The translations under genes were made by a program, and so were the position numbers. Under the pieces are notes generated by a model, which saw only the letters and a list, made by a program, of their open reading frames with translations, had not been told where the DNA came from and did no database searches. Source: Maylandia zebra (lineage: Eukaryota > Chordata > Actinopteri > Cichliformes > Cichlidae). From it: 64,000 nucleotides of DNA. The stretch's first letter is position 1. Every line of letters begins with the position of its first letter. The stretch is from positions 34,332,294 to 34,396,293 of the forward strand of contig NC_135180.1 in the NCBI RefSeq assembly GCF_041146795.1. Direction: 5' to 3'. This document shows positions 1-64,000 of the stretch, in pieces.

Positions 1-3000
1 TGTCACCAGGCTGAAAGTTGGATGGTTTGGCGTGTCTGCGAGCATCAGTGTATTCTTTCATTTTCATTTGCTTATTCTTAACTCTTTCGCACATGGTATG
101 CCTCTCTGTCTGAGGAACAGGCATATCCATTACCTGTAACTTTGTTCTCATTCGTCGTCCATGGAGCAGTTCTGAAGGGGAAACTCCAGTTGTTGAATGA
201 GGGGTTGCTCTGTAGTCCATCAGGTAAGTTCTCAGGAATGATTTCCAGGGTTGTCCTTGAATCGAGGCAGTCTGTAGGCAGTCTTTAACGCATCTATTGA
301 ATCTCTCAACTTCCCCATTAGCTCTTGGGTAATACACTGAGGATCTCAGGTGTTGGATTCCCCTGCTTTTCAGGAAGTCAGCGAACTCAGCAGAGAGAAA
401 TTGAGAGCCATTGTCACTTATCAGTGTCTTTGGATTCCCTTCACGAGAGAAAACTACCGAAAGGAATTGAATGATAGTAGCCGCATCAGCTCGGGGAGCA
501 AAAGCTACTTCAGGCCACTTACTAAAGTAGTCTACCAATGTGATGGCAAATCTACAGTCAGAAGGGGCTATTTCAAAAGGGCCTATGATGTCCACAGACA
601 CCTTTTCCCAAGCAGCAGCTGGTAAAGGAATGGGTTGGAGTGGAGCATCATGGGTGACAGTGGACTTGTCATTCTGTCTGCACGTTGCACAGTTCTTTAT
701 CAGTGTCTCTATGTGACAATCCATTTTGGGCCACCAGTACAATTCCCTCAGGCGTTGTTTGGTACGTACAATGCCTTGGTGAGTTTCATGAGCTATATCA
801 GTGAGTTTTTTCTGCAACGACTCAGGCACTAGCAAGCGATGTGTACCTCTGACAATGCACTCGTTCAAGACCGCGAGTTCATGGCAGATTGGGAAGTACG
901 GCTGTAAGTCAGGTTCCAGTGACGTCTTCCTTGCAGGCCAGCCTTTCTGTATCTGCACACAGAGCTTTGTGAACACTGGACAGGCTTTGCACTCTGACTG
1001 GAAATCATCCTCAGACACAGCACTCAGATCAGTGAGGATGGCTGCAACTGACTCCACATCCTCTGCACATGCCATGTCTGTCTCGGAAAGTGGGAGCCTA
1101 GAAAGACAATCAGCAACATGGTTCAATGACCCAGTTCTATATTCCACTTCATAGTCAAACTCCAACAGGCGAGCTGACCATCTGGCTATGCGTAGACCAG
1201 CTCTGTTATTGCCCTTAGTAGTCAGCAGTGTTGTAAGTGCTTGGTGATCTGTTCGTAGGAGGAATTTTCTGCCCCAGAGCCATGTGCGCCATTTTTCAGC
1301 AGCCAAGACGCAAGCTAGAGCTTCCTTCTCAACGATTGAGTATTTCCTCTCTGCATCAGACAAGCTGCGAGATGCAAATGCAACAGTATGTTCTGCATCA
1401 TTACTGTCAAGTTGAGTCAAAACAGCACCTACACCGTAGTCTGAGGCATCTGTTGAGACTATGGTTGGCTTACTGGGGTCGAACATCACCAGGGCAGGGC
1501 TGTGCACGATTAACCGCTTGACTTGATCAAACACTGCTTGAGCTGCTTCGTTCCAGTGGAATGAACAGTCCTTTCGCAGAAGAGCTCTCATAGGTTCAAC
1601 AACAGTCGCGTAATTTGGCACAAACTTGCTGTACCATGCACTCAAGCCAAGAATTGAGCGCAGGGTTGCAGGATCAGTAGGGGGCGGAGCATGCAGGATG
1701 GCAGTGACATGAGAGTCATCTGGCAGCAGACCTTCTGGACCAATCTTTTGACCCAAAAAGCTCAGAGTAGTTTGACGGAGTTGACATTTGTCAACATTGA
1801 GTTTCAGTCCTGCATTGTTGATTCTGTGTAACACAGCACGCAAGTTGGCCTCATGTTCAGCTTCTGACATTCCGTATATGATGACATCATCAAGGTAGCA
1901 TTGCACCCCTTTCTGGCCGCGTAGGATTTGTGTCATCATCTTTTGGAAGGCTGCAGGTGCTGAACTCAACCCATAGGGAACTCTGCAGTACTGGTACAGT
2001 CCTTCATGTGTAATGAAAGCAGTGAGCCCTCTACTCTCTTCATGTAGTTTCAGCTGATGGTAGGCGGATTTAAGATCCAGGGTGGAGAACATGACAGCCC
2101 CACGCAGCTCAGACAGTATGTCCTCTATCAGTGGCAAGGGATGACTGTCAGCGACCACCGCTTTGTTAGGTTCTCTCAAATCAACGCACATGCGTATGCC
2201 ACCAGTCTTCCTTCTAGTGACTACAATCGGGGAGACCCATTCAGATGCATCGATTTTCTCTATGATGCCATGTTCCTCAAGATTCTTGAGTTCTGCGGAA
2301 ACAGCATCACGGACTGACAGGGGTAAGCGTCGAAGTTTCTGCTGTATTGGCTTCACTTCAGGTTGCACCTTCACTTTATGTACAAAATCCTTTGCACATC
2401 CGAATGCAACTGGAGACTCACATTCCTGTTTACATTGAGTGGGCAGAGCAGAGGTTTGCTGAAGTGTAGCACAGACCTTGGGACTGTCAAGAACTAATTG
2501 TCCCCCTTTTATGTGTAGCTGGAGGGCAGTCACCAAGTCCATTCCCAGTATGGGTGTTCCTGTTCTCACAATGTAGAGATCAGTGGAGGCACACTTGCCA
2601 TTGTAAGTAATGTCAGCTCTAAGACACCCTAATACATCCAGTTTCTCTTTTGAATATGTAATAAGCTGAACAGCTGGATTACTTAACTTAACTGAGCCAA
2701 AATTTGTGCTGTAAACATGTTCAGGCAGTATGGAAACACCAGACCCTGTGTCTACTAGTAGCTTAATAGTACATGCCTGCGCAGTATTTGGTACAGTGAC
2801 AGCAACAGTGCACATCAATTTAGCCGGATCACCACTGACACAATTGTCAACAGTTAAAACACACATTTCAGGAACAGTCACTTCATTAACAAGCTTATGA
2901 GAAGATTTACACACTCTCGAAAAATGTCCGATTTTCCCACACGTATTACATTTGCAGTCTTTTGCGGGGCAGGATTTATCATTGGTTTTGTGATCAGCTG

Positions 3001-3872
3001 AACCACAACGGTAGCACGTCGGAGCTGTATCCGTCTTTTTAGCTGCTTTGTATTTTGGCTTGCGCATCTTCTTTTGTACTTGAACAGCGGCAACAGGCTT
3101 CGTTTCACCAACAGCAATGGCCTTTGCATCAGCTATTGCAGCCTCTGTACACCTAGCAATTTCCAAAGCTCGATCGAGCGTCAAATCCTCCTCCATTAGC
3201 AGTCTTTCACGTATACGAGCATTATTTGTCTTCTCTACAAGTTGATCCCGCAACATTTCATTCTCCATAGCCCCGAACTTACATTGTTTCACGAGCTCAC
3301 GCAGTGCTGCAACGTAGTGATCTGTAGACTCACTGACAGCTTGGGCTCGTTGCCTGAAATGGTATCTCTCGGCGACAACATTGACTTTAGGATGAAAGTA
3401 CGTTTCCAAAGCCTTTACGGATCCCTCGTAATCATCCGTAGCGAGTGATAAGGCGCTGTAGATTCGTTGTCCTTCCATTCCCAAGCAGTGAATGAGCAGG
3501 GCCCTCTTCCTCTCTGTAGCAAAGTCATTACCCCCGATCGCCAGCAAGTAGTTATCGAACAACTTTTTCCACGCAGCAAATGGAATTTTTGGTTCGCCCG
3601 GGCAATCCAGGAACACAGCCGGGGGTTGCAAAGAGAGCAGAGCCATAACTTAATCACCACTACTCTCGTCGCCACTTGTTGTGTGGTGTTAGTTCGCAGG
3701 CATTACACACACATGCAGGTAGGAACAGAGGATTACCGGAGATGACTCCTTTCTTTATTTTTCTTTTTTCTTCTTCAAAACCACAACCAGAACAACATAC
3801 TCACTAGCGCCCTCTAGCGCTTCTGGTAAATGCATCTACAGAACAAATGTAATAGTATGTGTGGACACAACA
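1..3872 (-). mobile_element. Ty3/Gypsy LTR retrotransposon, left-truncated by the window edge, broken
   Basis: Read on the minus strand, the parts run from right to left in Ty3/Gypsy order: one LTR (3677-3872), a gag-like region ending in a CCHC zinc knuckle near 2895-2945, an aspartic protease with a DTGSG motif near 2740, reverse transcriptase with a YLDD box near 1890, RNase H near 1130-1470, and the integrase region from about 960 to the window start. Reverse transcriptase before RNase H before integrase is the Ty3/Gypsy order. No long open frame covers gag or pol, so the copy is a fossil with several breaks. It cannot be dated here because only one LTR lies inside the window. It sits directly against the spastin retrocopy, which it appears to interrupt. 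Confidence 0.88.
3677..3872 (-). repeat. 5' LTR of the Ty3/Gypsy element (196 bp)
   Basis: The boundaries are set by matching ends: TGTTGTGT at one end and ACACAACA at the other, the TG...CA form of an LTR. On the minus strand the LTR is followed at once by AGTGGCGACGAG, a typical position and sequence for the start of a primer-binding region. The outer flank reads straight into spastin coding sequence. Confidence 0.8.
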
Positions 3873-5133
3873 GGTCCCAACTCTCTTATTGGGCCAAGTG
3901 CAGCATCTTTGGCTAATGCTGTCAAATCGCTCCCTGAATATCCTGCAGTCACTTTTGCAAGACAGGACAGTTCGTTTTGGCTCAGTGGACTCCCGTGCGT
4001 TCCCAAAAGATTTTTCAGCAGCGTAAATCTTGTCTAAAGGTCACATATACTCTTTTTGCAAAGTGCCTTAATATTGCTTCATCGAGCTCCTGGGGCCTGT
4101 TAGTTGCTCCCATTACAAGTACCCTGTCATCCCTTCCTGACTGCAACCCGTCAAACTCAATGAGGAACTCAGTTTTTAAACGGCGAGAGGCGTCGTGCTC
4201 CCCCTCCCTCCTTTCACAGAGCAAGCCGTCCACTTCATCGATGAAGATTACTGAGGGCTGTAACTCTCTCGCAACTGCAAAGAGTGCTCGTACGAGCTTC
4301 TCGCCTTCTCCCACATATTTGGAGGTCAAACTAGCAGCACTGATGTTGAAGAATGTTGCATTAGACTCTGCAGCAACTGCTTTGGCGAGCATGGTCTTCC
4401 CATTTCCTGGTGGGCCAAATAAAAGCAAGCCACGTGCAGGAGCTCTCAGACCAGTAAAGAGATCAGGTCTTAAGGCAGGAAGGATGACAATTTCTTGAAG
4501 TGCTTGCTTTGCCAGATCCTGCCCTGCGATGTCATCAAATGACACAGTCGCTCCACTGTATACAATTTCATTCATAATTAAGCTGGCCAGTTTACTGTCC
4601 ACATTCTTTTTCATATCCCTCTTCGGGGGCTGTTTCACAGCTGCCGGTCTTCCATTCTGAGTTTTTCCCACCCGAGCGGTTTTCTTTGCATCAGTTATTC
4701 CTAATGGAGGTCTTACAGAAGTGGAGGGTCTGATGGTGGTGGAAACACCTGCGGGTTGACTTTTAGGAACTGACTTTGGCTGTGAAGGAGCATGATGTGA
4801 TGTCCCTTGGGGGTCATTTCTCCTTTTAGAGGCTAGTGTCGTCTCTAAAAGGGTAAGCTTGTCTTTTGCCATGGTGAGTTTGGTGACCATTTTATCCTGA
4901 AGTCTCTCTGCTCGGTCATACTGCTCTCCAGCTTGCCCAGTGAGCTCTATTGCAATACCCCTTTCAAGCTCAGAAATCCCTTTCTTGTACCACTGCACAG
5001 CCTCCTTCTTCTCACCTGTGTCGTCCTCGTCGATCTTCAGTGCCTTGAATATATACTCAAGCGCCTGCTTGTGGATGTTTTTTATAACTTCAGCGCTGTC
5101 TTTGGGCTTACTTGCGTTTGTTTTGGTCGACAT
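3873..5133 (-). pseudogene. spast: Intronless spastin (SPAST) retrocopy, interrupted
   Basis: From the ATG at 5133 an open frame of 372 codons runs without introns through an N-terminal MIT domain (about residues 18-95), a basic linker, and the AAA ATPase core with Walker A GPPGNGKT, Walker B IFIDEVD and the sensor region [13 protein letters not shown]. Vertebrate spastin genes are split into many exons, so a continuous copy indicates reverse transcription of a spliced mRNA. The start corresponds to the shorter spastin isoform that lacks the N-terminal hydrophobic segment. Near 4030-4060 a small deletion shifts the frame; spastin similarity then continues in another frame ([19 protein letters not shown], then [17 protein letters not shown]) until the copy stops at the Gypsy LTR. 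Spastin severs microtubules; this copy lacks its C-terminal end in the window and is probably not functional. Confidence 0.88.
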
Positions 5134-5350
5134 TTCTCTTGCGCGACTTCCCCCCTGTTCTCAGTCATAACACAGTAAACTAGTCATAAACGAAAACGTT
5201 TAGGCTATATATCGCATTTAAAGGTCTTTCTTTGGGACAACATCACAGAACACAGAAACATCACAGGGCTTTGGAGCGTGATGTTACAGGAGGCGGGCCA
5301 CGGCCCCCGCCGCCATCACAGTAGGCCAGACAAAGGATACAGCTTCAGCT

Positions 5351-6409
5351 ATGGTACGTGTTGTGTAGTCGGTTGCAACGTTAGAGCTCACGATCGTGAA
5401 GGCAAGAAACTGGATTAATCTTTTAATCGTTTTCCATCCTGGCGGCAACGTGAGGGATCCCATGTATCCCATATCACCAAACAAAGACGCCAGGCATGGA
5501 TTGCAGACGAGCGGATATCGAGTTCCGTGCAATCCCCAGCTTTTTGTTGGTTTGCTCGCGGCATTTTCTCTCCGGTGAGTTCTAAATTAATTCATATCAC
5601 TATCCGATTGTTCAGTCTGATGTCACTAGCCGTGTCTGGGCCTAAACTCTGCTGCAGGTCCATATATCAAATGATCACTGTGGCATTACTGAGAGTTAAA
5701 ACACTGTCTTAAGTCTTTCATCTTTAATAAAATTATCAGCGTTCTGCTCTACCAGGTGTAACAACTGAGTTTAACATCCAGGCATCCATGAAAATGGAAT
5801 TTATGACATTTAACGGAGTTAGAAGTTAGCAGCAAGTTAGCTCGCTAGCTTCTATCTAAATACAATATAGCATGTCCTGACTGCGGGGTTTTGGAAACAA
5901 ATTAAAACGTACAGCTTTCTTATCACTTCCAACATAAATGAAGACAGAAAACTAAACAGCAGTGATGTTTGTAGGGTTACTGAAGTTGGGCTAGCTGGTA
6001 TATAATGATGTGCTACGTGACCGCTAGCGACACAACTATGTTAGCATAATATAAACACGCTAACTTTTTTTCCACTCGATAAAAGTTAACGTGAGTGTTC
6101 TCGGTGGTCAGGAACAAATGGAATCGCATGGCAGGATGCTGTAAAGGGACCAAACTAAAAGGCTTTTAGTGGGTTTTTTCATAGATAACGAGATAAAACA
6201 TGCTAATGTGTGATGCTGCAGAACCACGTCATGTCGACTGAGTAGCTTTTGATTTGGCATTATTGCAGGCAACCCAGCATATGAAATGGATGTAACAAAT
6301 CCAGACTGGGCACCAACACTGCACATGGGGCACGACGACAAACCTGTGTCAGACTCGGACCGGCACGCAAGGCGTATGCAACGGAAGCGAAAAAGAGCAC
6401 CCATTGCAG
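5351..6409 (+). pseudogene. THAP-domain gene remnant, two exons
   Basis: The first exon (about 5351-5574) encodes a C2CH THAP finger in pieces: CCVVGCNVRAHDREGKKLD, then RFPSWRQREGSHVSHITKQ, then RRADIEFRAIPSFLLVCSRH with the closing CxxH of the finger. It ends at a good donor (G|GTGAGT). The second exon (6269-6409), between TTGCAG and GTAAAC, reads NPAYEMDVTNPDWAPTLHMG and a basic tail ending RKRKRAP, as in other fish THAP proteins. Within the first exon the frame is broken near the start codon, by a TAA after KKLD, and again before RRADIE, so this is a pseudogene. No later exon was recognised; the donor at 6410 leads into repeats. It lies head-to-head with the spastin copy. Confidence 0.75.
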
Positions 6410-6546
6410 GTAAACACCCCCCCTCTGAAAACATACTAAATTGCTCTTATGGTACACTAATCTACGGAGCCCCGCAGGGAACATGGGAGAAAAAAAAATT
6501 AAGACGGACTTTTGCGAGATCTCGCAAAACAAACTCGGGATCTCGC

Positions 6547-6697
6547 AAAACTTTTAGCCTCATTCTTCGGACGCCGGCTCGAAGCCAACCGGGAGGTCGA
6601 GGCACGATGTGCCGGGAAAGCGGTGTTCCACCCGGCTGTAGTAGGTCTCGACCTCCCGTTAGCTTCGAGCTAACGGGAAGAATGCGGCTAAAACTTA
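6547..6697. repeat. Foldback MITE-like hairpin, about 150 bp
   Basis: Imperfect inverted arms of about 55 bp (6547-6605 and 6644-6697) pair across a short GC-rich loop. The outer ends pair TTTTAGCC with GGCTAAAA, and the inner ends pair GGGAGGTCGAG with CTCGACCTCCC. No coding sequence. Probably a small non-autonomous DNA transposon; the family is not assigned. Confidence 0.6.
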
Positions 6698-8493
6698 CAA
6701 AAGACCATCTATACACAGTTGTTATCACCAGCTTTGATTCCTATCCCCAGGGCTAGTTTAATCGCCAGGGTTCAGTTCACCAACACTATTAACAGACCAG
6801 ATCTCCACATTGAAGCACGAGCAGGCTTCAGTTCAGCTGACTGAGCCAACAGGCCCTTTCAGAAGCGACTGGAGTAGAAGGCTATAACAACCCACAACAG
6901 AAAACAAAATGTCAAGTTCAAACTTACATGAAATACACTGCACTAAAATTAGATGTTAAAACATTTATACACAGTGTTAACTGTATATGCTTTGGAGTAT
7001 AACCAACATTTACCTTTACATAATATTCATAACCCAGAAATAAAGTAAACAGAGCAGAGCACAGAGGTTCGTTTTGCGTCCCTGTACCGTATGTCTGTCT
7101 TCACTGATCCACAAAGTGCCCTTTAGTTGTTTTCCTTGACTATATGGTTTAAAAACATCAAAATAGACTAAACAACTAGTCTAAAACTAAGAGACACAGG
7201 ATAAAGTTGGTGTGAAGGTTTCAGTCTGTGAATGAATCTAAGCACCATCACCTTAACTTTAAATTCATCTCTGTTACCTTCTTTGTGACTGAACTCTGAC
7301 CGTGAGCACCACAGCCACTGCGCACCAATCACACGCACTTTAAATCCATCACAGTAAACCAGTTAGTTTACCTCAGTTTGTTTTGCAGCACATTTCACAA
7401 CATGCAAAAGCATAATGTGCCATGTACAGACTCAAAATCTGATTTAAAAACATGAGGACTGACCTGTAAGCTTTACATTTACAGTTTATCACATACCACT
7501 GAGCACTTCTTACCTGTAATTCTAAGCCCTCTTCTTCCTTTTCTGGTTTAAAACATCAAATTAGACTAAACAACTAGTCTAAAACCAAGAGACACTTAAA
7601 TATTAAGTTAAACCTCTGGGGTCGCCGGACGCGCCGGCGCGTCAAAATCACATGACCAATTTAAGACGACACAGCTACAAGATGCAGCGATTCAGAGGCT
7701 GTATCCCAATTCAGGGCCTGCAGCCTTAAAGGCCATTTTAAGGCCGATTACGTCACAGCGACACGACGAAGGCCTAAAAATAAATGTTTGTTTCAGTTCT
7801 ATGAAGCTTTGAGTATTTTGGATTAGTAGCACTGCTGTGTTTGTTGCATCATATTGCTGTAATTGTTTATATGCTTTATATATTCTGAGGTAAGTTGATC
7901 TATAGTGTTACATCATATTCTATAAGGATGTTATGTGTTTGTGTACTTTCTGCCCAGTTTGACCCATTTAGCAGAAGTCAGCTTGGTTCCACTTGCCTCT
8001 TACCCGTGATTTCAGTGGAAATTTCAAATTCAGGATCTGACACACACTGATTCATGTCCTACACAGTTCTTGCAAGTTCATAGAAATTTCTGTTCAATTA
8101 GAACCAAATATTTGAGTTGATGGTTGAAATTGTTGTTTTGTTGTTGTTTTAATATCGGTCTAGCTGCACGCAGCACGCAATTGAACCACATATTTTAGAA
8201 GCCAAAGGTTCAAAATAGTTGGGAGCACCTTCACTTAATTATAACAGTGGCTCTGTTAGGAAAACAGTTCTGTATACCGATACTAAATTGCGTTAAAAAG
8301 GGCGACTTGTGGTATTCTCATACTAGACACTAGATAGCTGCTACTACAGTCACACACATATACTGTTGCCTCAGTAGTCAGAGTGGCACAAAGAAAAAGT
8401 TTGTGAAATCTTTAGAGTTGGCAAAACTTCTGTTTTACTTATTTAAAATAATAGTGCAATATATACATGCAGTAATTACTCTGCAGTAATTAC
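6698..8493. other. Non-coding, decayed repeats
   Basis: No gene is visible. A segment of about 60 bp occurs twice (about 7147-7192 and 7545-7592, with the shared core CTAAACAACTAGTCTAAAAC). At about 7700-7760 a stretch with CTGTATCCCAATTCAGGGCC resembles the terminal repeat of a common teleost hAT-type MITE. The rest is AT-rich intergenic DNA. Confidence 0.5.
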
Positions 8494-9060
8494 TAGAGAT
8501 GGACCGATCCGATATTACGTATCGGTATCGGTCCGATACTGACCTAAATTACTGGATCGGATATCGGAGAAAAATAAAAAATGTAATCCGATCCATTAAA
8601 TATCACGAAAGCACCTCGCAAAACTTGCAACACGCCGTAACTCACCTCAGAACGTTAGCACGTCGGAGCAGTATGCATCACGTGATAGAGCGGCTGTGGC
8701 ATGCGGGACCTGTCGGTGGTCTGGATAGCATTTGGAGCTTCGCTAGCAACCCGGCATTTCATCTCCCATAAAGTTATCCCCGAGAGAAGTAAAGCAAGTG
8801 TGTAAGTCCATCTCTGAATGTTTGTAAAGCATTCCTGCGTTAAGCTTAACAAGCGACTGCCTCTTCTTGCTGTTACTTCAATCATGAAACTGCTTAACGA
8901 TCAGCTGATCGGCTTTTCTGTCGCGAGTCCGTCTCTCTTGTTTGTTTTTGGCCCACTTTGCACCAGAAAGAGGAAACCAGCGGCTGAACAACAGCAGCAC
9001 GTTTAAGCTTGATAAGCTGTTGTTAGAATGTATTTAATATTACTTTCTACACCAGGATCT
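8494..9060. mobile_element. hAT-type element fragment with one terminal inverted repeat
   Basis: The sequence opens with TAGAGATGGACCGATCCGAT followed by repeated GTATCGG/GGTCCGATA motifs, the form of terminal sequence seen in many fish hAT elements. The following GC-mixed stretch to about 9000 looks like the adjoining internal region, but no transposase motif is readable. The opposite end is missing. Confidence 0.55.
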
Positions 9061-9090
9061 TTTTCTACGTAGCTGACGCTGGTAACTGTG

Positions 9091-9356
9091 CAGGGGCGGA
9101 TCTTGCAAAGTTTAGCCAGGGGGGCTGATAGGGCATGAACAGGGAAAAGGGGGCACAAAGACATACTTTTCTTTCTTATTCTCATTTAAAATGTCTAGCT
9201 TTTAATAAATAATTATCTGACACCCAAAGTTTTAATTTGATGTAAAATGAATAGAAGTCAATTACTGTATATAGAGATACGTGGAAGCAATTACATTACA
9301 TTTTAATATTCTTATGATAACTTTTATTTTATTTTAATTTATTTACATTGATCGGT
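9091..9356 (+). mobile_element. hAT-like fragment that hosts the palindrome insertion
   Basis: Starts with CAGGGGCGGATC, a terminal motif common to fish hAT elements, and continues AT-rich to 9356. After the palindromic element the same AT-rich sequence type resumes at 20675, so the palindrome appears to have inserted into this older repeat. No transposase is readable. Confidence 0.45.
9351..9356 (+). repeat. Left target-site duplication of the palindromic element
   Basis: ATCGGT here is repeated at 20675-20680, exactly outside the two palindrome ends. The shared string can be read as ATCGGTA, so duplications of 4 (TCGG) or 6 (ATCGGT) bases both give symmetric element ends. Confidence 0.7.
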
Positions 9357-9446
9357 AGAGAGTTAATACCATACAGCTTATGACAAAATTTGATCCGAAG
9401 TGATTGATGGCCCTAATCACGACCTTTTGACCTCCCCCCCTCCCCC

Positions 9447-9700
9447 CCGGAAGTGTGTAATGAGCGTGACGAATCGCATCCGGAGAAGGGGGGTGGGAAA
9501 CCCCCCGCGTGTCGAATTGCATCCTGAGAAGGGGGGGTGAACCCCGGAAGCGCGCCATCTGTTGCTAACCGTGTCGAATTGCATCCTGAGAAGGGAGGGG
9601 GGAAACCTCCGGAAGCGCGTCATCTGTTGTTGGAAAAAAAGTTTTTAGAGGGAGGGGGAAACCTCCGGAAGCGCGCCATCTGTTGGAGGGGAATAAAAAA
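9447..9700 (+). promoter_or_regulatory. Iterated ETS/YY1-like promoter with TATA-like box
   Basis: CCGGAAG (an ETS-type core) occurs at 9447, 9544, 9609 and 9665. The last three are each followed by GCGCG(C/T)CATCTGTTG, in which CGCCATCT resembles a YY1 site. The repeats alternate with a second module, ATTGCATCCTGAGAAGGG, near 9514 and 9575, with a variant near 9474. AATAAAAAA at 9692-9700 could act as a TATA-like box about 45 bp before the ATG at 9746. Factor names are inferred from motif shape only. Confidence 0.5.
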
Positions 9701-9745
9701 GCAGAGAGGTGGAGTCCGTCACAATTTCTAAGGCACAGACACAAG

Positions 9746-9973
9746 ATGGATTTCCTTCTGCAGCCCAGCAGCGTTCCTGTGTCCGATGAGATCTGCTCTC
9801 CCAAAGAAGAAGGCTTTGAATATGACATATTCAAATACAGCATATTTACTATGGAAGGCCTCGATCCGGACCTTATGACCCTACCGGAAATACTCCGGAA
9901 GTGTCTAGTCATTTTCAGACCTGATGCGTCATGTTCCCTAAGCACAGCGGTGATGCAGCAGATGATTCTGTGA
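9746..9973 (+). CDS. Small acidic protein of the palindrome, left copy (75 aa)
   Basis: The frame starts at an ATG in good context (CACAAGATGG) directly after the iterated promoter and ends at 9973, with AATAAA at 10037-10042, so promoter, frame and polyadenylation signal lie within about 600 bp. The product begins MDFLLQPSSVPVSDEICS and is acidic in its first half. No domain, signal peptide or membrane segment was recognised, and I do not know the family. The same frame is present on the opposite strand at 20069-20296 with almost the same sequence. Being embedded in near-identical repeats, conservation between arms does not prove selection; the compact transcription-unit layout is the main support. 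Confidence 0.5.
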   Translation: MDFLLQPSSVPVSDEICSPKEEGFEYDIFKYSIFTMEGLDPDLMTLPEILRKCLVIFRPDASCSLSTAVMQQMIL

Positions 9974-10036
9974 TGTATAGAGAGACAGAGCGGATGTAAT
10001 TTTACTTTCTTAAGCTGCACCGGCGTTTGTAATGGA

Positions 10037-10042
10037 AATAAA
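10037..10042 (+). terminator. Polyadenylation signal of the small palindrome gene
   Basis: AATAAA lies 64 bp after the stop of the 75-codon frame. The right arm holds the complementary signal at the mirrored place, near 19995. Confidence 0.5.
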
Positions 10043-10261
10043 GAGTGACTTCCTGTAGAGATTTCAATAGTATTTTATTTTCCTATAATACAGACGCTGT
10101 AAAAAAACCTTTAAGATACACCATAGCTTGTGATGAAAAGAAGAACTTTCTATCCGCTTGTAACCTACAGGCTGCCTATGTGTAAAAAACGAATAACTAT
10201 CCCTTAGTGAATACTACTTTTCCTTTTGAGAGACTGAAAAACAAACCATAATTGCAGCGAC

Positions 10262-10271
10262 AGGCGATCTT

Positions 10272-10348
<77 letters not shown>

Positions 10349-10895
10349 CGCGGGCCAAGGAGGAGTTTTTTTCTTCAATACTTTAACAATAAGTTTTCTC
10401 AATAGATAGAAAATGATGACGCTGAGGAGTCAACATCCGATATTATCATTGCTTGTAACCCGGTAAATAATTTCGTACATCTCCCCATAAAACAAGTCTT
10501 AGTGGAAAAAAGCTCATATTCGAATAAGTTTATTCCCCTCTGTGGGAAAGAGTCAACCATGAGGCGAGTTTTGTCAACAGCAAGAACAAGGTCAGACAAC
10601 TGTTGCCCATTTGGTAAAACAAATACCCGTCTCAAAGTCATATTTTACCGTTGCAGAATGTGGAAAACAGACGGCGTTCGCAAGAAGGCAATCAAAAAAA
10701 AAAAAACCCTCTCTAACTATTGGTATTGTCAAGAGAAAGATGCGAAAAACAGATGCTTCGCTAGACTAGGATAAAATGAGAGAAGAAACGGGAGGGGAGT
10801 CGATATCTGCTCAGCCCCTACTGTGACAGTTCTACCAATCGCGAGGAAGAATCCGTGAATATTATGTCAGCATTCCGTTCAAACAACGCCGCCGA

Positions 10896-10936
<41 letters not shown>

Positions 10937-11275
10937 GCGGGTCAAGGAGGAGTGAGACGGCAGAATAGTTTTTTTCTTCATTACTTTTACAATGGGATTT
11001 CTCAATAGATAGAAAATGATGACGCTGAGGAGTCAACATCCGATATTATCATTGCTTGTAACCCGGTAAATAATTTCGTACATCTCCCCATAAAACAAGT
11101 CTTAGTGGAAAAAAGCTCATATTCGAATAAGTTTATTCCCCTCTGTGGGAAAGAGTTTTTTTCTCAGAGTCAAGTTTTGTCAACAGCAATTGTCCATTTG
11201 GTAAAACAAATATCCGCCTCTAAGTCGTATTTTACCGTTGCAGAATGTGGAAAACAGACAGCCCTCACAGGAGGC
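10262..11275 (+). repeat. Internal tandem duplication with two CA microsatellites (left arm)
   Basis: About 400 bp is present twice in direct orientation (about 10262-10690 and 10880-11275). Each copy starts with a CA tract (10276-10347 and 10897-10935), then CCGCGGG..AAGGAGGAG, then a shared block containing ATGATGACGCTGAGGAGTC. The right arm repeats the pair in inverse at about 18760-19157 and 19340-19770, with different dinucleotide tract lengths. Short open frames here are products of the repeat and show no recognisable domain. Confidence 0.75.
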
Positions 11276-11749
11276 ACCATAGTTAAAATATTTAAATTTC
11301 AACTAAATTTGTAGTAATGATCGGATTTCCTCACTTATCTACACCACACTCCTTGTCCTTGATTTCTTATCGTTTCTTATCGTTCCTCTGTCCCTTAATA
11401 GAAACCACATATATAGAAACTATCCTCCCTTTCAGTTGTCTTTTGCACTTCCATATCGCAAAGCAGTTACTGTAGGTTATTTTCTGCTTATGCATTAATG
11501 TAATTAATTAACTTATTTATCCTTAAGTAAGGTAATGACTTGAGTTCTAATGCTTTTTGTCTCTTGAGTTAGCTGTCAATGTGGGATTTTTTTTTCCCCT
11601 TTTGTCCAGTTAAAGCTGCCTTTCATTCTTCAACACAGCTTAAACTCTAATAGGTAAGCTTTCTTGTAATTTCTTAGTTCTGCAGGCTTCTTGAAAGACA
11701 TCCGAGACTCTTCTTTGGATGCTGGCTGCCTTTTGTTTTGTTTTCTGTC

Positions 11750-12300
11750 AAGATGATCCCACACTGCTTCGATTATCTTGAGGTTCGAACCCTGGAGAGA
11801 TCAATCCATGACTGATGCGTTGTTTCATCCAGGCATACTTTGACTACATTGGCAGTATGTTTGCGATCATTGTCGTACTGAAAAATGAAGTTGAAGCCAA
11901 TCAGACACTACGTGGTATTACATGGTCGATCAAAATCTGGTGGAACTTTTCTACATTCATAATTTGATTAATTTGGATAAGAGCTCCAACAACACTGGCT
12001 GAAATCCAGCCTCAAAGCACGGTAGAGTATCCACGCTGTGTTAAAGACGGCTATAGACATTCACTGTTGTATCTCTCTTCGGACCTCTTCCATGCATATT
12101 TCAAATTTGGATTCATTACTCCATAAGACATATTACAGCTGATTTCTTTTTCCAGTCAATTTCTTGTGTAATTTGGCACACCTCAGCCTTATTTTTCTCT
12201 GTTCTCCTTCCTTAAGAATGGCTTATTAACAGCCACCCTTCCAACTCAGATAACTTTTGATGAGGTTTCATGAAATGTTTACAGCACTTGAGTTACTCGC
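11750..12300 (-). pseudogene. Degraded Tc1/mariner transposase relic (left arm)
   Basis: On the minus strand scattered fragments recall Tc1 transposase: a VLSDESKFE-like stretch, FQYDNDRKHTANVVKVCLDE (compare Tc1 FQQDNDPKHTA), and a helix-rich C-terminal part. Frames are heavily interrupted. Terminal repeats were not found. The identical relic lies on the plus strand of the right arm. Confidence 0.65.
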
Positions 12301-12409
12301 CACGGCCATCCTAAATGCTAAAAACACTAAACTTTAATTCTAAATTACGTAATTAACGTTAACCAGAAAAAACAAGCCAAAGTCGAAATGTTGCTGAGCT
12401 GACCTGTGG

Positions 12410-12610
12410 TATGCTATGTCTTCTAAAGCACGTATAATGTAAACAGAACTGGTCTTTGCACAGAAGCCTGTGGAGCTTCATAATTAACCTCAGTGTGTGA
12501 AGAGGACTCTCCATTTAATAATAGCTGTAATAAAATGTTCTGGCCGACGGTGTTAAACGCTGCACTTGGGTCTAGCAGGGAAGATTTCAACTTTTCAATA
12601 CGAATGAAGG
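12410..12610 (-). pseudogene. Degraded LINE reverse transcriptase relic (left arm)
   Basis: The minus strand contains LLDPSAAFNTVGQNILLQLL and, further on, a degenerate counterpart of [16 protein letters not shown] (read YEAPQASVQRPVLFTLYVL). These match the catalytic and following motifs of L2/Rex1-group LINE reverse transcriptases. Only about 200 bp is recognisable. Confidence 0.6.
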
Positions 12611-12649
12611 CTGCAAACTGATTAGATTAATGTCTGATGATCTTTTCCG

Positions 12650-14351
12650 TGCTTCTTCAAGTTTGTAACACCAAACATATTAAAGGATGATGTAAGGCTC
12701 ACAGGAAGAGTTTAATTAGACACACATTTACTATTTTTCTTTATACTCTTTCTTTCTTGACATGTTTAATATGATTACTATCAGAGGAGAAAATGAACCT
12801 TGTGTAGTCTAAAAACTTTTTTATTTAATCAAACTGTAATGTTGTTGAACTCTGACGGACGTGTCTTTTAATCTTGTCAACAAATCCTTAATCATCTAAA
12901 TCTGCCATTTATCATCTTGTAAAATGTTCCCTCTGCTTCTGTTGCACATCTCCCCCCGACACTCTCTGCTTCACCTGTCCTGTGCAGGTGGTCCAACCCC
13001 TGCCTGCCTCCTTAAACTGGGGTGTTTAAATCTCTTTACCTCTGTTGTGAACTTCACACAAAGTTTGTGGTAACAAAATCAAACTGACGAGGATCTCGTT
13101 TGAAAAACACACACACTCATGAGACAAAATAAAAACAGACTGCTCAAAGCAAAAGCAGAGCCCTCACAGCTGGTAGTACAAACACAGTGACAACATGCGT
13201 ATTAGATACCCTCAGTGCCAAAAGCATAAATATGAAAAAAATGTGATCACCAAGAATATCCTAAAAATGGCATTGAGGTGCGTGTTACAGTAAAGAAAAA
13301 AAAAAGTAGCCAAATTTTCATCGGAAAATGTTGAATTTTAGTAAAAACAATGCTCTGTAGTTTGATACTGTCGTTACAGACAAAGCAGATGTTTAAAGCC
13401 TTTGGACGCACATTTGAAACGCACTCATTCTCCTTATCAGCTGGAAACATTAAAGCCGTAAAATGACTTTTTCAAACGGATAAAAACTATTGAACAGCAG
13501 CAATGTTGAGCCTGTTCCAAAATTTGAATGTACATGTGTTGAAGGTGCGGGTCTTGTTGAATTATTAAACATACTTTCTTTAATTTTTCGAGCCACAAAA
13601 ACAACAACTTTTAATTTTCTTCTGCTTGAGTATCGGCCTCGGGTAGCTCTACTTATCATTGCTCAGTCAGTTGTCTGTTTGTGCTACTTTTTTTTCAAGG
13701 AGCAGCGGATTATTGGTAAGGGTGACTTTATGTGTTTAGTTACTTAAGTGGAAGTACTGTGGAAAGTTTTACCTTACATACATAGATCTACCAGTACAGC
13801 TTCTGAGGTATCTGTTTACAAAATGTTATAATCTATTCAAAGGTTCTTTGCAATTTTACATTGATAAACATTATCCTTAACACATTTGGCCCACATAAAG
13901 TACTATGGCCATCACACGGTCATTTAGAATTGTTTAAATAACTCGTGTCTTAAGTCCTTCCATCAAACAGAAAATTAAAAAAAAAAAAAAACATGGTTCA
14001 CTTTTACATCACAAAATGTTAGAAATATAAGCCGTTCATAACAAACTGAAAGGCTGGGAGTTTAAATTGCAAACCGATGGAAGCAGAAGTAGAAGACTAT
14101 AATGTCTCAGAGCACACGGTGTCTATTAATGTGTAGACATGTATAAATAAGAGCTTAATAAAGATGCTTAATTTCTTAAGAAATAAACAGGTGGAGTGAT
14201 CTTTATCAAAAGTGGATGTTGCATCTGTGGCTAAACCACTGTACCCAAAAAAAACTTTAAAAATCTAGTGTGTGTGAGGCTGTGTAAGTAAAGCTTGCCC
14301 TTCACACCCGCGTGTAATAAACCATTTGTTGGGGGTTGTGGATTTGGCACC
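12650..14351 (+). other. Inner left arm without recognised genes
   Basis: AT-rich sequence with short open frames (for example 13247-13450 minus and 13490-13747 plus). They recur in the right arm only because the arms are copies. None has a recognisable domain, promoter or start context. Confidence 0.5.
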
Positions 14352-14482
14352 TCAGCATTGTGAAAGTGGGGAAACATGTTTCTGGCTGTGCATAAGATTC
14401 CTCCTTACAACTTAGAATCTCAGTTCTAAATGAAATTCAGATGTTTTTTTAAGTATGGCTAATGTATTATTTGACTTCTAAG

Positions 14483-14516
<34 letters not shown>

Positions 14517-15681
14517 GAACAACACAGAGAAGAAGAAGAGGGGGTTGTTTTACTACACATCATAAAAACGCAATCATTCATCTTCCAACTGTATCTTTCT
14601 GTTCTGTCTTTAGAATCATAGGTTGTTTACTGAGCCGTACTTTGGGAGTCATACTGTTGTGATACTGGGGAGAAAAGGGTAAGGTTTGATAGACTAAACC
14701 CTTACACACACACACACATAACTTGAAAAACCTAAAGAGTGTGTGAGACTGCTAGCTGTGTTGTTCAGCATTAAACTCATCTACAAATGTGTTAGTAAAG
14801 AGCGACTTGTACTTCTGTCCCATTAAGCAACGGTTTAACAAATTTCACTGCAAACTATAAAAGGAATCTGGATTTATATAGAACATAGTAGTGATGGATT
14901 AAGTGCAGGAAACACTAGTATAAGGTGTCTATTGAACAAATCTCCTTCAGCGTTCGAAATGACCAAAGTGAGGCCTACAGGCGTTTCTCTCGATTGGTTG
15001 TGTTCAGGGAAAAAGCAGCTAAATACACTGAGACTGCTCCACATTGTTAGCGAGTTAACTCTGGATATCTGTAGGTTTTGTCAAACTTGGAGTGAACAAA
15101 AGCAGAAAAACAGTAAAAGATGCAGACGGTGAAAGTCTGGTTTATTTCATGAACACAATGAAACATTTTACAGTCCACAGAGCAAAGTAGCATACATGAT
15201 AAATAGATACACATAACATGAGAAGTAAAACTCGTCGTCTTACCACATGTTATATTCTGTAAACTTAAAATAACCACAGAAATTAGAGTTTAGTGTTTTA
15301 AGTCATCTATTAAAAAACATGAGTCAACATTACTGAAGTGACGCTTTAACGATGCGTCTTATCACCGTGTTTATGATGATAAAACATGTTCTCTCGTTAG
15401 TAGATGTCAGCGCTGTCACTTGTCATGAAAATGTCCAGAGCCAGGGTTCCGCTTTAATCACCATTGATCATTAATAGGGTCACAAAAGATTTGTCACATT
15501 ATCCCCATAAACAAAATGCTTTTATAGAAATCATTGTGATACAAATATTTAGATTCTTGATTCACAATGTGCACGAACTCAAAATCTTTAGAGGTTCATA
15601 TTTATAAAGTATCGCAAATAATACATTTATACCATTGTATGAGCTACACTTCTTGTAAAAAACTGATTGAAAAAAGCTCCT
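14352..15681. other. Unique spacer at the centre of the palindrome
   Basis: 1330 bp present once. It holds CA tracts near 14482-14514 and 14704-14720 and several short open frames, the longest under 80 codons, none recognisable. No recombinase or polymerase motif was found. Confidence 0.7.
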
Positions 15682-17419
15682 GGTGCCAAATCCACAACCC
15701 CCAACAAATGGTTTATTACACGCGGGTGTGAAGGGCAAGCTTTACTTACACAGCCTCACACACACTAGATTTTTAAAGTTTTTTTTGGGTACAGTGGTTT
15801 AGCCACAGATGCAACATCCACTTTTGATAAAGATCACTCCACCTGTTTATTTCTTAAGAAATTAAGCATCTTTATTAAGCTCTTATTTATACATGTCTAC
15901 ACATTAATAGACACCGTGTGCTCTGAGACATTATAGTCTTCTACTTCTGCTTCCATCGGTTTGCAATTTAAACTCCCAGCCTTTCAGTTTGTTATGAACG
16001 GCTTATATTTCTAACATTTTGTGATGTAAAAGTGAACCATGTTTTTTTTTTTTTTTAATTTTCTGTTTGATGGAAGGACTTAAGACACGAGTTATTTAAA
16101 CAATTCTAAATGACCGTGTGATGGCCATAGTACTTTATGTGGGCCAAATGTGTTAAGGATAATGTTTATCAATGTAAAATTGCAAAGAACCTTTGAATAG
16201 ATTATAACATTTTGTAAACAGATACCTCAGAAGCTGTACTGGTAGATCTATGTATGTAAGGTAAAACTTTCCACAGTACTTCCACTTAAGTAACTAAACA
16301 CATAAAGTCACCCTTACCAATAATCCGCTGCTCCTTGAAAAAAAAGTAGCACAAACAGACAACTGACTGAGCAATGATAAGTAGAGCTACCCGAGGCCGA
16401 TACTCAAGCAGAAGAAAATTAAAAGTTGTTGTTTTTGTGGCTCGAAAAATTAAAGAAAGTATGTTTAATAATTCAACAAGACCCGCACCTTCAACACATG
16501 TACATTCAAATTTTGGAACAGGCTCAACATTGCTGCTGTTCAATAGTTTTTATCCGTTTGAAAAAGTCATTTTACGGCTTTAATGTTTCCAGCTGATAAG
16601 GAGAATGAGTGCGTTTCAAATGTGCGTCCAAAGGCTTTAAACATCTGCTTTGTCTGTAACGACAGTATCAAACTACAGAGCATTGTTTTTACTAAAATTC
16701 AACATTTTCCGATGAAAATTTGGCTACTTTTTTTTTTCTTTACTGTAACACGCACCTCAATGCCATTTTTAGGATATTCTTGGTGATCACATTTTTTTCA
16801 TATTTATGCTTTTGGCACTGAGGGTATCTAATACGCATGTTGTCACTGTGTTTGTACTACCAGCTGTGAGGGCTCTGCTTTTGCTTTGAGCAGTCTGTTT
16901 TTATTTTGTCTCATGAGTGTGTGTGTTTTTCAAACGAGATCCTCGTCAGTTTGATTTTGTTACCACAAACTTTGTGTGAAGTTCACAACAGAGGTAAAGA
17001 GATTTAAACACCCCAGTTTAAGGAGGCAGGCAGGGGTTGGACCACCTGCACAGGACAGGTGAAGCAGAGAGTGTCGGGGGGAGATGTGCAACAGAAGCAG
17101 AGGGAACATTTTACAAGATGATAAATGGCAGATTTAGATGATTAAGGATTTGTTGACAAGATTAAAAGACACGTCCGTCAGAGTTCAACAACATTACAGT
17201 TTGATTAAATAAAAAAGTTTTTAGACTACACAAGGTTCATTTTCTCCTCTGATAGTAATCATATTAAACATGTCAAGAAAGAAAGAGTATAAAGAAAAAT
17301 AGTAAATGTGTGTCTAATTAAACTCTTCCTGTGAGCCTTACATCATCCTTTAATATGTTTGGTGTTACAAACTTGAAGAAGCACGGAAAAGATCATCAGA
17401 CATTAATCTAATCAGTTTG

Positions 17420-17640
17420 CAGCCTTCATTCGTATTGAAAAGTTGAAATCTTCCCTGCTAGACCCAAGTGCAGCGTTTAACACCGTCGGCCAGAACATTT
17501 TATTACAGCTATTATTAAATGGAGAGTCCTCTTCACACACTGAGGTTAATTATGAAGCTCCACAGGCTTCTGTGCAAAGACCAGTTCTGTTTACATTATA
17601 CGTGCTTTAGAAGACATAGCATACCACAGGTCAGCTCAGC
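17420..17640 (+). pseudogene. Degraded LINE reverse transcriptase relic (right arm)
   Basis: Mirror copy of the relic at 12410-12610, with the same degenerate LLDPSAAFNTV and PVLFTLYVL strings. Confidence 0.6.
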
Positions 17641-17729
17641 AACATTTCGACTTTGGCTTGTTTTTTCTGGTTAACGTTAATTACGTAATTTAGAATTAAA
17701 GTTTAGTGTTTTTAGCATTTAGGATGGCC

Positions 17730-18300
17730 GTGGCGAGTAACTCAAGTGCTGTAAACATTTCATGAAACCTCATCAAAAGTTATCTGAGTTGGAAGGGTGG
17801 CTGTTAATAAGCCATTCTTAAGGAAGGAGAACAGAGAAAAATAAGGCTGAGGTGTGCCAAATTACACAAGAAATTGACTGGAAAAAGAAATCAGCTGTAA
17901 TATGTCTTATGGAGTAATGAATCCAAATTTGAAATATGCATGGAAGAGGTCCGAAGAGAGATACAACAGTGAATGTCTATAGCCGTCTTTAACACAGCGT
18001 GGATACTCTACCGTGCTTTGAGGCTGGATTTCAGCCAGTGTTGTTGGAGCTCTTATCCAAATTAATCAAATTATGAATGTAGAAAAGTTCCACCAGATTT
18101 TGATCGACCATGTAATACCACGTAGTGTCTGATTGGCTTCAACTTCATTTTTCAGTACGACAATGATCGCAAACATACTGCCAATGTAGTCAAAGTATGC
18201 CTGGATGAAACAACGCATCAGTCATGGATTGATCTCTCCAGGGTTCGAACCTCAAGATAATCGAAGCAGTGTGGGATCATCTTGACAGAAAACAAAACAA
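17730..18300 (+). pseudogene. Degraded Tc1/mariner transposase relic (right arm)
   Basis: Mirror copy of the relic at 11750-12300, with QYDNDRKHTANVV readable near 18155-18200 on the plus strand. Confidence 0.65.
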
Positions 18301-19096
18301 AAAGCAGCCAGCATCCAAAGAAGAGTCTCGGATGTCTTTCAAGAAGCCTGCAGAACTAAGAAATTACAAGAAAGCTTACCTATTAGAGTTTAAGCTGTGT
18401 TGAAGAATGAAAGGCAGCTTTAACTGGACAAAAGGGGAAAAAAAAATCCCACATTGACAGCTAACTCAAGAGACAAAAAGCATTAGAACTCAAGTCATTA
18501 CCTTACTTAAGGATAAATAAGTTAATTAATTACATTAATGCATAAGCAGAAAATAACCTACAGTAACTGCTTTGCGATATGGAAGTGCAAAAGACAACTG
18601 AAAGGGAGGATAGTTTCTATATATGTGGTTTCTATTAAGGGACAGAGGAACGATAAGAAACGATAAGAAATCAAGGACAAGGAGTGTGGTGTAGATAAGT
18701 GAGGAAATCCGATCATTACTACAAATTTAGTTGAAATTTAAATATTTTAACTATGGTGCCTCCTGTGAGGGCTGTCTGTTTTCCACATTCTGCAACGGTA
18801 AAATACGACTTAGAGGCGGATATTTGTTTTACCAAATGGACAATTGCTGTTGACAAAACTTGACTCTGAGAAAAAAACTCTTTCCCACAGAGGGGAATAA
18901 ACTTATTCGAATATGAGCTTTTTTCCACTAAGACTTGTTTTATGGGGAGATGTACGAAATTATTTACCGGGTTACAAGCAATGATAATATCGGATGTTGA
19001 CTCCTCAGCGTCATCATTTTCTATCTATTGAGAAATCCCATTGTAAAAGTAATGAAGAAAAAAACTATTCTGCCGTCTCACTCCTCCTTGACCCGC

Positions 19097-19157
<61 letters not shown>

Positions 19158-19705
19158 TCGGCGGCGTTGTTTGAATGGAATGCTGACATAATATTCACGG
19201 ATTCTTCCTCGCGATTGGTAGAACTGTCACAGTAGGGGCTGAGCAGATATCGACTCCCCTCCCGTTTCTTCTCTCATTTTATCCTAGTCTAGCGAAGCAT
19301 CTGTTTTTCGCATCTTTCTCTTGACAATACCAATAGTTAGAGAGGGTTGTTTTTTTTTTTGATTGCCTTCTTGCGAACGCCGTCTGTTTTCCACATTCTG
19401 CAACGGTAAAATATGACTTTGAGACGGGTATTTGTTTTACCAAATGGGCAACAGTTGTCTGACCTTGTTCTTGCTGTTGACAAAACTCGCCTCATGGTCG
19501 ACTCTTTCCCACAGAGGGGAATAAACTTATTCGAATATGAGCTTTTTTCCACTAAGACTTGTTTTATGGGGAGATGTACGAAATTATTTACCGGGTTACA
19601 AGCAATGATAATATCGGATGTTGACTCCTCAGCGTCATCATTTTCTATCTATTGAGAAAACTTATTGTTAAAGTATTGAAGAAAAAAACTCCTCCTTGGC
19701 CCGCG

Positions 19706-19770
<65 letters not shown>

Positions 19771-20068
19771 AAGATCGCCTGTCGCTGCAATTATGGTTTG
19801 TTTTTCAGTCTCTCAAAAGGAAAAGTAGTATTCATTAAGGGATAGTTATTCGTTTTTTACACATAGGCAGCCTGTAGGTTACAAGCGGATAGAAAGTTCT
19901 TCTTTTCATCACAAGCTATGGTGTATCTTAAAGGTTTTTTTACAGCGTCTGTATTATAGGAAAATAAAATACTATTGAAATCTCTACAGGAAGTCACTCT
20001 TTATTTCCATTACAAACGCCGGTGCAGCTTAAGAAAGTAAAATTACATCCGCTCTGTCTCTCTATACA

Positions 20069-20296
20069 TCACAGAATCATCTGCTGCATCACCGCTGTGC
20101 TTAGGGAACATGACGCATCAGGTCTGAAAATGACTAGACACTTCCGGAGTATTTCCGGTAGGGTCATAAGGTCCGGATCGAGGCCTTTCATAGTAAATAT
20201 GCTGTATTTGAATATGTCATATTCAAAGCCTTCTTCTTTGGGAGAGCAGATCTCATCGGACACAGGAACGCTGCTGGGCTGCAGAAGGAAATCCAT
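20069..20296 (-). CDS. Small acidic protein of the palindrome, right copy (75 aa)
   Basis: Mirror copy of the frame at 9746-9973 with the same start context, length and stop; the two products differ by about one residue. It reads outward-to-inward from the right end, so both copies are transcribed toward the centre of the palindrome. Function unknown. Confidence 0.5.
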   Translation of the reverse strand: MDFLLQPSSVPVSDEICSPKEEGFEYDIFKYSIFTMKGLDPDLMTLPEILRKCLVIFRPDASCSLSTAVMQQMIL

Positions 20297-20339
20297 CTTG
20301 TGTCTGTGCCTTAGAAATTGTGACGGACTCCACCTCTCT

Positions 20340-20590
20340 GCTTTTTTATTCCCCTCCAATGGCGCGCTTCCGGAGGTTTCCCCCTCCCTCTAAAAACTTT
20401 TTTTCCCAACAACAGATGACGCGCTTCCGGAGGTTTCCCCCCTCCCTTCTCAGGATGCAATTCGACACGGTTAGCAACAGATGGCGCGCTTCCGGGGTTC
20501 ACCCCCCCTTCTCAGGATGCAATTCGACACGCGGGGGGTTTCCCACCCCCCTTCTCCGGATGCGATTCGTCACGCTCATTACACACTTCC
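20340..20590 (-). promoter_or_regulatory. Iterated ETS/YY1-like promoter, right copy
   Basis: Inverse counterpart of the array at 9447-9700, with the same CTTCCGG cores and CAACAGATG(G/A)CGCGC modules. One module of the left array is shorter here, so the array length differs between arms. Confidence 0.45.
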
Positions 20591-20674
20591 GGGGGGGAGG
20601 TCAAAAGGTCGTGATTAGGGCCATCAATCACTTCGGATCAAATTTTGTCATAAGCTGTATGGTATTAACTCTCT

Positions 20675-20680
20675 ATCGGT
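20675..20680 (+). repeat. Right target-site duplication of the palindromic element
   Basis: ATCGGT matches 9351-9356 exactly. Confidence 0.7.
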
Positions 20681-20993
20681 ATCTTACACCAAATACAAAT
20701 AAAATATATGTTACCTTGTGAATTTAAATTCTCATCTAGTAAGTATTGGCAAATTTAACTTAAATAATCCTCTGGATATGTTAACAGTGTGTAGAATAAA
20801 AATAAATTTCCCAAGGAGCTTCTTGCAATTGCACACATTTTTTTGACAAAACAACTCACCTGCATCATTATATATACTGTAACAAAGGCAGGTTCAGGTT
20901 GAGTGGAGTCGGGTATGGTAGTAGGACCCCTAAGCCTTAGCCAGAGGTTTGATCTTCTTGGTCAGGCACCAGGTTGTCAGATACGTCTATATA

Positions 20994-22182
20994 CAGTGGC
21001 TTGCAAAAGTATTCGGCCCCTTGAACTTTTCCACACTTTGTCGTATTACAGCCACAAACATGAATCAATTTTATTGGAATTCCACGTGAAAGACCAATAC
21101 AAAGTGAGACGTGGAACGAAAATCATACATGATTCCAAACATTTTTTACAAATAAATAACTGCAAAGTGGGGTGTGCGTAATTATTCAGCCCCCTGAGTC
21201 AATACTTTGTAGAACCACCTTTTGCTGCAATTACAGCTGCCAGTCTTTTAGGGTTTGTCTCTACCAGCTTTGCACATCTAGAGACTGAAATTCTTGCCCA
21301 TTCTTCTTTGCAAAACAGCTCCAGCTCAGTCAGATTAGATGGACAGCGTTTGTGAACAGCAGTTTTCAAATCTTGCCACAGACTCTTGATTGGATTTAGA
21401 TCTGGACTTTGACTGGGCCATTCTAACACATGGATATATCTTGTTTTAACCCACTCCATTGTTGCCCTGGCTTTATGTTTAGGGTCGTTGTCCTGCTGGA
21501 AGGTGAACCTCTGCCCCAGTCTCAAGTCTTTTGCAGACTCCAAGAGGTTTTCTTCGAAGATTGCCCTGTATTTGGCTCCATCCATCTGCCCATCAACTCT
21601 GACCAGCTTCCCTGTCCTTGCTGAAGAGAAGCACCCCCAGAGCATGATGCTGGCACCCCCATATCTGACAGTGGGGATGGTGTGTTCAGTGTGATGTGCA
21701 GTGTTAGTTTTCCACCACACATAGCGTTTTGCATTTTGGCCAAAAATTTCCATTTTGGTCTCATCTGACCAGAGCACCTTCTTCCACATGTTTGCTGTGT
21801 CCTCCACATGGCTTGTGGCAAACTGCAAACGGGACTTCTTATGGTTTTCTGTTAACAATGGCTTTCTTCTTGCCACTCTTCCATAAAGGCCAACTTTGTG
21901 CAGTGCACGACTAATAGTTGTCCTATGGACAGATTCCCCCACCTGAGCTGTAGATCTCTGCAGCTCGTCCAGAGTCACCATGGGCCTCTTGGCTGCATTT
22001 CCGATCAGCGCTCTCCTTGTTCGGCCTGTGAATTTAGGTGGACGGCCTTGTCTTGATAGGTTTACAGTTGTACCATACTCCTTCCATTTCTGAATGATGG
22101 CTTGAACAGTGCTCCGTGGGATGTTCAAGTCTTGGGAAATCTTTTTGTAGCCTAAGCCTGCTTTAAATTTCTCAATAACTTT
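20994..22182 (-). mobile_element. Tc1/mariner element, 5' truncated
   Basis: The 3' inverted repeat starts at 20994 after a TA dinucleotide with CAGTGGCTTGCAAAAGTATT, a terminus shared by a large family of fish Tc1 elements. The other end is missing: transposase coding sequence runs to about 22182 and is replaced there by an ATCT microsatellite. Confidence 0.9.
21199..22182 (-). pseudogene. Tc1 transposase, open for 309 codons but lacking the catalytic Glu
   Basis: A continuous frame 22128-21199 covers the second helix-turn-helix and the whole DDE domain; in-frame similarity extends upstream to about 22182 (DKVIEKFKAGLGYKKISQDL), where the first residues of the paired-like domain are lost. 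Counting from the Met at 22128, catalytic Asp are D122 (WSDET) and D213 (QQDNDPKH). The third residue, 35 positions on as in DD34E enzymes, is Lys248 (PDLNPIKSLW; normally PIE). The codon is AAG, one G-to-A change from GAG. The product should therefore be catalytically dead even though the frame is otherwise open. Confidence 0.9.
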
Positions 22183-22185
22183 ATC

Positions 22186-22247
<62 letters not shown>

Positions 22248-22248
22248 A
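22183..22248 (+). repeat. (ATCT)n microsatellite
   Basis: About 15 uninterrupted tetranucleotide units directly replacing the 5' end of the Tc1 element. Confidence 0.95.
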
Positions 22249-22394
22249 TTGTTCGTGTTTTGGAGTTTGTAATTGCTTTGTCTCTAGCTGCCACCTTAAA
22301 TATTAAACTTTTATTTATTCACTCCACATAAAATTTAATAAATAAATTATAAAATTCAAAAACCAATTATTTACATTTCAGCTTTTAACTATTT

Positions 22395-22897
22395 AAATTT
22401 TCAGCTTTTTCCTTTTAAACAAATGTAAAGTGAAACAACATAAAACACTGCAAACCACAATACAATCAAATATAAATTAAAATATGCAAAACAAAATGAA
22501 GATGCACACTCTCTGTCATTTAGGCCTGGGATGATTTTTTGGGAGTGTTTTCCTGCTTGGAATTGCATAGGATTCACTGCATGAATAAACTTTCTGAATC
22601 CTTTATCATCCGCAACTGAAAATAGTTGTGGACGATTACTGTACCTTTCTAATGTGATCGTGTGTTGTCTCTTGTTGTCCCTGGCTCTCTTTCTCTCTCT
22701 TTCACTCTGTTCCTGTGCTACTGCGAGTGTAACTACCACCCCACCCCCCTCTGCCCAGCGCAAGCACAAGGCTCACGTGCGGAGTGAAGTGAAAAAAAGT
22801 GCGAGAAAGTCGGTGAGAGAAAGAAAAAAAAAACGTGTCGTTCACGTCAAAGAGCCAGCTCTAAGAGCCGTTTCGTTCGCGACCGACACATCACTAC
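22395..22897 (-). mobile_element. hAT (ZBED-type) transposon fragment
   Basis: The right end (minus-strand start) reads TAGTGATGTGTCGGTCGCGA near 22897, a known style of fish hAT terminus. Inside, the minus strand encodes ERYSNRPQLFSVADDKGFRK followed by FIHAVNP, which matches the region after the BED finger in ZBED-like hAT transposases. Only this N-terminal portion is present. Confidence 0.7.
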
Positions 22898-23287
22898 TGG
22901 TTTCCTCTTTCTGGCGCGGAGTGGGCGATAAACAAACAATAGAGAAAAGCCGATCATCGGTTTCATGATTGAAGTAGCAACAAGAGAGGGAGGGTCAATC
23001 ATGACCAATTGGCCAATCCACCACCTTTCATTGTTTATACCGCCACAAAAAGAAACATAAAAACAAAAAATCTTTCCTGCTTGGCTCTGCGTCTTTCTCT
23101 AGTCTCGTCTAATTCTGGGCGATGCGATGGGCAAGGCCATGAGTACTCGGACTGTGCTTATTGAACGCAATATGGATAAGATCTTGGAGAAGCTCAAGAC
23201 TCTGCAACAGGGAATCAATAGGTCTGGGGACCAGTGATGGACATTAGATCAGCTGCGAAATTGGATGCAGTTTGTTTGCACTAAACC
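22898..23287. other. Unassigned older repeat, left part
   Basis: No gene. A short frame around 23126-23236 (MGKAMSTRTVLIERNMDKI) has a coiled-coil look but no assignment. Together with 24141-24540 it probably formed one older unit, now split by the RTE insertion: the string CCTAACCC occurs on both sides of the LINE. Confidence 0.4.
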
Positions 23288-24140
23288 TAACCCATCCATC
23301 CATCCATCCATCCATCCATCCATCCATCTTCATCCGCTTTATCCGGAGCCGGGTCGCGGGGGCAGCAGCCTAAGCAAAGAGGCCCAGACCTCCCTCTCCC
23401 CAGCCACCTCCTCCAGCTTATCCGGGGGAACACCAAGGCGTTCCCAGGCCAGCCGAGAGATATAATCTCTCCAGCGTGTCCTGGGTCTGCCCCGGGGCCT
23501 CCTCCCGGTGGGACATGCCTGGAACACCTCACCCAGGAGGCGCCCAGGGGGCATCCTTGTCAGATGCCCGAACCACCTCAGCTGGCTCCTTTCGATGTGG
23601 AGCAGCAGCTGCTCTACTCTGAGCCCCTCCCGGATGGCCGAACTTCTCACCCTATCTCTAAGGGAGAGGCCAGCCACCCTTCGGAGGAAGCTCATTTCCG
23701 CCGCTTGTATCCGCGATCTCGTTCTTTCGGTCACTACCCACAGCTCGTGGCCATAGGTGAGGGTAGGGACGTAGATCGACCGGTAAATTGAGAGCTTCGC
23801 TTTTACACTCAGCTCCCTCTTCACCACGACGGACCGGTGCAGCGTCCGCATTACTGCAGCTGCAGCCCCAATCCGTCTGTCGATCTCCGGCTCCCTTCTC
23901 CCATCACTCGCGAACAATACCCCGAGATACTTGAACTCCTCCACTTGGGGCAGGAACTCATCCCCGACCCGGAGTGGGCACTCCACCCTTTTCCGGCTGA
24001 GAACCATGGCCTCAGATTTGGAGGTGCTGATCCTCATTCCCGCTGCTTCACACTCGGCTGCGAACCGTTCCAGTGCGAGCTGGAGGCCCTCACCCGATGA
24101 AGCCAACAGAACCACATCATCTGCAAAAATCAGAGATGAG
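23288..24140 (-). mobile_element. RTE/Rex3-like LINE, 5' truncated
   Basis: On the minus strand a frame of about 265 codons starts at the reverse transcriptase active site (FADDVVLLASSGEGLQ) and continues through the thumb and the RTE C-terminal region (EIDRRIGAAAAVMRTLHRSV, RRVAGLSLRDRVRS, GRRPRGRPRTRWRDYI) to a stop at 23339. It is followed by a (GGAT)n tail at 23288-23329. The short simple-repeat tail and GC-rich 3' region are typical of Rex3. Everything before the active site is missing. Confidence 0.85.
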
Positions 24141-25449
24141 ATTCTGACCCTAACCCAAACAACCATTATCTTCATGTGGCTGCCCGGGGCCAGCCAGAAG
24201 GCTCCAAGGGCAAATGGCTCCAAGACCGAATGACTGGCTGGCACAACAATTTCTCCCAGATTACAAGACTGTGTTTTGACTCTCTGACCCTATCCTTCAA
24301 GCCTCAAGGCCACCTGCATCGGCTGGAGGACTGTTGACTTTTTGCTTAACCAGGTGAAAGGACGGTCTCTCTCAGTTGAACATGGGACACACACACACAT
24401 GCATACATATGCATGTGCACTGAAACAGACACACACTCACCCCCCTCCCTGCTTCCAAACACTTGCGATGCTTACTTCCACCCGATGAAGACGATGGGTC
24501 TGCGTCCCATACTGGAGCATAGCTGCAGGACAGGCTGTTGTATACACAGGTTCACTCCATGAAATTAAATTCCTTGCCAGTGCTAGTACATCAACCTTCA
24601 GAAAACCAAGAAGCCTATTACATATTACTTGTGAACAAGAGCAAGATATTTAAACTCTTCCACTTGGCTGTAATGCATCCCTTGGAGGGATTCCTTCTGA
24701 AAGCAATAGTTTCAAACTTGAAGGTGTTTATTCTCAGGAAGTTATAAGGAGTAAAACAAAGACAGAGCTATATATACACAGGGGCCTGGGGAATAGGGAA
24801 AAGATGGGAACATGTGGAACTAGTCACTGATAATGACAAAAGGAGGTAAAACAGCCACAAGACACAAAGAACAAAAGACTACCAAAATAAAACAGGAAGT
24901 AACATGATAAGGAAAAATGAGAGACAGAGAAAAAGTCTTGACATAATTCAAGAGAACACAGGAGAGGCACAAAACACTGAAAAACAAAGAATTAAATATG
25001 AACCACAAGCAGAAATTAGATTCCAAAGGGTAACAAAACTATAAGACAAACTGAGAACATAATCATAAAGAAACCAACCAGACGTTTTCTGCTGACTGCA
25101 AAGAATACAATACTGTAAATGTGGGCACAGAACACAGTGTCCATGACATTGAATGGTTTAGTTTGCAAAAATCAAGTTCTTTCTAAATATTATTCACTGT
25201 TAATAATTATAAATTGCAGTTGCAAGGATTTTATTTAATGATAATTCAGTTATACCTGTCTTTAACAGTCATAATGATTATATAACTTTATATGAATGTT
25301 TAAGAATGTTATAATCATTTCCACTTTAAAAAAACATATTTAAATCATTAATCAGCGTTATCCTTTCATATAAAATAGAACATCAGATTGTGTCATAATT
25401 TATATAAATACATTCTCTCTGCTCTCTGAACTTAATGGATTATTAATTA
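24141..25449. other. Non-coding; decayed interspersed repeats
   Basis: 24141-24540 is the right half of the repeat split by the RTE LINE. 24745-25030 is an A-rich, purine-biased stretch similar in style to sequence at 32290-32600 and 43800-44100, probably copies of one degraded interspersed family. The remainder to 25449 is AT-rich with no recognisable feature. Confidence 0.5.
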
Positions 25450-25976
25450 ATTATCCATTTACTAAATTCAGGTAACTTGTTACTGGTTTCTAAATGGATA
25501 CATAGTTCAACATTTACTATAGACACATTATTAGGGAATTTTTGACTCGGGTCAAAATTGAACCAAACCAATAAGCACAGGCATGAAATATAAACAGTAT
25601 GTGTTCCAGTTATAAGTTAACTAACAGCTAGTACAAATTACTTTAGACGTGTCAACAAAGCATAAAGGTTTTTTGAACATCAAATTGTAATTGCTGTTTA
25701 AACTTAACAAAACTATGTTTCTCCTTAGTGCTGAGCAGGTAACCCCAGTTTCATATGAAAAAGAAAATAAACAATCCAAATAAAGTCTGAAAAAGACTTG
25801 ATATTGAATAATTTTGTGAAATGCTGCTTTTAGATCATGAGTATTTGCTACTTAAACAGCATTCACTATTAGTTTATATGTGCCTATGCTGTTACAGACA
25901 GCATATAACTGTTCAAACAGGTGTCAGAGCAGTTTGTGGGTCAAATCTTGATTCCAGTAGGGGGCAGTGTAGACTG
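25450..25976 (+). repeat. Upstream part of the CYP2 tandem duplication (copy 1)
   Basis: This segment matches 49220-49845 closely (for example CAGTATGTGTTCCAGTTATA versus CAGTATGTGTTGCACTTATA, and the AGTGTAGACTGTCAAAT string at the right edge). It is the distal promoter of CYP2 copy 1, now separated from the rest of the promoter (37964-38359) by the MULE insertion. Confidence 0.8.
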
Positions 25977-25984
25977 TCAAATAA
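25977..25984 (+). repeat. Left target-site duplication of the MULE
   Basis: TCAAATAA here is repeated at 37964-37971. The shared string is GTCAAATAAC, so 8 to 10 bases are possible, the range typical of Mutator-superfamily elements. Confidence 0.9.
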
Positions 25985-26682
25985 CGGACGATCTGATTTC
26001 CTCGTGTCAGCATTGTTCCCACATCATCATAATTAATGTTGTTCCAGGTTCAACATTGCAAGTGACCAATCACCTTCTTGTGACGTCATTCCTTTGCGAC
26101 TTCGAAATACCCGCCTTCGATTATTTCGAAATACAAGTGAAGAAGCGAAAAACCGCCGCCTGTCCGCCGAATTTGAAGTCAATTCGCCTGTCCGCCGAAT
26201 TTGAAGTCAATTTAGGATACTTTCCTTTAATAAACGGTAAGCATTATACATATGTTCCTCACTTGGCTTGCTGTTTGTTTGCTAGCGATAGGCTACTTGA
26301 CGACAGCATTAGCTAACCAGTGTTCTCTAGACCAGCGTTCCCCAACTTTTTGGGTGTTTCGTGGCCCGGGGGTTGGGTCAGGCAAAATTGCAGTAGCTTC
26401 CCTGATCATTTTACAAACATAAGTGAAGAGAATCTGGACTAAAAGGCCTAGACTTATGGTTGTGTGCTGAATCTATGAATCAACAACAACAACAACAACA
26501 ACCTTTATTTATAGAGCACATTAAAAGCCTAGGCATACCAAAGTGCTTTACAAAAAAAACAATAAAATAATACAGTTAATCAAACTATCACCTGGAAACA
26601 TAATTAACTGGTCCATAGCTGTGAAACTGGACATGAGTTCTTGATTCTATGGAGATTAACAGTAATCCAGAAATTTACAAAT
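25985..26682 (+). repeat. Left terminal inverted repeat of the MULE
   Basis: Matches the inverse of 37380-37963 except for a 97-bp retroposed fragment (26483-26579) and a short extra CGGTA near 26233-26238 that creates a splice donor (CG|GTAAGC). With the acceptor CCACCAG just before 27191, this would give the transposase gene a 5' untranslated exon inside the TIR. Confidence 0.9.
26483..26579 (-). mobile_element. Short LINE/SINE 3'-tail fragment inside the left TIR
   Basis: Begins with a CAA repeat (tail on the minus strand) followed by CCTTTATTTATAGAGCACATT and AAGTGCTTTACA, a 3' tail shared by fish SINEs and LINEs. It is flanked by ATCAA on both sides, and the right TIR has the uninterrupted site (AATCAAACTATC), so it is a young insertion. 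Confidence 0.7.
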
Positions 26683-27012
26683 TTGTCCCAGGGACATCGC
26701 GTAAATGTTGTCCCAGGGACATCGCGTAAATGTTGTCCCAGGGACATCGCGTAAATGTTGTCCCTGGGACATCGCGTAAATGTTGTCCCAGGGACATCGC
26801 GTAAATGTTGTCCCTGAGACATCGCGTAAATGTTGTCCCTGAGACATCGCGTAAATGTTGTCCCTGGGACATCGCGTAAATGTTGTCCCTGGGACATCGC
26901 GTAAATGTTGTCCCTGGGACATCGCGTAAATGTTGTCCCTGGAACATCATGTAGAAGTTGCCCTGGGACATCGTGTAGATGTTGTCCCTGGGACATCGTG
27001 TTAAAGTTGCCA
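26683..27012 (+). repeat. Left subterminal minisatellite, 13 units of 25 bp
   Basis: Thirteen tandem units plus a degenerate end. The conserved core is the palindrome TGTCCCWGGGACA followed by TCGCGTAAA. The centre is CCCAGGG in four units, CCCTGGG in six, and CCCTGAG or CCCTGGA in three. The same unit, inverted, forms the array at 37187-37379. Open frames across this array are repeat artefacts. Confidence 0.95.
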
Positions 27013-27192
27013 GAGACATACCATATGAAAGTTTAGCTTCTTTTAGCCCCTGTTTGTTTTATATTATTTTATATATATATATTTTTTAATATTATATTTA
27101 ATATTTACATTGTATTGCAAAAAACCCCAAAACAAGTTAAAATGAATTAATGAATATTGACTAATTAAACCTTCGTTATTTTTCCACCAGAA

Positions 27193-30100
27193 ATGGATGA
27201 CATAATTAGAAGAAGTGTTCTGAATGACGAAAAAAAAAGAACTGGAAAAGACACACAACTTTGTGTGCATGTGTCACAATGCCAGGAGGACCCATTCAGT
27301 GTTGTGTTAGAAAAATTGAACTCATTAACCCTTCATGGACATTATAAATGTTTAAATGTTGCCTCAGGTAAAGACAGGAAAAGAGACTATTACAAATTCA
27401 ACTGCATCAGAGCTGGGGAAAAAAGTCGAAACAGCTACAGAGCAGTGGGCTGTAAGGCCTATGTTTCATTTAAAGTACTCAAATGTTGGAAAGACCACAC
27501 AGTCATCGTGCAGCGTACATATGATAAGCATGATGGGCATGATCCTTCGGACCCAAAAGACGCACATTTCAACAATATTTCCAGTGATTTGAGGAGGAAG
27601 ATTGAGGAACTGCTTTCCCTTGGAACTAAGCCAGCCATCATACTAACCGAATGTCATAAATGGGCCAAAGAACATGGACACAGAGATCTTCACAACAGAG
27701 AGCATTTTGTCACACCACGTGACATTGACAGTGTTAGAACCTGCATGATGAGGAAGAAGCACTTTAACTGTGGAGACAGTCAATGTGTACATACCTTACT
27801 TAATGGAAAACATCAAGAACATGTTCTCTTCTATCAACCATACACATCTGACCAAGAACTAATGATTGTTTTGCAGACACCTGTAATGAAATCAAACATG
27901 GAGAACTATGCAAAACAGTTAGTATTTGTTGACACCACGCACTGCGTTAACCAGTATTCATTTCCCTTATTCACACTTGTTGTAAGAGATGATCATGGGC
28001 ATGGAGTCCCTGTGGCCTATGCTATTGTCAGCAACGAAAGTCAGAAAACCCTGGAAACTGTTCTTGGAATAGTTTGTGAGCATTTCCCAACTTCCCCGAG
28101 GTAAATAATACATTGACAGCTATTAATTTTGAAATAATTCCTTTTCAAAAAAGTTATAACATGCCAGAATCTAATGCTATAGCTGCAGCATGGGCTGCGA
28201 AAAACTTTCCTTTCCAGTTGTTAAAGTTATTCCTATAGGCTGTATGCAGTATTTTATATATCTACTTGTGAGTTGAAATGTTTAATTTGGCATTGAAGTG
28301 GTGCTTTGAGATAGCAAAAACATTTTCATACTGTTTAATCTCATTTAGTGTTTTCTTTTTTTCTGTAGAGCATTTATGGTTGACAAAGACTTTGCGGAAA
28401 TAAATGCTTTGCAGAAGGTTTTTCCAGAGTCAGCTATCCTTCTATGCTGGTACCATGTCTTGCAGGTAAACCACATTGTTTTCTTTTCACGTTGTCTAAG
28501 ATGCACCTGAAACACATTTTTACAACAGGGTCCTGTTGTTATGATTTGCCTCATTGTGATATTCACCTACTCAGGTTAATGAATATAAAGGGATAAAATG
28601 TTGAGTGACTATGTCCATCCATTTAAGACCACAGTGCACTCATCTTCTGGTGGCTGCTTCCCAAAGCTCTTTTTGACATTTAAAAATATGTTTGCCTGGT
28701 TGATTTCTGTAATGCACAGGTCCTCTTGTCCAGTGAGTGACAAAGTTATTTTTGGAAGTCAGCTTTCTTTTATGCTTTTTGTACAGCTGCTCCTCTGTCT
28801 CTCTCTCCAGATTAACTTTTTTTCTCTTACATTCACAGGCTGTTAATCGATGGCTTTCAAAATCAGAGTCCGGGGTCCATGGGCTTTCTAACACCCAAAA
28901 GAGAAATGAAATCATTTCTTTCTTTTGTAAGCTGAAAGCTTGCACATCTGTAAGTGTAATTTGTCTATTTCACATTTTGATTTCTTGATTACACTAAGAG
29001 CATAATAACTTTCAGTTGCTAAAAAAAGTTACAGAGAGATACAAAATAGATTTTTGAAACAATTTCTAAAACTGGCTTCTTATCTTGCTTATCAAAACAA
29101 GTACTTAAGCTGTGCAGAACATCATTGTGTCACCCACTGTGCAGTAGAACTTGTGAGTGGGATTCTTTCACAGACAGATGCTGAAACCAAATATGCTTAT
29201 AGGTTTAGTGTTCCTTCTTAGCCATTGTAAGGGAAGAAATAATTGCTTCTTAATACAAAAACACGACATATTATTAATAACTTAAAATTCTTAATGTTAT
29301 TCAATAAAAGGAAAAGGGCTTCAATACATAATATTAAAGATTTCAATAGGTCTGTTAAATGGATTGAAATATATTCTGTTGCATCCAATTCTCTTAGGAG
29401 GACGACTTTAAAGCCACATCAGCAGAGTTCTGCCAGACATTTAAGCAATACCCTTTGGTGTGCCAGTATTTTCAGAAGCACTGGGAAGGCATTGGCCACA
29501 TGTGGTGTGACTACGGCCGTCGCTTCAGTCACGCTCGTTCTGAAACAAACAATGTGATTGAAAGGTATGATTTATTATTTTGACCTCATTCAATTGTATT
29601 GCTGAAAAAAAGATATTATGCTTTAATCCAAGAGGCTAAACTGAGTAGGTTCGTCATGTCATTGCCAGAACAGGTTTTAGGCAAATCCTTTAAATTCTAG
29701 CAGCGTTTTTAATGTTATCACAACAAAAAACAGAGTAGGTGGATTTGCCTAAATCAGCTAAACCGGCACAGAGCATTCCTTTATAAAAGACGTGTGCAAT
29801 AGGTATTCCAATTTTTTAAAAAATAATACAGTCTTGATTAAAACTTTAAATTCCTTCAATTACAGTTACTAATCATTTCAAATAACTGTTTTTCAGATTT
29901 TTCCACCGCCTGAAATACCAGTTTTTATCTGGCTACAAGAATAGGCGTCTGGATGATCTGATTGAAGTGCTCCTAGGGAAGGCCGACGACTACTTCTCAG
30001 TCATAAAAACCCTGCAAGATGTGGGCCGCATGAAAAACAGGTTTGCTGACACCTTGTCTCAAGTTTCAGACTCTGCTTCAAGACTGATGGAAAGTGGTTG

Positions 30101-30934
30101 GGCTCTTAAAATTACAGTCAAGAACAGCCATGGAGTTAATGCATATCAAGTCCCATCTGAGTCAAGAGAAGACATGGTGTATGATGTCTGCCCTGTTGAG
30201 TCCTACTGCAACTGTACATATGGCTTACGAGGACTTCTTTGCAAGCATCTAGTGTTACTTGCAAAATTAGCAGAGGCTGACAATGACATCTATCCAAACA
30301 TGGAAACAGACCTTGGCAAGAATTGCAGTGAAAGAAAGGCATTACTTTGTACACTGTGAGGACTTGAAAGTGATAAAAATGCCAAGTTTGTTTGGAAATC
30401 TGTGTTTTTTTGCATCGTCTGAAACACTTCAGTGCACTTGTTGTATGTTCTCTCACTATAACACATGTGCTTGCCTGAAGGTGGCTTGTAGCCATTTTAA
30501 ACAAATGAAAAACTCTCTGAAAAGTCCTCTATCAACTTTGAATGACACTCCTGTAGTTGAAAGCACAGACAAAAAATGCACAGAAGATGCAGTTGGAAAA
30601 CTAAATGCTGTTTTAGACACAGTTAAACAGTGGGCATTCATTCCAGAGGGTATTACTGCAATGATAGATGAACTGCATACAAATGTCTTAAAAACAAAAC
30701 AAGTAGGCAAAAGTATATGCCAGTACGAAATAAAGATGACAGATAATGCACGCAAAATTAGGCCATTGTATTCTAGCAAGAAATGTTCGGCCAGCATCGA
30801 CATTCCAACAGTCTGAAAATGAATGTGAACAGTCGATAACCACTGAAAGAGACACATCCTCTGGAGAAAATGAAAACCTTTTGGAATACAAAACAAAAAA
30901 GAGAAGAGTTAAAGCTAAGTATATGCACAAGTAG
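27193..30934 (+). CDS. MULE transposase (DDE, WRKY/GCM-like N-terminal finger, SWIM finger)
   Basis: Five exons with consensus splice sites and matching phases: 27193-28100, 28369-28465, 28839-28949, 29398-29564 and 29897 onward. In order: an N-terminal Cys/His region of WRKY-GCM1 type (CKAYVSFKV...HDGHDP); first Asp in LVFVDTTHCVNQYSFPLF; second Asp in FMVDKDFAEINA followed by the MULE CWYH pair; Glu in SETNNVIERFFHRLK; and a SWIM finger YCNCTYGLRGLLCKHLVLL. After the SWIM finger the frame closes at 30359, but similarity-like coding continues in another frame (30310-30816), with a second Cys-rich segment CTCCMFSHYNTCACLKVAC, and then a third frame ending in a basic TKKRRVKAKYMHK at 30934. 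I read this as two frameshifts near 30310-30340 and 30760-30790, both after the catalytic core. The enzyme would cut and join the TIRs in the nucleus. Confidence 0.85.
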
Positions 30935-31177
30935 ACTTTTGTGTGACATTTCAAAGGGACTGCATCCATTACTTCTGTTTATTGAAACCTAAAGCTGAAT
31001 AGCTGTCTTAACTTTCTGCCAAGGAACAGATGAAAAGAAATTGTTTGGTCTCTCAAGCAGTTGTTATTTATGTGTGTTATTCATTACTTTGGCTTGGTTG
31101 CTGTTTTTGATACAAATTCATCTGTGCCCATTGTAATATTTTCATATGTTACTATTTTTATATTGCTATGCATTATA

Positions 31178-31183
31178 AATAAA
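31178..31183 (+). terminator. Polyadenylation signal of the transposase gene
   Basis: AATAAA about 245 bp after the last coding segment, followed by AT-rich sequence. Confidence 0.5.
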
Positions 31184-31929
31184 GGATTACTTATTACTAT
31201 TAAAGGTCTGCATTTGTAATTGTTGGTATTATTTATAAAATATGCGCTCTTAAGTTTTTTGCTCCATAAAACGATACCTGTCACTTTTTGGACATAGAGT
31301 ATCAGCTGTTGAGAATCCTGGCTCATACAAAATAGAAGTAAAAGGTTTCAACATCCAGCCTTTTTATGATTAAATACAAAGTGTAATAACAGAGTTATTG
31401 GGGTGTGATTTTGTTAATAGTTAGTCTTAAGTATAAGTTTAATAGTAATGAGTAAGAAAATATAGCCAGAATAATGGAATGAGACTAACACCTGACCTCA
31501 CACTGAGATTTGGTATGAAGTGGCATGTTTGTGCTAATGCTGACATTGGGGCTCAGAGTTCCTCTGTGTGTATATATTTGTGAACGTTAACTTGGCTAAT
31601 GTCCAAGGGTTTGATTGCTTTCCTGTTGGATTGTATCACAAAGAACAGGGATAAGAGCACCAGTGGCCGTGCACACCCTCATCTCTCTCCTTCACCCGAT
31701 CATTAGTGTTGGAAACCGGCATTAGCTCAGAGTAGATTAGACTTCAGTATAGTGCAAGTGATTTGATTTTATGATTATTTGATTCAGTTTTTTCTGTGTT
31801 CAAGCTCAATTACTTTAATAAAATATGTTGAATTCAAACAAATAAATAAACAAATAAACTGTGGACATTACCCTTTTAAACCTTTCTGAAACAAGACAGG
31901 TAAAAACCAGTGTATAAAAGTTTACATAG

Positions 31930-32265
31930 GTATAAATAGCTCTAACACTTTACTCCAGCCTGGCGTCCACACATGTGGACATCACATTTTGGGTTATTTA
32001 GACCAAAATACTAAATCTTGATCAACAAGTGCCTGATATACAGTTATGAGGACATTATACTGCAACTGTTCTATCAAAATTTCAAATTAATGTCCTCATA
32101 TGTGGCTCTCATTTTTCTCAGAAACAAAAATTAGGTAAAAAAAAACAAAACCTGGTAATTCTTTCTTTTTACATTCATCGGGTTCCAATCGGCCCAAATA
32201 TCAAAGAGAAATTAAAAATGCATGCCATGGAAGATTTCGGGTCTTAGGGGGTTAAAATGACCAGA
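31930..32265. mobile_element. MITE-like repeat, possibly piggyBac-derived
   Basis: Contains CACATGTGGACATCACATTT and ends at GGGTCTTAGGGGGTTAAA; the TTAA at the end would fit a piggyBac target. A related copy lies at 53350-53530 (shared GTCCTCATATGTGG and AATTAAAAATGCATGCCATG). It inserted between the two MULE genes. Confidence 0.45.
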
Positions 32266-32787
32266 CCCCTCCGGCCTGTTTTCCAGGCCACTAAATTAAA
32301 CCCAGTCAATTACCAATTGAACAGAATAAAAACCTACGAGGTCCACTAATAGTCCAAAAGTCCAAATCTTTAATAGAAAAGACAGGCAGAACTCAAACAA
32401 ACAATAATCCAAACGAGGAGCATATATACACACTGGAAAGTAAATAATTATAAGTTATTAAATCAGACTAATTAAATACAGTAAAACTAATAAGGGAAGA
32501 CGAACACACGGGAAATAAAAATAACAGTGTAAACATACCAAAACTCAAAATAAAACAGGAAAGCTACTACAAACCGAGTGTGACACAATTACATTCATAT
32601 TGAAACATATGTGATAATTTTCTTTCTTTGTAGCATTTTTAAGATATGTGTTAGAACAGTCATTATGCTGTTTGGATTAGGAACCAATCATTTTTGCCAA
32701 ATAGTTAACACAAACTTAGAACAACAATGAACAATTTTCAAGATTCTGATTTACAGAACAAACAAAAGTCACAAAAGGTTTCATTAT
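32266..32787. other. Gap between the convergent MULE genes
   Basis: About 32290-32600 is an A-rich degraded interspersed repeat similar to 24745-25030. The rest, to the stop codon of the accessory gene at 32788, is AT-rich 3' flank. No gene seen. Confidence 0.45.
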
Positions 32788-35700
32788 TTAAGAGACAAGA
32801 TCAAGTTTTTCACACAGGAATGAAATGACAGAATCCAGTGCAGCGGGGCCAAAGGTGTGTGTCAGCAAACTGAAGGTTGAGGAATCAGTCAGCTCATGTT
32901 TAAGATTGTGTTGGATTTTGAGAAGAGTCTGTCTGTTATTAGAAAGTAAGATTAACAATGTTACACCAATAACCCAAATACGGGGAAATGACAAATAATA
33001 CCAAAAAAGATACAACTTTCATATTGTTTTACTAACTTACTTTGTCATATCAGCACTTGAATGGTCGATGCCTTTACAGACCATGTCTGTTGTGACATCG
33101 CAGGCCAATCTTCCGGCAAACCCGAGGGCTAGCTCCCCAGCCTCCTCTTCACTCAGAACACTAAACACTGTTACTTTAGTTTTGGCCTTCTTAGGCCTGT
33201 CAAGAATCATTGCGGGCAGTTTGGCTTTACGGCCCTAAAAAAGAAAAAGTGCAAACACCAAAAGAGCAGAGAGAGACACACACACGCGCACAAAGTTAAA
33301 TGCTTTTGTTTACATGGTGTAATTGTGTATATGTTGCAGCAAATGCACAATTTCCAGCCACATTGTCACTTCATTGATACGAGTAACCCGGATTTATTTC
33401 AGGTGACATCAAAATCACGAAATGTATACCTACCCCAATCAAACCTCTGAAAACATGAACTGACATGTTCTCTGCGTTGATTCTGCGCTTGATCTCGTCT
33501 TCTGTTATTGTGTAGGTTTTCTTTTTTGAGCTTGGTACTGTAAAATTATGATATTATTTTATGCCATGTTATACCCCTAATTAAAGATTGTGAATTATTA
33601 TGTAGTTTTAGTTTGCATTATTCTCCTGAATTAGAAGAAGCTGATAACTATTGCATTAGTTAAACTGATTTGCATTACATTAAATTGCTGACTTGTTGTG
33701 AATGAATGATATTGTTTTATGATGCATTATATTGCTGAGTTATAAGAAATACTGTTCGCAGAAGGTTATTGTCTAATTTGTCTGAGTAGAAGAGAACAGA
33801 GTGTGCTGGAGTTTTCTGCCCCATTTCAGCAGGAGCAGATAAACAGGGAGCCAAGGTCGTAGCTTAGGCGCTGTGTGAGAGAGAGCATGTGAATGTTTAG
33901 GCTTTTTATGATAAGGTGGAGGCACCAGAGGTTATAAAAGTTTGAGCAATGCTCCACCATTTTGAGATTTTGAGGCTGTCTGCATCAGTGTCCATCTCCC
34001 ACGTGTGTGATCATTAAATCATCGTTTGACTCAACCCGGCCGGACCAGTGTTGTTATTGTGGTTTTTTCTCTTGTCTCCATCCCCAATATTTTGAACCTT
34101 AACAGCTAACAGTACAGATAAGCGACCATGCACTCTGTAAACTGTACTAGTTCCTTCTGAATCAGTTTGGAATTCTGTATCTGCATCGATCCTGTCAACA
34201 TCATCAGCAGCAGCATTATCTGTACTCAGACTTGTGCCGTATACTTCTGCTTCTTTTTCGTTGTCTTCAGTCTGTGTACCTTCATCTCTTTCAGTCTGTG
34301 TACCTTCATCTCTGACTGTCAGTCTTCCTATCTCACTGTTACTTGTCGATTTGCTGCAGATGTTCTCTCCCTTAGGAACTTTTCCTTTGTCATTCGCTGC
34401 CTGATGCTTTCCCTGATGACATTCTTCACTGGCTACTTCTATTGCTCCTCCTGTATAGCCACCCACTATGCTGCACAACTCCTTTCCCTCTGCTGTGCTG
34501 CACTGTGCTGTTACATAAAGAAGAATGATATAAACAGCACTATATCAATTTAATTGTGAAGAGAAATCCCCACAATACGACACAGTTATGTCTAAAATAG
34601 TTTTGTGTAAAAACTGGATCTTGAAACGTCCACTTTAATTACACAGTCCTGGTGTGCAAAGGCAAAATTACGAAAAAAAATTTCACTTTAAACATTTTTG
34701 GACATTGTTTAGTTATATTGTGACTTACTCTCACAGAAGATACAGTTGCCACAAACAGACTTTGAACAACGCATGTGCTTGTATGCACCACATTTCTGGC
34801 ACTGCACCTGTGAATTAAAAAAAAAGAAAAAAAGAAGAAGAAATAAACAAACAAAAAACAAATGAACAAAGTCCATTAAATAAACAATCTATATGGCTAA
34901 GGACATGTCATAGTGTACCCGGTCTTTGGCTGCAATCACACACCAGCACTGACTGCACTTCCTAGTTCGATCTGCAAAATATAATTTGTTTAAGTACAAG
35001 TTACATTTTCCAATGTTAGAGAAAAAGAAGGCAGCTAATTTTATCTTTACCTATTGAGGAAAATAAGTAGTGGCAAAGTCGGGACCTGAGCTTTGTGATT
35101 TCAGTGTTGTACTCCTCCACTTGTGTTTTACCGTCAATGAGAGATTGGGCAAACTAATAATTGACGAAGAAGAAAAAAAAAAAAAAGAACAAAAAGAATT
35201 AGATTAACAAAGAAATGTTTGTTTGTTTTTAACCCCCCCCCCGAGAAAAACAAAACAAAACAGAGCAACCAAAGCAAAGCATTACTGCTGAAATGGTTCA
35301 ATCTACAAAAAAAATTGAGATTTTACCATCCTGCCTCTAAGGCTTTAAAAACTGAATAGGCAAAAATGTAAACATTACTTATATAGGTTAAAGCTATAGT
35401 TTTCAGTACCATTATGACATGCACTCCACATGAGTTCCCATCCTGTTGATGTGGGTGGCTCACATGTGACAAGGTCCACTCTCCAGCGCAGCCTCTTGCT
35501 GAAGCAAATGAGCTGAGAGATCGCAGTTATTACAAATAAAAAGCATATAGAGAAATCAATAACCACGTTCGGTAATGATTTCAATTAAATTAAATATGTT
35601 ATGTTAAATATGTTAATTAATTACCTCCAGTTTTTCAACACCGCACTTTTTCTGACCTCCGACTCGCCAAATGAATTCATATAGACTATGGTCCTCTTGG

Positions 35701-37066
35701 GTATGTCACAAAACTGTTTTGTAAAAAGATGGATATGGTAGGCTTGGGCCTTGAGCTTTCCTAATGAGGGACACTGAAAAGTATCATGCACTAGAGAGAG
35801 TGCAAAATCTGTGCAACTTACAAACAAGGTCCAGTGGCTGCCGTTTTCCAGACAGGCTCCAATCAATTTCTCATACATCTGAAAGATGTTTTTCTGGAAA
35901 TAAAAATAATGTGACAAGTATGTTTTTCTGTCAAGAATGACACTGCAAAACTGCAAAAGCTTGTCAGGTGAGACTTGTAATTAATTCTGCAGATACACAA
36001 ACATATAGAAAGTGTCATTTTTGGTTTACATTAATTAATTTCTATAGTGTGTACAAAACAAATCAAGACCACAGACTCAACACGCACCACTCAATTTTTG
36101 GTGTTCTTTATCAGTTGGCCAAGACAGAAATGTTTTAATCTGTGTGCATTGCTTTTGAACAAGTCTTTACACAGAAAAGGTTTCAGAAAGGTATTTTTCA
36201 GGTTCTTCTGACAAGGCTTCAATTTTGGAAAATGCTGTTTGTTTATAGTGGCAACTTATAAACCCTTTGTGATAAGAACATAGTTACCACAGTCCAAGTC
36301 ATACCTTCAAAAAGTATGCACTTTGTGCTCTTGTGGACCCATCCAAAATTTTTCCAGTGATTTGGCTTGGTATTGGATAAATGTGAGGGAAATTCTATAA
36401 AAATAACATAAATACACCTATGTTTTCAAATACATTACAAAAAACGTAAACATGCTATGTCATTATGATCAAACCAGCTTTTCAACATACCTCACACTGC
36501 AAATAGATTAGGCCATCTATTACCTTATAAAACAAATAAATAAATACATATAAATAAAAACAGAACTAAGGAATACGATTCATTAAGTAAATTGTACAAT
36601 AAAGTGTATTTAAAGCAGAATTTAACATTAGTTTTATGACAACATAAAAGGATTTTTATGTCAAGAGGTACCTCATCTGAAATGTTAGTCTGATCAAACA
36701 GGGATTTCAAACTTGAAATACCAATAGAGTTTGGTCCAGCTACTCCCACAAGGTAATCTGTGAGAAAGCATATGCTGTAGTCAACAGATATCATTTTCTT
36801 TTTGCATGCTGCAACCATCATCCATTTCAGTCTTCTAGGAGCTTTGTCTGGTTGTAGTTCTTTTTTCTCCTCCTCATCTATTAATTAAATTGTTTTCTGA
36901 CCTTCCTAACTGTTTCCGACCTGTCTTCCCAATGTGATGTTTAAGCAATATATGTATGGTCAGAAGGGGGTGAAATTTTCATTGCAGTTGTACGTGTAAC
37001 ATTGCATGTGATAATAAAAGGCTTGATTGGTTGATTATTCAACATGAGTTGACATTTACCTGACAT
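32788..37066 (-). CDS. MULE accessory protein: C48 (Ulp1-like) protease + C4HC3 finger + AP-2 domain (543 aa)
   Basis: Fourteen exons on the minus strand (37066-37060, 36877-36672, 36523-36491, 36394-36305, 35893-35822, 35695-35625, 35494-35410, 35153-35051, 34971-34919, 34807-34729, 34507-34111, 33530-33434, 33234-33041, 32932-32788) join with consistent phases into one open frame, MSDEEEKK... to ...LCEKLDLVS. Residues about 30-190 form a C48 peptidase: His132 (NGSHWTLF), Asn143 (VYMNSFG), Gln177 and Cys182 (QQDGNSCGV). Residues 228-265 form a C4HC3 finger (CSQC, CQKC, HMRC, CIFC). An acidic linker (two DEGTQTE repeats) follows. Residues about 390-540 match the AP-2 C-terminal domain: GRLSVLS...TYTITEDEIKRRI (AP-2: GRLSLLS...YKVTVAEVQRRL), LSEEEAGELA (LVEGEAVHLA), FSLLTHTFGPAALDSV (FNLISHGFGSPAVCAAV). 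The weakest junction is 34111/33530, where a solo LTR sits in the intron. Role inferred: SUMO/ubiquitin-like protease plus sequence-specific binding, nuclear. Confidence 0.82.
33567..34104 (+). mobile_element. Probable solo LTR in an intron of the accessory gene
   Basis: Possible limits TGTTATACC...CCTTAACA. Inside are a TATA-like box (GGTTATAAAAG near 33928), an ATTAAA signal near 34013 and a TG-rich U5-like tail, the layout of a fish retroviral or Gypsy LTR in plus orientation. No clear target duplication, so the left limit is uncertain. It lies within the intron between 34111 and 33530. Confidence 0.45.
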
Positions 37067-37186
37067 TGTGAAGGAGTCACAGTTTCTGTAAGGGTGTAAG
37101 AACATAACATGTGGATTTGTTACACTTCTTTTTCACAAGTTAATAACAATCAATAATTTTCATTCCATTATTTACAAGCTATCACA
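37067..37186 (-). promoter_or_regulatory. 5' leader of the accessory gene
   Basis: Immediately upstream of the ATG (37066) the minus strand has an acceptor-like CACCCTTACAG, so the start exon is probably spliced to a leader beginning in the right TIR. No obvious TATA box was found; the donor used for this leader was not identified. Confidence 0.4.
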
Positions 37187-37379
37187 CGATGTCCCAGGGA
37201 CAACATTTACACGATGTCCCAGGGACAACATTTACACGATGTCCCAGGGACAACATCTACACGATGTCCCAGGGCAAATTCTACATGATGTCCCAGGGAC
37301 AACATTTACACAATGTCCCAGGGACAACATTTACGCGATGTCCCTGGGACAACATTTACGCGATGTACCAGGACAAATT
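37187..37379 (-). repeat. Right subterminal minisatellite, about 8 units of 25 bp
   Basis: Inverted counterpart of 26683-27012. Seven units keep the CCC(A/T)GGG core and one, the innermost to the TIR (GTACCAGGAC), is degenerate. Fewer units than on the left. Confidence 0.93.
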
Positions 37380-37963
37380 TGTAAATTTCTGGATTACTGT
37401 TAATCTCCATAGAATCAAGAACTCATGTCCAGTTTCACAGCTATGGACCAGTTAATTATGTTTCCAGGTGATAGTTTGATTCATAGATTCAGCACACAAC
37501 CATAAGTCTAGGCCTTTTAGTCCAGATTCTCTTCACTTATGTTTGTAAAATGATCAGGGAAGCTACTGCAATTTTGCCTGACCCAACCCCCGGGCCACGA
37601 AACACCCAAAAAGTTGGGGAACGCTGGTCTAGAGAACACTGGTTAGCTAATGCTGTCGTAGCCTATCGCTAGCAAACAAACAGCAAGCCAAGTGAGGAAC
37701 ATATGTATAATGCTTTATTAAAGGAAAGTATCCTAAATTGACTTCAAATTCGGCGGACAGGCGAATTGACTTCAAATTCGGCGGACAGGCGGCGGTTTTT
37801 CGCTTCTTCACTTGTATTTCGAAATAATCGAAGGCGGGTATTTCGAAGTCGCAAAGGAATGACGTCACAAGAAGGTGATTGGTCACTTGCAATGTTGAAC
37901 CTGGAACAACATTAATTATGATGATGTGGGAACAATGCTGACACGAGGAAATCAGATCGTCCG
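37380..37963 (-). repeat. Right terminal inverted repeat of the MULE
   Basis: Inverse of the left TIR, ending CGAGGAAATCAGATCGTCCG at 37963. It lacks the retroposed fragment and the CGGTA string (with its GT donor) seen on the left. Confidence 0.9.
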
Positions 37964-37971
37964 TCAAATAA
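37964..37971 (+). repeat. Right target-site duplication of the MULE
   Basis: TCAAATAA, identical to 25977-25984. Confidence 0.9.
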
Positions 37972-38297
37972 CTGTCGTTCATGTGAGATTTTATTATCAG
38001 TTGTTCTTATCAACAAGGTCTGGTTATATTTTGTGTTAGTTGGCATCATTATCAAGTTTGTAGTGCAGCAAATTTACATTATTGCCAATTATTGTTATGG
38101 ATATTTTACACCAATTTTCTATTTAAATCTAGCAAAGTTTTTATCTTTATTATTCAAATCAAGTATTGCAAAGGATTTTGTCAATGAGAATCATTAATGA
38201 GGTAAAAGTGTGCTAAGGTGCACAAGATTACAGCATCATATTGGTCATGTGTGTCCAACCAGCCAAACCTCTGTTAAATATAAACTAGCTACAGGAG

Positions 38298-38326
38298 CCA
38301 ATCACAGAGAGAAAGTAGGTATATAA
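38298..38326 (+). promoter_or_regulatory. Core promoter of CYP2 copy 1 (CCAAT and TATA)
   Basis: CCAAT at 38298-38302 and TATATAA at 38320-38326, 34 bp before the ATG at 38360. The same block stands before copy 2. The MULE's right end lies about 330 bp upstream. Confidence 0.75.
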
Positions 38327-38359
38327 GGAAGGACAAAAATAAAAAAATGATACAACATT

Positions 38360-41300
38360 ATGGAGTTTTCTGCCACAGTGATCTTGGCAGGGCTAATCTT
38401 AGCTCTGCTGTGGCTGTTTAGTGTAAAAAGAAGGAAGTATCGCCTGCCTCCAGGACCTGCTCCACTTCCTCTTCTAGGAAACCTGCCACAAATAGACAAA
38501 AATGTACCTTTTAAAAGCATACTTAAGGTGAGTTTGGCATTTTTATTTATTTATTTATTAATTTTTAGCATTTTTCATATTGTTAAATTGTTCAGTAAGA
38601 ATAAACAAGAGCACCCTCCATTACTGTTCTGGATTTTTATTTTAGCTGCATGCTGACGTTGCATAAATATAAACAAGGCTTTTTACTTTGTCTTAGTTCA
38701 GTGAAACCTATGGTCCTGTGATGACACTGTACATGGGCTGGCAGCGGACAGTGGTTCTGGTGGGGTATGATGCTGTGAAAGAAGCCTTGGTGGATCAGGC
38801 AGATGACTTCACAGGCAGAATGCCCATACCATTTCTGTTCAAAGCTACCAAGGGCTATGGTAACAAGACACCATATATCAGTTTGTACCTAAAGTACAAA
38901 AGAATGGGAAGAATGACAACTGTTATTGATGGAGTGATGGAATGTTTATCAGTGGAAATAAGTATAGAAAAAAGGAAAAACCTAATTGTCAGTTGTATAT
39001 ATAGAACACCAGGATCTAAGATTGAGATATTTAAGGATAATATGGAGGACTTATTTACAAATATAAATCAGAAAAGAATGTTTATTTGTGGGGACTTTAA
39101 TATTGACTTATTGAATCCAAATCATAATAAGAGTACAGAAGACTTTATTGATTCCATGTACAGCATCGGTTTATTTCCACTGATAACAAGACCGACCAGA
39201 ATAACATCTCATTGTGCAACTCTATTAGATAATATATTTACAAATATAATAGAAGGAAAGATAAAAAGTGGGCTGTTAATCAATGATATAAGTGACCATT
39301 TACCAGTCTTTGCATCTTATAAATGCCATTATAAAGTGAACAACGATGGACATAAGATTATTTACAAAAGAATAAGAACAGAGAAGACCTTAAATTGTCT
39401 TAGAAATGAACTTTTAAAGCAAGATTGGAATATTGTGTATGAACAAACAGAAGTTAATAAAGCTTACGAAGGATTTTTAAGAACATTTAACACATTACTT
39501 GATAAAAACTGCCCAGTAATTGAAATCAATAGGAAACACAACTATGCAGGAAGACCATGGATGACAAAAGGACTACAAAATGCCAGCAAAAAAAAGAATA
39601 CCCTATATCGAGAATTCATAAAAAAGAGAACAATAGAAACTGAAATGAAGTATAAAACTTACAAAAATAAATTAACTAATATAATGAGATCCTGTAAAAG
39701 AGAGTATTACATTAAAAGGTTAGAACACAATAAAGATAACACAAGAGATATATGGAATGTATTAAACAGAATAATCAAAAATGAATCAAGGAATAATGAT
39801 TACCCTGGATACTTTATAGAAGGGACAAGAAGTATTAATAACATGGAAGAGATAGTAAATGGCTTTAATGAATTCTTCGTAAACATAGGGCCAAAACTGG
39901 CAGAAGAAATAAAGGTTGATGGAATAGAAAGGGACACTGGTGAAAATATTGAAAGGAATAGTAGCTCAATGTTTTTAAGAGCAGTGGAAGAGAAAGAGAT
40001 TTATGACATAGTTAGAGGACTTAAGAACAAAACCAGTACAGACTGGAATGATATTGATATGGTAACGGTAAAGACAGTTATTGATGGTATCGTAAAACCA
40101 TTAAAATATATATTCAACTTGTCGTTTCAAAAAGGAGTTTTTCCACAAAAAATGAAAGTTGCTAAAGTTATTCCCATTTACAAAACCGGTGAAAGACATC
40201 ATTTTACAAACTATAGACCAGTGTCAATACTCTCCCAGTTCTCTAAGATACTGGAAAAACTCTTCATAAAAAGATTTGATAGTTTTGTGGAAAAATATGA
40301 ATTAATGACAGATAGTCAGTATGGGTTCAGAAACAACAGATCAACAGCTTTGGCACTGATATATTTAATGGAAAAGATAACGGAATGTATGGATAATAAG
40401 AGGTATGCGCTCGGAGTTTTCTTAGATCTAAAGAAGGCGTTTGATACTGTTAATCATGAAATTCTATTAAAAAAACTGGAAAAGTACGGGTTTAGGGGAG
40501 TGGTTTTGGAATGGTTAAAAAGCTATGTAGGGAATAGGCAACAATATGTACAAATAAATGAATATAAATCTAATTTGATGGATATAGCTTGTGGAGTACC
40601 TCAAGGTTCAGTACTGGGTCCAAAAATGTTTATTATGTACTTAAATGATATCTGCAGAGTATCGGAGATTTTAAAGTTTGTAATATTTGCAGATGACACA
40701 AATATACTGTGTTCAGGTGTGGAGTTGCCACAGGTTTTGGGGATGATCACACAGGAATTAACGATATTAAAGAAGTGGTTTGATATAAATAAATTATCAT
40801 TGAATCTAGATAAAACCAAATTTATGTTGTTTGGAAACCAAAAGAAAAACATCGAAGTAGAAATATGTGTTGACAATGTATATTTAGAAAGAGTAAATGA
40901 AATAAAATTTCTTGGGGTGATCATTGACCACAAGCTCTGTTGGAAGCCACACATTACTTATGTTCGGGGGAAATTGGCACGGGGCATTGCCGTCCTGGGG
41001 AAAGCAAAGCATATGTTGGATCAGAAAGCACTGCACATTTTATACTGTGCTTTACTACTGCCATATATGAGCTACTGTGTAGAGGTCTGGGGAAACACAT
41101 ACAAAAGTAACACACAAACAATAACTATAATACAGAAAAGGGCCATTAGATTAATAAATAATGTAGGGTACAGGGACCATACAAATGCACTCTTTGTCAA
41201 AATGCAAGCTATTAAATTCCAAGACTTGGTGAAGCTTAAAACAGCGCAAATAATGTATAAAGTAAAAAATAAATTGCTTCCCAAAGAAATCTGTAAATTG

Positions 41301-44300
41301 TTCATAGAAAGAGAAGGTGGGTATAACTTAAGAGGGAAATGGAATTTAAAAATACAAAGTGCTAGAACAACTTTAAGAACTATGTCTATCTCAATTGCAG
41401 GAGTTAAATTATGGAACAGTCTAACAGAAGAAATAAAAGACAGTCAAAACATAAAACAGTTTAAAGTAAAATATAAAAACCTAATTTTAAATAAGTATAA
41501 GAATGAAGAAAACGGGGTTAACCCAGGACGGTAATGTTGCTGGTAATGGTGTTGCGGTTCTTTTTTGTTTTTTTGTTTTGTTTTGGTTTGTTGTTTTTCC
41601 ATAACTTGTGTATCTGCAAATATACACATTCTGTATTTTTCATATGAAAGAAACTATACTGTGGTGGGGCTTGCTAATTTCTTGTTTTTGATTTATGTAT
41701 GTTATGTTTTGTTTTACTTCATATGTTTCATATGTTGTTTGTTTAATTTAAGACAAAAAAAAATTAAATGAATGAGAGGTAAAACTTGAGGGGGTAGGGA
41801 CAAATAAGTAAATACTTCAGCCTACTCCTTTTCAAACAAATAATGGAATGATATTTTGTAATGATTGTGAAGGCACATGTTTGAAATGTTTGAAATAAAA
41901 ATGAACTGAACTGAACTGAACTGAAGTTTTCAAGACGAGTGATTTCTTTGGCATGACTCTAAGTCAACTTTACATGAAAATAAAGAAATTTCAAATAATA
42001 GTTTGTGTAAAAGTTTTTCCTAATCTTGACATTTCATCTTCTCAGGTTTAGTAATCAGTAATGGGAAGCGCTGGCGCCAGCTGCGACGCTTCACACTCAC
42101 AACCCTGAGAGACTTTGGGATGGGACGCAAGGGGATGGAAGAATGGATCCAAGAAGTCAGCGAACACTTGAGGGTTCACATACGTACATTTAAAGGTGCG
42201 TTTTTAGCTATTGTATGGGCACATATTACATACAGGGTGGATTTGAAAAATCATTCATTGCTCAATCATTGCTTCTCTCTCTCTTTTTCCAGTACAGTAG
42301 CTTGACTATGACAAAAAAGATTTCAATTCAATATTTACCTCAGAATTGACTGGCATTAATTTGTGCCTGCACAAGAAATAGGCTGTAGTAAGAAGCAAAA
42401 ATAAATATGTAACAAAATGCACCAAATACACATAAAAGTGTTGATAAAATATGTCAAATAATTCAGTAACATTTGAAGTCTATCAGATTTTGCAATTAAC
42501 ATGCAAATCCTGCTTTGTCTGAACTCTTTAACGTTTGAACAGAAGACATGGAATATTGCATAACATGCTAAAACACTAAAGTATCGTTTATAGCGTCTGC
42601 TTGCTGTGACATGAGTGATGCACTTGGAAAGGATAAACTTATCCATGCCAATTTACAGTTATATGTTTTAATAAAATTATTTACTTTCAATTGTCATATC
42701 CACCTGAAAACTGAGGAAAAATGGATCTTTCAGTCAAACTTTTTTTGTGATTTGTGTGTCAGCTGCAGAGGACTTAACTGAATAGGCTAGGTCTCAGGAG
42801 AATATTATCAATAAAAGTTAATGATCTAACCACAAGTTTGGAGCAAAATCAGTTTATACAGAGTGGCCTATATAACAGAGAGTAAGTAGGCGTGAACACA
42901 GATAATTTTGTGCCATGCCTAGGAACTATGCTGCTGTTAATACTTAAAGTGTAATTACACTATAATGGAGTAATGCTGCTCTCTGGTTAGTCTGGGCCTT
43001 TATGTGAAGAGTTTGCAGCCTCAGAGTCCTCTCACAGTACAAACAAATGGGTTTCAGTGTATTTGTTCATCCTAACCTGGCTGTAGGTGTGTGTTTGTCT
43101 GCCTCTTTGTGTTAGCTTTGTGTTAACCTCGTGACTACTGGGGTACATGCTAGAAACAAACAATCCAAAAAAATACTTAAGTATTTACTCCATAGCAGAC
43201 AGTGAAGTACAACAAAGTATTTGGCAAGTAGATTCCAATGAAGCAACATAGAAGGGTGGAAATTCAGCAATGGCAGGAGATAGCACATGCTGGTGGTAAT
43301 AATAACACAGCTGGAGACTTGGATGAGCAACAATGATAAAGTGGACATGGCTGAGGGAGATTTTGAAAGGTAGAATGACAGAAAAACACTGAGATTTACA
43401 CAGAGCAGAGATTTTTTTGTTATGAAAATCAAATCAAATTAGAGAATCAGCGTGATGATGAAAGAATTCGATTTAAAAAGAGGAAAGCAGAAGTGAGAAA
43501 AAGAAAAGAATTGCAATCCAAAAGCCCAAAAATCCAGACAGATGATTTCATTATTGAACTTCATGATATCATCATATGATAATTAACCTTAGTGGACTTC
43601 AGTTGATTAATGTGAAGAACTTTTTTTGTTTATCATAATGCACTCTTTTGTCGGTTGTTGTGAAAGTGTAAACAGCCGAATGGCCAGTATATTTGTGGAG
43701 CAGACAAAGAAGCAGAATAACAAGAAACAAGACTGGAGTACAACAAAAAGCGAGTTGTTTATTTTGGCTGATGAAAACACAAAAGCAAAAGGCAAAGGCA
43801 AAAACTAAACTATAACCTAAACTGGGAAACACTAAGACTAGACAAGAAAAACATTAACATGAAAAGGAGCGTGCAATAACTGAGACTAAAGACAACATTA
43901 AATCCATGGATCATAAGGAGAGGAAAACAGACGACCTGACAGTGAACAAAGGGAGACAGAGGAGTTAAATACACAGAAGGGTAATGTGGGAAGTGGAAAC
44001 ATATGGGGAACACAGCTGACACAAATCAACATGACACCAAAGGGCAAGCAAAACTAATACTGAACATGGAACACAAGACCGTCAAAATAAAGCAGGAAAC
44101 GTGGAGAGATGTAAACTGGGAAGCACAAGCTTGACACAAGGTTCAAGAGAAAGCAAACATGAGAGACAGACAGAGGGACCGAGGGAGAACAAGAGTGAGG
44201 GAGCACTAGAGAGAGAGGGAGACTTAAACAAGGGGCACTTGAGAAAGAGGGAACGAGACATGACAGAAAGGACAGACATGGGACAGGAAGGGGAGACGAG

Positions 44301-47300
44301 ACACCTGGACCAGACAACATGGAAGCAAATGTAACTAAGCATACTGCCAATGCTAAGAATAAGTTAATACTAAATAATAGAAAACTACATCCATGAAGTT
44401 TTCTATTTTTCTTTTATTTAGTGCCAACCACCCATCCATGGTGCAGCACAGTTGCACGGTGGTCAGCTGTTGCCACACAGCAGGAAGGTCAATTCCATCA
44501 TCAGGCTGGGATCTTTCTGTGTGCAGTTTGCATGTTCTTGCATGTGTTTGTGTGGGTTACCTCCGGGTACTCTAGCTTCCTCCCACCATCCAAAGACATG
44601 CAGTTTGTGGGGATAGGTTAATTGATTAATCCAAATTGCCCATAGGTGTGAATGCTGGAGTGAATGTGAGCGCGAATGGTTGCCTGTCTCTGTGTGTTAG
44701 CCCTGCGACAGACTGGTGACCAGTCCAGGGCGTACCCTGCCTCTCGCCCTATGACAGCTGGGATAGGCTCCTGCGACACTGAAAAGGATAAGCGGAAGCG
44801 AATGGATGGATGCATCATTCCAAACAAAAAATTCACAAAAAGACCATAAACTTGAAAATGCTGGGTCACAGACCCAGCCAACTGACAGAAAGTTTCTTAC
44901 TGTCAAATCTTTCTTCAAAAGAAACTAAACTAAATTAGATGATTTATTTAAATAAAAACCTAACATTTGCATTTTTAATTCGTAACTTTGCAAACTATTT
45001 CCAACTGTCTTTTTCCTTTTTTCTCCAGGTAAACCATTTGACCCCCAATTTTTGTTAAGCAGCACTGTTTCTAATGTGATCTGCTGCCTGGTTTTTGGGG
45101 AACGCTTCAGTTTTGAAGACAAGCAGTTCCTGCACCTTCTGACCATCATAACTAAGATCACAAGGTTCAACAGTACTCCTCTTGGTCAGGTCAGTGGACA
45201 TGATTACAAAAAAATTAACATATAAAAAAAATACAACAAACATACTGATCAGATAGTTCTGCATTTTTTACCTCCAAACCAACAACGCTGAAGTGTCACA
45301 GTTAGCACTGGCCAACCGTGGGGATGTGAGGAAGGAGGACCCAAATGCTAGACTCTTTATGATAAACAGTGCCTTTATTTACAGTGGTGTAAATAATACA
45401 CAGAATAATAAATCCCAGTGTGTTCCCTTGACTCCCATGTCGTGTCTTCCACCCACAAGTCCATGCTCTTCTGCTCCTGTGTGTCCGCGCACCCAGTGCT
45501 CGCTGCTCTTGTCTTCCATGCTCCTTCCTGGAGAAAATAACAAAGAAGCAACTGTCAGGACACTCAGGCATGCACTCACTTAACTTGGCTCACGAAGCCC
45601 ACTAACATGGAGTCTCACACAACGATCCCACACCAAGACGACCAAGACGCGCTCATCCACACTCTTAAGTAGCTCCCCGACTAGGCTTCATTAGCTGCAG
45701 GTGTGTGTGATCATCTGCTTTAGGTGTGGCCAGTCTCCAGACGGGACACACCCACCAGGCCTGCCTGAAACCCAGTGCTCACTCACAGACACATCCACTT
45801 GCCTATACATACAAGCATGGAGAACACAAGAACAGCAGCACAGTGCAGCCAACATACATAATATATTATATCAGTCCATAGCTGCTCATGGACCCTGGGT
45901 CGCTCAGATCCAGGTCCCTGACACGAAGTGTGTTGTCTAAAGAATTAATACTCAGTAATACTGATTGCATATTTTCATACGTCTTTAGACAAATAAAGCT
46001 GCTGTGTTTTTCCCTCCTGAAGATGTACAACATCTTTCCCCGGCTCATGGAGCATCTTCCTGGCTACCACCAAACTATTTTTGGGCATGCAGAGGAGGCC
46101 AGAGATTTTATCGAGAGGAAAATCCAAGAGCACAAACAGACACTGGACCCCAGCTCCCCCAGAGACTACATTGACTGCTTCCTCATCAGAATTAATCAGG
46201 TTGGAAAGAACTGAAGGATCAGTTGCTTTGTTTAGGGCACTTTGCATTGTGTCGTTCTTTTTTCCGTATTTGCATTAAACAGGTTGGAATTATTTAAACT
46301 ATATTTCGAGCTGGTCTGTTATGTGCTGCTAAAAAGGCATTTGAGTATTTTAAATTTGGTTTCTGTTGAGACAACAATATTCCTAATTTGTCTCCTTAGG
46401 AAAAGGACAATCCCTCAAGTGAGTTCAATTATGACAACTTGGTTTCTACTGTACTGAATCTGTTTGTTGCTGGAACAGAGACCACCAGCTCCACCCTGAG
46501 ATATGCTCTCAGTGTGCTGATTAAATACCCCAAAATACAGGGTAGGTGTACAGAAAAAAGTATTACCAACTTGCTTTTAGCCCTAAATATATTATAGTTA
46601 GGGATAAGTCTGTTTGTGAATCTAAAACTTAGCAGTCATTACAAACAGATCAGAGCGGTTATAGTTTTTGTTTTGCTTTGTCCAGAGAAAATGCAGCAAG
46701 AGATTGACACTGTAATTGGAAAAGATCGTTGTCCCAGGATGCACGACAGGAAGTCCCTCCCATTTTCAGATGCTGTCATCCATGAGGTCCAACGTTTTCT
46801 TGACATTGTGCCCTTCAGCATACCTCACTATGCACTGAATGACATATCCTTCAGGGGTTATACAATCCCAAAGGTATTCTTAATTCCAAGACATTATACG
46901 TATTACAGTCAGTATTAAGTCCATTGTGCATCATGTCAGGGGTTAATGTCAAAAGTATTAAAAGCATCAATAGACTAACAACATATTTGTTCTGAACAGG
47001 ACACTGTAATTATTCCTTTCTTGCACTCTGTGCTGAAAGAGGAAAAGCAATGGGCCACTCCCAGGTTCTTCAATCCCCAGCACTTCCTGGACCATAATGG
47101 CAACTTCAAGAAAAATCCTGCATTCATGTCATTCTCTGCAGGTACATAAAGTCCTGACACAGTTGATAAATTATACAATTTTCAGCTGTAGCTCTATATA
47201 AATCAGCTAACCTGGCCTCAAGGCACTTATTATTGTAAGGTAGAAAGCCTAAATTAATAAGAACAAGCAATTTTGGTTACCATAGAGTGATTTGTGATTG

Positions 47301-47495
47301 TGTGTCTTTACAGGGAAGAGAGCGTGTGTTGGCGAGTCTCTTGCTCGTATGGAGCTTTTTATCTTCGTAGTCTCACTGCTGCAGGATTTCACCTTTTCCT
47401 GTGAAGGAGGCCCTGACAGTGTAGACCTCGATCCAGAGTACAGCAGCTTTGCCAATTTACCTCGAAGTCATCAAATCATAGCTACAGCACGTTAA
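38360..47495 (+). CDS. Cytochrome P450 family 2 gene, intact, nine exons
   Basis: Exons 38360-38527, 38697-38859, 42046-42195, 45029-45189, 46023-46199, 46400-46541, 46686-46873, 47000-47141 and 47314-47495 all have GT-AG borders and keep the frame, giving about 490 residues, the usual CYP2 length and exon count. The product begins with a membrane anchor ([20 protein letters not shown]), a basic stop-transfer and the proline-rich [13 protein letters not shown] hinge. It has the C-helix WRQLRRF, the I-helix oxygen-binding AGTETTS, the K-helix EVQR and the haem loop [11 protein letters not shown] with the Cys ligand. It should be a microsomal monooxygenase using NADPH-P450 reductase; the subfamily (2X, 2Y, 2K or other) and substrate are not decidable here. 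Intron 2 holds a LINE, intron 3 a repeat cluster, intron 4 a solo LTR. No coding defect seen. Confidence 0.9.
38885..41925 (+). mobile_element. L2/Rex1-group LINE, 5' truncated, RT frame open
   Basis: Inserted in intron 2 of CYP2 copy 1. It opens in the C-terminal half of an APE endonuclease ([31 protein letters not shown]), then a complete reverse transcriptase ([33 protein letters not shown]) and a C-terminal region, all in one open frame to 41534. It ends in a (CTGAA)n tail. GTTT flanks both ends (38881-38884 and 41926-41929), and CYP2 copy 2 keeps the uninterrupted site (ATATATCAGTTTTCAAGAC near 50600). The endonuclease N-terminus and any ORF1 are missing, so the copy is not autonomous. 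The long open frame suggests a recent arrival. Confidence 0.9.
43660..44880. repeat. Cluster of interspersed repeats in CYP2 copy 1 intron 3
   Basis: This block is absent from the same intron of copy 2 (compare TCATAATGC...CTGTCAAATCTTTCTTC at 43635/44895 with 52068/52110). The first half is an A/G-rich degraded repeat. About 44550-44810 is a common fish repeat with CCTCCCACCATCCAAAGACATG, CTGCGACAGACTGGTGACC and a tail GGATAAGCGGAAGCGAATGGA, typical of a LINE 3' end. No coding sequence. Confidence 0.6.
45294..45923 (-). mobile_element. Solo LTR in CYP2 copy 1 intron 4 (630 bp)
   Basis: On the minus strand it starts TGTCAGGGACC and ends GCTAACTGTGACA, with AATAAAGGCACTG and a U5-like TTTGGGTCCTCCTTCC before the end. 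The flanks are TGAAG and CGAAG, and copy 2 has the uninterrupted CCTGAAGTGTGTTGTC near 52478. A lone LTR left by recombination of an endogenous-retrovirus-like element; it arrived after the CYP2 duplication. Confidence 0.7.
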
Positions 47496-47626
47496 AATGA
47501 GAGCCACTCAGTCTGTCATCATTTGCAGCACTATCACTGACATGGATCTCTACAACATGCTGCATTGCGTTAATGTGGTGCAGTAACATTAAATGCACAA
47601 TTAAAAGTAGAGTTAAATGAATGTGC

Positions 47627-47632
47627 AATAAA
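47627..47632 (+). terminator. Polyadenylation signal of CYP2 copy 1
   Basis: AATAAA 132 bp after the stop codon, in AT-rich sequence. Confidence 0.6.
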
Positions 47633-47639
47633 TTTTTGC

Positions 47640-49219
47640 TGTTATGTCTGTGATATAGAAAAAAGACATGAAATAATAATAATATAAGTGAGATGTGAGG
47701 TTTTAGCTGGGAAGGCATGATTTCAAATAATGTGCTGAATCTAAGTTCTAAGAGTTTCTGTAGTGTTTTAAACTAAATAGTGAATTTACTGACAAATTGT
47801 TGTTGTTGTTGTTTGGTTTTTTTTGTTTCTTTCATTTTTTTTTTTGTCAAAACACAAACACAGAAACACGATAAAGTTACTCATAGGTTTTATATAATAA
47901 TTTCAACAAGTCTTTCAGAGTTGATGATAAAGAATATCCACGCCCTGAGTCATTCCTGTGAATCATTAACGTGCAATCTTGGTGAAGAGGACGGAGCTGT
48001 TTTACATGTTTTGATTATAGAAATCAGGTCAAATGTTGTAATAGCTGTTTGGCAATGAAATGAGAAATAGGTGTACTAAGGTGAACAGGAAGATCACATG
48101 GCTCACCTGTGCTCTAATGCGGTGCTCCTGCCAACTCTCTGTCAAACATAAACTAACTAGCAATGAGTATAAACAAACAAGTAACAGAATACAAAGGTTA
48201 TCTAATAGATGACAGTTGGAATTTTGCTGTATTGCATAGCTCATGTATGAAACCTGCTTTGCCTGTACTCTTTATTCCTTATGTATATCTGGATGCAGTG
48301 GATTCAAAATAAAGATACTACATAACCTGCAAAAGCATTACAGCTTCATGCATACCCTTGCTTTTCTAAGAAATCAAAAAAGATCTTTAAAACAAAATTT
48401 TAACTGTAACAAATAGCAGTTAATTGTTGCACCAGAGTGGATCAATATATTCATTGTAACCACACTATTACAACACCAACAGTCACAATATCAATAAATG
48501 TTAATGATTGAGGAGCTTTAAAAAGGTTACACTGAGTGACCTATGTGCCAGACAGCCAGTGGATGTCCAAGTAAACACATAGGCAACATTATGTCATGTC
48601 AGACAAAGCTAAAGACAATACTGTAAATACTGACAGCATTTACAAGTACTGACATGGTAGACCTAAAGTTAATCATTTGAAAACACAATATAATTTTTGG
48701 GTTTTTCTATGTATATATTATTGCTGGGTCTGCCTTAAAATATAAAGCGTCTTGAGGTGATTGTTGTTGTGATTTGGGGCTGTATAAATAAAATTGAATT
48801 GAAAATTGAATTGAATTGAATTGAAAATGGTCAAAGCATACCATCAGAGCAGCCTGTTATTACTACTTGTAGAGTGCTCCAATAGAATCCCCATTAACTT
48901 AAGAAAAACTAGTCATCCTCTAGTATAGAATTGAAGGATATCTGTCTTCTTCCAGAAGCACATTGCTTTATTCTTTGAAGTCAACCTTCATATCTGCTTG
49001 TTTTTGCATTGTCATCATGATGCTGAAGCACCATGTCTTTATTTTAGGGCTTTATGTTAATATACAACTGTTTTCTATCAATAATTACAAATGTCATGCT
49101 CATTGTTTGCAGTATGACATGACTAGTGGGTTTAATTTTTTTCAAAATAAATGATGTAAAATCTAAAAAATATATTATCTCTGTTTATGGTGTTGAAATT
49201 AATAAAAAAAAATGAATAG
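47640..49219. other. Intergenic between CYP2 copies 1 and 2
   Basis: AT-rich, no gene. At about 48730-48830 there is an L2-type 3' tail (AAAGCGTCTTGAGGTGATTG, then TATAAATAAAATTGAATTGA repeats). The rest has no recognisable feature. Confidence 0.55.
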
Positions 49220-49858
49220 TGCATTTACTAATTTCAGGTAACTTGTTGCTGCTTTCTAAATTGATACATAGTTCAAAATTTGGTATAGACACATTATGAG
49301 GGATTCCTTGACTCGGTTCAAAATGGAACCAAACCAAATGCAAAAGCAATATAAACAGTATGTGTTGCACTTATAAGTTAACTAATAGCTAGTACAAATT
49401 ACTTTAGGCCTGTCAACAAAGCATATGTTTTTATGTAAACACCTAGTCTTGAACATTAAATTGTAATCACTATGTTTCTCCTTAGTGCTGAGCAGGTAAA
49501 CCCAGTTTCATATGAAAAAGAAAATAAACAATCCAAATAAAGTCTGACAAAGATTTTTGTGAAATGTTCCTTTCAAATTTAGATCATAAGTATTTACTAC
49601 TTTAACAGCATTCACTGTAAACATATTTTATGTTTCTACGAGTGAAGCACAGTATTGGATTGCTTGGATTCATTTCACAGAGTTGATTGGTTTGGTAAGA
49701 GAGCAGATTTGTATTAGAAACTGAACCTATTTTATAATAGTTACGTATGCTGTTGCAGACAGCGTGTAAATGTTCAAACAGGTGCCAGAGCAGTGTGTGG
49801 GCCAAATCTTGATTCCAATAGAGGGCAGTGTAGACTGTCAAATGAGGATGGTTTACAT
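49220..49858 (+). repeat. Upstream part of the CYP2 tandem duplication (copy 2)
   Basis: Matches 25450-25976. Just after AGACTGTCAAAT, where copy 1 has the MULE, copy 2 continues GAGGATGGTTTACATG, and shares the proximal promoter from about 49868 with copy 1 from about 38140. Confidence 0.8.
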
Positions 49859-50019
49859 GTTTTGACTTTATTATTCAAATCAAATGTTGCAACATCTTTT
49901 TGTCAATGAGCATCATTAACAAGGTAAAAGTGTGCTAAGGTGCACAAGATTAAAACATCACATTGGTCATGTGTGTCCAACCAGCCAAACCCCTGTTAAA
50001 TATAAACTAGCTACAGAAG

Positions 50020-50048
50020 CCAATCACAGAGAGAAAGTAGGTATATAA
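50020..50048 (+). promoter_or_regulatory. Core promoter of CYP2 copy 2 (CCAAT and TATA)
   Basis: CCAAT at 50020-50024 and TATATAA at 50042-50048, 30 bp before the ATG. Nearly identical to copy 1, so the pseudogene may still be transcribed. Confidence 0.65.
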
Positions 50049-50077
50049 GGAAGGACAAAAATACAAAATACAACATT

Positions 50078-53000
50078 ATGGAGTTTTCTGCCACAGTGAT
50101 CTTGGCAGGGCTAATCTTAGCTCTGCTGTGGCTGTTTAGTGTAAAAAGAAGGAAGTATCGCCTGCCTCCAGGACCTCCAGGATTTTTCATATTGTTAAAT
50201 TGTTCAGTAACTTAAGAATAAACAAGGGCACACTCCCCAAAAGTGGATTCTGTTCATCTGGACGTAGCGTTTTGTGGGAGAAACGTTTCGTCACTCATCC
50301 AAGTGACTTCTTCAGTCTCAAGAGCACACTCCATTACTGTCTGGATTTTTATTTTAGCTGCGTGCTGACGTTGCATGAATACAAAAAAGGTTTTTTTCTT
50401 CTTAGCTTTGTCTTAGTTCAGTGAAACCTATGGTCCTGTGATGACACTGTACATGGGCTGGCAGCGGACAGTGGTTCTGGTGGGGTATGATGCTGTGAAA
50501 GAAGCCTTGGTGGATCAGGCAGATGACTTCACAGGCAGAATGCCCGTACCATTTCTGTTCAAAGCTACCAATGGTTATGGTAACAAGACACCATATATCA
50601 GTTTTCAAGACCAGTGATTTCTTTGGCATGACTCCAAATCAACTTTACATGAAAATAAAGAAATTTCAAATAACAGTTTGTGTAAAAGTTTTCCTAATCT
50701 TGACATTTCATCTTCTCAGGTTTAGCAATCAGTAATGGGAAGCGCTGGCGCCAGCTGCGACGCTTCACACTCACAACCCTGAGAGACTTTGGGATGGGAC
50801 GCAAGGGGATGGAAGAATGGATCCAAGAAGTCAGCGAACACTTGAGGGTTCACATACGTACATTTAAAGGTGCGTTTTCAACATGTTGAGGGTGGATTTG
50901 AAAAAGGACTGCTGTTTTTCTTTTTCCCTCAATCACTGCTCGAGTCTTTCACTCTTTTTCGAGTACAGTAGCTTGAATATGACCAAAAAATGTTCAATTC
51001 AATATTTACCTGAGAAGTTACTGTCACTTTGAAAAAAAGGAAACTTAATAACAAGAACATTTCTTGGAAACACTACAAAACTCTTCATTTGTGCCTGCAC
51101 AAGAAATAGGCTGTAGTAGTAAGAGAGGTTAGGGAAACAAAACTAAATATGTAACAAAATGCAACAACACGCATTAACATTTTGATAAAATACATCAAAT
51201 AATTTAGTAACATATGGCGAAGTCTACAACTATCAGATTTTGTAATTCATGTACAAATCCTGTTTTGTCTGAACTCTTTAATCTTTGCATAGAAAACATA
51301 AAGTATTGCATATCCTGCTAAAACACTAAAGCATCATTTATAACGTCAGCTTGCTGTGACATGACTGATGCGCTTGGAAAAGATTAAATTACCCATGCTG
51401 ATTTACAGTTATATACTTTATGTGAAGAGTTTGCAGCCTCAGAGTCCTCTCACAGTACAAATAAATGTGTGTCAGTGTATTTGTTGATCCTAACTGGGCT
51501 GTAGGTGTGTGTGTGGCTCCTTGTGTTAGACGTTCACCCTATTACTACTGGAGTACATTCTAGAAACAAACAATCCAAAACAAATATTAAGTATTTACTC
51601 CATAGCAGACAGTGAAGTACAACAACATGTTTGGCAAGTAGATTCTAATATAGAAGGGTGGAAATTCAGCAATGGCAGAAAATAGCACAATACCTATGGG
51701 CCTCGATGCTGGTGGAATAATAACACAGCTGGAGTCTTGGATGAGCAACAATGATAAAGTGGACATGGCTGAGGGGGAATTCGAAAGGTAAAATGACAGA
51801 AACACACTGTGATTTAAAGCACATTGAATAGAGACTTTTTTATTAGAAATTTATAGAAAAACAAATCAAATTATTGAATCATTGTGATGATGAAAGAATT
51901 CGATTTAAAAACAGGAAAGCGGAAGTGAGAAAAAGAAAAGAGTTGCAGTCGAAAAGCCCAGAAATCCAGACAGATGACTTCATTATTGAACTTCATGTTA
52001 TCATCATATGATAATTAGCTTTAGTTGACTTCAATTGATTAAGGTGGATATTTTTCTTTTGTTAATCATAATGCTGTCTTGTGTTGATGGTTGAGACTGT
52101 TTCTCATTGTCAAATCTTTCTTCAAAGAGAAACTATAAGCTAAATGAGATGATTTATTTAAATAAAGATTTCACATAGTTGTATTTGTAATTCGTAACTT
52201 TGCTAACTATTTCCAACTGTCGTTTTCCTTTTTTCTCCAGGTAAACCATTTGACCCCCAATTTGTGTTAAGCAGCACCATTTCTAATGTGATCTGCTGCC
52301 TGGTTTTTGGGGAACGCTTCAGTTTTGAAGACAAGCAGTTCCTGCACCTTCTGACCATCATGCCTAAGGTCACAAGGTTTAACAGTAGTCCTCTTGGTCA
52401 GGTCAGTGGGTATAATAAAAAAAAAGACAAACATACTGATTGAATAGTTCTGCATTATTACCTCCAAACCAACAAACCTGAAGTGTGTTGTCCAAAAAAT
52501 TGATACACAATCAAATTTATTGCATGTTTCCACACGTCTTTAAACAAATAAAGCTGTTTTGTTTTTCCCCGGAAGATGTACAACATCTTTCCCTGGATCA
52601 TGGACCATCTTCCTGGCTACCACCAAACTATTTTTGGACATGTAAAGGAGGCCAGAGATTTTATCAAGAGGGAAATCCAAGAGCACAAAGAGACCCTGGA
52701 CCCCAGCTCCCACAGAGGCTACACTGACTGCTTCCTCATCAGAATTAATCAGGTTGGAAAGAACTGAAGGATCAGTTGCTTTGTTAAGGACACTTAGGAC
52801 TTTTTCAGTAGAGATGATGCATTCAAATATGTATTATTTATTCAAACTATATTTCAAGTGGGTCTGTTGCCTGCTGCTGAAAAGGCATTTAGTTTTTTTT
52901 TTTTTGTAATTTCTTTTGAGACAAAAATATTCCTAATTTGTCTCCTTAGGAAAAGGACAATCCCTCAAGTGAGTTCAACTACGACAACTTGGTTTCTACT

Positions 53001-53086
53001 GTATTGAATCTGTTTGTTGCTGGAACAGAGACCACCAGCTACACCCTGAGCTCTCACTGTGCTGATTAAACACCCCAAAATACAGG
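50078..53086 (+). pseudogene. CYP2 copy 2, truncated pseudogene (exons 1-6 only)
   Basis: A close duplicate of copy 1. Exon 1 keeps about 35 codons and then runs into intron 1 through a deletion, losing its donor and the PLPLLGN region. Exons 2 (50417-50579), 3 (50720-50869), 4 (52241-52401) and 5 (52576-52752) are the same lengths as in copy 1. Exon 6 (52950-53086) lacks 5 bp after ACCCTGAG, which shifts the frame into a stop. Exons 7-9, including the K-helix and haem loop, are missing; copy-1-like sequence stops at about 53117 where another repeat begins. It cannot make a P450. Confidence 0.92.
50225..50320. repeat. Short interspersed repeat inside CYP2 copy 2 intron 1
   Basis: Contains GTGGATTCTGTTCATCTGGA and GAAACGTTTCGTCACTCATC, a common fish repeat. 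It is absent at the same place in copy 1. Confidence 0.5.
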
Positions 53087-53117
53087 GTAGGAATACACAA
53101 AAAATATTACCAACTTG

Positions 53118-53540
53118 TAGTGTTGGGAAGGTTACTTTTAAAATATATTCCACTACAGATTACAGAATACATGCCCCAAAATGTATTTTGTAACATATTC
53201 CGTTACGTTACTCAATGAGAGTAACGTATTCTGAATACTGTCAGTGCGCCCCAGGGTGGCTGTGGCTACAATGTAGCTTGCCATCACCAGTGTGCGAATG
53301 TGTGTGTGAATGGGTGGATGACTGGTTGTGTAAAGCGCTTTGGGGTCCTCATATGTGGATCTCATTTTTCTCAGAAACAAAAATCATGTAAAAAAAATAA
53401 TAAATAAATAAAATAAAATCTGGAAATTCTTTGTTTTTACATTCATCAGGTCCCAATCTGCCCAAATAGGAAAGAGAAATTAAAAATGCATGCCATGAAA
53501 GAGTTTGGGTAAGGTGGACATTAGGCAAGGCTGCACTTTC
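53118..53540. repeat. Composite of three repeats replacing the 3' end of CYP2 copy 2
   Basis: 53118-53240 is a common fish MITE-like sequence (GTGTTGGGAAGGTTAC, TTCCGTTACGTTACTCAATG). 53243-53345 is a fragment of the SINE seen complete at 55001-55314 (CGCCCCAGGGTGGCTGTGG, GTAAAGCGCTTTGGGGTCCT). 53350-53530 is a relative of the MITE at 31930-32265. The CYP2 exons 7-9 were probably lost at this junction. Confidence 0.6.
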
Positions 53541-55000
53541 TGCAGCAATCTCATATAGAAAACTATTCCACGTGTATATAAAACAGGTCCACGGCTCCGA
53601 ACTGTAGTAAAGGGACCTCTGGATAATACGTCGGGTTCCGTGTCGGGCTCGTAGCCGAAAACTAGCTTTACTTTGTTGTCGATTACGGCGAAACTCGGGC
53701 CGATCCCCAAAATGGTCAAACCTTCATTTCTGGTCTTCGCCATGAAGACATTTTTCATTGTCATTGTCATCATGCTGCTGAAGCACCATGTCTGCAGTCT
53801 GCAGTTAACTTGTAATATGTAACTGTGTTATATCAATAATTACTTATTATTTGCTTAATAACAAGACTTTAATCAAAAAAAGTGAGTATTGTAGAAGCTT
53901 AATTCACAAAGCTTCTACAATACCTGTCATCTATTCTTCCATTTAAAGGTGCATTTCATGATCCAGTTGATACTTAACATTAGATATTAGATAAATATAA
54001 CCCTTCAACTAGATGAACTGCAAACTGCTCAAATTAGACTCTTTCAGTCCCCTGGCTAACCACGTGACTTTAAAAAAATAATAATTTTGGACCATCAGAC
54101 AAAGTAAGATAGGGAACAACAAAAGACACACTTAACAATTACAAAACTCTCATTTAACATAACATGGCAGAAACCTGACAATGGGAGACAGACAGGGAGA
54201 GGAACCAAAATCACAAAGGCCGAACAAAAATAAAAATTCAAAACACAACACCACAAAACTTGAGGAAAAAGATAAAGTGAGTATTTTGAATTTTGGCTCT
54301 ATTTTGAGTGTCAAAGCAGTGTTACCAATTTGTCCTCTCAGGACATTATGACAGCTTGCTGTCTGCAAAGCCGGATCTTGGCTGGAAGAGAATCCACCAG
54401 TTCTAGCCTACAAAACAAGACAGTTCTAAGGAAGAAACAACTTTGGCATAGCTGAATAACTTTTAACTTTTCTGTTGTGGTCATCAAAGAATTAAATATG
54501 TAACTTCTATGTTATCTAAATAAATCCATAATTGTGCAACACTGCAGTGACACTGCTTATGTATAAACACAACGTCCTCTACCACTTCCATAGAAGATAT
54601 TTGTTCCAAAGGTTAATTCTTGGACTAATGCTACTTGTTTGTATGGTTGTATGTTTGAACATACTATTAAACCCAGTAGAAATATTGTTAACCTGAACCC
54701 ATATTATTCTTGCTCACTCTTGGCTTAAAAATACTGATAACCATAGCTTCATAGCAGACCTTGATTGAACATTCAGTAACTGATTCAAAAATTTAAAAAA
54801 ACAGGAAAAAAATATTGACAGATATCAATGACATCACTTGTATAAAGAAGAAAGAAGGATTTAAACTACTTGACCCTGTTCTTCCATTTATTTACTACAA
54901 CTGTAATACTTAACCTTTGATGTACAAACTAAACCTGATAGAACTGGCTTCAGGTACAAACTACAAACCGCAGTCAGTCTAGATTCCTTTATTATGTGTT
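53541..55000. other. Intergenic without recognised genes
   Basis: A 97-codon minus-strand frame (53480-53773, starting MMTMTMKNVFMAKTRNEG) has no recognisable family and partly overlaps a MITE. A perfect 15-bp hairpin lies at 53886-53923. The rest is AT-rich intergenic sequence. Confidence 0.4.
53886..53923. repeat. Perfect 15-bp hairpin with 8-base loop
   Basis: GTATTGTAGAAGCTT pairs exactly with AAGCTTCTACAATAC across AATTCACA. Too short for a microRNA precursor; more likely the heart of a small foldback element. Confidence 0.7.
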
Positions 55001-55314
55001 TTTGTAAATGGCCTGTATTTGTATAGCGCTTCACATAGTCCCTAAGAACCCCAAAGCACTTTACACGTTCAGTCATCCACCCATTCACACACTGGTGATG
55101 GCAAGCTACATTGTAGCCACAGCCGCCCTGGGGCGCACTGACAGAGGCCAGGCTGCCGGACACTGGCGCCACCGGGCCCTCTGACCACCACCAGTAGGCA
55201 ACGGGTGAAGTGTCTTGCCCAAGAACACAACGACTGAGACTGTCCGAGCCGGGGCTCGAACCGGCAACCTTCCGATTACAAGACAAACTGCCAACTCTTG
55301 AGCCACGATCGCCC
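55001..55314 (-). mobile_element. tRNA-derived SINE (AFC-like), full length
   Basis: On the minus strand it begins GGCGATCGTGGCTCAAGAG (box A region) and carries box B GGTTCGAGCCCC, then TTGGGCAAGACACTTCACCC, GCGCCCCAGGGCGGCTGTGG, and a tail GTGAAGCGCTATACAAATAC. This layout matches the AFC/cichlid-type SINE. The tRNA-like head is part of the SINE, not a tRNA gene. Confidence 0.8.
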
Positions 55315-56246
55315 ACAATTTTTAATGGAATCTTGTTTCTTTTTCTATTGTTTTTGTCTGCTGAATGTGTTCCTGTGAATGTTCTTGCTCTTGTGCATTT
55401 CCTTGTGAGAGGAAATTGTAATTTAAATAAGACAGCTCATGTATATAAATATTTAATACCACAAAATTATATTTTCTTGCTGCCTCTTTGCTGATGCTCC
55501 ACTCAATTTAATATGACTGGAAGTACTATGTCTAACAAAGAGGTGTTTGTTGTTAGCTCAATTATACGGTAAAGGGCTGACTTTTCATATGTCAACTGGG
55601 CCCATTTTTGTTGTTTACATTTTTTCACATTTCTTAATTATTCAATGAAAATACTAACTCGTATTTTTACCAGTCTAAAAACAAAATTATTTTTTAAACA
55701 CAAACCACAAAGTATTTAATACTTGTACTGAAACTCATTATTTGATCATTTGATTACGTCTGTATTTATTAATGTAACTTGTTCTTTTTTCTGTTTGTTT
55801 AACCTTTTCAAATAAACCCAGATGATATGACAGATTGGAGGCTAAACAAAAAGGTGCTTCGTATTTACTATGGAATAATGCAAATGTTGCTGCCACTGTC
55901 TCTAAGACAAAGGTTATTCCTTGCAGTACAGTGGCATTTTCTGCAGAGCTGATTTCCTTCGCTCTCATGTGGGTGTTTAGTAACATAAGCATAAAAAAGG
56001 GGTTTTCCTTCAGGACTTACTGTTCTCACACCAATCTGAAATTAAACATGTAACCGACAGATTCAAGTATGACTACAAGGCTGAGCATATTGCTCAACAG
56101 CATTCCGCAGCACAGCGTGAAATCCAGGCAAAAGGTTGACCAGCGCCTGACAAGCAGCGTAAATGGCTGCATTTCAATTAGTTCTCTTTTGATCTCTCAG
56201 CCATTTCAACTCCAGGGAACAGCAAGAGTTTCTGTCCTGGAAAATC
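55315..56246. other. Intergenic upstream of CYP2 copy 3
   Basis: No gene. AT-rich. No TATA/CCAAT block like that of copies 1 and 2 was found immediately upstream of the copy 3 start codon. Confidence 0.5.
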
Positions 56247-59200
56247 ATGGAGTTTTCTGGCACGTTGATTTTAATAGGGGCTGTCTTGACGTTACTGTAA
56301 CTTTTCAGCATCAAGAGTCATAGGCAACTTGCCTTACCTCCCGGACCCTCTGCCCTGCCTGTCATCGGAAATGTGCTGCAAATGGACAAAAGGGCCCCAT
56401 TCAAAACTATGCTAAAGGTGACTGAATTACTTCTTAACACATAAACCCCCACATAATGTTTAACACAATGTTCTGACTGTTTTGATTGCAGTGTGTATGT
56501 GCATGTTTTTGTGCATTCTTATGGAAAAACCACTAAGCTGATTGTTATTTTTATTGTGTAAGACAGCATTATAGTATACCAGTAAACCATTATTTATTTA
56601 TTTACAGACATCAGCCTCAACTGATTGTCAAAATATTTCATTGCTTGTGGCATAGGATTATACTTTGGTGTTAAAGATCCCAGGGATTGGTATGTCTGTA
56701 TAAGCTCACTCATTTTTCCATTTAACCCTTCAGCTCAGTGATAAATATGGCTCGGTGATGACGATGTATCTGGGCCCCCAACGCACAGTGATTTTGTTGG
56801 GGTATGATGCTGTGAAGGAGGCGCTGGTGGACCAAGCAGATGACTTCTCTGGCCGAGGACCTATCCCATTACTTTTCAAAGCTTCCAAAGGCTACGGTAA
56901 TATAGAGGATTTAATGTTACAATGTGTCTTTTTTGTGAAGGTCATGTTTATGAAACTATGCGTTACTTCTACCTTTCAAAAGGTTTGGGTGTTAGCAATG
57001 GAGAGTGTTGGCAACAGCTACAAAGGTTTACCCTGACAACTTTGAGAGACTTTGGGATGGGATGTAAAGGAATGGAAGAGTGGATCCAGGAGGAGAGCAG
57101 TCATCTGGTGGGCTGCATTAAAAAGATGAATGGTTGGTATAGAATATGGAAAGGTGACTGTGCTTGTCTTGTGTGTTCAGTTTGTCATATACAGAGTTAT
57201 AAACTAATATTCACACATTCAAAATAAACTAAACTAAATGATGTTGTACATTTGAGCTTTTGCACCATGTCCATTGTGACTTGCTGTTTGTTTTTTGACC
57301 AACACTAAGTGATTTGCAGTCACAAATCATGTGATTATCAAGTTATAAATAAATCAAAAGTTGCTCCAGAAACACCATAATTTTTGGATCTGTTTTTGCA
57401 CACATATAAGTAAATGTTGCCCATTTTTACATCATCCTAAAAGCTCTCAGGTAAAACAGTGTCATATATTTTGATGCGATTTTGACTGCTGGTAAGCCCA
57501 ATTCCCAGTAAATATCAGTAAATTTTAAAGTTCACAGTTTCTCAGGGCTGTTGTACGTGTCAGTTGTCATGATGCTCTTTAGTTTTCTGCTGGATTACTG
57601 AGTAACAAAAGACAATTTCCTATCATCTGCAGGCGTTTTCTTACACAGGGACTTTTTGTAATGTCTCTGTTAGAATACTGATACTACAATTTTAATCTTT
57701 GCATGCCCTACTGCTTCAAATAAAATACAAAATTAGTTAACATTTAAAAATGTACCTTAAACTTAAAAAAAGCATTTAACACAAATAAACATATATTTTT
57801 GATTGAGTGCCATTGTTGCAACTGTTTAAGTATTCATATAATTCTTGATAATAATAAAAAAGGACTATAATGAAAATTGTTGACTCCTGACTAGTGTCGG
57901 TTTGTTGTTTCATGGGTGACACTGATGAATGTCTTTCTTTCTTTTCTTTTTTTTAGCTAAACCCTTTGATCCAACCTTCTTCCTGAGCTGCACCGTGTCC
58001 AATGTTATCTGCTGTTTGGTGTTTGGCCAGCGCTTCAGTTATGATGATAAACACTTCCTATACCTTCTGCAGATCATCTCAGACACCTTGAAATTTGGCA
58101 GCAGTTCTCAGGGCCAGGTAAAAGCTAAAGTAACAATAACATGAAACTGGCATGGCGGGTGAGTGATTCAATTAAAAACCAAATGTGCCCAAATAATAGC
58201 TAGAGTTCAGCAACATTGCAACACAGCAATCGAGTCTTTTTTTGTTTCTCTCATCACAGCTCTATAATATCTTCCCACGGTTGATGGAGTGGTTGCCAGG
58301 TTCACATCACAATGTGTTTGCCAAACTTGAGGAGATGAGAGCATTTATTATGAATAAAATCCAAGAACGTCAGGACACACTGGACGCAAGTTCACCCAGA
58401 GATTACATTGACTGCTTCCTCCTAAGACTCAATAAGGTGTGACAGAACTAAATTTAATAACCAGACTAAATCTTTGTGAATTACCTCACTTAGGCTTCTT
58501 TTATTTACTGCTGATAATTGCTCTTTTACAAATGTGCATGCCCCCTATTATAAGACAATTCCTTTGCATTGGTATTCCCCTGCAAGTGCATTTTAAAGTC
58601 TTTAATTTTAATCTTGAGGTTGTATTGTTAAACTGATAAAATTGTTTTTACTTTCTGGAAAAGCACATTCCTACAAGCCAGTTCCACTATGACAACTTGG
58701 TGTCAACAGTGTTGAATCTTTATGTGGCAGGAACTGAAACCACCAGTTCAACTATCAGATATGCATTAAATGTTCTGATCAAATACCCCCAAATACAAGG
58801 TAGAAACAGAAAGCAAATGAAATTCTACACACTTGCTCTGATGATTTTCTTCTCTTAAAAATAAATAAAACTTCAGACTGAATGACATTATAATTGGTAA
58901 TTTGTGTTAATTGTTCACTCCAAAATTCTTTGTAAAGCAGCACTAAAATATTTGAAAGTCTTTATTTAATCTTATTTTTTGCTGATTTGCTACTGACTTT
59001 AGAGCTTTCTCCACTAATTATGTTGCAATTTTCTTCTCATTCCAAAGAGACCATTCAGCAGGAAATTGACACTCTAGTTGGACAGCGTTGCCCTTGTATG
59101 GAAGACAAGAAGTCCCTTCCATATACAGACGCAGTCCTCCATGAAATTCAACATTTTCTAGATATTATCCCCTTGAGCATCCCTCACTATGCACTACATG

Positions 59201-59873
59201 ACATTTCTTTCAGGGGTTACACAATTCCCAAGGTATTTTGATGTAATCTATTTTAGTGCTGTTTATGCAGAATGTTCCCAGATAAGAAATGTCCCATCTG
59301 ATTGAACATCTTTTCTCAACAGGATGCACTAATTATTCCCTTGTTGCACTCTGTGCTAAAAGATGAAAAACGGTAGGCAACTCCACGGTCTTTTAACCCC
59401 CAGCACTTTCTGGACAACAATGGGAACTTTAAGAAAAACCCTGCATTTCTGCCCTTCTCTGCAGGTAATGATGCACATTTCCTTCTATCCTCCACGCCTT
59501 TAGAAAATGTGCTCCTCATTGGATCTACTTTATTAACACATTTTTGTGGTATTATGCCCTTTCCTGGAATATTCTGAGTAACTATTTCTAAGATTTTTTT
59601 CTGTGAACAGAAGAATCATAAAAATCTTTTTTTCCATCACAGTTAGATGTATATTGTTTCTCTCATTGACTTATTTATGCTCTTCTTCCAGGAAAGAGAT
59701 CTTGCATTGGAGAGTCTCTTGCTCGCATGGAGATTTTCCTCTTCCTGGTGTCACTGCTGCAACATTTCACTTTCTCTTGCCCTGGCGGGCCTGACAGCAT
59801 AGACCTCAGCCCTGAGTACAGTGGCTTTGCCAACGTGCCTCGCAGATACACAATTATTGCAACACCCGGGTAG
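56247..59873 (+). pseudogene. CYP2 copy 3, full-length but inactivated pseudogene
   Basis: All nine exons are recognisable with GT-AG borders: 56247-56417, 56734-56896, 56983-57132, 57957-58117, 58260-58436, 58664-58799, 59048-59232, 59323-59464, 59692-59873. Defects: a TAA in the exon 1 membrane anchor (LTLL-stop-LFS, where copy 1 has Trp), a TAG in exon 8 (KDEKR-stop-ATPR, Trp in copy 1), the C-helix WxxxR changed to WQQLQ, and the K-helix ExxR changed to EIQH. The I-helix AGTETTS and haem loop [11 protein letters not shown] with its Cys survive. It is more diverged from copies 1 and 2 than they are from each other. Intron 2 is very short. Confidence 0.9.
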
Positions 59874-60097
59874 TAATGCTGATTTAAACTATAGTCTGGG
59901 TTTTCAATCTTCTAAACTTTTAAGACTGATATCACTAGCTGTTACAATCAATTTTCATGCCCCGTGCTTCAGTGTGTTTTTCTGTCTATATAAATTCTAT
60001 CATCTTCTTTACAGCATATCCAATGTTGTTCTGTGTGGTATATTTTCTTTTCCCACCTATCTTTCCATGAAATCTCTTGTTTTTAAAGAAATCATAC

Positions 60098-60103
60098 AAT
60101 AAA
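60098..60103 (+). terminator. Polyadenylation signal-like AATAAA after CYP2 copy 3
   Basis: AATAAA about 225 bp after the last codon of the pseudogene. Confidence 0.4.
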
Positions 60104-61002
60104 CCACGAGAAGAGATCCATATGAAGTAATTTCATTGATGAATGGGAAATTTTATTAATCATTATGTGAAAAGTTGCTTTGACCAGGAAAAAAAAGTAG
60201 GGCTGTTTATAGTGTATGGTAAACCCTGTCTGTCTACAGCACAGATCACTGAACTATATAACAAGGAGTTAAATCTGTAATTTGATAAGTTTGAGGTCAG
60301 GTGATGAATCAAGCCATGTGTCAGGATGCTGGTGTGCCGATGCGTACTCCAGTGGATGGCTGAGTAACAGTGGATGCCTGCATCTGACCTTAGGTATCGC
60401 CATTGAGACAGTGGCTGGAGTACATTAAGAACCCATCAAATTATTTAAAGTATTGGCTTTCGTGGTGGGTTTTTATTAAACCTTAAGACTGTGTGAGGAA
60501 GTTAAACATCAAGTATACAGGCTAATATCCAGTACTAAATGCTCTTTTTTTGGTTTACATTAACAACATCAACAATGTTTACAGAATCTGAAGATAGATG
60601 CATTTGTTTCTCTTATATATGGTAAAATGCTCAACTATTTTAATGTATGATTAGTAATTACTGGATGTATCAGAAAACCGGTATAGTCTTGTAGCCAATT
60701 CGCAATGGCACAGTGGTGACTACAAGACATTTGTTTCAATCTTGTAGATGTATCTTTAGCTATGATACGAACAGATTGTGCATTCTTTGCCCTAATCTCA
60801 GCTCATAATATATAAACTATTGTTTTTTGTATGAAGAATATCGTTTATATCTATAAGTAATCACAGAATTAAAATCGTATTTTACTTACCACAACATTAA
60901 CGTATGTTCCTTCAAATCAGCTTATTTAAATGACTGCGCAAAGCAGAACTTTACTCCATCGTTTACACATTTCAGCCACTAAACACTAGATGCATTTATT
61001 TA
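60104..61002. other. Intergenic between CYP2 copy 3 and the CDKL gene
   Basis: AT-rich; I see no gene, repeat or regulatory element that can be named. Confidence 0.5.

Positions 61003-64000
<2,998 letters not shown>

Follow-up and report, generated by a model that had tools for sequence, protein, structure and literature searches.

Positions 25985..37963 of the window, the 64,000-nucleotide stretch of DNA analysed here, are a single copy of a DNA transposon of the MULE type, whose two genes converge. One gene encodes the transposase and the other an accessory protein that, as predicted from its sequence, combines a Ulp1-like (C48) protease with a C4HC3 finger motif and, after a variable linker, an AP-2 domain of divergent sequence. 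This anatomy of the element is held with great confidence and an old origin of its AP-2 domain is probable; towards the whole explanation, in which anatomy and old origin are combined with the mechanism proposed below, we lean slightly.

The element and its copies

The element (11,979 bp, no strand assigned) has terminal inverted repeats (TIRs) with the exact ends CGGACGATC...GATCGTCCG and is flanked by the 8-bp target site duplication (TSD) TCAAATAA, at 25977..25984 on the left and 37964..37971 on the right (both plus strand). The inverted repeats are ~0.8-1 kb each. The outer block of the left repeat (25985..26483, plus strand) is 97.8% identical over 500 columns to the reversed 37476-37964, the outer block of the right repeat being placed by this alignment at 37476..37963 (minus strand). 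Subterminal arrays of 25-bp tandem units are found at 26679..27009 (plus strand), with the palindrome TGTCCCWGGGACA in 9 units, and at 37184..37380 (minus strand), with the palindrome in 6 units. All 15 occurrences of TGTCCCWGGGACA in the window are inside these two arrays, and the count of units that bear it varies from copy to copy.

The transposase gene is intact, with five exons on the plus strand encoding 581 aa. The MULE domain starts in exon 1 (27193..28100) and is followed by exons 2 (28369..28465), 3 (28839..28949) and 4 (29398..29564), while exon 5 (29897..30359) contains the stop and a SWIM-like C-terminus that is below the Pfam cut-off. The protein matches the Pfam MULE model PF10551 with an E of 3.6e-19 and 69.5 bits (cut-off 27.6). 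Its best Pfam match is ZSWIM1-3_RNaseH-like (E 2.9e-22); from the ZSWIM1/ZSWIM3 genes, compared here through this model, the present element differs in being mobile, with TIRs and a TSD. The features that define the MULE superfamily, namely a DDE transposase domain, a TSD of 8-11 bp and long TIRs, are all seen here, along with the inner arrays. The MULE transposase domain, SWIM-like finger, 8-bp TSD, long TIRs and minisatellite are shared with the animal MULEs Phantom/Ghost. In the parts of a 2019 survey drawn on here, evidence for chordate MULEs is limited to one Ciona sequence, vertebrate MuDR records are judged mis-identified and no AP-2 or C48 gene is named (PMC6446971); by contrast, the genome studied here is likely that of a teleost and has many similar copies bearing such a gene.

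The AP-2 part has 28 matching loci in the same genome. A C48 region lies upstream on the same strand at 25 of these and a transposase downstream on the opposite strand at 23, with both present at 21, and 13 of 14 inverted-repeat pairs contain the AP-2 exons. Presence of these exons in other copies had been set beforehand as a test, and they are found family-wide, the exception being 5/27 transposase loci that have no AP-2 match nearby. The accessory gene is thus integral to the element family in this genome, and with so many loci and with the exons inside 13/14 TIR pairs a single host gene would not be expected. Over 838 bp, two copies (C1 and C5) are identical to the window, and most others exceed 99% identity in that stretch. 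Since the copies are near-identical, movement of the element was probably recent. Both copies with both ends in hand have an 8-bp TSD, TCAAATAA in the window and GAATGCGA in C22, the latter copy having its own duplication.

The five transposase loci without a nearby AP-2 match are 95-99% identical, some being partial, and copies of this kind can therefore exist without having the domain in cis. We considered whether they represent a separate ancestral form and rejected this on part of the cases. The three of the five that were read, the others being C49 and C16:3869778, each have different internal deletion breakpoints (31725/35192, 31879/34530 and 32352/34714 in window coordinates). A degenerate relative on C21 has 73% identity in the AP-2 exon and 58% in the transposase, and keeps the convergent pairing of the two. 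Of the distinct coding variants in the AP-2 part, 12/23 are non-synonymous against 73% expected (one-sided p 0.025, a weak, uncorrected value from one of two regions tested); the finger/linker part has 24/35 (p 0.25).

The accessory gene and its predicted protein

The accessory gene is on the minus strand. The ATG is in exon 1 (37060..37066), with exons 2 (36672..36877), 3 (36491..36523) and 4 (36305..36394) leading to the C48 region, which has HW in exon 5 (35822..35893), Asn replacing Asp in exon 6 (35625..35713) and QQDGNSCG in exon 7 (35410..35512). Exon 8 (35051..35153) is followed by the two halves of the C4HC3 finger, recognised by spacing only, in exons 9 (34919..34971) and 10 (34729..34807). 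Exon 11 begins at 34112..34507 with the linker, which includes a 24-bp coding repeat, and with the start of the AP-2 domain at ~34130; it resumes at 33434..33534, still within the AP-2 domain. The middle of the domain is in exon 12 (33041..33234), and its FSLLTHTFG block and the stop are in exon 13 (32788..32932). The exons lie and join in frame as the preliminary description had it, with GT-AG introns. It had counted 14 exons and 543 codons; there are 13 exons in the real gene, the supposed intron 11 being an insertion inside exon 11, and a rebuild of its model gives 555 aa.

In the window copy, a solo-LTR-like insertion of 573 bp that arrived later interrupts the gene at 33539..34111 (minus strand); it has TG...CA ends and a 4-bp duplication, GTAC. 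It is missing from 18/18 other copies that span the junction, the survey of 20 loci comprising the window, one locus that stops short of the junction and the 18 that cover it. Splicing of 34111-33539 as an intron was rejected on these grounds. The join SVLSKKK is artefactual, since this segment is an insertion within exon 11. The interruption had been overlooked in the preliminary description. In C1 and C5 the exon 11 junction is uninterrupted, the peptide in C1 being SVPSSKKK. When the whole gene was read in these two copies, C1 was intact, with 13 exons, GT-AG introns and 564 aa, and C5 was broken. Across exons 8-13, 12 of the 20 loci have no frame-breaking change, seven, including the window, are altered by frame-breaking indels or by larger changes, and one is partly covered.

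The Pfam model Peptidase_C48 matches the accessory protein with an E of 5e-7 and 30.2 bits, above the curated cut-off of 20.7, and the C48 residues HW, N and QQDGNSCG named earlier are all present. Ulp1-type proteases use the catalytic set His-Asp-Gln-Cys. In an alignment with yeast Ulp1 the HW, the Q and the cysteine of SCG line up, while the Asp position is occupied by Asn. The C4HC3 finger that had been proposed fits in its Cys/His spacing, but in the scan of the accessory protein no Pfam finger model, PHD-type included, attains its cut-off.

The C-terminal AP-2 region put forward in the preliminary description gives a significant match to TF_AP-2 (PF03299). The intact domain, 152 aa long, scores 35.4 bits (E 1.3e-8) and the whole 564-aa protein 31.7 bits, against a curated cut-off of 23.4. 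When the three AP-2 exons are taken singly, the middle one has no match to this model, and the two others give 6e-4 and 0.032, neither reaching the curated cut-off. With a profile built from three host AP-2 domains, the domain of the element obtains 17.4 bits, where the top of 2000 shuffles reaches 6.7, and a profile-profile comparison of element and host gives an E of 1.6e-5 with 38% identity across 78 columns. Because of the margin over the shuffles, this E-value and the separate exon matches, a resemblance by chance is very unlikely. More broadly, for the AP-2-like exons to be a host gene adjoining the element, or a chance likeness, is extremely improbable: solved AP-2 structures are matched remotely (E 0.021 and 0.027) and the middle exon is silent, as such a reading would have it, but it has to contend with the full linkage at 21/28 loci, with the exons lying within 13/14 TIR pairs, with the shuffle control (17.4 bits vs 6.7) and with the match of both ends of the domain, in order.

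Origin of the AP-2 domain

The element domain shares with TFAP2 both ends of the TF_AP-2 domain, in order (GRLS...SS, RR, EA..LA, FSL.TH.FG), but it is shorter, has the 38% identity over 78 columns noted above, is fused to a C48 protease and a finger, and lies within a transposon. The comparison set was the host AP-2 of the same genome together with PDB chains. The host TFAP2 paralogues are 85-87% identical among themselves, and with 38% between element and host a recent capture is hardly likely. The source of the domain was instead probably an AP-2 gene of ancient date, or an ancestor common to both, and not a recent copy of this fish's TFAP2 genes.

That the exons were captured recently from this fish's own TFAP2 gene, MULE-style, would agree with the tendency of MULEs to pick up host gene fragments (PMC6446971, in the parts drawn on here), and the first intron of the element and the first of the host share an alignment gap at the exon edge. 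These introns differ in phase, however (0 vs 2), and the second host intron is missing from the element. Alignment with the K|Q phase-2 introns forced together gave 33.5, and free alignment 32.5. Along with the low identity relative to the host paralogues, the broad Pfam model scores higher (35.4 bits) than the host-only profile (17.4 bits), the two being different profiles, and the domain is already present in the older, 73%-identical relative. We consider such a capture very improbable. AP-2 had no match in phages; in viral contigs, two peptide patterns from the host profile gave 85 pattern hits, of which 0 were confirmed, though host-type patterns would miss element-type domains.

Descent in the opposite direction, in which AP-2 transcription factors come from the protein of such an element, would parallel that of FHY3/FAR1, which derive from MULE transposases. 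It is unlikely, though less so than recent capture. The domain is integral and common to the element family, this genome also contains an older relative, and the existence of MULE-derived transcription factors sets a precedent (PMC10027918, in the parts drawn on here); on the other side, AP-2 was compared within one genome and PDB, and direction is unreadable from one genome. A stronger form is more doubtful still. In it the AP-2 family arose from a DNA-targeting accessory module of a MULE, and relatives of that source would still be mobile in fish, guiding a SUMO-type protease to their own palindromic arrays and blocking silencing.

Proposed function and significance

The accessory protein may function as a SUMO-type protease that is tethered to DNA and acts on the repeats of the element itself. 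An AP-2 domain dimer would bind palindromic sites in the subterminal arrays, for which TGTCCCWGGGACA is the candidate target, and so bring the C48 protease to the arrays. There the protease may strip silencing or transposition proteins of SUMO or a related modifier, which would keep the element expressed and mobile. On its own this self-targeting mechanism is put forward tentatively. AP-2 proteins bind the consensus GCCN3GGC. There are 0 instances of it in the subterminal arrays, and the array palindrome fits CCN3GG only, which is common, with 138 in the window. This mismatch and the Asn at the catalytic Asp position of the C48 region count against the mechanism.

Such a protein would act in the manner of the anti-silencing VANC proteins of plants, though it does not belong to them. 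In the parts of the work drawn on here, VANC21 binds short motifs in tandem-repeat arrays of the element that encodes it, and the variable regions of VANC proteins are rich in repeats (PMC5735166). The element resembles Arabidopsis VANDAL in encoding a non-transposase protein with a variable, repeat-rich region and in having tandem motif arrays; VANC carries DUF1985 and DUF287, with neither AP-2 nor C48 named in those parts (PMC5735166), and for the present protein such a function is putative. No DUF1985 was found in the accessory protein by Pfam scans. Plant Kaonashi MULEs, compared by description, also carry a Ulp1-like C48 protease, but are plant elements. We know of no AP-2 domain in them. 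Among the papers listed in searches of an open-access library, none describes an AP-2 domain carried by a transposon.

Alternatively, the protein may work in transposition itself as a partner of the transposase that binds the element ends, comparable to TnpA of Spm, with the protease processing or deSUMOylating the transposase and not silencing factors. Sites for accessory proteins usually sit just inside TIRs, and the palindrome arrays are immediately internal to both; the five transposase loci without a nearby AP-2 match (95-99% identity, some partial) speak against such a role, though help in trans could account for them. We regard it as possible but unlikely.

AP-2 is a core developmental regulator of animals, and we know of no explanation for the origin of the family. 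An element with an AP-2 domain gives the search for a link between AP-2 regulators and mobile elements a concrete starting point, and may point to a common history of this regulator family and jumping genes. It also places a MULE with an intact transposase and near-identical copies in a likely vertebrate, where such records had been judged mis-identified (PMC6446971, in the parts drawn on here). Under the self-targeting mechanism, the putative DNA-guided SUMO-type protease would offer a testable animal counterpart to sequence-specific anti-silencing.

Structure of the transposon and its accessory gene

The MULE transposon is complete in the window, occupying 25985-37963 (11,979 bp) with inverted-repeat ends and an 8-bp duplication, TCAAATAA, on either flank. 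The left and right inverted repeats are 97.8% identical over a 500-column block, inward of which both ends carry arrays of a 25-bp unit. A different 8-bp duplication, GAATGCGA, flanks the copy on contig C22, the second copy for which both ends are available. The first base of the terminal inverted repeat (TIR), preceding GGACGATC, varies among copies, being T in the stretch L061, A in L062 and C in the other matching copies. The transposase gene (27193-30359, plus strand) has five exons with introns that are all GT-AG, which join in the window copy to give 581 aa with no internal stop. Its product matches the Pfam families MULE (3.6e-19) and ZSWIM1-3_RNaseH-like (2.9e-22), with a SWIM-like finger that scores under the cut-off. 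Directly after the stop, in a different frame, an open frame at 30271-30813 (plus strand) contains a second CxC...CxH SWIM-like pattern; a Pfam scan of this frame at E 1 gave no match, and the C1 copy aligns over the region without indels and with identical frames. Outside the element lies a large reverse-transcriptase ORF (38697-41531, plus strand), which we take to be that of a LINE. Further mobile-element ORFs on the minus strand at 2-3649 and 21202-22191 are presumably a retroelement polyprotein and a Tc1-like transposase, and a long intronless ORF at 4018-5160 (minus strand), which to us reads like spastin, is perhaps a retrocopy.

Re-joining the minus-strand exons between 37066 and 32788 confirmed that they join in frame as in the preliminary description, with matches to Peptidase_C48 (5e-7) and TF_AP-2 (3.9e-9). 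The join that gave this model its fourteenth exon, across 34111-33539, is however an artefact. This segment starts with TG, ends with CA and has GTAC on both flanks. It is absent from 18 of 18 other copies spanning the point (the 20 loci examined also include the window copy and one that stops short of the point), and on this comparison it is a solo-LTR-like sequence that entered the AP-2 exon later. With the insertion there, the full protein could not be made from the window copy unless splicing by chance removes the insert. In the C1 copy 13 exons read through to give 564 aa. The C5 copy, the other one read over its whole length, is disrupted: its exon 2 aligns over 213 bp rather than 206, and the alignments of exons 6 and 7 stop short of the exon ends. 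Over exons 8-13, 12 of 20 loci are without a frame-breaking indel, seven, including the window, have such an indel or larger changes, and one is partly covered. The active site of the C48 domain has an Asp to Asn change, leaving its activity uncertain. The linker carries a coding tandem repeat of 24 bp, (RDEGTQTE)n (34266-34313), and its repeat number varies among copies, changing the length in steps of 24 bp to at most +312 bp. Since TQT is the binding motif for dynein light chain LC8, the accessory protein may dimerise through LC8.

Relationship to the AP-2 family

The claim that the C-terminal region is an AP-2 domain held when the C1 copy was read. Its domain scored 35.4 bits against TF_AP-2 (1.3e-8) and the whole protein 31.7 bits (1.7e-7), both exceeding the curated cut-off of 23.4 bits; with the artefactual join the scores had been somewhat higher, the domain reaching 40.8 bits and the whole protein 37.1. 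Taken singly, a 40-aa exon piece (6e-4) and the last exon (0.032) match below the curated cut-off, and the middle AP-2 exon gave no TF_AP-2 match on its own. Against a profile built from the three host AP-2 domains on C5, C9 and C15, the element domain scored 17.4 bits, compared with 6.7 bits for the best of 2000 shuffles, while profile–profile comparison with host AP-2 gave E 1.6e-5, probability 79 and 38% identity over 78 columns. A search of solved structures, with the artefactual join as query, returned TFAP2B (E 0.021), TFAP2A (E 0.027) and nothing else. The likeness is collinear through the GRLS, RR and EA..LA blocks to FSL.TH.FG, and we take it as remote homology.

Host AP-2 genes are found at five loci, two of them ~20 kb apart on C15, as in vertebrates. 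This number of loci and the size of the genome suggest a teleost host. Three complete host domains show 85-87% identity to the first, and the element domain falls far outside this group. The host introns at VLR|R, before EAVHLA and at K|Q have phases 2, 1 and 2, respectively, and the element introns at GLIG|GRK and K|Q have phases 0 and 2. The first introns share an alignment gap but differ in phase, and the K|Q introns can be aligned or left unaligned at nearly equal score. From these comparisons we conclude that the element and host domains diverged long ago, with no direction of transfer implied. An open-access literature search found no paper describing a transposon that carries AP-2, and a text search of the main text of PMC10027918, on transposon-derived animal factors, did not find AP-2. 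Parts of PMC6446971 describe limited evidence for MULEs in chordates and judge vertebrate records to be mis-identified.

Association with the element family

Searching the genome (962 Mb, 63 contigs) gave 28 loci matching the AP-2 part, including two 25-residue fragments on C12, possibly of one element, and two divergent relatives (C21, C10). At 25 of the 28, C48 exons occur on the AP-2 strand no more than 9 kb upstream; at 23 the transposase lies on the other strand, no more than 10 kb downstream; 21 loci show both. AP-2 is also enclosed by 13 of 14 inward TIR pairs no more than 20 kb apart, these being drawn from 40 scored of 567 first-look candidates, with one right end common to two pairs. 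An AP-2 match is missing from the 10 kb around five of the 27 transposase loci; the three read have internal deletions that differ from one another. Across 838 bp at the accessory gene's 3′ end, the C1 and C5 copies do not differ from the window and most others are more than 99% identical to it, which suggests recent movement. On C21 the degenerate relative, with 73% identity in the AP-2 exon and 58% in the transposase, keeps the convergent AP-2/transposase layout, with no C48 match in the genome search, and C10 has one further divergent AP-2 exon with neither C48 nor transposase among the genome-search matches. These relatives make it likely that the association predates the present burst.

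Distinct variants among the 20 loci number 12 non-synonymous and 11 synonymous in the AP-2 part (73% non-synonymous expected; one-sided p 0.025, with variants taken as independent and transitions assumed twice as frequent), and 24 non-synonymous, 11 synonymous and one stop in the finger and linker part (p 0.25). This hints that the AP-2 domain was kept functional during spread of the element.

Palindrome arrays and a possible role

The arrays inside both ends contain a perfect palindrome, TGTCCCWGGGACA, found 15 times in the window, never outside the element. Among 170 array units, which are non-independent as they come from 20 stretches, some covering one copy twice and three holding none, constancy is 93-100% at every palindrome position but the A/T centre (78%); in the flanks it varies from 51 to 100%, with no more than 92% at five of 12 positions. 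AP-2 dimers bind palindromic sites with the consensus GCCN3GGC, which does not occur in the element arrays. The main rival proposal for the accessory protein is that it acts as a transposition cofactor. In Arabidopsis, according to parts of PMC5735166, VANC21, one of the anti-silencing proteins of VANDAL elements, binds short motifs repeated in tandem within the element that encodes it, and the VANC family contains variable stretches rich in repeats, as the linker of the fish protein has its copy-variable 24-bp repeat. Given the palindrome arrays, the array binding of VANC21 and the variable linker, we favour by analogy a self-targeted anti-silencing factor, which would be aimed at the element's own arrays and whose C48 domain would strip SUMO or a relative.
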